A stretch of 32,206 nt of DNA, taken from the IMG/VR virus record IMGVR_UViG_3300035698_000963, positions 1 through 32,206 of that record. The stretch is one strand, 5' to 3'. A model generated the notes under the pieces. It saw only the letters and a program-made list of their open reading frames with translations. It was not told where the DNA came from and made no database searches. Positions 1 to 32,206 of this stretch are shown here, piece by piece (within the stretch, counting starts at the first letter, position 1; each line of letters begins with the position of its first letter). The position numbers and the translations under genes were made by a program. The DNA comes from a virus.

Positions 1-388
1 CGCAATACTTATCACTCGATAAATAAACAAGTACCCGTTGTTTATTTTTTGGCATCTCATCAAATATATTTATCAAGTAAGATTGTGACTCTTCCGGTTG
101 TCCGTTCTCATCGGACATCTCAACTTGTGACTCTTTCAGGGTGGCGTTATCCTCAAAACCGCCCTTTGCTTCATGCTCCCATATACGACCTCGAAGCGTG
201 GCGTTCTCCTGCTCCAGTTCGGCGATGAGATTGTTCAAGGCATCTTCGATTGGGCGTTTTTGCCAATCCTTATAAAACGTATTTGATTTACTAAATAAAC
301 ATGGGTCTGTTTCACAATATGTAAAACCACCATCTGGGTTGTGATATGGCATATCTCCACAGAAAGGGCAGGGTTTTAGTTCAATCAT
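1..388 (-). CDS. Lar-like zinc-ribbon protein, 3' end cut by window edge
   Basis: The frame opens at the ATG at 388 and stays open to the left edge, so at least 129 residues are present and the C-terminus is missing. It begins MIELKPCPFCG, followed by further Cys near residues 25 and 30 (YCETDPC) and a DW-x-KRP segment. This is the arrangement of the Lar (restriction alleviation) zinc-ribbon family, where CPFCG plus a second Cys pair bind zinc. After residue 50 comes a helical, Glu/Gln-rich stretch (NNLIAELEQENATLRGR), probably coiled coil, and then an acidic region. The ATG overlaps the stop of the 30-residue gene before it (ATGA), so translation is likely coupled. Lar-like proteins are common as small phage genes and most have no proven anti-restriction activity, so the name is by domain only. 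Confidence 0.7.
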   Translation of the reverse strand, partial: MIELKPCPFCGDMPYHNPDGGFTYCETDPCLFSKSNTFYKDWQKRPIEDALNNLIAELEQENATLRGRIWEHEAKGGFEDNATLKESQVEMSDENGQPEESQSYLINIFDEMPKNKQRVLVYLSSDKYC

Positions 389-477
389 TTGTATTCCTTT
401 CCGCAGTCCTCGCAGACTGTGAATATCTCGTCGTCAATTAGTTTCGTGGTCCAGCCACCGCCGTAATTGCAATACAT
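385..477 (-). CDS. 30-residue Cys-rich peptide
   Basis: A short frame from ATG 477 to TGA 385. It starts MYCNYGGGW and ends with VCEDCGKEYK, so it carries Cys3 and a CxxC pair that could form a minimal zinc knuckle. Its stop overlaps the next ATG (ATGA at 388-385), and its start lies 2 bases after the stop of the 79-residue gene upstream. This close packing is the main support. No function can be assigned. Confidence 0.5.
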   Translation of the reverse strand: MYCNYGGGWTTKLIDDEIFTVCEDCGKEYK

Positions 478-479
478 GA

Positions 480-719
480 TTATCCTTTCTTATTCTCCAA
501 TTGTACCATAAGTTTACCAATTGCGCTGATGATTTCCAGCCCCCCTTCGTGAGCCATCGGCGCGCGCGCGTTGTGCAGCTTCACATGACTAACGATCGTC
601 TGCGCGTTATCGTCCAGGAACTCGCGCTGATCATCGGTTGATTTATCGTATGCATCCATTACGCTCTTACGAAGCGCGGTTGTCGCCGCTAACTTTTTCC
701 CGCGTAGTATTTTATTCAT
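480..719 (-). CDS. Hypothetical protein, 79 aa
   Basis: Starts at ATG 719, which overlaps the stop of the SSB gene (TGATG), so it is probably co-translated with SSB. The protein is basic at the N-terminus (MNKILRGKKL) and mixed helical after that, with no Cys motif, signal peptide or membrane segment. I do not recognise the family. Its place between SSB and small Cys-rich genes at the end of the replication operon suggests an accessory early protein, but that is only context. Confidence 0.6.
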   Translation of the reverse strand: MNKILRGKKLAATTALRKSVMDAYDKSTDDQREFLDDNAQTIVSHVKLHNARAPMAHEGGLEIISAIGKLMVQLENKKG

Positions 720-1108
720 CAGAACGGCACCTCGTCTACTTCGCTTACAGTCGCGCCAACCTCATCCGCGAACGTGTCACTCGCTGACTTCGCGGGCGCC
801 GGCAGGAATTCCACAGTGTCTACCACCATTCCGAACGATGCGCGATTTTCGCCGACGTCCGTAGTCCAGGTGCGCGGGTTGCCTTCTTCGTGCGTTAGAC
901 GGCCTTCTACGTATAACGGTTTACCTTTCGTCAGGTGTTCCGCTAACTTCTCGGCGCGCGCTCCCCACAAGCTGCAGCGCATCCATAGCGTCGACTTCTT
1001 CTCACCATAACCGTCATCCGCCGCGAATGTGAAGTTGCACACGGTGAAGTCACCTTTTTTCAATACTGCGTCTTTTACCACTCGTCCAATCAATGTAACT
1101 TTCTGCAT
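719..1108 (-). CDS. ssb: Single-stranded DNA-binding protein
   Basis: A 129-residue SSB. The N-terminal 100 residues read as an OB fold: VTLIGRVVKDAVLK at the start, then the aromatic strand LWMRCSLWGARAEKLAEHL and GKPLYVEGRL, all typical of bacterial and phage SSB. The short tail is acidic and ends DEVPF, matching the conserved acidic tip (ending in Phe) that recruits partner proteins in bacterial SSBs. It is shorter than E. coli SSB (178 aa) because the linker is short. The ATG at 1108 follows AAAGGAG with good spacing, 9 bases after the helicase stop. It is the fifth gene of the replication operon and would coat single strands during phage replication and ERF-driven annealing. Confidence 0.95.
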   Translation of the reverse strand: MQKVTLIGRVVKDAVLKKGDFTVCNFTFAADDGYGEKKSTLWMRCSLWGARAEKLAEHLTKGKPLYVEGRLTHEEGNPRTWTTDVGENRASFGMVVDTVEFLPAPAKSASDTFADEVGATVSEVDEVPF

Positions 1109-1117
1109 GTCGCTCCT

Positions 1118-2140
1118 TTATGGCAACTCATTATATGGGTCGCCAACTCTAAAATATTCTGGCTGCATGATTTGTTTGAATGTTCCAACGCCGCCCATAG
1201 TATTTTTATCAATCAGGACTGATACCTCATTACTGTATCCTTCCTCTATGCGGTCACGTTTCAACATTACAACCAGATTGGCTTTGTCGCTTTTCTCACC
1301 GGCGCCGCGCATCCCTGATCGATCAATCTTATTGAATGCCGTCGTCTTGCCTTCCTTGCTCATTTGCGCGATCATCAGCACCGGTATACCCGTCATCTCC
1401 GCGAACGTCTTTAGCTGCTCCACGTTGTCGGCCTCGCGCTGGTAAATGTTGGTCCCGAACATCTGCAATTGTCGTTTGCTCGCGCTGGCCTTCTCCAAAT
1501 AGTCCAGCACCACGACGTCACAGTTTCCTTCCGAGTGCAACTTGCGCAACTCTGATACCGTCTTCTCCATCGTCCATCCTGGCGTGTGCAAGTAGCTGAT
1601 GTATCCATCCCACCCCATGAGCCGCGGACGTATCGCTTTGACGATGTCCTTCTGTGATGCTGTCAGCTCACCACTTTTCAAGTCACGGACGTTTATACTC
1701 CCGTGCCTGGCGGTACGCCTCAGCATCATAAGTTTACGGTTCAATTCGTAATGGACGAATACAACCCGGTTCTTATGCTGCGCCCAATGTTCAGCGATTG
1801 ACTCGCCGTATATTGTTTTACCCTGTCCATCAGGCGCGGTGACTACTCCCAACATTCCATCCTCAAGCGGGTCAATCAGGTTCCTCCATGACTTCCACGG
1901 CCAGAGTAATACTTTCCGCTCATCGTCCGGCATCTTGGCCAGTTGTTCGTATTCCTTCAACATCGCTTCCACCAGGTCGAATGACTCATCCCACGTCAGA
2001 AGCGCGTCGTTGTCACCGGCGCCCATTCGTGCTAGTATCTCAGTAACGAACCGAAACAAATCCTCCGGTTCTTCGTCTGACATGCAGCGGCGCAAGATCT
2101 CTTTCGCCAGCGTTTCATATTGTGCGATTTCAGGGTTCAT
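1118..2140 (-). CDS. DnaB-type replicative helicase, C-terminal domain only
   Basis: A 340-residue RecA-fold ATPase of the DnaB/KaiC type. Walker A is APDGQGKT at residues 102-109 and Walker B is VVVLDYL near 209-214. A helix with MIAQMSKEG and a later RGAGEKSDKANLVVML segment correspond to the sensor Gln and the DNA-binding loop of DnaB (RGSG-IEQDAD-like). The usual DnaB N-terminal primase-binding domain is missing. In its place is about 90 residues of acidic helical sequence. Its start overlaps the stop of the DnaD-like gene by ATGA, so loader and helicase are translated together. It should unwind the phage fork. Loading is probably by the DnaD-like protein just upstream, since no DnaC-like loader is visible. 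Confidence 0.88.
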   Translation of the reverse strand: MNPEIAQYETLAKEILRRCMSDEEPEDLFRFVTEILARMGAGDNDALLTWDESFDLVEAMLKEYEQLAKMPDDERKVLLWPWKSWRNLIDPLEDGMLGVVTAPDGQGKTIYGESIAEHWAQHKNRVVFVHYELNRKLMMLRRTARHGSINVRDLKSGELTASQKDIVKAIRPRLMGWDGYISYLHTPGWTMEKTVSELRKLHSEGNCDVVVLDYLEKASASKRQLQMFGTNIYQREADNVEQLKTFAEMTGIPVLMIAQMSKEGKTTAFNKIDRSGMRGAGEKSDKANLVVMLKRDRIEEGYSNEVSVLIDKNTMGGVGTFKQIMQPEYFRVGDPYNELP

Positions 2141-2904
2141 ACCATCACCTCAACAATGCTTCCATCTGCTAATACAGTCTTTTGTAATCGTGGTTCCGCG
2201 TTCTTCTGTTTACCATTTCGTAGTCCATCAGCGCGGACGTTCTTAAGTATACCACGAACATAGGACCACTTACGCTTGTTCTGCTCAACTGCTATAAGAA
2301 TTGCATCCAGGCATATTTGCAGGCCGTATTCTTCCAAATCATCATTCAGCATGTCGGAAGTCATAGACGTTATCAATCCGATATTACCCTCATACGCCTT
2401 TGCTAATGTTGAAAAATCACTACTACTAGTTGTTTCTTTATCCTTCTCCGTCTCCGTATCTGTCTCTTTATCCGTCTCTGTCTCGCACTCATTTTCTAAA
2501 TAGGGTATTGTTACGGTATCCATAGGGTATTTTATATCGTGGATATGGTAGTAATATCTTTTTACTGTGCCGGACGGTATCGCTTCAATATCTTTCTTGA
2601 CGCGTACCGCTATCTTTGGAGAACTACCGCCATTATTGAATTTATACAGGTTGGAAACATAGATAACGCCATCATCAGAAAATACCTTTTTATTCTGGTT
2701 GAACTTTTCCAGTATTTCATCTACTCGATTGATTGCAATTCCAGTTTCAAACGCAATGTATCTTGTGGGTAATTCATATATGCCGGACACGCTGGCCCGC
2801 TCATTACTAAACAGATAAATAAATAATAATTTTTCATCTATTTCAAGTTCTGAAAACCAAGTATCTTTCCATACCTTCGTATGTATGTTGCGAAATTCAG
2901 CCAT
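2137..2904 (-). CDS. DnaD-like replisome organiser / replication initiator
   Basis: 255 residues. The first 110 form a winged-helix region of the kind seen in phage replisome organisers (WKDTWFSELEIDEKLLFIYLF, then GIYELPTRYIAFETG and VSNLYKF). Residues 137-158 are an acidic low-complexity linker of Glu/Thr/Asp/Lys. Residues 165-230 match the DnaD C-terminal domain: YEGNIG near 171, then an IAVEQNKRKWSYVRGILKN block ending near 222, the best-conserved part of that family. Such proteins bind the phage origin and help load the helicase, and the helicase gene follows with a 4-base overlap. The start TAATG overlaps the primase stop. The origin may lie inside this gene, as in several phages, but I saw no convincing iteron set. 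Confidence 0.85.
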   Translation of the reverse strand: MAEFRNIHTKVWKDTWFSELEIDEKLLFIYLFSNERASVSGIYELPTRYIAFETGIAINRVDEILEKFNQNKKVFSDDGVIYVSNLYKFNNGGSSPKIAVRVKKDIEAIPSGTVKRYYYHIHDIKYPMDTVTIPYLENECETETDKETDTETEKDKETTSSSDFSTLAKAYEGNIGLITSMTSDMLNDDLEEYGLQICLDAILIAVEQNKRKWSYVRGILKNVRADGLRNGKQKNAEPRLQKTVLADGSIVEVMV

Positions 2905-3779
2905 TAATTATTCTCCATTTGTTTATTCCATCCGTATTGTTTCGCTATCCCGAACACCGTCGCAATCGTCACCGTCCCCGCGACGTTGCCCGCCTTCTTG
3001 AATGACCGCCACTTGTTCTCGACTTCCTTACCCTTGCCATCAGCCCAACTCTCAGCCAGCGCGTAACCCGCCTCACCGAATTCAGAATGAATACCCATCA
3101 GGACCGCCACCCATTCATCATACGATATTCGCCACGGTGGTATAACCTTCAACGCCTCAGCCGTTTCCTGCTGCGTTGCTGGCGCGTGATAATCCTTGCG
3201 GACTGACTTCTTCCGTTCCGCGGCGCCTGATGATTTGTAACTGGTAATAATCTTCTTTATGGTATCAATCGATAAATCATTACCGATATAATCCATTTCA
3301 CAATCTGGTGAACCGTAGAAGAAACGCGCCGCGTCTTTACATTGCCGGTCTGCAGCGCCGAACACCCACAGTAAAGCGGTGGCAGCCATAGCGTAATTCG
3401 CGGCCTGCATGATTGGCGCATCCAGGGTGAAGATAACCCGCGCCCGTGGTGCATCTGATTTGTGGCTCATGGTAGTGTGTAGGAAAGCGCCGTGCTTATA
3501 AATGAACTTATCTTTGACGAGTGTCTTCATCATGCTACGCTCGTCCTCAGTATCGAAGTCAAGGCCAATGTGCTGGCCACAAATATAATTGCTGGAAGCC
3601 CGCCACTTGTTCTTATGCTGTGTGGTGATGGCCTGCCCGTCATAGATGGTATCCATCATGTCTACCGCGTTGCTTTCCTGATTGACGAATGAGGCGTTGA
3701 ACTTTGGCCAGACCGCGTCCCCTGGCGGTATCTTAGCTCTAAGCTTATATGATGATACGGCATGCCGGTATGAGTTCAT
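2904..3779 (-). CDS. AEP-like primase with PriCT_2 domain
   Basis: 291 residues. IGLDFDTEDE at 71-80 has the D-x-D of archaeo-eukaryotic primase motif I. SHKSDAPRARVIFTL at 105-119 and DAARFFYGSPD at 149-159 correspond to the later catalytic strands of this fold. From about 205 to 285 the sequence (ISYDEWVAVLMGIHSEFG, SWADGKGKEVENKWRSF, TIATVFGIAKQYGW) is a clear PriCT_2 domain, normally found C-terminal to phage and plasmid primases. Many relatives are fused to a helicase. Here the protein ends after PriCT_2 and a separate helicase lies two genes on. It should make primers or act as a primase-polymerase at the phage fork. It is coupled to the HNH gene by ATGA and to the DnaD-like gene by TAATG. 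Confidence 0.8.
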   Translation of the reverse strand: MNSYRHAVSSYKLRAKIPPGDAVWPKFNASFVNQESNAVDMMDTIYDGQAITTQHKNKWRASSNYICGQHIGLDFDTEDERSMMKTLVKDKFIYKHGAFLHTTMSHKSDAPRARVIFTLDAPIMQAANYAMAATALLWVFGAADRQCKDAARFFYGSPDCEMDYIGNDLSIDTIKKIITSYKSSGAAERKKSVRKDYHAPATQQETAEALKVIPPWRISYDEWVAVLMGIHSEFGEAGYALAESWADGKGKEVENKWRSFKKAGNVAGTVTIATVFGIAKQYGWNKQMENN

Positions 3780-4189
3780 TTGTTGCGTTTCCCCATGTCG
3801 GGAGTAACAATATCATGCCATTTTTTATGACACGCTTCACATAATAAACCTTGTGGCCATTGCTCGCACTCAACACCGAATAAATGACGCGGCGCCCAAT
3901 GATGATTAGCTGCTCCAACATGTCCGCACCTGGCGCAGATAAACTCTAGACTATTATTGCCGATGACTTCCAACTTGTTTATATCTATCCCCTGAGCCTT
4001 GATAGCGTCATGCGGTATGTTTTTTCGTGGCAGATTGATTGCCCCATCGTGGCGTTGGCAATACCAATACACCTGCGCTATTCCATTTGATGTGATAACT
4101 CTAACCAAGTATACATGCGTAACTTTACCACACTCCTCGCAATATCTATTGGTATGGACCTTCCTTTCTGTGATAACTATTTTATCCAT
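3776..4189 (-). CDS. HNH endonuclease-like zinc protein
   Basis: 137 residues from ATG 4189, chosen because GGAG sits 5 bases upstream; a longer frame from GTG 4204 lacks such a site. There are two zinc-binding parts. The first is CEECG at 17-21 with CQRH at 44-47. The second is CARCG at 85-89, NHHWAPRHLFG at 95-105, then LCEACHKKWH at 116-125. The last block is an HNH-type beta-beta-alpha metal finger, with His96/His97 as likely catalytic residues. It is the first gene after the promoter at 4322-4350 and the structured leader at 4209-4280. It could be a free-standing homing-type nuclease or a recombination nuclease serving the replication operon. Partner and cut site are unknown. Confidence 0.7.
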   Translation of the reverse strand: MDKIVITERKVHTNRYCEECGKVTHVYLVRVITSNGIAQVYWYCQRHDGAINLPRKNIPHDAIKAQGIDINKLEVIGNNSLEFICARCGHVGAANHHWAPRHLFGVECEQWPQGLLCEACHKKWHDIVTPDMGKRNK

Positions 4190-4208
4190 TGTTACTCCAT
4201 ACACAAAA

Positions 4209-4280
4209 GACTACCCACCCGTTCCGGTGTTCTGCTAGGAAACACAACGAATAGAAGTTGTTTGGAAGGGGTGGGCAGTC
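4209..4280 (-). ncRNA. Structured 5' leader, possible cis-acting RNA
   Basis: Between the predicted transcript start (about 4315) and the HNH start codon lies an inverted repeat. The 17-base arms at 4209-4225 and 4264-4280 pair at 15 of 17 positions. Inside are two further short inverted repeats: GTGTT at 4227-4231 with AACAC at 4241-4245, and CAAC with GTTG around 4245-4260. Together they could make a branched, three-way-junction-like fold. On the transcript the outer stem is followed by UUUUGUG, too weak a U-run for a convincing terminator. It could be an attenuator, a regulatory leader or a stabilising element. No known riboswitch class was recognised. Confidence 0.5.
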
Positions 4281-4321
4281 GTTTGAATAGTAGTTTTTCA
4301 TTGCATTTACCTAGCGTCTAC

Positions 4322-4350
4322 ATTATACCATTAAGGCGCCCGCATTGCAA
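4322..4350 (-). promoter_or_regulatory. Sigma70 promoter with extended -10 (P1)
   Basis: Read on the minus strand: TTGCAA (4350-4345), 17-base spacer, then TATAAT (4327-4322) preceded by TGG, an extended -10. The region 4319-4335 is identical to the region at the 30314-30342 promoter. It faces the HNH, primase, DnaD-like, helicase and SSB genes, with a predicted start near 4315 and a leader of about 125 bases. Confidence 0.85.
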
Positions 4351-4355
4351 GTAAT

Positions 4356-4442
4356 TCACGCCACCCCATACGCTATAACGCACACGCAGCAGCCAACCGC
4401 GAGGAGGCAGAGTAGTAGGTGCTGCTTGTCGAATTTAGTCAT
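4356..4442 (-). CDS. 28-residue membrane peptide
   Basis: ATG at 4442 overlaps the stop of the 72-residue gene (ATGA), and the frame ends at 4356, just upstream of the P1 -35 box. After a short polar start (MTKFDKQH) the rest is one hydrophobic span, LLLCLLAVGCCVCVIAYGVA, with three Cys. It is likely a single-pass membrane peptide. Support is the overlap and composition only. Similar tiny membrane peptides occur at 30890, 31783 and 31975. Confidence 0.5.
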   Translation of the reverse strand: MTKFDKQHLLLCLLAVGCCVCVIAYGVA

Positions 4443-4657
4443 TCCAGCCCGTCCATGTTCATCTTGGTGGCGATTGCGCCAAGGTAGTGGGCGATGGATA
4501 ATAATGATTCTTTCATTGATTGTTCGTTTCCTTCAACCCTATCCGCTGACCTGACGATTGCATCCCCTACCGCTATATGCACATCTACCTCAGTTTGCAT
4601 TGCTTTCCGTGTATCTTCATTCGCGTCTTTCTGTGTCTTGCTGTTATCCGGGTGCAT
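4439..4657 (-). CDS. Hypothetical early protein, 72 aa
   Basis: Start taken at ATG 4657, which overlaps the upstream stop (TGATG); a GTG at 4660 is an alternative. The protein is polar, acidic and helical (MHPDNSKTQKDANEDTRKAMQ, then EVDVHIAVGDAIVRSADRVE), with no motif I recognise. It ends in ATGA overlap with the membrane peptide gene. It belongs to the ERF operon, which makes a role near recombination possible but unproven. Confidence 0.6.
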   Translation of the reverse strand: MHPDNSKTQKDANEDTRKAMQTEVDVHIAVGDAIVRSADRVEGNEQSMKESLLSIAHYLGAIATKMNMDGLE

Positions 4658-5037
4658 CACCGCACCGCCTGTATCCGCACACTCGGATTGCCTACCTTCT
4701 TGAATTGTTCCATTTCAGGATGCGCCACCGCAAATCCAGCGATACCCTTCGTGTCCCAGGATGTACGCGCCTTACTGTATACGGCGTGAAGATTGTCACC
4801 CTTGACGCTGCTGCCAATCTCGCTGACAAGTCCCTTGATGTCAGACTCTAATACCGATTGGTCATTCTGAATGTTTTCGAAGATACCTTCAAATTCGTCA
4901 TCCAGGGCAGACAATTCCAGCGTGATTTCAGGCGTGATGATCTTATCGCGGAGTTTTTCTTTCTCGATTTTGATTAGCGCCATCTGATTCCGTTTTTCGT
5001 CTAACTGATGTAATAAATCTTTGACTTTGTTTTCCAT
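4657..5037 (-). CDS. Coiled-coil early protein, ERF neighbour, 126 aa
   Basis: The start ATG at 5037 has GAGGAT closely upstream. A longer frame back to 5100 has no such site and an unlikely Gly-rich start. Residues 1-35 form a Lys/Glu-rich helix (MENKVKDLLHQLDEKRNQ), likely coiled coil. The C-terminal third holds a segment (LHAVYSKARTSWDTKGIAG, then HPEMEQFKKVGNPSVRI) that I recall as recurrent in phage early proteins next to recombination genes, though without a secure family name. It might be a Gam-like or nuclease-inhibitor type partner, but that is a guess. It follows ERF by 84 bases in the same operon. Confidence 0.65.
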   Translation of the reverse strand: MENKVKDLLHQLDEKRNQMALIKIEKEKLRDKIITPEITLELSALDDEFEGIFENIQNDQSVLESDIKGLVSEIGSSVKGDNLHAVYSKARTSWDTKGIAGFAVAHPEMEQFKKVGNPSVRIQAVR

Positions 5038-5121
5038 AATATCCTCTCTGTGTTGTATCCGTCCTCCCAGGTGGACGGCAGCATCGCCACCGCCCACCAT
5101 CGAAAGGAGAAAGGATGAAAC

Positions 5122-5805
5122 CTAATTTACCACAATGTCGGCCAGCACCTTGTCGGCCTCGTCAGCGGCCACTTCCTTCAGCATACCCGCCACGCGATTG
5201 CCGCGGTAATCCTTGTGCCATGCCAACGCGATGTTCGTGCCGTCTGACGGTTGCAGTATCTTCGATAAATTCAGGATGGCGGCCACGTGCTGCGGCGCCT
5301 TGTACTCGCCCGCTTCCTTGACGGCCTTGATAGTCTCAGGAGGCCAGACGCGCTTATCGCTTACCGGGTCCGGCTCTGACTTGGCAGTCGTTGGACGTTT
5401 GCCGTTTGGCTGGCCTGGACTGTCGTTATCTTCATCAGCGTACATCCCCAGGATTGAACTCAGCGAGTACCGTCGCAGGTACGTGATTATGGACCCTGCC
5501 ACTTGCGCCGATGACTTACCTTTTTCAACGCCGATTTCCAGCGCGACAGCAGCGCCAACCCACTCGCCTGATACGTGCATCAGTATGGTATCGACGCTCA
5601 CCTGACCGTCGCATCCGCTAACCGTCTGCACGTAGCTGAGGCCATTCTTCGCCAATACCGGCTGCGCCGTCTTGATGATTCTCCCCAAATCCGCATACTT
5701 ATTCTTGAGGAACGGATTGACGGCGTTCATTTGTGCCGGTGGCATCTCTGCCTGAGCCTTCACCAGCGCGCCCGCCAGTTCCTTTATTGAGTCACTCTTG
5801 TTCAT
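5122..5805 (-). CDS. erf: ERF-family single-strand annealing recombinase
   Basis: 227 residues. The N-terminal 140 match the ERF superfamily (P22 Erf): IKELAGALVKAQAEM, NPFLKNKYADLGRII, QPVLAKNGLSYVQT, LMHVSGEWV, and the strongly conserved SIITYLRRYSLSSILGMYADEDND, where the Tyr-Arg-Arg-Tyr segment is diagnostic. Erf proteins anneal complementary single strands and repair or circularise phage DNA, usually alongside SSB, which is encoded further down. The C-terminal 80 residues are variable, as usual. Two ATGs lie at 5808 and 5805; the second is better spaced from AAAGGA. The gene follows a promoter with a palindromic operator (5837-5882), so expression is probably controlled together with the promoter at 6989. 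Confidence 0.92.
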   Translation of the reverse strand: MNKSDSIKELAGALVKAQAEMPPAQMNAVNPFLKNKYADLGRIIKTAQPVLAKNGLSYVQTVSGCDGQVSVDTILMHVSGEWVGAAVALEIGVEKGKSSAQVAGSIITYLRRYSLSSILGMYADEDNDSPGQPNGKRPTTAKSEPDPVSDKRVWPPETIKAVKEAGEYKAPQHVAAILNLSKILQPSDGTNIALAWHKDYRGNRVAGMLKEVAADEADKVLADIVVN

Positions 5806-5836
5806 CATAATCCTTTCACTAATTGAATTCTATTTT

Positions 5837-5882
5837 ATTGTAACAAATTTCACACATGGATGCAATAGGTATTTATACCTAT
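5837..5882 (-). promoter_or_regulatory. Early promoter with palindromic operator (P2a)
   Basis: Minus strand: TTGCAT (5865-5860), 17-base spacer, TACAAT (5842-5837) preceded by TGT, an extended -10. Immediately upstream, sharing one base with the -35, is the palindrome ATAGGTA-N4-TACCTAT (5865-5882). The same layout recurs at 6989-7034. It drives erf and the genes after it. A dimeric regulator at this place could activate by touching polymerase or repress by blocking the -35. Confidence 0.8.
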
Positions 5883-5886
5883 CTTG

Positions 5887-6045
5887 TCACCCCACCTTCG
5901 TGCCACGCTGGCCAATCAATGCGCTCATGTCAACCTCACTCAGCAGGCCGTCAATCTGTGAGCAGGCGTAGATTTCCGCGCACTCCGCACATATCACGTC
6001 GCCGCGGCGAATTTCGCAGCCGCAATCCTGGCAGGCGTCAATCAT
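5887..6045 (-). CDS. Zinc-ribbon protein, 52 aa
   Basis: Start chosen at ATG 6045 because GAGG lies 6 bases upstream; in-frame ATGs at 6057 and 6078 fit less well. The protein begins MIDACQDCGCEI, followed by VICAECAEIYACSQ, giving two CxxC knuckles at about 5-8 and 20-23 that should bind one zinc. The remaining half is helical and acidic. Such mini zinc ribbons are frequent in phage early operons, where they often bind nucleic acid or host enzymes. No specific role can be read. It ends 4 bases before the operator of the next promoter. Confidence 0.65.
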   Translation of the reverse strand: MIDACQDCGCEIRRGDVICAECAEIYACSQIDGLLSEVDMSALIGQRGTKVG

Positions 6046-6058
6046 GTGTATCCTCATT

Positions 6059-6604
6059 TCAGCAGCCTGACAATACAACCCGCATCAACTCAATCGCGGC
6101 GCTGTAAGTCTTACCGTGGATGCTGTCACCGTGGTTCTTCTTGACCGCCGCTTCAAATTCGTCTATCGTTTCCCAGAAGCAACCTGTCTTGACCATGATG
6201 CAGGTATCGTGTTTGCAGCCAATGAGTGTGTCGCCCCTGCTGCCAATAGGTTCTATTACGATTATACCTTTGGCACGCCAGAGATCGGCACCCCTGAGAT
6301 TGGCACGCTCGAGATTGGCATCACTGAGATCGGCACCCCTGAGATCGGCACCCCCGAGATCGGCATCACTGAGATCGGCACCCCTGAGATTGGCACGCTC
6401 GAGATTGGCACCCCTGAGATCGGCACCCCTGAGATCGGCGCCCCCGAGATTGGCACCCCTGAGATTGGCACCCCCGAGATCGGCACCCCTGAGATCGGCG
6501 CCCCCGAGATTGGCACCCCTGAGATTGGCACGCTCGCCGCCCTCATCGTCATCAATCCATTTCTGGTGTAACTCAAGTATTTCCTGTAATTTATCTGCGT
6601 CCAT
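6059..6604 (-). CDS. Pentapeptide-repeat protein
   Basis: 181 residues. The first 23 residues ([20 protein letters not shown]) are the short acidic helix that often precedes phage pentapeptide repeats. Residues 24-108 are 17 consecutive A(D/N)LxX pentapeptides ([14 protein letters not shown] pattern), which fold into a right-handed square beta-helix. Residues 109-181 form a small C-terminal domain with [25 protein letters not shown] and [12 protein letters not shown], a module I know from prophage pentapeptide proteins. Some repeat proteins (MfpA, Qnr) mimic DNA and bind gyrase, but 17 repeats are short for that and the role here is unknown. It is the second gene after promoter P2b. Confidence 0.88.
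6281..6535 (-). repeat. 15-bp tandem repeat inside pentapeptide gene
   Basis: Seventeen copies of a 15-base unit of the form gagat(c/t)ggcacccct (plus-strand reading) encode the pentapeptides. Copies differ at few positions and blocks of several units recur almost unchanged, so slippage or unequal exchange could change the copy number easily. Confidence 0.9.
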
Positions 6605-6615
6605 CGTTCATCCTT

Positions 6616-6951
6616 TCACTTTATGAATTGATCAACCGCTTCATCAGCGGCCTTCCGTTGGCGCCCCGTGGCGCGCCATATTCTTTCCTGGTCGTCGCAC
6701 CACATGTTCAGCCAGTCCAGCGCGTTCGCGTGTTCCGGTTGATAGCTTGAGTAATTGCCATTCGACACCTGCTTGGCAATGAAGTCGCAGCCTCGCACAA
6801 ATGCGCGCGTGATTTCGTTCGGCGTCACCGGGTAATCAATGCGGTGCTGCACCTCGGCCATCATGCGATCAATCAGCGTTTCGGGGCGCTGGCCGTCCGC
6901 CAGGAACATGGCGTCTACTTCGTTTAGGTGGTCGTTGAGGTAGTGTGTCAT
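6616..6951 (-). CDS. Hypothetical early protein, 111 aa
   Basis: First gene after promoter P2b. I place the start at ATG 6951, about 30 bases after the predicted transcript start and downstream of GAAAGGAA; the frame continues back to 6990 but that point lies inside the promoter. The protein starts [20 protein letters not shown] and is rich in His, Asp, Arg and Trp, mostly helical, with a basic stretch near the end ([14 protein letters not shown]). I see no catalytic motif, membrane segment or zinc site. Being first in an operator-controlled early operon, it may act on host functions. Confidence 0.7.
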
Positions 6952-6988
6952 GGTATCTTTCCTTTCAATAAGTTGAATATCTAATACC

Positions 6989-7034
6989 ATAATAACAAAT
7001 TATCGGCACAAATGCAATAGGTATAATTACCTAT
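6989..7034 (-). promoter_or_regulatory. Early promoter with palindromic operator (P2b)
   Basis: Minus strand: TTGCAT (7017-7012), 17-base spacer, TATTAT (6994-6989) preceded by TGT. The palindrome ATAGGTA-N4-TACCTAT (7017-7034) abuts the -35, exactly as at 5837-5882, while the N4 and the promoter spacer differ. It drives the 111-residue gene, the pentapeptide protein and the zinc-ribbon gene, and lies just beyond the late terminator. Confidence 0.82.
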
Positions 7035-7069
7035 CTTTTATATTTGTATAATTCACATTCTAACGGATT

Positions 7070-7097
7070 AAAAAAGAACCTGTACCCACAGGTTCTT
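7070..7097 (-). terminator. Rho-independent terminator of the late operon
   Basis: The plus strand shows AAGAACCTGT at 7074-7083, loop ACCC, then ACAGGTTCTT at 7088-7097: a perfect 10-bp stem. On the minus-strand transcript the stem is followed by a run of U (A-run at 7070-7075 on the plus strand). It ends the tail and metallophosphoesterase transcript before the early promoter at 7034. Confidence 0.9.
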
Positions 7098-7207
7098 AAT
7101 TCGGTATACGTCGCTTAGGATGTCACTGGATAGCATCCAGCGGCGTGTCTATGTTCGTTTCATGTGGCGATAATATACCAATAATGGTATTTTGTTGCTA
7201 TGAAAAG
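7098..7207 (-). other. Non-coding stretch with two inverted repeats
   Basis: No credible gene was seen between the tRNA-like element and the terminator. Two inverted repeats stand out. One is CTGGAT-N3-ATCCAG at 7126-7140, a short hairpin. The other is ATACCA-N4-TGGTAT at 7175-7190, which looks like a dimer binding site or small hairpin and differs from the early operators. A short RNA ending at the 7070-7097 terminator is possible, but I found no convincing -35. Confidence 0.4.
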
Positions 7208-7269
7208 TGGACGTGGCCGGAATTGAACCGGCGTTTTATGCTGCTTCCAGCACCGTACCTGTCACGCCC
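7208..7269 (-). other. tRNA-like element without D arm, or tRNA 3'-end match (possible att core)
   Basis: On the minus strand GGGCGTG (7269-7263) pairs with CACGTCC (7215-7209) as a 7-bp acceptor stem with one G-U. A textbook T arm fills 7232-7216: 5-bp stem with loop TTCAATT. Only 30 bases separate acceptor and T arm, too few for both D and anticodon arms. They contain TGCTG-GAAG-CAGCA, a 5-bp stem with a 4-base loop. No CCA is encoded. The element starts inside the end of the metallophosphoesterase gene. It may be a decayed tRNA, a tRNA-mimic at the end of the late transcript, or an attachment-site copy of a host tRNA end. Confidence 0.5.
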
Positions 7270-8134
7270 ATGATTGCCAATCCGTAAACGGGTACTTCCC
7301 GTAAGGCTGCGCCACTCCGTTTATCAGCGTCGTGAACCCCGCCGCCATGCCTGGCATCTTGTTATCGTCAAGGACCACGTATGCCAGCTTATCAGGGTCA
7401 AGCAGCGTGCCGTTATTGACGATGCAGAACCGCTTCCACTTATCCCACCCTTTCGCTAAGTGGTGTTCGTGGTGTGAGATAACATTCATCTGATACTTAT
7501 TCGCCAGCTCACCGGCCACGCTCAATTGATTGACGCTGTAATTGGCCGAGTGAGTTATACGCCAGGGATACGCGCCAGGCGTGTCGATAACGCACCAGCC
7601 CCAATTGGAATACATGCACTTATCGGACTTCGTCACAAGGCCGAATATATCCGCCTCGTCAAATTCGCCGCCAGCCCATTTCTGAAGACGTCTGTCGTGG
7701 TTCCCCATGATGAAACGTATCTCGTCGAACCACTCTAACCATTCCGAGATAATCTGACGTCCCGCCTCGCGTTCTCGCTGCCAGGTGAACGGGTTTATTA
7801 CCTTCGGATATTTCGAGAAGATGTCGAATGTGAAGAAGTCACCGGCAACCAGCAGGCGTTTCAATCCGCGCTTCTGCGCAACCTTCAGCAGCAGCCGCGA
7901 GAAGTCGTAATCCACACAAGGAACATGGACGTCGCCGGTTATCATCCAATCGCCGGACAACCGCCACGGGTCCCCAAGTTCAACGTCGAACAACTGACGG
8001 TGATGCTGATTTAGTTTATAGCGGCGTACCAGGCCCGCTACCTTACCCCTGGTCATTTCATACTGGCTGGCCAGCTCTGAAAACGAATACCCCGCGCCGT
8101 TCTGTTGTGCTAAAAGTTCGCCTGTGATTTCCAG
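7262..8134 (-). CDS. HTH-metallophosphoesterase, probable CTG start
   Basis: From ATG 8056 the protein has 264 residues and all metallophosphoesterase motifs: GDVHVP (41-46), GDFF (72-75), GNHDRR (118-123) and SHHEHH (194-199), so two metal ions should be bound for phosphodiester or phosphoester cleavage. The same frame is open for 26 more codons upstream and encodes YSFSELASQYEMTRGKV, a helix-turn-helix continuing past the ATG. An ATG start would cut the HTH in half. The only well-placed candidate start is CTG 8134, 6 bases after AGGAG; no ATG, GTG or TTG lies between. Reading through the TAG of the preceding in-frame gene is the alternative. It is the last late-operon gene. A DNA-linked nuclease or phosphatase role is likely. 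Confidence 0.78.
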   Translation of the reverse strand: MEITGELLAQQNGAGYSFSELASQYEMTRGKVAGLVRRYKLNQHHRQLFDVELGDPWRLSGDWMITGDVHVPCVDYDFSRLLLKVAQKRGLKRLLVAGDFFTFDIFSKYPKVINPFTWQREREAGRQIISEWLEWFDEIRFIMGNHDRRLQKWAGGEFDEADIFGLVTKSDKCMYSNWGWCVIDTPGAYPWRITHSANYSVNQLSVAGELANKYQMNVISHHEHHLAKGWDKWKRFCIVNNGTLLDPDKLAYVVLDDNKMPGMAAGFTTLINGVAQPYGKYPFTDWQSWA

Positions 8135-8143
8135 ATGTAACTC

Positions 8144-8317
8144 CTATGGTAGCGGCACTTCAATGTCTATGCCTAGGTAAGCGAATAAATAATCAATCGC
8201 CTCTTTGCTGGTCATATCTTTAGGTTTCTTGTCCTTCGTTTTATCTTTCTTAGCCTGCACCTCCTGGTCGATAATCTTGTATTTGCCCGGTGCGATCTTG
8301 TTAACTTGTTTTGTCAT
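8144..8317 (-). CDS. Small tail-region protein, 57 aa
   Basis: ATG 8317 overlaps the stop of the preceding gene (TAATG). The protein is very Lys-rich in the middle (EVQAKKDKTKDKKPKDM) and ends with a helix DYLFAYLGIDIEVPLP. Small basic proteins in this position after the fibre gene recall XkdX-type proteins, but I cannot match the motif. Its TAG stop is in the same frame as the following metallophosphoesterase, separated by only three codons from the probable CTG start, so readthrough would make a fusion. Confidence 0.6.
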   Translation of the reverse strand: MTKQVNKIAPGKYKIIDQEVQAKKDKTKDKKPKDMTSKEAIDYLFAYLGIDIEVPLP

Positions 8318-8712
8318 TATAACTCCACTCCACAATAAACCCGCGCTGTCGCGTCGCCCATTGATACGGTCATCACGCCAGGAATATCACTTGAAATACT
8401 AACACTACCGAGTCCATCTGTCAAGGACTCCATTCCCGGCGTGCCTGAGATAGTCACATCAACCTCGGCACTCTCCGGCTCCGGGTCAACGCTGATTGAA
8501 AACACCGCTTCGGTAACGCCGTCTGATGGTATTACAACTTCAGCGGGTGTGATGGCGTATTGAGTTATAATAGGTTCAGCAGGTTCGGGAATCCCACCAG
8601 TGGCAAGCCATTCTTGATACCCGATATTATCCCTGTTGCCCGCCGCTAAAGGAAATATTATATCGTCATCTATTCGCCTTGTGTTGTCTTCGTTAACCAG
8701 TTTGTAATTCAT
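8317..8712 (-). CDS. Fibre-associated protein with Ig-like domain, 131 aa
   Basis: Start at ATG 8712 with GGGAG upstream. Residues 1-45 (MNYKLVNEDNTRRIDDDIIF, then NIGYQEWLATGGIPEPAEP) have the Y-x-EWLA-G-x-x-P signature common in small proteins encoded after phage tail fibre genes. Residues 50-131 are all beta-strand with alternating Val/Ile/Ser (ITPAEVVIPSDGVTEAVFSI, DVTISGTPGM), consistent with an Ig- or BIG-like fold often used for adsorption. It lies directly after the fibre gene and is probably part of, or attached to, the tail tip. Confidence 0.65.
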   Translation of the reverse strand: MNYKLVNEDNTRRIDDDIIFPLAAGNRDNIGYQEWLATGGIPEPAEPIITQYAITPAEVVIPSDGVTEAVFSISVDPEPESAEVDVTISGTPGMESLTDGLGSVSISSDIPGVMTVSMGDATARVYCGVEL

Positions 8713-8723
8713 CTGCACACTCC

Positions 8724-9980
8724 CTATAATTCCGCATCGGCTGTAAAATGAAAACCAGACATTTTTCCGACCACTAATACTGTGGATATTTGTAGCCTAG
8801 TAAGACCCGTGTCTCCCCTTGTATGAGCGATAACGGTTTCATCAGCCGCATTCGAGCGCACTTTATTTTTGGTGCCTGTTCCTATCGCGTACGGGACAAT
8901 TGTTGGAGTAGTTCTCATTCTTACCGGAAAAGACGACCTGCCAAAAGTATATGCAGTTTGTTCGTTGTAAAAATAAACCGCTCCGTTTGTTGTAGCATTA
9001 CCGATTGCAGTCCCGTATGAATAAGTAGTGTGCCAATATCTCTGACACAACGCCACTTCTTCCTCATGCCCACCCCCTCGAATTCTGAACGGTGTTGCCC
9101 TATCCCCGATCTCTAATTTTAGTTGAGATAAGAGGAAATTGTTGTCTGTAGAATCACAAGCGTTTACTTGATTGGATGTGGAGAAATATGCTCCAGTTTG
9201 CCACGTATCAGGAGTTGTTTGGTAAGTTGCCCCACTCGCAAGAACAAACCGTATATCAAAACCTTTCCCGTCTGTATAATCTTCTGTCCCCCCGGCCTGA
9301 TCGAGCGTCAAGGTGATTTCTTTCTTCTCCCATGTGTTAGTTACATCAACTACATATTCAACAACATAAGAACGATCAGACCCATTATTCAAAAATCCAA
9401 CACAGAATGTGCCTGTCTTTGTGCTTTTTACCCAGAAAGAAAGTGTCACAGTCTTTTCTTTCATAGGGGCATAATCGTATCCCTCGACTTTGTATCCAAT
9501 CTCGTTATAATCCCCAGCGGCAATTGCCGCATCAATCGTAGTGCAATCCACCTTCAAACTATGTTGTGATAGATGTCCACTCTCTGAGAAGGTTGGCACG
9601 TCTGTGTCTTGTGTAACGGTATTTACCATAGCCCCGTTTTTGTAGTATTTCATTCTATCAAGCGTATATACACCGTCCCCCGCCGCCGCAAAAGTCGTGC
9701 CTCTCTGGGCAATTTCCATATCCCCGTTGATGATTACGTTATTACCATCTTCGGACGCGTCCCATTCAACACCCGCGGCGGTGGTCGTTAGTTGTCTCCC
9801 GGCTACCGCTGGATGCGCTAATGCCGTGGCCGCGTTCGCCGCGCTCGCTACCGCTAACTGTCCGGCGGCGGTGAATATGTCCGGCACGCCCGCCGCCATG
9901 TTATCTTTCAGATAAGTATTTTGATTAGCCGCCGTCCACAGATCGCCCGTGCTAACGGTTGGAACTGCTGTATATGCCAT
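8724..9980 (-). CDS. Tail fibre / receptor-binding protein
   Basis: 418 residues. It opens MAYTAVPTVSTGDLWTAANQ, an N-terminal segment seen in short phage fibres, followed by an Ala-rich helical stretch to about 70. From residue 80 the sequence NVIINGDMEIAQRGTTF and then VYTLDRMKYY marks the start of a carbohydrate-binding beta-sandwich found in phage tail and virion proteins; strands such as TVTLSFWVKST and LKLEIGDRATPF follow. The C-terminal 120 residues (CQRYWHTTYSYGT, FPVRMRTTPTIVPYA) are typical of the tip region of such fibres. Its start touches the stop of the preceding gene. It should recognise host surface glycans. Confidence 0.8.
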   Translation of the reverse strand: MAYTAVPTVSTGDLWTAANQNTYLKDNMAAGVPDIFTAAGQLAVASAANAATALAHPAVAGRQLTTTAAGVEWDASEDGNNVIINGDMEIAQRGTTFAAAGDGVYTLDRMKYYKNGAMVNTVTQDTDVPTFSESGHLSQHSLKVDCTTIDAAIAAGDYNEIGYKVEGYDYAPMKEKTVTLSFWVKSTKTGTFCVGFLNNGSDRSYVVEYVVDVTNTWEKKEITLTLDQAGGTEDYTDGKGFDIRFVLASGATYQTTPDTWQTGAYFSTSNQVNACDSTDNNFLLSQLKLEIGDRATPFRIRGGGHEEEVALCQRYWHTTYSYGTAIGNATTNGAVYFYNEQTAYTFGRSSFPVRMRTTPTIVPYAIGTGTKNKVRSNAADETVIAHTRGDTGLTRLQISTVLVVGKMSGFHFTADAEL

Positions 9981-10267
9981 TACATCACCTCCGGCAACTC
10001 AATCGGCCTGTACGCGCCGCCGTTGCTCTTGTTATCGCACGAGTGACAGAAGAAGCGCAGGTCGTCAGGGTCAACGTACTCAGCCCCGCGGCACTCGCAA
10101 TCTGCCAGTAGCCTGTCATTCTCGACTCGCGCCCGTACAGGCTCACCCGTAACCGCGCCAGGCTTGAAACGTTTACCGCGCATCTTGGCAAACACTTTAT
10201 TCATATCCTCCGCGCTCGTTACCTTCATTTCGTGTTGAATATCTTGTGCTGTTCTCATTTTCACCAT
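9980..10267 (-). CDS. Small zinc-knuckle tail-region protein
   Basis: Up to 95 residues from ATG 10267, which overlaps the stop of the tail-hub gene; ATG 10258 is equally possible. The N-terminal half is helical (TAQDIQHEMKVTSAEDMNKV). The second half has CECRGAEYVD and RFFCHSCDNKSNGG, giving a C-x-C and C-x-x-C pair that should bind zinc. It sits between the hub and fibre genes. It may be a connector or chaperone, but a zinc-knuckle protein here is not one I can name. Confidence 0.65.
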   Translation of the reverse strand: MVKMRTAQDIQHEMKVTSAEDMNKVFAKMRGKRFKPGAVTGEPVRARVENDRLLADCECRGAEYVDPDDLRFFCHSCDNKSNGGAYRPIELPEVM

Positions 10268-11706
10268 CCAAATATAGAAGTTATGCCTATCTTAGTCGTG
10301 AACCGCCAGTATCCCAATACCCCCGAATAAGGTTCAATCCAGAATTTTGTAACAGTTCCTTGCCCGTTGCTATCAGTCCATTTGTGGCTCATGCCTGCAA
10401 TGGAGAAGTCATCGTCAATACCGAAATGCGCCAACTCAACTCCGATAACGTCGAATAGGTCAACGCTGAATTGATTTGTGAACTGGTCAATCATTCCAAT
10501 TTGCGGAAACGGTTGAGGCTGTCCAATCGCTGACGCCAGGAACTGCGCGAAGTCGCGCGCGGTGTTCGTGTCCTGTAACCATAATAAGTCCATCGTCATG
10601 CTGCGCGGATTGGTAGCGTAATCCTGCACCTCGGCGGTATATCCAAACTGACTTGTAACCGCCACCGGCTTACCGCGCACCTGCGAAAGCGTCACAAATA
10701 TCGTATCGCTGGCGTGGTCGTTATCAATCACCAGTTTCGACGTGTCAGCGAACTTCGTTATCGTCACCGTGGTATCGGCTGTTCTATCAATGCCGCCGCC
10801 GTCCGCTTGAGTATTGGTGGTATAGTCTGTCGTTGCAACAGGGTCCGCTACATCCTCAGCAGGATTGCGATTGCCTGAATAGGTGAACTCAGCCCATACC
10901 GTCAGACTGTCACCCGGCGCAATGGACGGTGTATCCTGCAATGTCCATATTACTTGTAAGGATTGCGATACGCGCGGGTTCGCCTTCACCGTGATAATGT
11001 TGCGCACGTTATCCCACGGTTGAGGTAATATGATTTCCTGCAACAAATCGGATTGTGTACAATCAAACGATGCGGCGATTACCTTCTGTCTGCTGTAATA
11101 TGTGGCCTTTCCATCGGCTGCAGCGAAGAAAGTACCCATACCGGAATTGGTGAGGTCGGTAATCATCTTGAAAGCACTATCACCGTCAGTCCACCAGTAA
11201 GGTATATCCTCCGGCGCGTCATCCAGCGCACGGCCCCACTCCGCAGGCCAGTCTACATCATCAAGAACGTGACCTATTGCCGCGTCTGCGTCGATGTCAT
11301 CATAGAGCGCGGTTGATGAACTTCTATCAATCAGCCAGCTTATGCCGTCATATATCGTCAATTCCACATAAGCATTATTTCCGCCTCGTGGTACGATGTC
11401 CGCGATCTTGCCGCTGAATATTGTATAGGTATCCACTCCATCAGTCACACGAACGCGCGCCAATCTGCCTGGCGCAACGTCAGGATATAACACGCTGCTG
11501 GCGTTCCATGCGTCGTAACGTCCATCATAGTTATCTAACTTGATACGCGTGATACCAATCCGTACCGGCTGGATGCGCTGGCCGTCTGACGAGATATAAG
11601 TTTTACGCCCGCGCTGACAGTCGAAGTCCACCATCCTGTTGGCCTCGTCCGCCTCGTATGAGCCGTCATTATCCCAGTCGATGTCGAGATACCAGGTAAT
11701 CGCCAT
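10261..11706 (-). CDS. Tail-tip / baseplate hub-like protein
   Basis: 481 residues following the tape measure, where siphoviruses encode the distal tail and tail-associated proteins. The start MAITWYLDIDWDNDGSYEAD with VDFDCQRGRK resembles tail-tip proteins of environmental siphoviruses that begin with a Trp/Asp-rich strand. The middle (ILPQPWDNVRNIITVKANPR, then IWTLQDTPSIAPGDSLTVWA) and end (FSIAGMSHKWTDSNGQGTVT) read as beta-rich domains, the last resembling the end of hub proteins that build a ring at the tail tip. No peptidase or muramidase motif is visible, so lytic activity probably resides elsewhere. Confidence 0.7.
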   Translation of the reverse strand: MAITWYLDIDWDNDGSYEADEANRMVDFDCQRGRKTYISSDGQRIQPVRIGITRIKLDNYDGRYDAWNASSVLYPDVAPGRLARVRVTDGVDTYTIFSGKIADIVPRGGNNAYVELTIYDGISWLIDRSSSTALYDDIDADAAIGHVLDDVDWPAEWGRALDDAPEDIPYWWTDGDSAFKMITDLTNSGMGTFFAAADGKATYYSRQKVIAASFDCTQSDLLQEIILPQPWDNVRNIITVKANPRVSQSLQVIWTLQDTPSIAPGDSLTVWAEFTYSGNRNPAEDVADPVATTDYTTNTQADGGGIDRTADTTVTITKFADTSKLVIDNDHASDTIFVTLSQVRGKPVAVTSQFGYTAEVQDYATNPRSMTMDLLWLQDTNTARDFAQFLASAIGQPQPFPQIGMIDQFTNQFSVDLFDVIGVELAHFGIDDDFSIAGMSHKWTDSNGQGTVTKFWIEPYSGVLGYWRFTTKIGITSIFGW

Positions 11707-11707
11707 A

Positions 11708-13903
11708 CTAATTCATCCTCACGCCGTCTTCTCTAACCAACTTACGATACACGTTCTCTATCGCCGGTGCAATCACGCGCTCAACCTCTGACGGATTACC
11801 CATGCTGACGGCTGGCGAGTATACGAACGTGAACCCGGCGCCCCCACCACCACCGCCGAATTGCTGCTGGTCTTTTGTTTGGATGGTCACCCTCTCCCCT
11901 GTGTTCGCGCCAAATCTGAATGAGTCACCTTGAAATCCTGCCGGTACATTGAATGATAGTCCAACCGCACCCTCTTCTCGGAGTCCGGTGTCCCTGCTGG
12001 TGGCCGTTCCACCCGTGCTACCTTTAGCCCTCTCTGCGAAGAAGTCGCGGTTTACGCCGCCCCTGCTGGTGGCCGTTCCACCCGTGCTACCTTTAGCCCT
12101 CTCTGCGAAGAAGTCGCGGTTTACGCCGCCAATATCGCCAACGCTACCGCCGCCTATTTCGTGGACGTATATATATACGTGTGCTGATTTGCCGTCAATA
12201 TCATCCAGCGCGCCGGAGACGCTGCCAAGTTGCCCGCCAACATTACCAATCATCGCCGCAGCCTCTTTAGCCCCTTCCTTGATTGCCTCTAATTCGTCAT
12301 CCGTAAACTCGCCCATTTTCTGCCTGACAAGTGGCAAATCAATATTTGAAAGATGCTCCATCGATTGAGATACGCCAGGAAGTGTGATATTGCCAAATTC
12401 TTTCGTGACTTCCTGGATAGCTATCATTGGGTCTGTACCTGCCAATATCTTGAGGCGCAACGCTTCTTGTGCCTCTACCATGCTACCGTATGGTATAAGT
12501 GTACTTTCGACACGATCTCTTAGTTCTTCCGTTGCCGCTGCTAACCCGCGACTTTTCGCATCCAATAATCCGCCCTTTATGCCTGCTTCTTCCCATTCAT
12601 CCGTTAGCAGCTTCAAATCCGCTTTATAATCTTCAGACGCCACATCAAGATTATCAATTCTGCCTGCTAGAAAATCCATTGTCAACGCTGCAAGGTTCGC
12701 CGCGCTGGTATCCTTCAATGCTAACATCAATTCGCGACCCGATGCTGCCGAACTCTTTAGCGACTCATTCACTCGCTGCAATGCGGCGTTATAAACATTA
12801 TCACCGGCTGAGTCCTGCGCCTTTCTGAGCTCCAATAGAGCGCGCCGATAATCACCTGCATTTTTAGCGGCGATTAATGTAGACCCTGTAGCTCTGTTTA
12901 TAGTGCCAGCCAGCACAAGATTATTATTAGCGGTAATCTTTAGATTGTGGTTGCCTTCTACCATTGTCGCATCGTGCTCGATTTCTTTCTCTATCAGAAA
13001 TTCCATTGCCTCGGCGGTAGTCATTAACCCGTGCTTTACTGCGCCCTGTATTCTGAAAAATTCCTTGTCTGTGATAATGTGCTGTTGTAATGCTTCGTCA
13101 AGAACCAACGCCACGTTTATAGCACCTTCCCACGCCTCCAAAGAGTTTGCGATAATATTCGCCGCGCCCTTCGACGCTGGCGACATGTATAGTTTCAGCG
13201 TATCAGACAAGTTAGTAGCCGCTTTGTCCATGCGCATAAATGAGGACATTGCGCTGTCGGACACGTCGCCAACCGTCTCTATTTGTTTCTCTGCCTGCTG
13301 TAAGAACGCCTCTTTGAAAGCAGCGCTGGTATCCATGCCGGTATCTTTAAGACCCTTCAGTCGTTCATCAAACCCGTCGACTGATACACCAATCGAGTCG
13401 AAACGCATTGTAGTCTCGTTCATCAGCGTCAAGGTAAGTTGGTTCATGTCCATCCCCAACTTACCGGCAACCGATGTCAACCTGACAACTTCATCATGCG
13501 TATTCGCTAACCCCAGGCTCATGAAGTCTGTCGCGCTTCCCATCAACTCAGAGTCGGATACCAGCCCGCTTGTCGCAACGCGCAAATCCTTCATAAGCGC
13601 ATCTGAAACCGTGCCGATGCTCTTTGTTAGGTTGTCGAATTTCTGCTTGGTGAACTCAAGCTGCGCACCTTCCTTGCCTAAGTCAAACGCCTTTTTCATG
13701 GCAATACCAACCGCGGCAACAGTTCCGGCTACGGCTAACGCCTGCATCTTCATACCATTGAGCTGCTGGCCAAAGGATTTTGTTTTCTTGCTGCTCTCGT
13801 CACCAGCCTTACCAACGCCCTTTAACTCGTTCTCAAGCTCCTTCAATTCCTTCGAGGCCTGGTCTATCGCGCTGATAATTATTTCAAGTCGTTGTTTTGC
13901 CAT
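11708..13903 (-). CDS. Tail tape measure protein
   Basis: 731 residues, the longest gene here, directly after the tail chaperones. The N-terminus is a long heptad-rich helix (AIDQASKELKELENELKGVG) followed by a small hydrophobic segment (ALAVAGTVAAVGIA, about residues 54-67), as in other tape measures. The middle 450 residues are helical. Near the C-terminus it becomes Gly-rich and carries two identical 23-residue units starting GGVNRDFFAERAKG. At about 0.15 nm per residue the length predicts a tail near 110 nm. It starts with GAGG 7 bases upstream and overlaps the end of the frameshifted chaperone gene. It sets tail length and helps DNA ejection. Confidence 0.93.
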   Translation of the reverse strand: MAKQRLEIIISAIDQASKELKELENELKGVGKAGDESSKKTKSFGQQLNGMKMQALAVAGTVAAVGIAMKKAFDLGKEGAQLEFTKQKFDNLTKSIGTVSDALMKDLRVATSGLVSDSELMGSATDFMSLGLANTHDEVVRLTSVAGKLGMDMNQLTLTLMNETTMRFDSIGVSVDGFDERLKGLKDTGMDTSAAFKEAFLQQAEKQIETVGDVSDSAMSSFMRMDKAATNLSDTLKLYMSPASKGAANIIANSLEAWEGAINVALVLDEALQQHIITDKEFFRIQGAVKHGLMTTAEAMEFLIEKEIEHDATMVEGNHNLKITANNNLVLAGTINRATGSTLIAAKNAGDYRRALLELRKAQDSAGDNVYNAALQRVNESLKSSAASGRELMLALKDTSAANLAALTMDFLAGRIDNLDVASEDYKADLKLLTDEWEEAGIKGGLLDAKSRGLAAATEELRDRVESTLIPYGSMVEAQEALRLKILAGTDPMIAIQEVTKEFGNITLPGVSQSMEHLSNIDLPLVRQKMGEFTDDELEAIKEGAKEAAAMIGNVGGQLGSVSGALDDIDGKSAHVYIYVHEIGGGSVGDIGGVNRDFFAERAKGSTGGTATSRGGVNRDFFAERAKGSTGGTATSRDTGLREEGAVGLSFNVPAGFQGDSFRFGANTGERVTIQTKDQQQFGGGGGGAGFTFVYSPAVSMGNPSEVERVIAPAIENVYRKLVREDGVRMN
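11992..12129 (-). repeat. Perfect 69-bp tandem duplication in tape measure gene
   Basis: Two adjacent 69-base units, 11992-12060 and 12061-12129, are identical as read and keep the frame, giving two copies of a 23-residue segment. The absence of any silent difference suggests a recent duplication. Confidence 0.95.
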
Positions 13904-14416
13904 GCCTTTTCCTCGTTGATTGTCTCATATTATTAACCGTTATCATTTGCCGTATTCGTTCCGCGTCCTGATCATCTAACTGTGACGGTGTGCAATGAAA
14001 CATATCACACAGTATCGCATCTTCCAGCTCTGGCGGCGGTGCTCCCTCATGAATTAAGGCGGACGCCAACGCCTTCTTTAGTTTTTTTCATCGTCCTCAG
14101 TGTATCTCAATATTCCCTTGATGGCACGGCCTGAGATGTCATACAATAACTCTATTTCCTCGTCCGTGAACCCGCTCAAGTGTTCCACCTGCTTCGGTAG
14201 TGGTAACTCTTTACCTTCCGCGTCCTGCCAGTTCCAACCCTCAAGGCGTTCAAACAATAACTTCAATACGTAATCCTCAAGTGCTGGCCCTTCCAACGCT
14301 TCAATATCCTTCAACATCTTGCGCCGTTCGCCCCACGTTGGGCGACGGAATTCAAGATAGCTTCCGTCGCCCTGTGCAGCAGGCGTTTCAATCTTTGTAA
14401 CTAATGGCTTTCTCAC
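13884..14416 (-). CDS. Tail assembly chaperone G-T fusion made by -1 frameshift
   Basis: The second chaperone has no good start of its own: its frame opens upstream of any ATG and overlaps the end of the first chaperone in the -1 frame. The heptamer A AAA AAC at 14087-14081, aligned with the zero frame (GAA AAA AAC), precedes the zero-frame stop directly. A slip there continues as LKKALASALIHEG and runs to a stop at 13884, giving a product of about 177 residues. This is the arrangement of lambda gpG/gpGT and its relatives. The T part contains DDQDAERIRQMITVNN and a basic end, and it overlaps the tape measure start. The fusion coats the tape measure during tail assembly. Confidence 0.85.
14078..14416 (-). 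CDS. Tail assembly chaperone, G-like zero-frame product
   Basis: 112 residues from ATG 14416. It reads as a tail chaperone of the gpG type: LVTKIETPAAQGDGSYLEFR at the start, then PTWGERRKMLKDIEALEG and ERLEGWNWQDAEGKEL, ending ISGRAIKGILRYTEDDEKN just before the stop. The family is small, acidic and helical, and lies between the major tail protein and the tape measure, as here. Most ribosomes stop at 14078. A fraction should shift into the -1 frame at the adjoining slippery site to make the longer fusion. Confidence 0.85.
   Translation of the reverse strand: MRKPLVTKIETPAAQGDGSYLEFRRPTWGERRKMLKDIEALEGPALEDYVLKLLFERLEGWNWQDAEGKELPLPKQVEHLSGFTDEEIELLYDISGRAIKGILRYTEDDEKN
14081..14087 (-). other. 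Programmed -1 ribosomal frameshift site
   Basis: A AAA AAC on the minus strand, in the X XXY YYZ register of the upstream gene, with the zero-frame TAA directly after. The downstream frame is open into the T part. I did not identify a strong pseudoknot, which not all tail slippery sites need. Confidence 0.85.
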
Positions 14417-14430
14417 TCAATATCCTTTCA

Positions 14431-15429
14431 CTAAGTCAGCGCTGACAATGCGTTTACAACCGTCAACTCTGCGAATAATGCGGCTGTACTATCGTACCGC
14501 GCCCGTAATGTTCCGGTAACAATATCGTTACCATCTTGTTCGCCTATTTTCGAGAACGTTTCCCATTTGCCCGCCAGGTCGATGATGGTTGTCTTGTATG
14601 TGTAAGTCGTACCAGCGGTGGTAAATGCTGTACCTTCAATCATAATCCGCATCTGTCGTGCCGTCTCTGCTTCAAAGTTGGCAATCTCAGCGACGCCCGT
14701 TGTATCATGCTCGAATGTGACTTCACACGTAATCTCTGGGCCGGTGTTCTTGTCGAACGTGAAGTATAGATTTCCATCGCCCGTGAATACAGGAACGAGG
14801 CCGGTGCGCACATTCAAGTTGAAACCTAAGAAGGTGCTAGTCGCCTGCGTTGTGCCAATCGTGCCGCCAGCAGCATCCAGATACAGTTTAGATTTCTGGA
14901 ATAACATTTCTTCAACCGCTGGTACTGCAATCGAACCGGTGAATGACACATTAGATACCTGCCGCCCGCTCCACTTTGACGATACCATGATGCTTCCACC
15001 AGGTGCGCCGGACAAGGTGAAGTCCGATACAAACGAATACTCCATCTCGCGCGCCTGCTGATTGTCGCCACCTTCAAGGGTGTACGTCTTGATGGTATTG
15101 GCTGCCGTTGTGGGGAAACTGTACTCGTAGATATAACCGGAGCCGCTGCCGTCCTGTGCCGGTGTCTCGGATTTGACGCCCGCCTCAAATACATAAGGAA
15201 GCTGCTCAAATGTAGACTCAACATCTTCCATGTCCAGCACGGCCATGACTTTAGGCGAGTACGTGCGGTCAACGCCTGAGAGGTATCCTATGTCCTCGTC
15301 AGCGTGTACGATCTCGCGCTGGTCTTCAATCGTGCCTTTGCCGCGCCATAGGAACGTTGCTACAACCGCTGTTCCTTTGGTGGTTTCCGCGCCCCCCTGA
15401 ATTTTTCGTAGTGCTTTTACGCCTGCCAT
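14431..15429 (-). CDS. Major tail (tail tube) protein
   Basis: 332 residues, beta-rich and Gly/Thr-rich, located just before the chaperone pair as expected for the tail tube subunit. MAGVKALRKIQGGAETTKGT, then FLWRGKGTIEDQREIVHADED, resembles the start of tail tube proteins of many siphoviruses. Mid-sequence strands such as YSFVSDFTLSGAPGGSIMVS and LGFNLNVRTGLVPVFTG fit the two-sheet tube fold. The C-terminal third (ITCEVTFEHDTTGVAEI and onward) may form a further strand-rich domain. The start overlaps the preceding 62-residue gene by 13 bases. It should polymerise into the tail tube. Confidence 0.85.
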   Translation of the reverse strand: MAGVKALRKIQGGAETTKGTAVVATFLWRGKGTIEDQREIVHADEDIGYLSGVDRTYSPKVMAVLDMEDVESTFEQLPYVFEAGVKSETPAQDGSGSGYIYEYSFPTTAANTIKTYTLEGGDNQQAREMEYSFVSDFTLSGAPGGSIMVSSKWSGRQVSNVSFTGSIAVPAVEEMLFQKSKLYLDAAGGTIGTTQATSTFLGFNLNVRTGLVPVFTGDGNLYFTFDKNTGPEITCEVTFEHDTTGVAEIANFEAETARQMRIMIEGTAFTTAGTTYTYKTTIIDLAGKWETFSKIGEQDGNDIVTGTLRARYDSTAALFAELTVVNALSALT

Positions 15430-15605
15430 TTGCTTACCTCCATTTCTTGTACTACCTCAATCACTTTAGATTTCCTCGGCTTCACGCGCTCCGCGTAAAG
15501 TCCTGTATCAAGTAAGAGTTTCTTACCGTGTTTCGCGACTTCCTCATCATTCAAGTCGCGTGCCGGGATGCCCGGCAGGAACGAACCAGAACCGATATAC
15601 CTCAT
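15417..15605 (-). CDS. Small conserved virion-region protein, 62 aa
   Basis: Start at ATG 15605, set by ATGA overlap with the glycosyltransferase stop; the frame is open further upstream but only as an antisense-like shadow within that gene. MRYIGSGSFLPGIPARDLND, then GLYAERVKP, matches a short protein I associate with head-tail or tail modules of siphoviruses (G-x-FLPGIPARDL). It marks the return to structural genes after the glycan cassette and is translationally coupled to the last cassette gene. Confidence 0.65.
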   Translation of the reverse strand: MRYIGSGSFLPGIPARDLNDEEVAKHGKKLLLDTGLYAERVKPRKSKVIEVVQEMEVSKWQA

Positions 15606-16264
15606 CTGTACCTCCCGCGCGCCCGTGCTGTTTCCCAGACGGTACGCAATTGTTCGCGGTGTTCCGCGCTGTCTTTGCGCTTTAGGTAAGCGCCCAATGG
15701 TTCGGCGATGCGCTGGAATTTCACGCCAGCAGTCGCCAAACGTAACCACCATTCATAATCTCCGGCGATGTGAAACGCCGCGTCAAAGTGTCCGTGCTTC
15801 TCATGTAATGACTTCCTCCACATGGGTGCAGGCCCTACGAAGCAACCTTCTAATAGTTTCGCAAGGCCGCCCTCAGCCCATGTAAACTTGCTAACCGGCT
15901 TACCGTCAATCTCCTCCACAATGTTCACATCAGGATATACAACGCCGATGTGCTGCTTATCGTCCAATAGCTGCGCCATTCGTGCCAGCGCGCCAGGGTA
16001 CAACCTGTCGTCGCTGTTGGCACTTGTGACATAATCGCCGCTCGCTTCCTTGATACCCATATTCCAGGCGTCGTATATCGTCGGAATGTCAGGCGTGTAT
16101 ATCACGGTGCATTTATTGGTACGTGCTACCTTCGCTTCCGGCGTGTCAAGCTGCGCGATAACCACAATCTCAAGTTCGCAATCCTGCGCCTTGAGATTGG
16201 CAATGCGCCCCTCTATATATTCCTCTGCGTAATACGCTGATACAATCGCTGATACTTTGGTCAT
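15602..16264 (-). CDS. Family 2 glycosyltransferase (GT-A fold)
   Basis: 220 residues. It begins MTKVSAIVSAYYAEEYIEG, the usual first strand of GT2 enzymes, has NSDDR at 83-87 as the metal- and nucleotide-sugar-binding DXD-type motif, and GDYEWWLR at 168-175, where the ED-like acidic pair and Trp hold the acceptor. It lacks membrane segments, so it is cytosolic. Substrates cannot be read from the sequence. It is the last cassette gene; both ends overlap neighbours by ATGA. It would add a sugar to a phage virion protein or another acceptor. Confidence 0.85.
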   Translation of the reverse strand: MTKVSAIVSAYYAEEYIEGRIANLKAQDCELEIVVIAQLDTPEAKVARTNKCTVIYTPDIPTIYDAWNMGIKEASGDYVTSANSDDRLYPGALARMAQLLDDKQHIGVVYPDVNIVEEIDGKPVSKFTWAEGGLAKLLEGCFVGPAPMWRKSLHEKHGHFDAAFHIAGDYEWWLRLATAGVKFQRIAEPLGAYLKRKDSAEHREQLRTVWETARARGRYR

Positions 16265-16908
16265 GGTATCCTTTCAAACACGGTAATCGAACCCTCTGCA
16301 ATAATCTTTTTCCATCGCTTATCCTCGCTCGCTATCTCCACCGCTGCCATCACGTGTGGATGCGCCTTGTCTGTGTCATCGAACGCTATATAATGCGTTA
16401 CAATATCCTTCAATGACATCCAATCCAGCGTGGGCGTGCCGTGCCAGTGGTCGCCGTCAATGAACGCGACGGTGAACGTCATGCCTGCCAATTCTTCCGG
16501 GAATGGTTGTGATGGTTTCTGTACTAGGACCACGTCCGCATTATAAAAATTACTAACGTTCTTCAAGAACGTCCCAGCTGTCCAATGACAACCGGAATGT
16601 AAATCAAAACTATCCGTGAACGCCTGCGCCTGGTTCTTAATACATTGTTCGCGCCCGTCCAGCGGGTCGACACAATATACGCTGCCGGTTATGCCTTCCG
16701 ACCATTTTGCCAACGATGCGACGATTGCGGAAACACCAAAGTATGAGCCTATTTCTATTGTGCCACCGTGGCCCGCCATAACAGACAATGCCGCAACTAC
16801 ACGGGTATTGTAATAATCTTTGCTGACGTCAGCAGAACGCCCCTTGATACTACCGCGTACACTTTCAACAGTATACTTTATTGAGTCCATCAATTTCACC
16901 GGTATCAT
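16261..16908 (-). CDS. Class I SAM-dependent methyltransferase
   Basis: 215 residues from ATG 16908, defined by ATGA overlap with the FkbM gene. TIEIGSYFGVS at 50-60 is motif I (SAM-binding E/DxGxxxG). VDPLDG at 80-85 holds the acidic residue that binds the ribose. DGDH at 151-154, followed by a later IAFDDTD, marks the metal-dependent methyltransferase type (methyltransferase_24-like) used for sugars and small hydroxyl compounds. An O-methyltransferase acting on a sugar made by the neighbouring enzymes is the simplest reading. Two methyltransferases of different families follow one another here. Confidence 0.82.
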   Translation of the reverse strand: MIPVKLMDSIKYTVESVRGSIKGRSADVSKDYYNTRVVAALSVMAGHGGTIEIGSYFGVSAIVASLAKWSEGITGSVYCVDPLDGREQCIKNQAQAFTDSFDLHSGCHWTAGTFLKNVSNFYNADVVLVQKPSQPFPEELAGMTFTVAFIDGDHWHGTPTLDWMSLKDIVTHYIAFDDTDKAHPHVMAAVEIASEDKRWKKIIAEGSITVFERIP

Positions 16909-17585
16909 TCTTTCACCCCGATCACCGTGGCGTGTGTCGGCCATTGGCTGCCAGGCTCATAAGGTACGACTTCCATTATCTCGCGGTCAACCTTCAGCAC
17001 GTCAAACCCGTGCTTCATAAGCGCACCGGTGATTACCTCTGGCTCGCCCTGGTTCGGATGTATCTCGATAATCCAGTATTCCACTTCGTTCATTTCGTCG
17101 AACGCAGCAGGCATAATCTCGAACTCGCCGCCTTCGATGTCAACCTTGACAACCGTCGGCCATTGCGCGAACGATGATAACTTAGCGCACTCTACCAGCG
17201 CCCCGCCGTGGCCAGCCATGCCATTACTACCGCCGCCGAATTCAACCAATCCAGCGCGTGACCAGATGGCCTTATTATGCACCCGGTACATCGTCTGCAG
17301 ATTGCTGAGATTGCGCGCCGTTATCTGACAGTTCGGTTCATAGGCGTCAACCGCTATGACGTGCGCACCGCAGGCCGCCAATACAACCGCGTAATTCCCT
17401 TGATGGCATCCAGCGTCAAGCACTATCTCGTCCTCAAGTGGTACGTGTTCCATAACCCACTCGTACTCTAACTTAGTATAATCTTTCAGCGGGTCAAACC
17501 AATCCACCGCCTGCTGCGTCGCGTACAGGTACGGCACTGCCGTATCACATAACTGCATATTCTTGAGGTATGGATTAAAGGACAT
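16905..17585 (-). CDS. FkbM-family methyltransferase
   Basis: 226 residues. IVLDAGCHQGNYA at 54-66 is motif I. TVVKVDIEGGEFEIMPA near 144-160 is the hallmark of FkbM proteins (K-x-D-x-EG-x-E), and VEYWIIEIHPNQ follows. Family members O-methylate sugars or secondary metabolites, and many are found in polysaccharide and glycoprotein clusters. The start overlaps the nucleotidyltransferase stop by 11 bases, so all cassette genes are one transcription unit. The N-terminal 40 residues are a helical cap with no visible signal peptide. Confidence 0.88.
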   Translation of the reverse strand: MSFNPYLKNMQLCDTAVPYLYATQQAVDWFDPLKDYTKLEYEWVMEHVPLEDEIVLDAGCHQGNYAVVLAACGAHVIAVDAYEPNCQITARNLSNLQTMYRVHNKAIWSRAGLVEFGGGSNGMAGHGGALVECAKLSSFAQWPTVVKVDIEGGEFEIMPAAFDEMNEVEYWIIEIHPNQGEPEVITGALMKHGFDVLKVDREIMEVVPYEPGSQWPTHATVIGVKE

Positions 17586-18219
17586 AGCACAACTCCTTAT
17601 AATCCTTGAAGGATGCTATGTCGTGGTAATAGTCAAGGCTGAGGCATATATACCCGAATTCCTCCATAGCCATGTTGAAAGCGTCTGTATGGGTCTTAAT
17701 ATTATCAATATTATCCATCCAGTAATCACGGACTTTCTTACTCCATGCGAGCGCGCCATAGGCTGTATACATACCGCTTGTAAATTCCTTATCATGTATC
17801 TGTCCATGATGCAAACATCCGAATCTGTCCGGCGCATCTGTGTAGTGTACCCATATAACAAAATCCTGACCGGTATCATCTGCAATCCAATCAGTCGGCA
17901 TATACACATCAGGATAAGCGTAGTAATACCTCTCCGCCTCGAAGTATAGCCCCTCAAGTATCGCCGCCCATGCGCCCTGTAACGTTAGATTACCTTGCTC
18001 TCTCAGCAGCACTTCGCCATGTTGCACCAGGTGTTCGCGGTGTGACCGCGCCTTGCGCTCACTCGTAATCACCACCGTGCTACCCCCTTCGACTTGCATC
18101 GCACCAACCTGACGTTTCAGCAGCGTCATATCATCGGAGATTGGTAGTAATTCCTTCATGCAGCCGCCGAACCGTTCCGCGCGTCCTGCTGCTGGTATTA
18201 TGGAAAGTGACTTAATCAT
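17575..18219 (-). CDS. Sugar nucleotidyltransferase-like protein
   Basis: 214 residues from ATG 18219 (ATGA overlap with the glycosyltransferase stop). It begins MIKSLSIIPAAGRAERFGG with Lys22, matching the AAG-x-R-x-x-K signature of NTP transferases that activate sugar phosphates. Later DVYMP and the acidic-aromatic stretch near YAYPDVYMPTDW fit the metal site. At 214 residues it is shorter than RmlA (about 290), so a truncated or specialised form is likely. It would make an NDP-sugar for the adjacent glycosyltransferases. Confidence 0.78.
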   Translation of the reverse strand: MIKSLSIIPAAGRAERFGGCMKELLPISDDMTLLKRQVGAMQVEGGSTVVITSERKARSHREHLVQHGEVLLREQGNLTLQGAWAAILEGLYFEAERYYYAYPDVYMPTDWIADDTGQDFVIWVHYTDAPDRFGCLHHGQIHDKEFTSGMYTAYGALAWSKKVRDYWMDNIDNIKTHTDAFNMAMEEFGYICLSLDYYHDIASFKDYKELCYVL

Positions 18220-18842
18220 GAGTGTGTCACCTCCATCTTCCCCCCAGGCTGCCAGCCATGCTTCGAGTTGAAATACTCTATGTTGCGCTGTCGTGTCGCT
18301 GGATACCCTGGAATACTCCACCTTGTCTTTCCCCAATGATGGACGAATGGCATCTCAATCGGACGCGTCTCAAATCCGAACTCAATCGCTCTGACTGAAT
18401 AATCGGCGTCCTCAAATCCGCACACCTTGAAGTTCTCGTCAAACTCGCCGACTACCTGCCATACGGTGCGCGGTATTGCTACAATCCAATTGCCGAACCA
18501 TGTATGGCCTGCTTCCTTGATAATCTGCCTGGCGTATATCGCATCAGGCTCTTGCGCTTCGATGTGCCGTGAGAATGGCCCGTTGCATGATACGTCATTG
18601 TTCATGGACAAGAACCAATCCGCGGACGTCGCCGAACGAATACCCAGGTTGATTGCCTCGGCATACGGCACGCGCCACTCAGCGCGGATACCGTGAACTC
18701 TTGGTATCTCCGGGTAATCTTCCTTAGATGCGTTGTCTACCACGATGATGGATACCTGCGGCTCAAACTTCTGGATGTCCTTGATAAGAGGCCAGGTGTA
18801 TTCCTCAAACTGGTCTATGCCAACTATGATAACGCTAAGCAT
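18216..18842 (-). CDS. Family 2 glycosyltransferase
   Basis: 208 residues. MLSVIIVGIDQFEEYTWPLI begins the nucleotide-binding strand and helix, SIIVVDNASKED at 31-42 holds the usual VVDN-x-S, and NNDV at 81-84 is the DXD equivalent. GFEDADYSVRA at 142-152 supplies the ED acceptor motif typical of rhamnosyl- and related GT2 enzymes. No membrane span is present. Overlaps with both neighbours tie it to the cassette. The donor is unknown. Confidence 0.87.
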   Translation of the reverse strand: MLSVIIVGIDQFEEYTWPLIKDIQKFEPQVSIIVVDNASKEDYPEIPRVHGIRAEWRVPYAEAINLGIRSATSADWFLSMNNDVSCNGPFSRHIEAQEPDAIYARQIIKEAGHTWFGNWIVAIPRTVWQVVGEFDENFKVCGFEDADYSVRAIEFGFETRPIEMPFVHHWGKTRWSIPGYPATRQRNIEYFNSKHGWQPGGKMEVTHS

Positions 18843-19056
18843 TAGGATCCTCTGGTTTCACCATCAGCCCAAGATGATCAAGGCATATAGTAGTACTAAA
18901 GTCATCATCACTACATATACACATCTTTGCTTGCATCTTGTCATAATATTTCCCATAGATGGGCATATTGCCATATCGTTCCCGTTGATATTCAGGAATA
19001 TCCTTTATCACATTCTCAAAAACACACTTCTCACAAATCCCCATCATTACTACCAT
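18835..19056 (-). CDS. Small Cys-rich protein in the glycan cassette
   Basis: 73 residues from ATG 19056, with AAGGA upstream and a 7-base overlap with the preceding stop; later ATGs at 19047 and 19044 are possible. Cys positions are spread as ICEKCVFEN near the start, MCICSDDD in the middle and TICLDHLG later, which could make one Cys4/His site. The composition differs from the enzyme neighbours. Role unknown; it may be a zinc protein that partners with a transferase or an unrelated moron. Confidence 0.55.
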   Translation of the reverse strand: MVVMMGICEKCVFENVIKDIPEYQRERYGNMPIYGKYYDKMQAKMCICSDDDFSTTICLDHLGLMVKPEDPNA

Positions 19057-19688
19057 TCTTGCCAATCCTTTCGCTCGAATACGTCAAGCTCGCTGCCAGG
19101 CGTCAGGTTCACAACCTGTCGTCCTGCCTTATCGAATACCGTGCGCGCCATCCTGTACGCCTGCTCGCTGCGCTTCAAATCAGGATTGTGCCAGCGCACG
19201 CCCTCGCCGAAATAATCAGGGTGGAAATGGTTGGTGTCAACCCCGCCGGAAACGGCTAATTGATTTGGCATACCTGTAAAAGTGTAGCGATGGTCAACAC
19301 CAACCAGCCCAACCCTTTCAAACCCCATCCAGAAAGCTAGCTGTAATAATACATAAGTAACGGTAAACCCTTCATAAATGTACTTGAGCGGGTCACGTGA
19401 GAACGATGGTGATGGCGATGAGTATAACGGATATGAACGGTCTATCTTATCGTGAAACTCCCACCGGATATACTTGACGGCGCAATCCATCGCGTTGATA
19501 GCGTCTACGTTCTGCTCGCACACTAACGGATTAATACACGCGTAATAAGTCGGTATGAACCAATCCAGCATGAATATTTTATTGCTGCCGAACGATGGCC
19601 AGCGTTTCAGGAAGTCAAGAGGAATGTCCTTGAGGCTCGGCCCGTTGCCGATTACAAGGCAAGTGTCATTTGTGAGTTCATTTATCAT
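19050..19688 (-). CDS. DUF115/MptE-like protein, likely glycan-related
   Basis: 212 residues from ATG 19688, placed by ATGA overlap. It contains CLVIGNGPSLKDIPLDFLKR, where GNGPSL (14-19) and the start layout match DUF115 (MptE-like) proteins. These occur beside sialic- or pseudaminic-acid flagellin glycosylation enzymes and in some phage islands. Later, AFWMGFERVGLVGVDHRYTF is the second conserved part, with a Gly-Val-Asp acidic end. Family members are thought to transfer nonulosonic acids to protein or to be related to sialyltransferases. That hints at a virion-protein glycan but is not proven here. Confidence 0.72.
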   Translation of the reverse strand: MINELTNDTCLVIGNGPSLKDIPLDFLKRWPSFGSNKIFMLDWFIPTYYACINPLVCEQNVDAINAMDCAVKYIRWEFHDKIDRSYPLYSSPSPSFSRDPLKYIYEGFTVTYVLLQLAFWMGFERVGLVGVDHRYTFTGMPNQLAVSGGVDTNHFHPDYFGEGVRWHNPDLKRSEQAYRMARTVFDKAGRQVVNLTPGSELDVFERKDWQEW

Positions 19689-19984
19689 TCGCTCACCGCC
19701 ACATTTTCTGATTGCATCCGACAAAACATACCTTCAATGATACATGGAACATACTGTATATTAATGCGATAACCACACCTTTCACAAATAATATCGTCCA
19801 CCGGTTCTATTGCATCCCATACGTCTTTCTCATTTCTTATAACGTGTCCTTTATAAATATATTTAGTACCAGAACAAAGTGTGAATTGTTTTTCACAATT
19901 ATCACAAGTTCCGGTTGAATGTCCAACAGTCGATATCACGTCTTCAATATTTACTCCATCAAAAATGCAGCTAATATCACTCAT
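19685..19984 (-). CDS. AT-rich Cys-rich small protein, 99 aa
   Basis: Starts at ATG 19984 with ATGA overlap on both sides. CDNCEKQFTLC at 27-37 and CERCGYR further on give two CxxC pairs, probably binding zinc; another Cys pair follows near the end (PCIIEGMFC). The gene is visibly richer in A and T than the transferases beside it, suggesting separate acquisition. No enzyme motif is evident. Its role in the cassette is unknown. Confidence 0.6.
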   Translation of the reverse strand: MSDISCIFDGVNIEDVISTVGHSTGTCDNCEKQFTLCSGTKYIYKGHVIRNEKDVWDAIEPVDDIICERCGYRINIQYVPCIIEGMFCRMQSENVAVSE

Positions 19985-20757
19985 TCTTTCACGTCCTTCG
20001 GCGGCAAATTCACAACCTGCTGATTAGTCGCGTTGTGGTACGCTCGGAACGTTGACTCGTCAACCTTGCCATCAATCATGTGCGGCGATGTTACCGTGGT
20101 ATCGGCGTATAACTTCACTCCCGCTTCCCTGCAGCGCGCCGAGAATGAAATGTCCTCGCCAGGCCAATGGTTCTTCCATACGCTTGAGTAATCATACGTG
20201 AACCACGGCGGCTCAATCGCCTCGAATACGCGGCGGTCAAATAGAACGCAACCCGTACCGAGTACATCGCACTCCATGAGTCCTTGCTCCCATTGGTACG
20301 GTGCGTACACGGTATCGTCTTCGCCGTAGAAGTATATACACGGGTCAAAGGGTGCGCCGCGCCTAAAGTTAAGGCCGCCCACTACCCACACATCATCGTC
20401 AAGTAGTACCCATTTTGACAAGCGCTGTATGAGGTCGTCAGGATGAGTGTGATCGATGTCCAACATCAAGACGTGTGTCATGTCCGACTTCAATAATTCC
20501 TGTGCTGCCTTATTGCGATTGAAGTCTGTCCTACCATAGCCCATCTTGAGGTAAGGTGCGCCCATCTGCGCGTACGATATTAGCGGCCAGAGTACCTTGT
20601 CAGCATGCGCAATGCAACGCTCAAGTAGTGGCGCTACCATTACGCGCGGATACGCCCAATCCGCTATTGGCAGAGTGTCGAGTACCGCCAGCCTGTCATC
20701 TCCCGGCGGCGGTGTCAAATCTTGTTTCTTTCTGTGTGGCCGTTTCCGTTTAGCCAT
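19981..20757 (-). CDS. Glycosyltransferase-like protein, first cassette gene
   Basis: 258 residues. A basic N-terminus (MAKRKRPHRKKQ) leads into a GT-A type fold: MTHVLMLDIDHTHPDDLI at 93-110 contains the D-x-D (100-102), VWVVGGLNFRRG follows, and WPGEDISFSARCREAGVKLY at 198-217 holds the ED acceptor pair; a late His (SPHMIDG) is a likely metal ligand. This is a family seen in many environmental phages. Its start is adjacent to the tail-terminator stop, with AAGGAG a little upstream. It marks the left border of the structural block in transcription order. Confidence 0.82.
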   Translation of the reverse strand: MAKRKRPHRKKQDLTPPPGDDRLAVLDTLPIADWAYPRVMVAPLLERCIAHADKVLWPLISYAQMGAPYLKMGYGRTDFNRNKAAQELLKSDMTHVLMLDIDHTHPDDLIQRLSKWVLLDDDVWVVGGLNFRRGAPFDPCIYFYGEDDTVYAPYQWEQGLMECDVLGTGCVLFDRRVFEAIEPPWFTYDYSSVWKNHWPGEDISFSARCREAGVKLYADTTVTSPHMIDGKVDESTFRAYHNATNQQVVNLPPKDVKE

Positions 20758-21192
20758 TTATATACTACTCCTTATTTTTACATCTTGAATTGTGAACTCT
20801 ATTCCTATTGTCTGTACACCGGCATAAGTGAATATGCTATACTGGTACGCTATCGGCTCGACGTCATCACCTCCGATTGTTGCAACTGCTCCTCCGAGTG
20901 TCGGGTCATCCATGATCGCTTTCGGTATTGCCTCAATGTATTTATCGATTTGCTTCAGCGATTGCGGCATTTTATTATCTGATACATGTAATTCTACCGT
21001 AATTTGATGAATTCCGCGAATAGTTCCCGCTCCTGTATCGGATTTGAATATACCGTTATTCGGGTAAGTCATCACAAATGGATAATGGCTCATGTTATCC
21101 GGCGCGTAATCAGGCGCGGCACGTATTCCGGATACCGTAAGTATCACGTCCTGGATTGCGTTAATGGCCGTTTGCAGTTCGCTGATTGCCAT
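20758..21192 (-). CDS. Tail terminator-like protein, 144 aa
   Basis: Lies directly after the head-tail connector, where siphoviruses encode the tail terminator. The protein begins with a helix (MAISELQTAINAIQDVIL), followed by beta-strands (YPFVMTYPNNGIF, IHQITVELHVSD), then a helix KQIDKYIEAIPKAIM and a final strand pair; this alternation fits the alpha-beta fold of the terminator family. It should cap the tail tube and join it to the head. TGATG-type overlap with the upstream gene supports the start. Confidence 0.68.
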   Translation of the reverse strand: MAISELQTAINAIQDVILTVSGIRAAPDYAPDNMSHYPFVMTYPNNGIFKSDTGAGTIRGIHQITVELHVSDNKMPQSLKQIDKYIEAIPKAIMDDPTLGGAVATIGGDDVEPIAYQYSIFTYAGVQTIGIEFTIQDVKIRSSI

Positions 21193-21809
21193 TACGCCAC
21201 TCTCCGCAGCGGGTCCAATAGGTGCTTGACGTCAGGGTCAAGTCGTTCCTCAATCCTCACAATGCCGCCTATGTCCGAACCGCCCACCACTCCGAACGGT
21301 GCATCCTTGCGCTTGAACTGTCGCTCTGATTGCAGCAGACAAGCCTCATTCACCAGGTCTGGCGTGGTCGCGGTGTATCCGAACCATGCCTTGATTTCGA
21401 CGCCCTTCGTCACCGATGTTGGAAATGTATAATCACCGTTCGGCGTTACCTCAATATTGGTGAATGGACGTCCATCGAGTGCCGCATTGAATGGCGTCAG
21501 GTCGTAATCGGTGGTCGCCCAAGTATCCTCGTATGTCCTATCGCCGTCCTTGTCAGTCTTGAGCGTGTCAACGGTTGAACCTGTGGTGCTGTATATATCG
21601 CTGACGTCTATCACCTGGTTATCCCCTGCGGTGTAGTAGCGCGTCTCATTGGCGACATAGAACCGCCGCCAGCAATAGTTGTCTATCCGTCTGCTGACAG
21701 CCTCAATAACATTTTCCAGCATACTATCGTCGCCGGTATCGGCTCCATCATAATTCCCTAACCGCGCTCTGAGTTCTGCTAATGAACAGTATCCATTTAC
21801 GACTGCCAT
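21192..21809 (-). CDS. Head-tail connector, gp6-like
   Basis: 205 residues with the usual connector order: CSLAELRARLGNYDGADTGD, then ENVIEAVSRRIDNYCWRRFY, a beta insertion, and the late helix LVNEACLLQSERQFKRKDAPFG. This resembles HK97 gp6 and SPP1 gp15-like proteins (L-x-x-ER-x-x-KRKDAPFG), which form the ring joining portal and tail. It is 12 bases after the 68-residue gene and overlaps the terminator gene start. The insertion at 60-135 is longer than in gp6. Confidence 0.78.
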   Translation of the reverse strand: MAVVNGYCSLAELRARLGNYDGADTGDDSMLENVIEAVSRRIDNYCWRRFYVANETRYYTAGDNQVIDVSDIYSTTGSTVDTLKTDKDGDRTYEDTWATTDYDLTPFNAALDGRPFTNIEVTPNGDYTFPTSVTKGVEIKAWFGYTATTPDLVNEACLLQSERQFKRKDAPFGVVGGSDIGGIVRIEERLDPDVKHLLDPLRRVA

Positions 21810-21820
21810 AATTTACCTCG

Positions 21821-22027
21821 CTATTTTACCGCGCGTTTCCCTGTCTTCGCTTGCGGTGGCTTCATGGTGACTTTGGCCGCGGGTCTCTTGGGATACGCTT
21901 CAGCATACCCGCCGCGCTTCAGGTTGTCGGCTTCGTCTGGTGAAGCGTCAACCACATCACCAATTTGCAATTTCTTATTGATACCGCCGATGGATGCGTT
22001 GACTTGCTTTAGTATTTTTATCTTCAT
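21821..22027 (-). CDS. Small conserved virion-region protein, 68 aa
   Basis: MKIKILKQVNASIGGINKKLQ and GDVVDASPDEADNLKRGGYA fit a short beta-rich phage protein often found between capsid and connector genes (K-x-GDV-D-x-x-x-x-A-x-L-x-x-x-GYAE pattern). The C-terminal 20 residues are basic (PAAKVTMKPPQAKTGKRAVK). It may help head completion, but its job is not settled. The start follows AAGGAATTGAC. Confidence 0.62.
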   Translation of the reverse strand: MKIKILKQVNASIGGINKKLQIGDVVDASPDEADNLKRGGYAEAYPKRPAAKVTMKPPQAKTGKRAVK

Positions 22028-22045
22028 GTCAATTCCTTATATTGT

Positions 22046-22067
22046 GGGGGAAGGTTTCCCTCCCCCC
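22046..22067 (-). other. Intercistronic stem-loop with GAAA tetraloop
   Basis: On the transcript, GGGGGGAGG and CCTTCCCCC form a 9-bp stem (one G-U) closed by the stable GAAA loop. It lies between the decoration-like gene and the next gene. No U-run follows, so it is not a standard terminator. It may protect the highly expressed capsid messenger or reduce downstream expression. Confidence 0.6.
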
Positions 22068-22077
22068 GTTGAATACG

Positions 22078-22500
22078 CTATACTACGACTGTCTCGCCCG
22101 CGCCCTGTGTTGGCGGGTTGAGCCTTGAGCCGTGATACAGTATTGCCGAACCACCGGCCAATGTAACCGCTGTTCCAACCGTGCCATAGATTTTAATCCA
22201 CGGTGTAGCTGCTACAATCGGGAAGTCAATTATTACACAAGTATTGTCTCCCGTGGTATCGGTGATTTCGGTCATCGCTGCGCCGCTGATTGCGGCGAAC
22301 GTTCCGTCAGTGGCATCAGACTGTTTGATTTCGCAGTCAATCCCGCCGCCGGTTGATATGTCACCCACGTTGACGATCACCATCGCTCGATCAAACCCTG
22401 AGCAATTCACGCCAGCGCCGGTGAAAGCACCCACGGCTACTGAAATGGGGTGCAATGCTTGATTTACTTCAACAACTTCATAGAGGGGAAATGTAGACAT
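22078..22500 (-). CDS. Capsid decoration-like protein, 140 aa
   Basis: Immediately after the capsid gene. The protein is all beta-strand and Gly/Thr-rich (FPLYEVVEVNQALHPISVAV, FDRAMVIVNVGDISTGGGI, then IDFPIVAATPWIKIYGTVG), with few charged residues, as expected for a secreted-like or virion-surface beta-sandwich. Such proteins at this position in siphoviruses usually bind the outer capsid surface. A minor capsid or head-fibre role is possible too. The following stem-loop may help keep its level high. Confidence 0.62.
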   Translation of the reverse strand: MSTFPLYEVVEVNQALHPISVAVGAFTGAGVNCSGFDRAMVIVNVGDISTGGGIDCEIKQSDATDGTFAAISGAAMTEITDTTGDNTCVIIDFPIVAATPWIKIYGTVGTAVTLAGGSAILYHGSRLNPPTQGAGETVVV

Positions 22501-22509
22501 TTTATCTCC

Positions 22510-24297
22510 CTATGCCATCGTGCCGTATTGGAAAGCCTCAGCTTGCAGCACCGCGCCGCCCATGCGAATTTTGCTAAACAACCCAATCTGCCCGTTACCC
22601 TGATACAGATAAGGGTTCCGCGAGATAATCAGGCCGTGCCGTTCGACAAGTGCATAGAAGTTCCAATTACCGAATACAATCGGTTTCAATCCGCTGGTCT
22701 GCGCTGCGTTCGCGCTTGACGTTAGGACCTGGTGGCCCATCAGCTGGTATCCTAATCCGCCTGCGGGTGTCGGCATCAGTTGGAAATTGTCGCCGGTCAA
22801 ACCCATCAGATAACCAAATACTGAATTCTTCATCGACCACACCGCGCCAGCCATGTACTCCGCTTTCATCTTGAACATCAGCTCAGGAATTTCGGTGGCT
22901 GCGAGTGTGGTGGCATAGTCAAACGTGAGTCCAGCCGTGCCGCCAACGTATACGCCCTGCGGTTCGCTTGAGCCTGTACCAACCAGAACGGCGTCGTTTT
23001 CTGCTGACGCCCACCGGCGGCCAAGATGCTCAGTCAGGAAACTGTCGAGGTTCGCTTTCTCGTCTTCCGCGAGTTCCTCACTAATCTTGATAAGATTGGT
23101 GTACTTGTAAACTGTGACTGCAACCTGCCCGAATGTCGGTTCGTCCTCGTTGTATGCGCCTTCTTCAGCGGTCACCGCGAAATCCGCGGCTGCGTTCTCG
23201 TTAGGAATGTTCACAACATCGAGGCTGGTCTGGATAACCCTGGCGCCTGCCATACGTGGAATACTTGACTCATCGCGCTTCGCGATAATCTCAGCGAGGA
23301 AGTCATCAGGAACGAGATAGCCACCTTCTGTGGCGGACCCGCCCTCAAGCGCTGCCTTGCTTGCGTTGCGCTCAAACGGCATCTGCCCGGTCTTCAGGAA
23401 GTGCATCAACTCTTTGCCGCTGTCGTTCTTGCTGCCGAGATCCGTAACTTTCTTGATTGCCGGTGCGCCTTTGGCCGTGATGGCTTCCTGTGCATCCAGC
23501 ATTGTTTTGACTTGCGCGTCCACCATGTCTTTCATACCTGGCGTAAGTTCCTTTGCAAGTTCGGCGTAATCGAACGCTACCTCGGCCTGTGTTTCAGGCT
23601 CCGTGCGCTGCACGCCCTCATCTTTAGTTGTTTCTGGCATTTCTGTCTCCGTAATACTAATAATAGTTGGTGTATCCGCTTCCGGCTCAACTACCTTGAC
23701 AGGCGGCGAGTCGTCGCCCTTTGCCTGTTCCTCAGCGTTCTCCACCTTCGCTTCCACTACCGCTAAATGATTGGCTGGCTCTCGCCACTCGTTCGTGTCG
23801 AATATCGCCAGCTCTCCAACAGGCCACACATCTATGAGGCCCGCTTTACCCATTCTAACCAGATGCGATACCGCGCCGCTGGACGCTTTCACGTCCGCGT
23901 CATTTGTAATCGCATCCGCTATCCGCTGCGCCAATGGTTCTTCGCTGTCAAGCGTCACATCGAACCAATGGCCGCGCTCGTCCTTCCTGTCGTATTTCGC
24001 CTTGCCGATGATTACAGGCCGTTCCTGCCACTCATCCGCGCTGTCTGGGCCGTACCCGTGCAGATACGTTACCGGCGAAGTATCACCAGGCGTCAGCCAG
24101 AATTCAGTATCGAAATGGAACGCCTCACCGTCAGAGTCACGCCCTTTGATGTGGCCGCCGAACGGCAACCCAAGGACTGACAACTGCATACCGGTATACT
24201 CCGCCTTGAGTGCCTTTGTACTCTCGGCCTGACGTCGGAATGTCTTGACGCCTTCACGCTTGATTTTAATCCTTATGGTATTATCTGACTGTTCCAT
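22510..24297 (-). CDS. Prohead protease fused to HK97-type major capsid protein
   Basis: 595 residues from ATG 24297 (GAGG 5 bases upstream; GTG 24303 is a weaker choice). The N-terminal 190 residues form a Ser-protease module: LHGYG with His80 and VKASSGAVSH with Ser139/140, followed by WPVGELAIF near 160, as in prohead proteases. A Pro/Glu/Thr-rich linker and a helical region (260-310), probably the scaffold-like delta domain, come next. The rest is an HK97 fold capsid: SATEGGYLVPDDFLAEIIA, IPRMAGARVIQ, LISRNPYLYQGNGQ. Separate protease and scaffold genes are absent, so processing must occur within this fused chain during assembly. Confidence 0.92.
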   Translation of the reverse strand: MEQSDNTIRIKIKREGVKTFRRQAESTKALKAEYTGMQLSVLGLPFGGHIKGRDSDGEAFHFDTEFWLTPGDTSPVTYLHGYGPDSADEWQERPVIIGKAKYDRKDERGHWFDVTLDSEEPLAQRIADAITNDADVKASSGAVSHLVRMGKAGLIDVWPVGELAIFDTNEWREPANHLAVVEAKVENAEEQAKGDDSPPVKVVEPEADTPTIISITETEMPETTKDEGVQRTEPETQAEVAFDYAELAKELTPGMKDMVDAQVKTMLDAQEAITAKGAPAIKKVTDLGSKNDSGKELMHFLKTGQMPFERNASKAALEGGSATEGGYLVPDDFLAEIIAKRDESSIPRMAGARVIQTSLDVVNIPNENAAADFAVTAEEGAYNEDEPTFGQVAVTVYKYTNLIKISEELAEDEKANLDSFLTEHLGRRWASAENDAVLVGTGSSEPQGVYVGGTAGLTFDYATTLAATEIPELMFKMKAEYMAGAVWSMKNSVFGYLMGLTGDNFQLMPTPAGGLGYQLMGHQVLTSSANAAQTSGLKPIVFGNWNFYALVERHGLIISRNPYLYQGNGQIGLFSKIRMGGAVLQAEAFQYGTMA

Positions 24298-24305
24298 GCT
24301 CACCT

Positions 24306-24776
24306 CTAAATACTATTAAGTTGTCTTTCTATAACCTTATCTATCAAGTTCCTAACGTGCGGCCCTTCATTATCCACAACGTCCTCGTCTGTCATCCATC
24401 CGTGAGCCTTGTGGTAAATGTTCTGCTCCTTTGAGTCGTGTACATATTTCGCATAAGTCACGCTATTACCAATCGCCGCGCTAAACCCGTTATCGTAAAA
24501 GCGTATGCCCCAATTCTTTGTAAGATTCTCTGATGTCTTATCACCGCCAGCGCCGCCACCTGCTAACGCCCACTTAGGGCCATAGTTGCGTTGATACCAT
24601 CGTTTCGGATATGGACCGGACTTATTCCCTAAAGTCTCCGGCGGCGCTTGATCTAACTTACCCTTGACGTGCTGCGCGCCCGCCTTCACCGCAGCCCTGA
24701 CAGCCTTGAACTGCCGGAGTTCCGTGAACCCTTGTATGAGTTCCTTACCACCTTTGAACTTGATTGACATTGGCAT
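24306..24776 (-). CDS. HK97 gp10-like head-tail protein, 156 aa
   Basis: Start at ATG 24776, overlapping the stop of the minor head gene by TAATG; ATG 24770 is close. IKFKGGKELIQGFTELRQFK, then VKAGAQHVKGKLDQAPPETL, and the core YAKYVHDSKEQNIYHKAHGW, ending VIERQLNSI, match the gp10/tail-completion family (YA-x-YV-x-D-x-x-Q-x-x-x-H). It should lie at the head-tail joint. Finding it before the capsid rather than with the connectors is unusual. The Lys-rich, Gly-rich middle suggests a flexible segment. Confidence 0.72.
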   Translation of the reverse strand: MPMSIKFKGGKELIQGFTELRQFKAVRAAVKAGAQHVKGKLDQAPPETLGNKSGPYPKRWYQRNYGPKWALAGGGAGGDKTSENLTKNWGIRFYDNGFSAAIGNSVTYAKYVHDSKEQNIYHKAHGWMTDEDVVDNEGPHVRNLIDKVIERQLNSI

Positions 24777-25453
24777 TAGATACCTGCCCTCAAGCGTGCT
24801 TCGTATGTAACCCAACATCTGCAGCGAGGATGCGCCGGTGGAAATACGTTATCATCAATAACTTTATTATGTCTTGGTCCGCATATCGGACAAACAAGTT
24901 CATCATTCTCAGTCTGCCATATCGGTATCATCTCAATATCAGGATTATCCCTCATGATTTCCGCCGCGGTCTGCTGCTCACCTTCTGACGCCGCCCGTGT
25001 GACTTCAGTAACCGATACCATCTCGGCGCGCGCTGGCGAGTACCATCTGCTGATACGCTTCTCTAAGTCTCCAATCGTCATTTCATCTTCGAAGAATGAC
25101 GCTACCGCTTCGCCGACGCCCTTCTGAGTGTTGCCCTCAATACTCCGTGCGAAGTCTCTTGTGTACCGCCGCGCCCAATCCGCGGCCTGCTGGTTGACTA
25201 TATCCCACTCAATACTGATACTCACATCTTCCATGAGCGCGAACGCCTGCTGGATGTACACGTCAAACATGACGGGTTCAACCAACTTCGCCAATACCGC
25301 GCCGCTATTCAACCAAAATGAGAATGGAACGTTAGCCATGTTCGGCGGGTTGCCGAGTAGTTTCAACAACTCTCGCCGCTCAATCATGGAATGGTTGCCG
25401 AACAACCGCGCCAACTTGCGCTCCCATTCGTCACGGTTCAATACATCAGCCAT
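24776..25453 (-). CDS. Minor head protein, Mu F / SPP1 gp7-like
   Basis: 225 residues from ATG 25453, which overlaps the portal stop (TAATG). The N-terminal half is helical. The C-terminal part carries the zinc-type motif of this family, CPICGPRHN at 188-196 and HPRCRCWV at 208-215. Before it, VSVTEVTRAASEGEQQT is also typical. These proteins enter the prohead with the portal and may be ejected with DNA. Position directly after the portal is standard. Confidence 0.88.
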   Translation of the reverse strand: MADVLNRDEWERKLARLFGNHSMIERRELLKLLGNPPNMANVPFSFWLNSGAVLAKLVEPVMFDVYIQQAFALMEDVSISIEWDIVNQQAADWARRYTRDFARSIEGNTQKGVGEAVASFFEDEMTIGDLEKRISRWYSPARAEMVSVTEVTRAASEGEQQTAAEIMRDNPDIEMIPIWQTENDELVCPICGPRHNKVIDDNVFPPAHPRCRCWVTYEARLRAGI

Positions 25454-26796
25454 TACGGATAGTTCCTCCAAACTCTAACGCTCTCAAATATCGCCTTCAC
25501 CTCGTCAACCGTCTCAGCATCTTCCAACTGTCCTTGTATCGCCTCAAGTAAGGAAGGTTCGATAATGTCACTTACGAATACCTTCTGCTTACCGACGCGC
25601 TTCTTCGCCACGCGCTCCCACTTGTCCAGCTCATCATCTTCCGGCGTGCGCGATGTCTCAACCGTGATTTCTTCCTCAAACACCTCGTCATTCTCTAACT
25701 CGTCGCGTTGCTCCTCAGTCATGTCATAACCTAACAGGTCCATAGCCATCTGCAGCGGTACGCCCGACATAGTCAACTGCTGCAGGCTGCCCGCACGTTC
25801 CGCCTCGTCCTCCTGGAATACGTCCAACTGGTCAAACGCGAAATGCAACTCAAGCCCTCTATCGGCCAAGAGTTGAGAGTTAATCACCTCCTCGATAAGC
25901 ATACCCCTCGGCCTGATTGTGTCCTGCCAGAATGATTTCCTATTTGTACCAGCCGTGGCGCGGTTGTCAGCGTCCGCTAACATTGAGTACGGTATTCCAA
26001 ATGCAAGCGCTATATTATGCCGCGACTCCTCCGACAGTTCCGGCATCGCCATGTCCTTAATGTCCGGCGTGATAACCTTCGGCTCGACTATGTTTCGGAC
26101 AGCCAGCACGCGCCAGGCGTTCGCAATCCCCGTCATGGAGCGTTTAAAGAAGTTCTCCATGCGCTTCGCTTCGTCCTCGCCAATGCCACCCTCAACGGAT
26201 AACAACGTCACCGGCATCGCGCCACCCTCGAAGAAGTAAGCCGCGAACCGTGTCATGTATCTCAACGCCTGCGCGTCTGATAGCGCGACGGCTGTCGCAG
26301 CTACACCCGGTCCTATGTCATCGCCAGGATTGAACTCTTTGAAGTATACTATTTCATCCTCAGTCCATATATTCTGATTGGTAACGTGCGACTGTGTGAA
26401 TGTCAGGTCTACCACGTTATTCGCGCCTATGATATAGTTGACGTCAACCGTGAACGGGTTCAACCATTGCAAGGACTTCACGCTCTGAGTATTGGATAGC
26501 TTCAGCCAATATGCAGCACCAGCCAGCAGCAGTGCCACCTCTGTCTGCCATATCATCCGTGAGATTGACTTGTCAGGCCACGGCCATGCTACCTCAGTAT
26601 CGCCATGCTTGATGAACACCGGCACGCTAGAGATGGCATCACACCGCAACTGTACGGCGCGATGGATAAGCGGAACATAAGCGTATGCCTGCGATGTGCT
26701 TGTAACCTTGTCGGTTGTCGCCAGCCCCTCGACCCAACCAGGTACGCTCACAATCGCTTTCGTACCTTTCGTTTTCATAGTCTCTAATGTAGCCAT
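25453..26796 (-). CDS. Portal protein, HK97 type
   Basis: 447 residues, ATG 26796 with GGAG upstream. YVPLIHRAVQLRCDAISSVP in the first 60 residues is the portal start motif. LEDGMLGV-type segments are absent, but the wing/stem segments WLNPFTVDVNYIIGANNVVD, WTEDEIVYFKEFNPGDDIGP and MRPRGMLIEEVINSQLLADR are clear. AFGIPYSMLADADNRATAG is the family's best block. The C-terminal 110 residues are acidic and helical (ENDEVFEEEITVETSRTPED), suggesting a clip or barrel extension. The dodecamer should form the DNA gate at one capsid vertex. Confidence 0.93.
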   Translation of the reverse strand: MATLETMKTKGTKAIVSVPGWVEGLATTDKVTSTSQAYAYVPLIHRAVQLRCDAISSVPVFIKHGDTEVAWPWPDKSISRMIWQTEVALLLAGAAYWLKLSNTQSVKSLQWLNPFTVDVNYIIGANNVVDLTFTQSHVTNQNIWTEDEIVYFKEFNPGDDIGPGVAATAVALSDAQALRYMTRFAAYFFEGGAMPVTLLSVEGGIGEDEAKRMENFFKRSMTGIANAWRVLAVRNIVEPKVITPDIKDMAMPELSEESRHNIALAFGIPYSMLADADNRATAGTNRKSFWQDTIRPRGMLIEEVINSQLLADRGLELHFAFDQLDVFQEDEAERAGSLQQLTMSGVPLQMAMDLLGYDMTEEQRDELENDEVFEEEITVETSRTPEDDELDKWERVAKKRVGKQKVFVSDIIEPSLLEAIQGQLEDAETVDEVKAIFESVRVWRNYP

Positions 26797-26800
26797 AAAT

Positions 26801-28210
26801 TCATGCTCCGAATAATATCAAATTGCCTATATCAACAACCTCATTGAACGCACCACTTGACGCGTCAACCTGATCATCATGTGTCCCATTGGGGAATGAT
26901 GTCAGCCCGTCTATATAGTCTTCGTTCCATTTTGCTTTTACAATTTTCACGTTCAAACCTTCACATTGCGCAGAGAATGGCTGCGCCCTTATTTCCTTAC
27001 TTCCTGTAACTCGCCTAGCGTATACCGGATAACCTGCTAACATTTTGATGATTGCTTTTGATGCGTCCTTACCTGATGACCCGCCCTCTTCCTCGACACA
27101 TATTGTCACATTCCCTCTTAGCGCGTCCTGAAGTGCTGTCTTCAATACCAGTTTATCACGATTGCCGGTTGACCATTGACCTCTCTCAACATCCTCAATG
27201 GTGTATGTGCCGTCTGCAGATCTTGCCATCAACACACCAGCGGTATAATCTCCGTCGTCCTGTGTAGCCGCATTGTCCCAATATCTGCACCGGCTCACCA
27301 CTTCATCAGCCTGCTTCACGAACTCGAACCATGATCTTTTGAACACGTCACCTTCCTGCTCCTGTGGTCGCTGTTGATACAATCCCCAAAACGCCTTTCC
27401 CAACACTTGCTTGATGCTCTTCAGCACCTTTCGGTCATATCGTTCCGGGTTGAGTGCTTCGCCAACTTCGCGCCCGATTGCATCACCTTCCTCTGCTAGT
27501 GCTGGAAAATTGATGACTGTCCAGTTATCGCCGTCCTCACTTGATAGGATACGTCCGGCCAAATCATCCTCATGCCAGCGGGTCATAATCAGAATGATTG
27601 CTCCATCAGGTTCTAAACGGGTGTACAGGTCATCAGTATACCAATCGTATACCTTTTCTCGGTATGTCTTACTGTTAGCTTCCTCTCGGTTCTTCACCGG
27701 GTCATCAATGATGATAAGATCGCCACCCTGGCCGGTGATACCCCCACCAACGCCCACCGCGCGCATCCCACCGCCTTGCGCCGTCTCCCAATCATCAACC
27801 GCTTTCCTGTCTCTGGCTATTTCCAACTCTCCACGATGCTCCGCAATACGTCGCGCCTTCCTACTGAACTTGTTTGAAAGCGTCTGGTTGTATGCCCCGA
27901 CAATTACTTTTAGGTCGGTTTGCTGCTCCATCCTGAAAGTCGGATAGCGTACCGTAACCATCTCACTCTTGCCGTGGCGAGGCGGCATAAATAGCATCAA
28001 CCGCTTTATCTCTCCGCGAGTTACTTTGTTAAGGTGCTGCTGGATGTATTCCTGATATTTCCAGTTCCACGTCCAGTTAGGCGTAGTCGCCTGTAACCAC
28101 CGCTGAAAACGTTTATCACGCTCCCGGCTGATGGCCGTTATTACCGCTGCCGCTTTTCGTCTCGGCGAGTATTCGCTCCGCTTCGGCGAGTACATTGGTA
28201 AACTCATCAT
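26801..28210 (-). CDS. terL: Large terminase subunit (TerL)
   Basis: 469 residues from ATG 28210, picked because AGGAGA lies 6 bases upstream; an upstream TTG at 28279 has none. Walker A is PPRHGKS at 76-82, Walker B LIIIDD at 165-170 and the coupling motif LIMTRWHEDDL at 207-217. The nuclease domain has WDNAAT near 311, VEEEG near 372-376 and THDDQVDASS at 443-452, supplying the three acidic clusters of the RNase H fold. It packages DNA and cuts concatemers. It overlaps the small subunit gene by about 95 bases in another frame, an unusually long overlap. Confidence 0.95.
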   Translation of the reverse strand: MMSLPMYSPKRSEYSPRRKAAAVITAISRERDKRFQRWLQATTPNWTWNWKYQEYIQQHLNKVTRGEIKRLMLFMPPRHGKSEMVTVRYPTFRMEQQTDLKVIVGAYNQTLSNKFSRKARRIAEHRGELEIARDRKAVDDWETAQGGGMRAVGVGGGITGQGGDLIIIDDPVKNREEANSKTYREKVYDWYTDDLYTRLEPDGAIILIMTRWHEDDLAGRILSSEDGDNWTVINFPALAEEGDAIGREVGEALNPERYDRKVLKSIKQVLGKAFWGLYQQRPQEQEGDVFKRSWFEFVKQADEVVSRCRYWDNAATQDDGDYTAGVLMARSADGTYTIEDVERGQWSTGNRDKLVLKTALQDALRGNVTICVEEEGGSSGKDASKAIIKMLAGYPVYARRVTGSKEIRAQPFSAQCEGLNVKIVKAKWNEDYIDGLTSFPNGTHDDQVDASSGAFNEVVDIGNLILFGA

Positions 28211-28547
28211 CTTGCATCTCCTGCAAGGTTCTAACAATTGATTCTGCGCGCTGTGTCGGCATACCCTGGAATAGTGCAACCTTGTCCAGCAATATCCCCA
28301 CTGTTATCGCCCATTCATGAAGCGTCACAGGTTTCGGAATTGACATCAAAATGCGCTGAACTGCGCGCTCTAATAGGTCTGCTGTATCAAATCTATCCTT
28401 TTTTTGTGCAATTTCCGTAGATTTCTTGTCCCATGCGCGTAAAGTGTTCTCTGCCATTCCTAAACTTGCTGACGTCTTTTCGAAGTCATAGAAGTTTATG
28501 GCAAGCATTATTAGTGCTTCGCCTTTCTCAGCATCACTATACGCCAC
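28116..28547 (-). CDS. terS: Small terminase-like protein (TerS)
   Basis: 143 residues if translation starts at GTG 28547, which has AGGAGG about 10 bases upstream; a GTG at 28580 lacks that site. It contains a helix-turn-helix early (FYDFEKTSASLGMAENTLRA) suited to binding the pac or cos site, followed by long helices (RAVQRILMSIPKPVTLHEWA, then LQEMQDDEFTNVLAEAERIL) for ring assembly. Its position just before TerL is standard. The first residues read MAYSDAEKGEALIM. It is the first packaging gene after the small genes and overlaps the previous one by 11 bases. Confidence 0.78.
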   Translation of the reverse strand: MAYSDAEKGEALIMLAINFYDFEKTSASLGMAENTLRAWDKKSTEIAQKKDRFDTADLLERAVQRILMSIPKPVTLHEWAITVGILLDKVALFQGMPTQRAESIVRTLQEMQDDEFTNVLAEAERILAETKSGSGNNGHQPGA

Positions 28548-28737
28548 GATCTTCTGCCTCCTTCTTATCCTCAAACACACTCACACTCTTTACAACGCCG
28601 CCGACTGACTTCATCATCACCGCCGCTTGTTCCGCGCAATACTCTGGAAGGTTCAGCGTCACATTGAAAGTTCCATCAACCATCGTCTTAACCTGCCTCA
28701 CCTCGGCCTCGTACTCAAGCGCGCGGATGTCAGTCAT
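28537..28737 (-). CDS. Hypothetical protein, 66 aa
   Basis: ATG 28737 overlaps the stop of the 56-residue gene. It is predicted beta/alpha, with TDIRALEYEAEVRQVKTMVD, then NVTLNLPEYCAEQAAVMMKS and a charged end (EDKKEAEDRGV). The middle resembles short phage proteins near terminase that I cannot name. No zinc or membrane features appear. Overlap with the TerS start supports its reality. Confidence 0.6.
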   Translation of the reverse strand: MTDIRALEYEAEVRQVKTMVDGTFNVTLNLPEYCAEQAAVMMKSVGGVVKSVSVFEDKKEAEDRGV

Positions 28738-28900
28738 GCAGCGTCCTTCTCAGTCTCTTGTTATACTTGCGCTTGTAATACTTCGTCACGCCTGGCTTTT
28801 CCACATAACACAAAACTCTCCTCCACCCTGTGTGAACGTCATACTCTCCGCCACCTTTCAGCGGTATCCTGACGCGGTTCATAGACGATTGCTTACTCAT
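28730..28900 (-). CDS. Small basic protein, 56 aa
   Basis: Frame from ATG 28900 to TGA 28730, overlapping neighbours at both ends. The sequence starts MSKQSSMNRVRIPLKGGGEY and ends with a strongly basic stretch (YYKRKYNKRLRRTLHD). It has one Trp-Arg-Arg site (GWRRV) and looks like a nucleic-acid binder. No family is recognised. It is supported by tight packing between the 44-residue and 66-residue genes. Confidence 0.5.
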   Translation of the reverse strand: MSKQSSMNRVRIPLKGGGEYDVHTGWRRVLCYVEKPGVTKYYKRKYNKRLRRTLHD

Positions 28901-29027
28901 TCTGCCTATTTATCCTTCGTCTCAAGATGTAATTATCCACTTGAAACCGCGGCCACATGCGATAATAGTGAAACCGATAACGCCAATCCTTCATCCATTC
29001 GGTATGCAAATCGTCCAAGTCACTCAC
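28893..29027 (-). CDS. Small basic aromatic protein, 44 aa
   Basis: GTG start at 29027 overlaps the lysin stop (TAGTG) and the TAA at 28893 overlaps the next ATG. The chain has many aromatic and basic residues (WMKDWRYRFHYYRMWPRF, then ILRRRINRQNE). No known motif was found. Support is the perfect end-to-end overlap with both neighbours. The GTG lacks an obvious ribosome site and probably depends on coupling to the lysin. Confidence 0.45.
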   Translation of the reverse strand: MSDLDDLHTEWMKDWRYRFHYYRMWPRFQVDNYILRRRINRQNE

Positions 29028-29755
29028 TAATGCAGCTCCGGGTGAGCAGCCCAAAGTCTGGCCAGTTTTTCAGTTCCGTTTGGTTCCGGCTCCGGCTGGG
29101 GCTCATCCCCAGGCACACCGGCAAACTCCCTGAGCTGCTCAATCGAACCGTTGAAATAGTCGAGGTCTATCTGCTCGCTTTCAACGCCGTACTTCCTACC
29201 ATCTCCCTTATCGGTGTATTGCCAAAAGGTCCACGTGTCCCAAGGCATCCGCTGCGCGATGTTGCGCTCCATATAATCTTGCCGCGAATAACTCGCAATC
29301 CATAACGGGAATTGCGCCCATGCCTTCGATGCTGCCTTCGTCCAGAAGAACGCTCCGGTATAGATGATAGGTTTCTTGCCTGACAACCTTTCGATAGTGT
29401 CAACAAATCCCCATAGGTAATCCATCGGGTCATCCGGCACCGTACCCCAGTATTCATAATCCGCCACTATCGGCAGCTCGCCTGGGTCATCCTCAGTAAG
29501 GGACCATGTAAATTCCGCCTGCTTGCGCGGGTCACGCGTGTAGCTCAAGTAGTGATACTGTCCGCGTATTAGTCCGGCAGCCTTAGCCGCTGGCCAATTG
29601 TAAGCAAACGTCTTGTCCTGCCATACGTCTTGACTGGCCTTGATGAATACGAACTCAGCGCCAGCATCCTTCATAACGTCAAAATTCACACGCGCTGGCG
29701 TGCTTGGTATATCTTGCCATCGCGATATATCGCAGCCTATTGGATAATCTGTCAT
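29027..29755 (-). CDS. GH25 muramidase endolysin
   Basis: 242 residues. Asp9 (GCDISRWQ) and DYE at 99-101 are the catalytic acids of GH25 lysozymes; further family marks are FVFIKAS near 36-41, FWQYTD near 177 and IDLDYFNG near 197-204. It cuts the MurNAc-GlcNAc bond in peptidoglycan. After residue 215 comes a Pro/Glu linker (GDEPQPEPEPNGTE) and only about 15 residues (LARLWAAHPELH), too short for a cell-wall-binding domain, so that domain is missing or reduced. No signal peptide is visible, so release should need the holin. The start overlaps the XhlA-like stop by ATGA. Confidence 0.93.
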   Translation of the reverse strand: MTDYPIGCDISRWQDIPSTPARVNFDVMKDAGAEFVFIKASQDVWQDKTFAYNWPAAKAAGLIRGQYHYLSYTRDPRKQAEFTWSLTEDDPGELPIVADYEYWGTVPDDPMDYLWGFVDTIERLSGKKPIIYTGAFFWTKAASKAWAQFPLWIASYSRQDYMERNIAQRMPWDTWTFWQYTDKGDGRKYGVESEQIDLDYFNGSIEQLREFAGVPGDEPQPEPEPNGTEKLARLWAAHPELH

Positions 29756-30057
29756 TTACTAATCCCTAACACGGTTGCGATAGCGACGGCTGCGCTGTTG
29801 ACAATATCCCACGCGTTAGACTTTGACTTCATACCCTTCACATCGTATTTGACGTCCTTCAAATCGCCTTGCACATTTTCAACGGCTCCCTCCATGTGCG
29901 CTTTGCAGGTAGCGTGTTCTAACTGTACACCGTTTACCTTTGCGTTTACCTCGCGCTGTTCGATAACGAGGTCATCCAGTTTCGTGCCGATTGCTTTTAT
30001 GTCACTCTGGATAATTGCTAATGTTACTCGTCCGTTGCTGGCTTCGACGTCAGGCAT
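29752..30057 (-). CDS. XhlA-like coiled-coil membrane protein, 101 aa
   Basis: A charged heptad-rich helix (IIQSDIKAIGTKLDDLVIEQ, then HMEGAVENVQGDLKDVKYDV) followed by one hydrophobic segment at the C-terminus (DIVNSAAVAIATVLGI). This layout matches XhlA/haemolysin-type proteins that pair with a holin in Gram-positive phages. Position between a two-span holin-like protein and a lysin agrees. It may regulate lysis timing. The membrane segment is short, so insertion should be checked. Confidence 0.62.
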   Translation of the reverse strand: MPDVEASNGRVTLAIIQSDIKAIGTKLDDLVIEQREVNAKVNGVQLEHATCKAHMEGAVENVQGDLKDVKYDVKGMKSKSNAWDIVNSAAVAIATVLGISK

Positions 30058-30060
30058 GTG

Positions 30061-30273
30061 TCAGCCCGCCGATTTAGCTTGTCCATCCTCGTAAGCGATA
30101 CCGGCGATGACAGCGATGAATACGGGCTGAAGAACGCCGATTATAAAGGCAACATCCTCATAGGCCAGCGGTGAATACTTCCCGACAAAAAATAATCCCA
30201 GGGATATGATAGTATCCGCCAGGAGAAGTAAAAACTTCCTTGACATAAAAAGCGCCTTGATTGGTTGGTTCAT
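30061..30273 (-). CDS. Holin-like membrane protein, 70 aa
   Basis: Two hydrophobic segments, about 13-32 (FLLLLADTIISLGLFFVG) and 42-62 (VAFIIGVLQPVFIAVIAGIA), with a short loop and charged ends fit a class II holin. GGAGGA precedes ATG 30273 by 4 bases. It is the first gene after promoter P1b, and the XhlA-like and lysin genes follow. It should form the membrane lesion that releases or activates the lysin. Confidence 0.72.
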   Translation of the reverse strand: MNQPIKALFMSRKFLLLLADTIISLGLFFVGKYSPLAYEDVAFIIGVLQPVFIAVIAGIAYEDGQAKSAG

Positions 30274-30313
30274 TCATTCCTCCGGAGAATAAGAATATAT
30301 TAACACACCGTAC

Positions 30314-30342
30314 ATTATACCATTAAGCGGATTGGATTACAA
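30314..30342 (-). promoter_or_regulatory. Sigma70 promoter with extended -10 (P1b)
   Basis: Minus strand: TTGTAA (30342-30337), 17-base spacer, TATAAT (30319-30314) preceded by TGG. The -10 region 30311-30327 is identical to 4319-4335, and the -35 lies within ATTAC-N2-GTAAT arms (30336-30347). It drives the holin and probably the lysis and packaging operon. Confidence 0.85.
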
Positions 30343-30358
30343 GTAATACATTGATTTA

Positions 30359-30481
30359 TTAAGTATCACCTTCCTCAGTCGCGTATATCCCATCCGAATT
30401 AATCACAATCTCCACCTTGTTATCCTTGCAGTATTTGTGCAGGTCTCGCAACGCGTCGCCAATCCAGCGGGGGAGGTTCAT
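30359..30481 (-). CDS. Small protein, 40 aa
   Basis: ATG 30481 overlaps the nuclease stop (ATGA), and the frame ends at 30359 just upstream of promoter P1b. The chain MNLPRWIGDALRDLHKYCKD, then VEIVINSDGIYATEEG, looks like a short helix plus two strands. No family is recognised. Coupling and clean boundaries support it. Confidence 0.5.
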   Translation of the reverse strand: MNLPRWIGDALRDLHKYCKDNKVEIVINSDGIYATEEGDT

Positions 30482-30750
30482 GCCATCAATCCCAACTCAA
30501 TCAGCGCGTCCTCGACGCTGTACACAATCGACACATAACCGTCATACTCGCGGTGGAATTCCACCTCGTCCGGCGTCAGCTTGCAGCCAGGCATTTTCAC
30601 CTCGAATAAGTACACCCGCCCGCGGTGGCACGCCACGAGATCTGGAAAACCGCCACCCAGGCGCGACGTGTCGAATACCTTGACGCCCATCTTGCGCAGG
30701 CAGTCGCGTATCTCGGCGTGATTGCGGTCAGTCCTGGCGGCGCGTCTCAT
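30478..30750 (-). CDS. VRR-NUC-like PD-(D/E)XK nuclease, 90 aa
   Basis: The catalytic set of the fold is present: Glu13 in RTDRNHAEIRDCLRK, Asp37 in GGGFPDLVA, and Glu50/Lys52 in VYLFEVK, followed by LTPDEVEFHREYDGYVSIVY and the closing VEDALIELG. These small phage proteins belong to the VRR-NUC/Holliday-junction resolvase-like group and are thought to resolve branched DNA before packaging. The length is that of a minimal single-domain member. It is coupled to the zinc-ribbon gene upstream by ATGA. Confidence 0.85.
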   Translation of the reverse strand: MRRAARTDRNHAEIRDCLRKMGVKVFDTSRLGGGFPDLVACHRGRVYLFEVKMPGCKLTPDEVEFHREYDGYVSIVYSVEDALIELGLMA

Positions 30751-30893
30751 TCTTCACTCTCCAGTCCGTCAAACGTGGATACAGTTTGTGTCCATGCGCA
30801 AAGATGCAGTTTTCCACAATTATTACACACAAAGTAATATTCGCCACAAATGCGTTTTATTGTCCGACTATAAGAACAACTACAATAATTCAA
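30747..30893 (-). CDS. Small zinc-ribbon protein with TTG start, 48 aa
   Basis: TTG at 30893 overlaps the stop of the 26-residue membrane peptide (TTGA), and its TGA overlaps the nuclease ATG. The peptide runs MNYCSCSYSRTIKRICGE, then FVCNNCGKLHLCAW, with C-x-C, a single Cys and C-x-x-C, enough for one zinc. Its start is unusual and would depend on translational coupling. The role is unknown, but the neighbour is a nuclease. Confidence 0.5.
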   Translation of the reverse strand: MNYCSCSYSRTIKRICGEYYFVCNNCGKLHLCAWTQTVSTFDGLESEE

Positions 30894-30970
30894 TTGTCAC
30901 CCACCAATGCCTCCATGAGAAGGTACGCCAATACAAACGCAATGAATATTATTACAGGTAAGAAGGTCAT
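30890..30970 (-). CDS. 26-residue membrane peptide
   Basis: ATG 30970 overlaps the preceding stop (ATGA). The sequence MTFLPVIIFIAFVLAYLLME is almost all hydrophobic, followed by ALVGDN, giving one membrane span with a short end. Its stop overlaps the TTG start of the next gene. Confidence 0.5.
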   Translation of the reverse strand: MTFLPVIIFIAFVLAYLLMEALVGDN

Positions 30971-31221
30971 CCTTCACCGTCCTTCACCCCTAACATCTCT
31001 AATTCAATCCTCAGTCGTTCCGCACATATCCCGCTAACGCTCGCCAGCTCGTCATCCGTAAGCGTCAACCTGCCATGAGCCGCGAACATCACGCCACCGC
31101 ATAACCCCGCGAACTTGCTGGCTGCTATCGCGATGGAACACTTATCCTCAATCGCCACCGCGCCGAAAATGGACTGCTGCCACTCGCTCACGGCGTCGAG
31201 GATGGCTTTAGTTGAGGGCAT
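30967..31221 (-). CDS. Hypothetical protein, 84 aa
   Basis: Start at ATG 31221, overlapping the methylase-like stop by 14 bases; the open frame extends back to 31254 but with no better site. Helical, Ala-rich (PSTKAILDAVSEWQQSIFGA, then CSIAIAASKFAGLCGGVMFA) with an acidic C-terminal helix. Mid-sequence hydrophobic stretches do not make a clear membrane span. Family unknown. Confidence 0.55.
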   Translation of the reverse strand: MPSTKAILDAVSEWQQSIFGAVAIEDKCSIAIAASKFAGLCGGVMFAAHGRLTLTDDELASVSGICAERLRIELEMLGVKDGEG

Positions 31222-31786
31222 TGCTACCCCATTGCTCGGCCATCGCATCGGCAATACCTTGATACGTGGTACTTCTCAATTTCCATCTGTCCGGCCCGGG
31301 CGGCATTTTATGTATCCGATGTTCTCTTTCATCAACAATATCCGTCGGTTGAAGTTCGCGCAATCCCTTGAGCCATAAGCAGGTAGCCTTTGTCTCACCG
31401 TGTCCGAATTGCCACGGTTGTATCATCTGAGCGTAATCGATGTTTATGATTTTATTCGCCCATTTGTGCATAACTGGATTTTCAACACATATTCTATCTA
31501 TCGGAGCATTTAATAATTTTCTGAAAAACACCGCGCCATCAATCAAATCACACCATCGGTTTTCTTTCTCATATAACCAGCGCACCCCGGCATTTGATAG
31601 GTACGTGCATGGTGGATGTGCTATCATCATGTCCCAACCGTAATTGATGATGTCAAATACATCACCCTGATAATGCCAACCTGGTACATCCGTGGGCAGT
31701 AAATCACATGAAAGCGCCTCATGTCCACGCTTGTTGAACGCATCACGCACAACGCCGCTGAATTCACAGGCAACTAATATTTTCAT
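31208..31786 (-). CDS. Small cytosine-C5 methylase-like protein
   Basis: 192 residues from ATG 31786, fixed by ATGA overlap with the previous peptide. MKILVACEFSGVVRDAFNKR is motif I, HPPCTYLSNAG (57-67) contains the PPC of motif IV with Cys60 in the catalytic place, and CVENPVMHKWA has the ENV-like Glu of motif VI. Later MPPGPDRWKLRSTTYQGIAD resembles the end of phage DNA-methylase-like proteins. At under 200 residues it lacks the target-recognition domain of true C5 methylases (300+), so it may be a minimal modification enzyme, an anti-restriction protein, or inactive. Confidence 0.68.
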   Translation of the reverse strand: MKILVACEFSGVVRDAFNKRGHEALSCDLLPTDVPGWHYQGDVFDIINYGWDMMIAHPPCTYLSNAGVRWLYEKENRWCDLIDGAVFFRKLLNAPIDRICVENPVMHKWANKIINIDYAQMIQPWQFGHGETKATCLWLKGLRELQPTDIVDEREHRIHKMPPGPDRWKLRSTTYQGIADAMAEQWGSNALN

Positions 31787-31863
31787 CGCGTGTTGTACTC
31801 CACTGTCCACAGGATCAGGACGATAACCCATATCAAGGCAACTATCATTCCGTAAGTTGTCAT
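31783..31863 (-). CDS. 26-residue membrane peptide
   Basis: MTTYGMIVALIWVIVLILWT followed by VEYNTR gives one membrane span. Both ends overlap neighbours (ATGA at the next start), fixing the methylase-like start at 31786. Composition and packing are the only support. Confidence 0.5.
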   Translation of the reverse strand: MTTYGMIVALIWVIVLILWTVEYNTR

Positions 31864-31988
31864 TGTCTCCACCTTCGTATCATCTGCGCCCACTTGTTAT
31901 CGTGCTTCCTGAGATTATGCGTCTGCGCCTTCCACTTCGGGACATCGCGCCAGCGCAGCCATGAATAGAGTCTGCTAATCAAGTTCAT
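31860..31988 (-). CDS. Small basic protein, 42 aa
   Basis: ATG 31988 follows closely on the previous gene, and TGA at 31860 overlaps the next ATG. MNLISRLYSWLRWRDVPKWK and the ending KWAQMIRRWRQ are rich in Trp, Arg and Lys, with an amphipathic pattern that suits membrane-surface or nucleic-acid contact. No family is recognised. Confidence 0.45.
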   Translation of the reverse strand: MNLISRLYSWLRWRDVPKWKAQTHNLRKHDNKWAQMIRRWRQ

Positions 31989-32085
31989 ATTCTCTCCCGA
32001 ACTTCCGCCACCACGCCACCCGGTACAATACAGGCGTGAGGATTGCTGCCAGCAGGACGGCGGTTAGTAGCAGGAGGCGTTTCAT
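31975..32085 (-). CDS. 36-residue membrane peptide
   Basis: MKRLLLLTAVLLAAILTPVL is one strong hydrophobic segment after a basic start, followed by YRVAWWRKFGREYELD, so it could be a signal anchor or a spanin-like or lipoprotein-like peptide without a visible lipobox. ATGA overlap with the preceding gene supports it; AAGGAGAGTGCGGA lies upstream. Confidence 0.52.
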   Translation of the reverse strand: MKRLLLLTAVLLAAILTPVLYRVAWWRKFGREYELD

Positions 32086-32206
32086 TCCGCACTCTCCTTC
32101 GGGTATGTTCTCTCTTTCCAATATGTAACCTCATATAATTCTTGGTCAAGTTTTTCATCCAATATACGACATCTAACCCACCCGTCTGTCCTCAAATACC
32201 CGTAAG
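32082..32206 (-). CDS. Partial CDS entering from the right edge
   Basis: The frame is open from the window edge to a stop at 32082, giving the last 40 residues: a strand-helix-strand pattern with YGYLRTDGWVRCRILDEK, then LYEVTYWKERTYPKESAE. The start is outside the window. Its stop overlaps the next gene's ATG. I cannot assign a family. Confidence 0.5.
   Translation of the reverse strand, partial: YGYLRTDGWVRCRILDEKLDQELYEVTYWKERTYPKESAE

Follow-up and report, generated by a model that had tools for sequence, protein, structure and literature searches.

A probable virion-glycosylation cassette next to the tail tube gene of an uncultured tailed phage

Glycosylated proteins have been described in the mycobacteriophages Che8, Corndog and Myrna, as have glycosylated capsids and tail tubes; the Che8 protein gp110 is reported to be necessary for capsid glycosylation (PMC12363180). 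Corndog encodes an O-methyltransferase and glycosyltransferases among its structural genes; the products of these glycosylation genes were found in infected cells but not in virions (PMC4351075). A further described system is Maf, which attaches CMP-nonulosonates to Ser/Thr residues of flagellin (PMC11339370).

A comparable set of genes can be found in an uncultured tailed phage. The window, that is, the whole 32,206-nucleotide stretch of DNA analysed (IMG/VR record IMGVR_UViG_3300035698_000963), contains a block of nine open reading frames (ORFs) at 15602-20757 on the minus strand. A check of the sequence located all nine, together with every motif that a sequence-only reading had named in them. 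Seven encode glycan enzymes whose catalytic motifs are conserved: three GT-A glycosyltransferases, a DUF115/MptE-like protein, a nucleotidyltransferase, an FkbM methyltransferase and a Methyltransf_24 protein. The block and its flanking genes are arranged as follows.

20758-21192, minus strand: tail terminator gene, upstream anchor of the insertion site (phrog_17840, E 9.4e-6; weak NCBIfam neck terminator match)
19981-20757, minus strand: GT1, GT-A fold glycosyltransferase, 258 aa (LDID at 99-102, GED at 200-202; assigned by profile and fold)
19685-19984, minus strand: small Cys-rich ORF with CxxC pairs, 99 aa (GC 35.7%, GC3 26%)
19050-19688, minus strand: DUF115/MptE-like protein, putative Maf/GT42-fold glycosyltransferase, 212 aa (PF01973, 37.4 bits, cut-off 34.6)
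18835-19056, minus strand: small Cys-rich ORF, 73 aa (GC 37.8%)
18216-18842, minus strand: GT2, GT-A glycosyltransferase with NND motif, 208 aa (PF00535, 25.7 bits, cut-off 23.3)
17575-18219, minus strand: NTP, MobA/IspD-like nucleotidyltransferase, 214 aa (PF12804, 27.2 bits, cut-off 27)
16905-17585, minus strand: FkbM-family methyltransferase, 226 aa (TIGR01444, 51 bits, cut-off 37.7; PF05050 above cut-off)
16261-16908, minus strand: MT24, class I methyltransferase of the Methyltransf_24 family, 215 aa (PF13578, 35.1 bits, cut-off 26.3)
15602-16264, minus strand: GT3, GT-A family 2 glycosyltransferase with NSDDR and GDYE, 220 aa (PF00535, 4.4e-11)
15417-15605, minus strand: small conserved gene, about 62 aa, downstream anchor, directly before the tube gene
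14431-15429, minus strand: tail tube gene, 332 aa, candidate acceptor, between terminator and tape measure (homologues match PF18906)

Junctions across the block measure 0-11 nt. The terminator and GT1 genes abut. ATGA overlaps of 4 nt join GT1 to the 99-aa Cys-rich ORF, that ORF to the DUF115 gene, GT2 to NTP, FkbM to MT24 and MT24 to GT3, and the remaining junctions are 7-11 nt. Internal ATGs are the better starts for the DUF115 (19688), NTP (18219) and MT24 (16908) genes.

The block had been placed between the tail terminator and the tail tube. The location stands, with the correction that the small conserved gene separates GT3 from the tube; the insertion point lies between the terminator and this small gene. 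The latter gave no match in a family search, and it precedes the tube in most relatives, whether the cassette is present or absent. Searches of Pfam and PHROG with the tube gene itself, and of PDB with the tube family profile, also gave no match. The same gene in three relatives (L228, L232 and L257) scores above the PF18906 Phage_tube_2 cut-off.

GT2 and GT3 exceed the PF00535 cut-off and have a conserved acidic motif. The first N and the D of the GT2 motif are 100% conserved in 30 alignment rows, and profile matches of GT3 include chondroitin synthase and SpsA, among others. GT1 matches Pfam only weakly, below the cut-off, yet has the GT-A fold, and its motif is conserved in the alignment. 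Its top PDB match in a profile search is STIV A197, and its AlphaFold model (pLDDT 89) has A197 (Z 18.5), LH3 (Z 16.7) and mimivirus R699 (Z 15.4) as structural neighbours. A197, the closest solved structure, is also a viral GT-A glycosyltransferase, but it comes from a virus of archaea and has 19% identity to GT1. The fold neighbours include two protein glycosyltransferases, LH3 and COLGALT1.

The DUF115 protein is, judged by its modelled fold, a Maf/GT42-like glycosyltransferase. Every PDB match in a profile search is a GT42 sialyltransferase. The AlphaFold model (pLDDT 88.7) has as neighbours Maf 5MU5 (Z 14.0), CstII (Z 12.9) and HPPK (Z 11.2), and the fold is common to pterin diphosphokinases (HPPK) too. 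GNGPSL (N17, 97% conserved) and N38 (100%) align with GT42; N55 is 71% conserved, and H156 is 97% conserved but lies beyond the GT42-aligned stretch. GT42 enzymes have nucleotide-binding Asn residues and a catalytic His, for which these residues are candidate counterparts. The protein has fold and Pfam family in common with Maf (PF01973) and the GT42 enzymes CstI and CstII. Maf, however, has three domains, whereas the phage protein corresponds to the central one only, and the phage protein's acceptor, unlike that of Maf, is not known to be flagellin-like. The CMP-sugar synthetase family PF02348 was not found in the ten cassette-bearing records searched, some of which are fragments.

Profile matches of NTP are MobA (4e-7), IspD (1e-4) and CTP:inositol-1-P cytidylyltransferase (1e-3), and its invariant residues are G, R, K and PD. 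MT24 has the conserved motifs E-x-G-x3-G and DGDH. Family-profile searches of the seven enzymes and structure models of GT1 and the DUF115 protein, proposed earlier as a check, support a glycan function; no transmembrane segment was predicted in any of the seven. The two Cys-rich ORFs had been counted as cassette members as well, and this part of the claim is not supported. They are compositional outliers, with a GC content of 36-38% versus 48-53% in the enzyme genes, and no homologue was found among the ORFs of the collected loci. They are probably not members of the glycan pathway.

Like the cassette, the cluster O phages Corndog and Firecracker have several glycosyltransferases and a methyltransferase within the structural block. 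Their O-methyltransferase, glycosyltransferases and GlcNAc-transferase, however, lie between portal and protease, and the set has no DUF115/GT42-like, NTP or FkbM gene. Che8 also encodes glycosyltransferases (gp108-gp110), but near the right genome end, outside the structural block. Against the cassette profiles, none of the Firecracker enzymes (gp33-gp36) scores above 11.2 bits and none of the Che8 enzymes (gp108-gp110) above 9.9 bits; Corndog itself was missing from the collection. Neither the Che8 nor the cluster O (Firecracker) enzymes are closely homologous to those of the cassette.

Phages with and without the block were compared, as had also been suggested, and this comparison carries the most weight. 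Among 63 distinct relatives having both anchor genes, the terminator/tube junction is empty in 37, filled by cassette genes in 20 and of another kind in 6. On the tube tree, occupancy must have switched at least 10 times (11 times for the glycan label), and strongly supported branches force 4 of these switches. Of the 18 large insertions in 54 tube-recruited junctions, 17 are glycan-related or of a family found with cassettes. Relatives carry cassette-family genes almost solely beside the genes for capsid and tail tube: in tube-recruited loci they occur in 14/54 intervals between terminator and tube and in 7/46 between capsid and adaptor, and in none of the tube-TMP (0/40) or neck-capsid (0/29) intervals.

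The core GT1-DUF115-GT3 lies exactly between the terminator and the small gene and tube in L086-L088. A six-enzyme version, GT1-GT2-NTP-FkbM-DUF115-GT3, can be found in L099 and L205, the former with two DNA methylase genes also inside the block. GT1 is often the sole cassette gene at the terminator-tube site. Chance does not explain the arrangement, which many distinct viral contigs share. Tail-side placement of the core is not universal among phages: it lies between capsid and head-tail adaptor in L203, precedes the terminase in L098 and L100-L103, and sits beside apparently non-structural genes in L104 and L106-L108. In L105, where the flanking genes matched by PHROG and Pfam are a capsid gene only, plus a weak tape-measure match, gene order alone suggests another, unrelated tail module that is arranged in the same way.

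GT1 and DUF115 form a single fused ORF in L098, L100, L101 and L102, as do DUF115 and GT3 in L109 and L116. In bacteria, long single ORFs combine DUF115 and GT3 domains, sometimes with FkbM or MT24. A genome scan found bacterial DUF115 proteins from many phyla, accompanied by both GT1 and MT24 only in L146, a Chloroflexi MAG. A family of 369-407 aa that accompanies the cassette (L094, L258, L279, L296 and L297) was considered as DUF115-like, an assignment unsupported by profile comparison. In 50,697 phage records, the DUF115, NTP and tube proteins had no match and GT1 had one weak match, MW202496. There, too, a glycosyltransferase gene comes after the capsid gene. Synteny could not be compared through terminase relatives, which were too distant.

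Ser/Thr makes up 18.9% of tube proteins in cassette-bearing phages versus 17.4% in the others (p 0.008), a difference that is unsupported once relatedness is considered. As an acceptor signature, this enrichment found no support in independent pairs, and 0 convincing columns were found among 331.

The block is best read as a virion-glycosylation cassette, with a probability of roughly 0.6: soluble late enzymes would build a short O-methylated oligosaccharide on a protein of the virion surface, the tail tube being the likeliest. Weighing against this reading are the copies of the core away from the tail genes, the lack of a clear acceptor signature in the tube proteins, the negative PF02348 search and the resemblance of the DUF115 fold to pterin diphosphokinases. 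A glycan function, as the sequence-only reading had it, is well supported by Pfam/NCBIfam and profile searches, by the AlphaFold models of GT1 and the DUF115 protein, by the conservation of catalytic residues and by gene fusions. Its further proposal of virion decoration gains indirect support from genes that adjoin capsid and tube, from the lack of predicted transmembrane segments and from the Corndog, Che8 and Myrna precedent.

The genes observed here, with their folds, conserved motifs and fusions and their repeated presence or absence at one site, can be read as the following pathway, whose enzyme activities, order, sugars, acceptor and benefit we infer. The enzymes would be translated alongside the late structural genes, and the glycan would be assembled directly on protein in the cytoplasm. 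The acceptor would most likely be the tail tube, whose gene lies directly downstream; the major capsid protein is the alternative. GT1 may attach the first sugar to the protein, since it is often found alone at the site and has LH3 and COLGALT1 as fold neighbours. GT3, the DUF115/GT42-like enzyme and GT2 would extend the glycan, the DUF115 enzyme possibly taking a CMP-nonulosonate from the host. NTP would supply a nucleotide sugar, probably for GT2, whose gene accompanies it. FkbM and MT24 would cap the glycan with methyl groups. The benefit could be, for instance, shielding of the particle or altered attachment.

The strongest competitor, although clearly less probable, is that the acceptor is a different protein of the virion (major capsid, decoration or fibre) and that the tube neighbourhood is merely a convenient late-operon site. 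The second hot spot directly after the capsid gene and the placement of the core in L203 fit this, and few capsid peptides were recovered from Corndog virions, for which the authors suggest possible capsid modification (PMC4351075). The terminator-tube site is, however, used more, and insertions there are almost all of glycan type. It is unlikely that the cassette instead alters wall or capsule glycans of the host cell surface during infection, for instance blocking superinfection or easing release. In its favour, the NCBIfam matches of GT3 are exopolysaccharide and teichuronic enzymes, the fused bacterial DUF115/GT3 relatives are possibly surface-glycan enzymes, and in L104 and L106-L108 the structural block does not include the core. 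Against this, the cassette proteins have no predicted transmembrane segment, the record has no flippase or lipid-carrier enzyme, and a role at the host surface gives no obvious reason for adjacency to tube and capsid genes.

A general insertion hot spot, with the sugar genes as passing cargo that has no virion role, is less probable still. The patchy distribution points to repeated gain or loss, and two low-GC small ORFs, as well as the methylase genes of L099, did enter the block; but fusions, conserved gene order and conserved catalytic residues argue against mere cargo, as does the near-exclusive glycan character of insertions at the site. Some phages encode glycosyltransferases that glycosylate DNA. 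That the cassette enzymes glycosylate or hypermodify phage DNA is nevertheless very improbable. Pfam scans of the record, which is possibly incomplete, found no gene for base hydroxylation, no thymidylate-synthase-like gene and no other base-modifying gene; DUF115/GT42, FkbM and NTP enzymes are typically associated with glycans on proteins or polysaccharides; and the genes sit in the late block. The earlier reading preferred virion decoration to DNA modification, and the record offers the latter no support.

Phage virion glycosylation so far rests on few mycobacteriophages. Many uncultured phages share the cassette described here as a recurrent enzyme set, precisely placed beside the gene of the most likely acceptor. 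Given this precision and the natural presence/absence pairs, the target, the sugars and the purpose of the glycosylation become directly testable. The cassette also gives annotators a metagenome marker for glycosylated virions. More speculatively, a tube-side slot dedicated to exchangeable glycan modules may exist throughout a large group of such phages, with a Maf/GT42-type enzyme that coats tail tubes with methylated, sialic-acid-like oligosaccharides. If so, the surface chemistry of the tail would be swapped between phages in a serotype-like manner.

The window's 32,206 bases make up the whole of its IMG/VR virus record, which may fall short of a complete genome. The minus strand carries genes for terminase, portal, Mu-F-like protein, capsid, neck, adaptor and tail terminator. 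The sequence-only reading had placed nine tightly coupled ORFs between tail terminator and tail tube, and this arrangement was found:

20758-21192, minus strand: tail terminator, upstream neighbour of the nine ORFs
15417-15605: small gene of about 62 codons (MRYIGSGSFLPGIPARDL...), after GT3 and before the tube
14431-15429, minus strand: tail-tube gene, downstream of the nine ORFs

The terminator stop directly abuts the start of GT1 (GT, glycosyltransferase), and the other junctions among the nine are mostly overlaps of 4 nt (ATGA) or 7-11 nt. Preferred start codons lie at 19688 (DUF115 protein), 18219 (NTP) and 16908 (MT24). The start of the small gene overlaps the GT3 stop as ATGA, and in most relatives this gene is kept directly ahead of the tube, with the cassette present or absent. 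Neither it nor the window's own tube protein has a family match; tube homologues in three comparison loci (L232, L257, L228) score above the Pfam cut-off for Phage_tube_2. Elsewhere, the window encodes a pentapeptide-repeat protein between tail and replication genes (6059-6604, Pfam E 3e-42) and a metallophosphoesterase-like protein downstream of the tail genes (7262-8056).

Seven of the nine ORFs form a cassette of glycan enzymes. GT2 and GT3 score above the curated cut-off of Glycos_transf_2. Of the two methyltransferases, MT24 has a match to Methyltransf_24 and FkbM to PF05050 and TIGR01444. The NTP protein is barely above the MobA-like NTP transferase cut-off; a profile built from eight relatives retrieves MobA, IspD and CTP:inositol-1-phosphate cytidylyltransferase. 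GT1 has no significant match in Pfam. Its profile search leads to STIV A197, also the best structural match of its model (pLDDT 89.0; Z 18.5 over 172 residues, 2.4 A), followed by human LH3 and mimivirus R699, in both cases the glycosyltransferase domain. Across relatives, each of the three GTs retains its acidic catalytic motifs, both methyltransferases retain their SAM motifs, and NTP retains the nucleotidyltransferase signature.

The DUF115 protein passes PF01973, all matches of its profile in the PDB are GT42 sialyltransferases, and its model (pLDDT 88.7) resembles the Maf flagellin glycosyltransferase (Z 14.0) and CstII (12.9). By predicted fold it is thus a Maf/GT42-like enzyme. The model also matches M. 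jannaschii HPPK, a pterin diphosphokinase fold relative (Z 11.2), so HPPK activity may also be compatible with the fold.

The two remaining ORFs, small and Cys-rich, had been counted as members of the block, which the analysis does not support. Their GC is 36-38% and GC3 26-38%, against 48-53% and 52-63% for the cassette enzymes, and no homologues were found in the loci searched. They are treated here as probable later insertions and not as cassette members. Such insertions do happen, since the L099 cassette is interrupted by two related N6/N4 DNA methylase genes (9366-9971 and 10609-11289; 34% identical to each other).

Searches of viral contigs, with the proteins of tube, DUF115 and GT1 as queries, yielded relatives of both kinds, having the block or lacking it. 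Of the 63 distinct loci in which both anchors are present, the junction is empty (8-585 nt) in 37, holds cassette genes in 20 and something else in 6. This split gives no frequency estimate because the set includes loci recruited via DUF115 or GT1. The site holds GT1-DUF115-GT3 alone, between terminator and small gene, in L086, L087 and L088; GT1-DUF115-MT24-GT3 in L207 and L226; GT1-GT2-NTP-FkbM-DUF115-GT3 in L099 and L205; and GT1 as sole cassette gene in several loci. On the tube tree, the site changes between empty and occupied at least 10 times; with the glycan label as group the minimum is 11 changes, 4 of them forced by strongly supported branches.

Counting only tube-recruited loci, the terminator-tube interval holds cassette families in 14 of 54 cases, the capsid-adaptor interval in 7 of 46 and the adaptor-terminator interval in 1 of 53. 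Cassette families are absent from tube-tape measure (0/40), neck-capsid (0/29), tape measure-next tail gene (0/24), MuF-neck (0/20) and portal-MuF (0/17) intervals. Fisher's p of 2e-6 is indicative only, the loci being mutually related. Four terminator-tube intervals without a cassette gene hold insertions of at least 150 aa: another glycosyltransferase family in L232 (PF00535, 2e-7) and L257 (63% identical to L232), a family otherwise occurring alongside cassettes in L287, and a protein that is not glycan-like in L263. Filled sites are therefore glycan-related or carry a cassette-associated family in 17 of 18 cases, L287 being counted through association only. A family of about 370-407 aa accompanies the cassette in this slot (L094:8814-9995; homologues in L258, L261, L279, L287, L296, L297). 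In L084, whose tail site is empty, a methyltransferase, a glycosyltransferase and a lectin-like (Laminin_G_3) protein lie between capsid and head-tail adaptor (1284-8378).

A tail-side location is not required for the pathway, since the GT1-DUF115-GT3 core lies ahead of terminase in L098 and L100-L103 and adjoins genes not structural in appearance in L104 and L106-L108. Downstream of the GT1-DUF115-(MT24)-GT3 core, the latter four have a 174-217 aa protein in common; it reads DDINELISLRD... in L104 and L108, and the L106 and L107 versions are similar in part.

Cassette enzymes can also be fused. GT1 and DUF115 form a single ORF in L098, L100, L101 and L102, as do DUF115 and GT3 in L109 and L116. 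On bacterial contigs, long single ORFs carry DUF115 together with GT3-like domains, and in some cases FkbM or MT24 domains as well (e.g. L121, L124, L126, L127). That the same partners were fused independently points to consecutive reactions in a single pathway. Bacterial ORFs joining DUF115 and GT-A domains, some with methyltransferase domains, reach about 2,300 aa (L121, L124, L126, L127, L144). NTP co-occurs with GT2 in 9 of 9 checkable loci (L083, L098-L103, L205, L258), in 8 with FkbM too, which suggests a sub-module.

Both the order of steps and the sugars are inferred. GT1, frequently alone at the site and for that reason proposed as initiator, would act first; GT3, DUF115 and GT2 would extend, and FkbM and MT24 would add methyl caps. 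Maf transfers directly onto flagellin protein (PMC11339370). Since no transmembrane segments are predicted in any cassette protein, a lipid-linked membrane route appears less likely than Maf-like direct cytoplasmic transfer to protein. Ten cassette-bearing records gave no match to PF02348, so any CMP-nonulosonate donor used by the DUF115 enzyme would be host-derived. Judged from gene position, the most likely acceptor is the tail tube, with the capsid protein as second choice, since the genes cluster beside exactly those two; tube Ser/Thr content does not decide the question.

Similar systems can be found in mycobacteriophages. In Corndog, the genes from portal to protease include one O-methyltransferase, two glycosyltransferases and a putative GlcNAc-transferase; the authors who described them suggested a capsid modified by methyl and glycan groups (PMC4351075). 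Later work, as cited in PMC12363180, reports glycosylated proteins for Che8, Corndog and Myrna, and also that capsid and tail tube can be glycosylated. Judged from sequence alone, the cassette would act like these systems, but it is not built from homologues of the enzymes of Che8 or Firecracker (same cluster as Corndog), which score at most 11.2 bits. With similar working and no such homology, it would be a variant of known phage glycosylation that is new in its enzymes.
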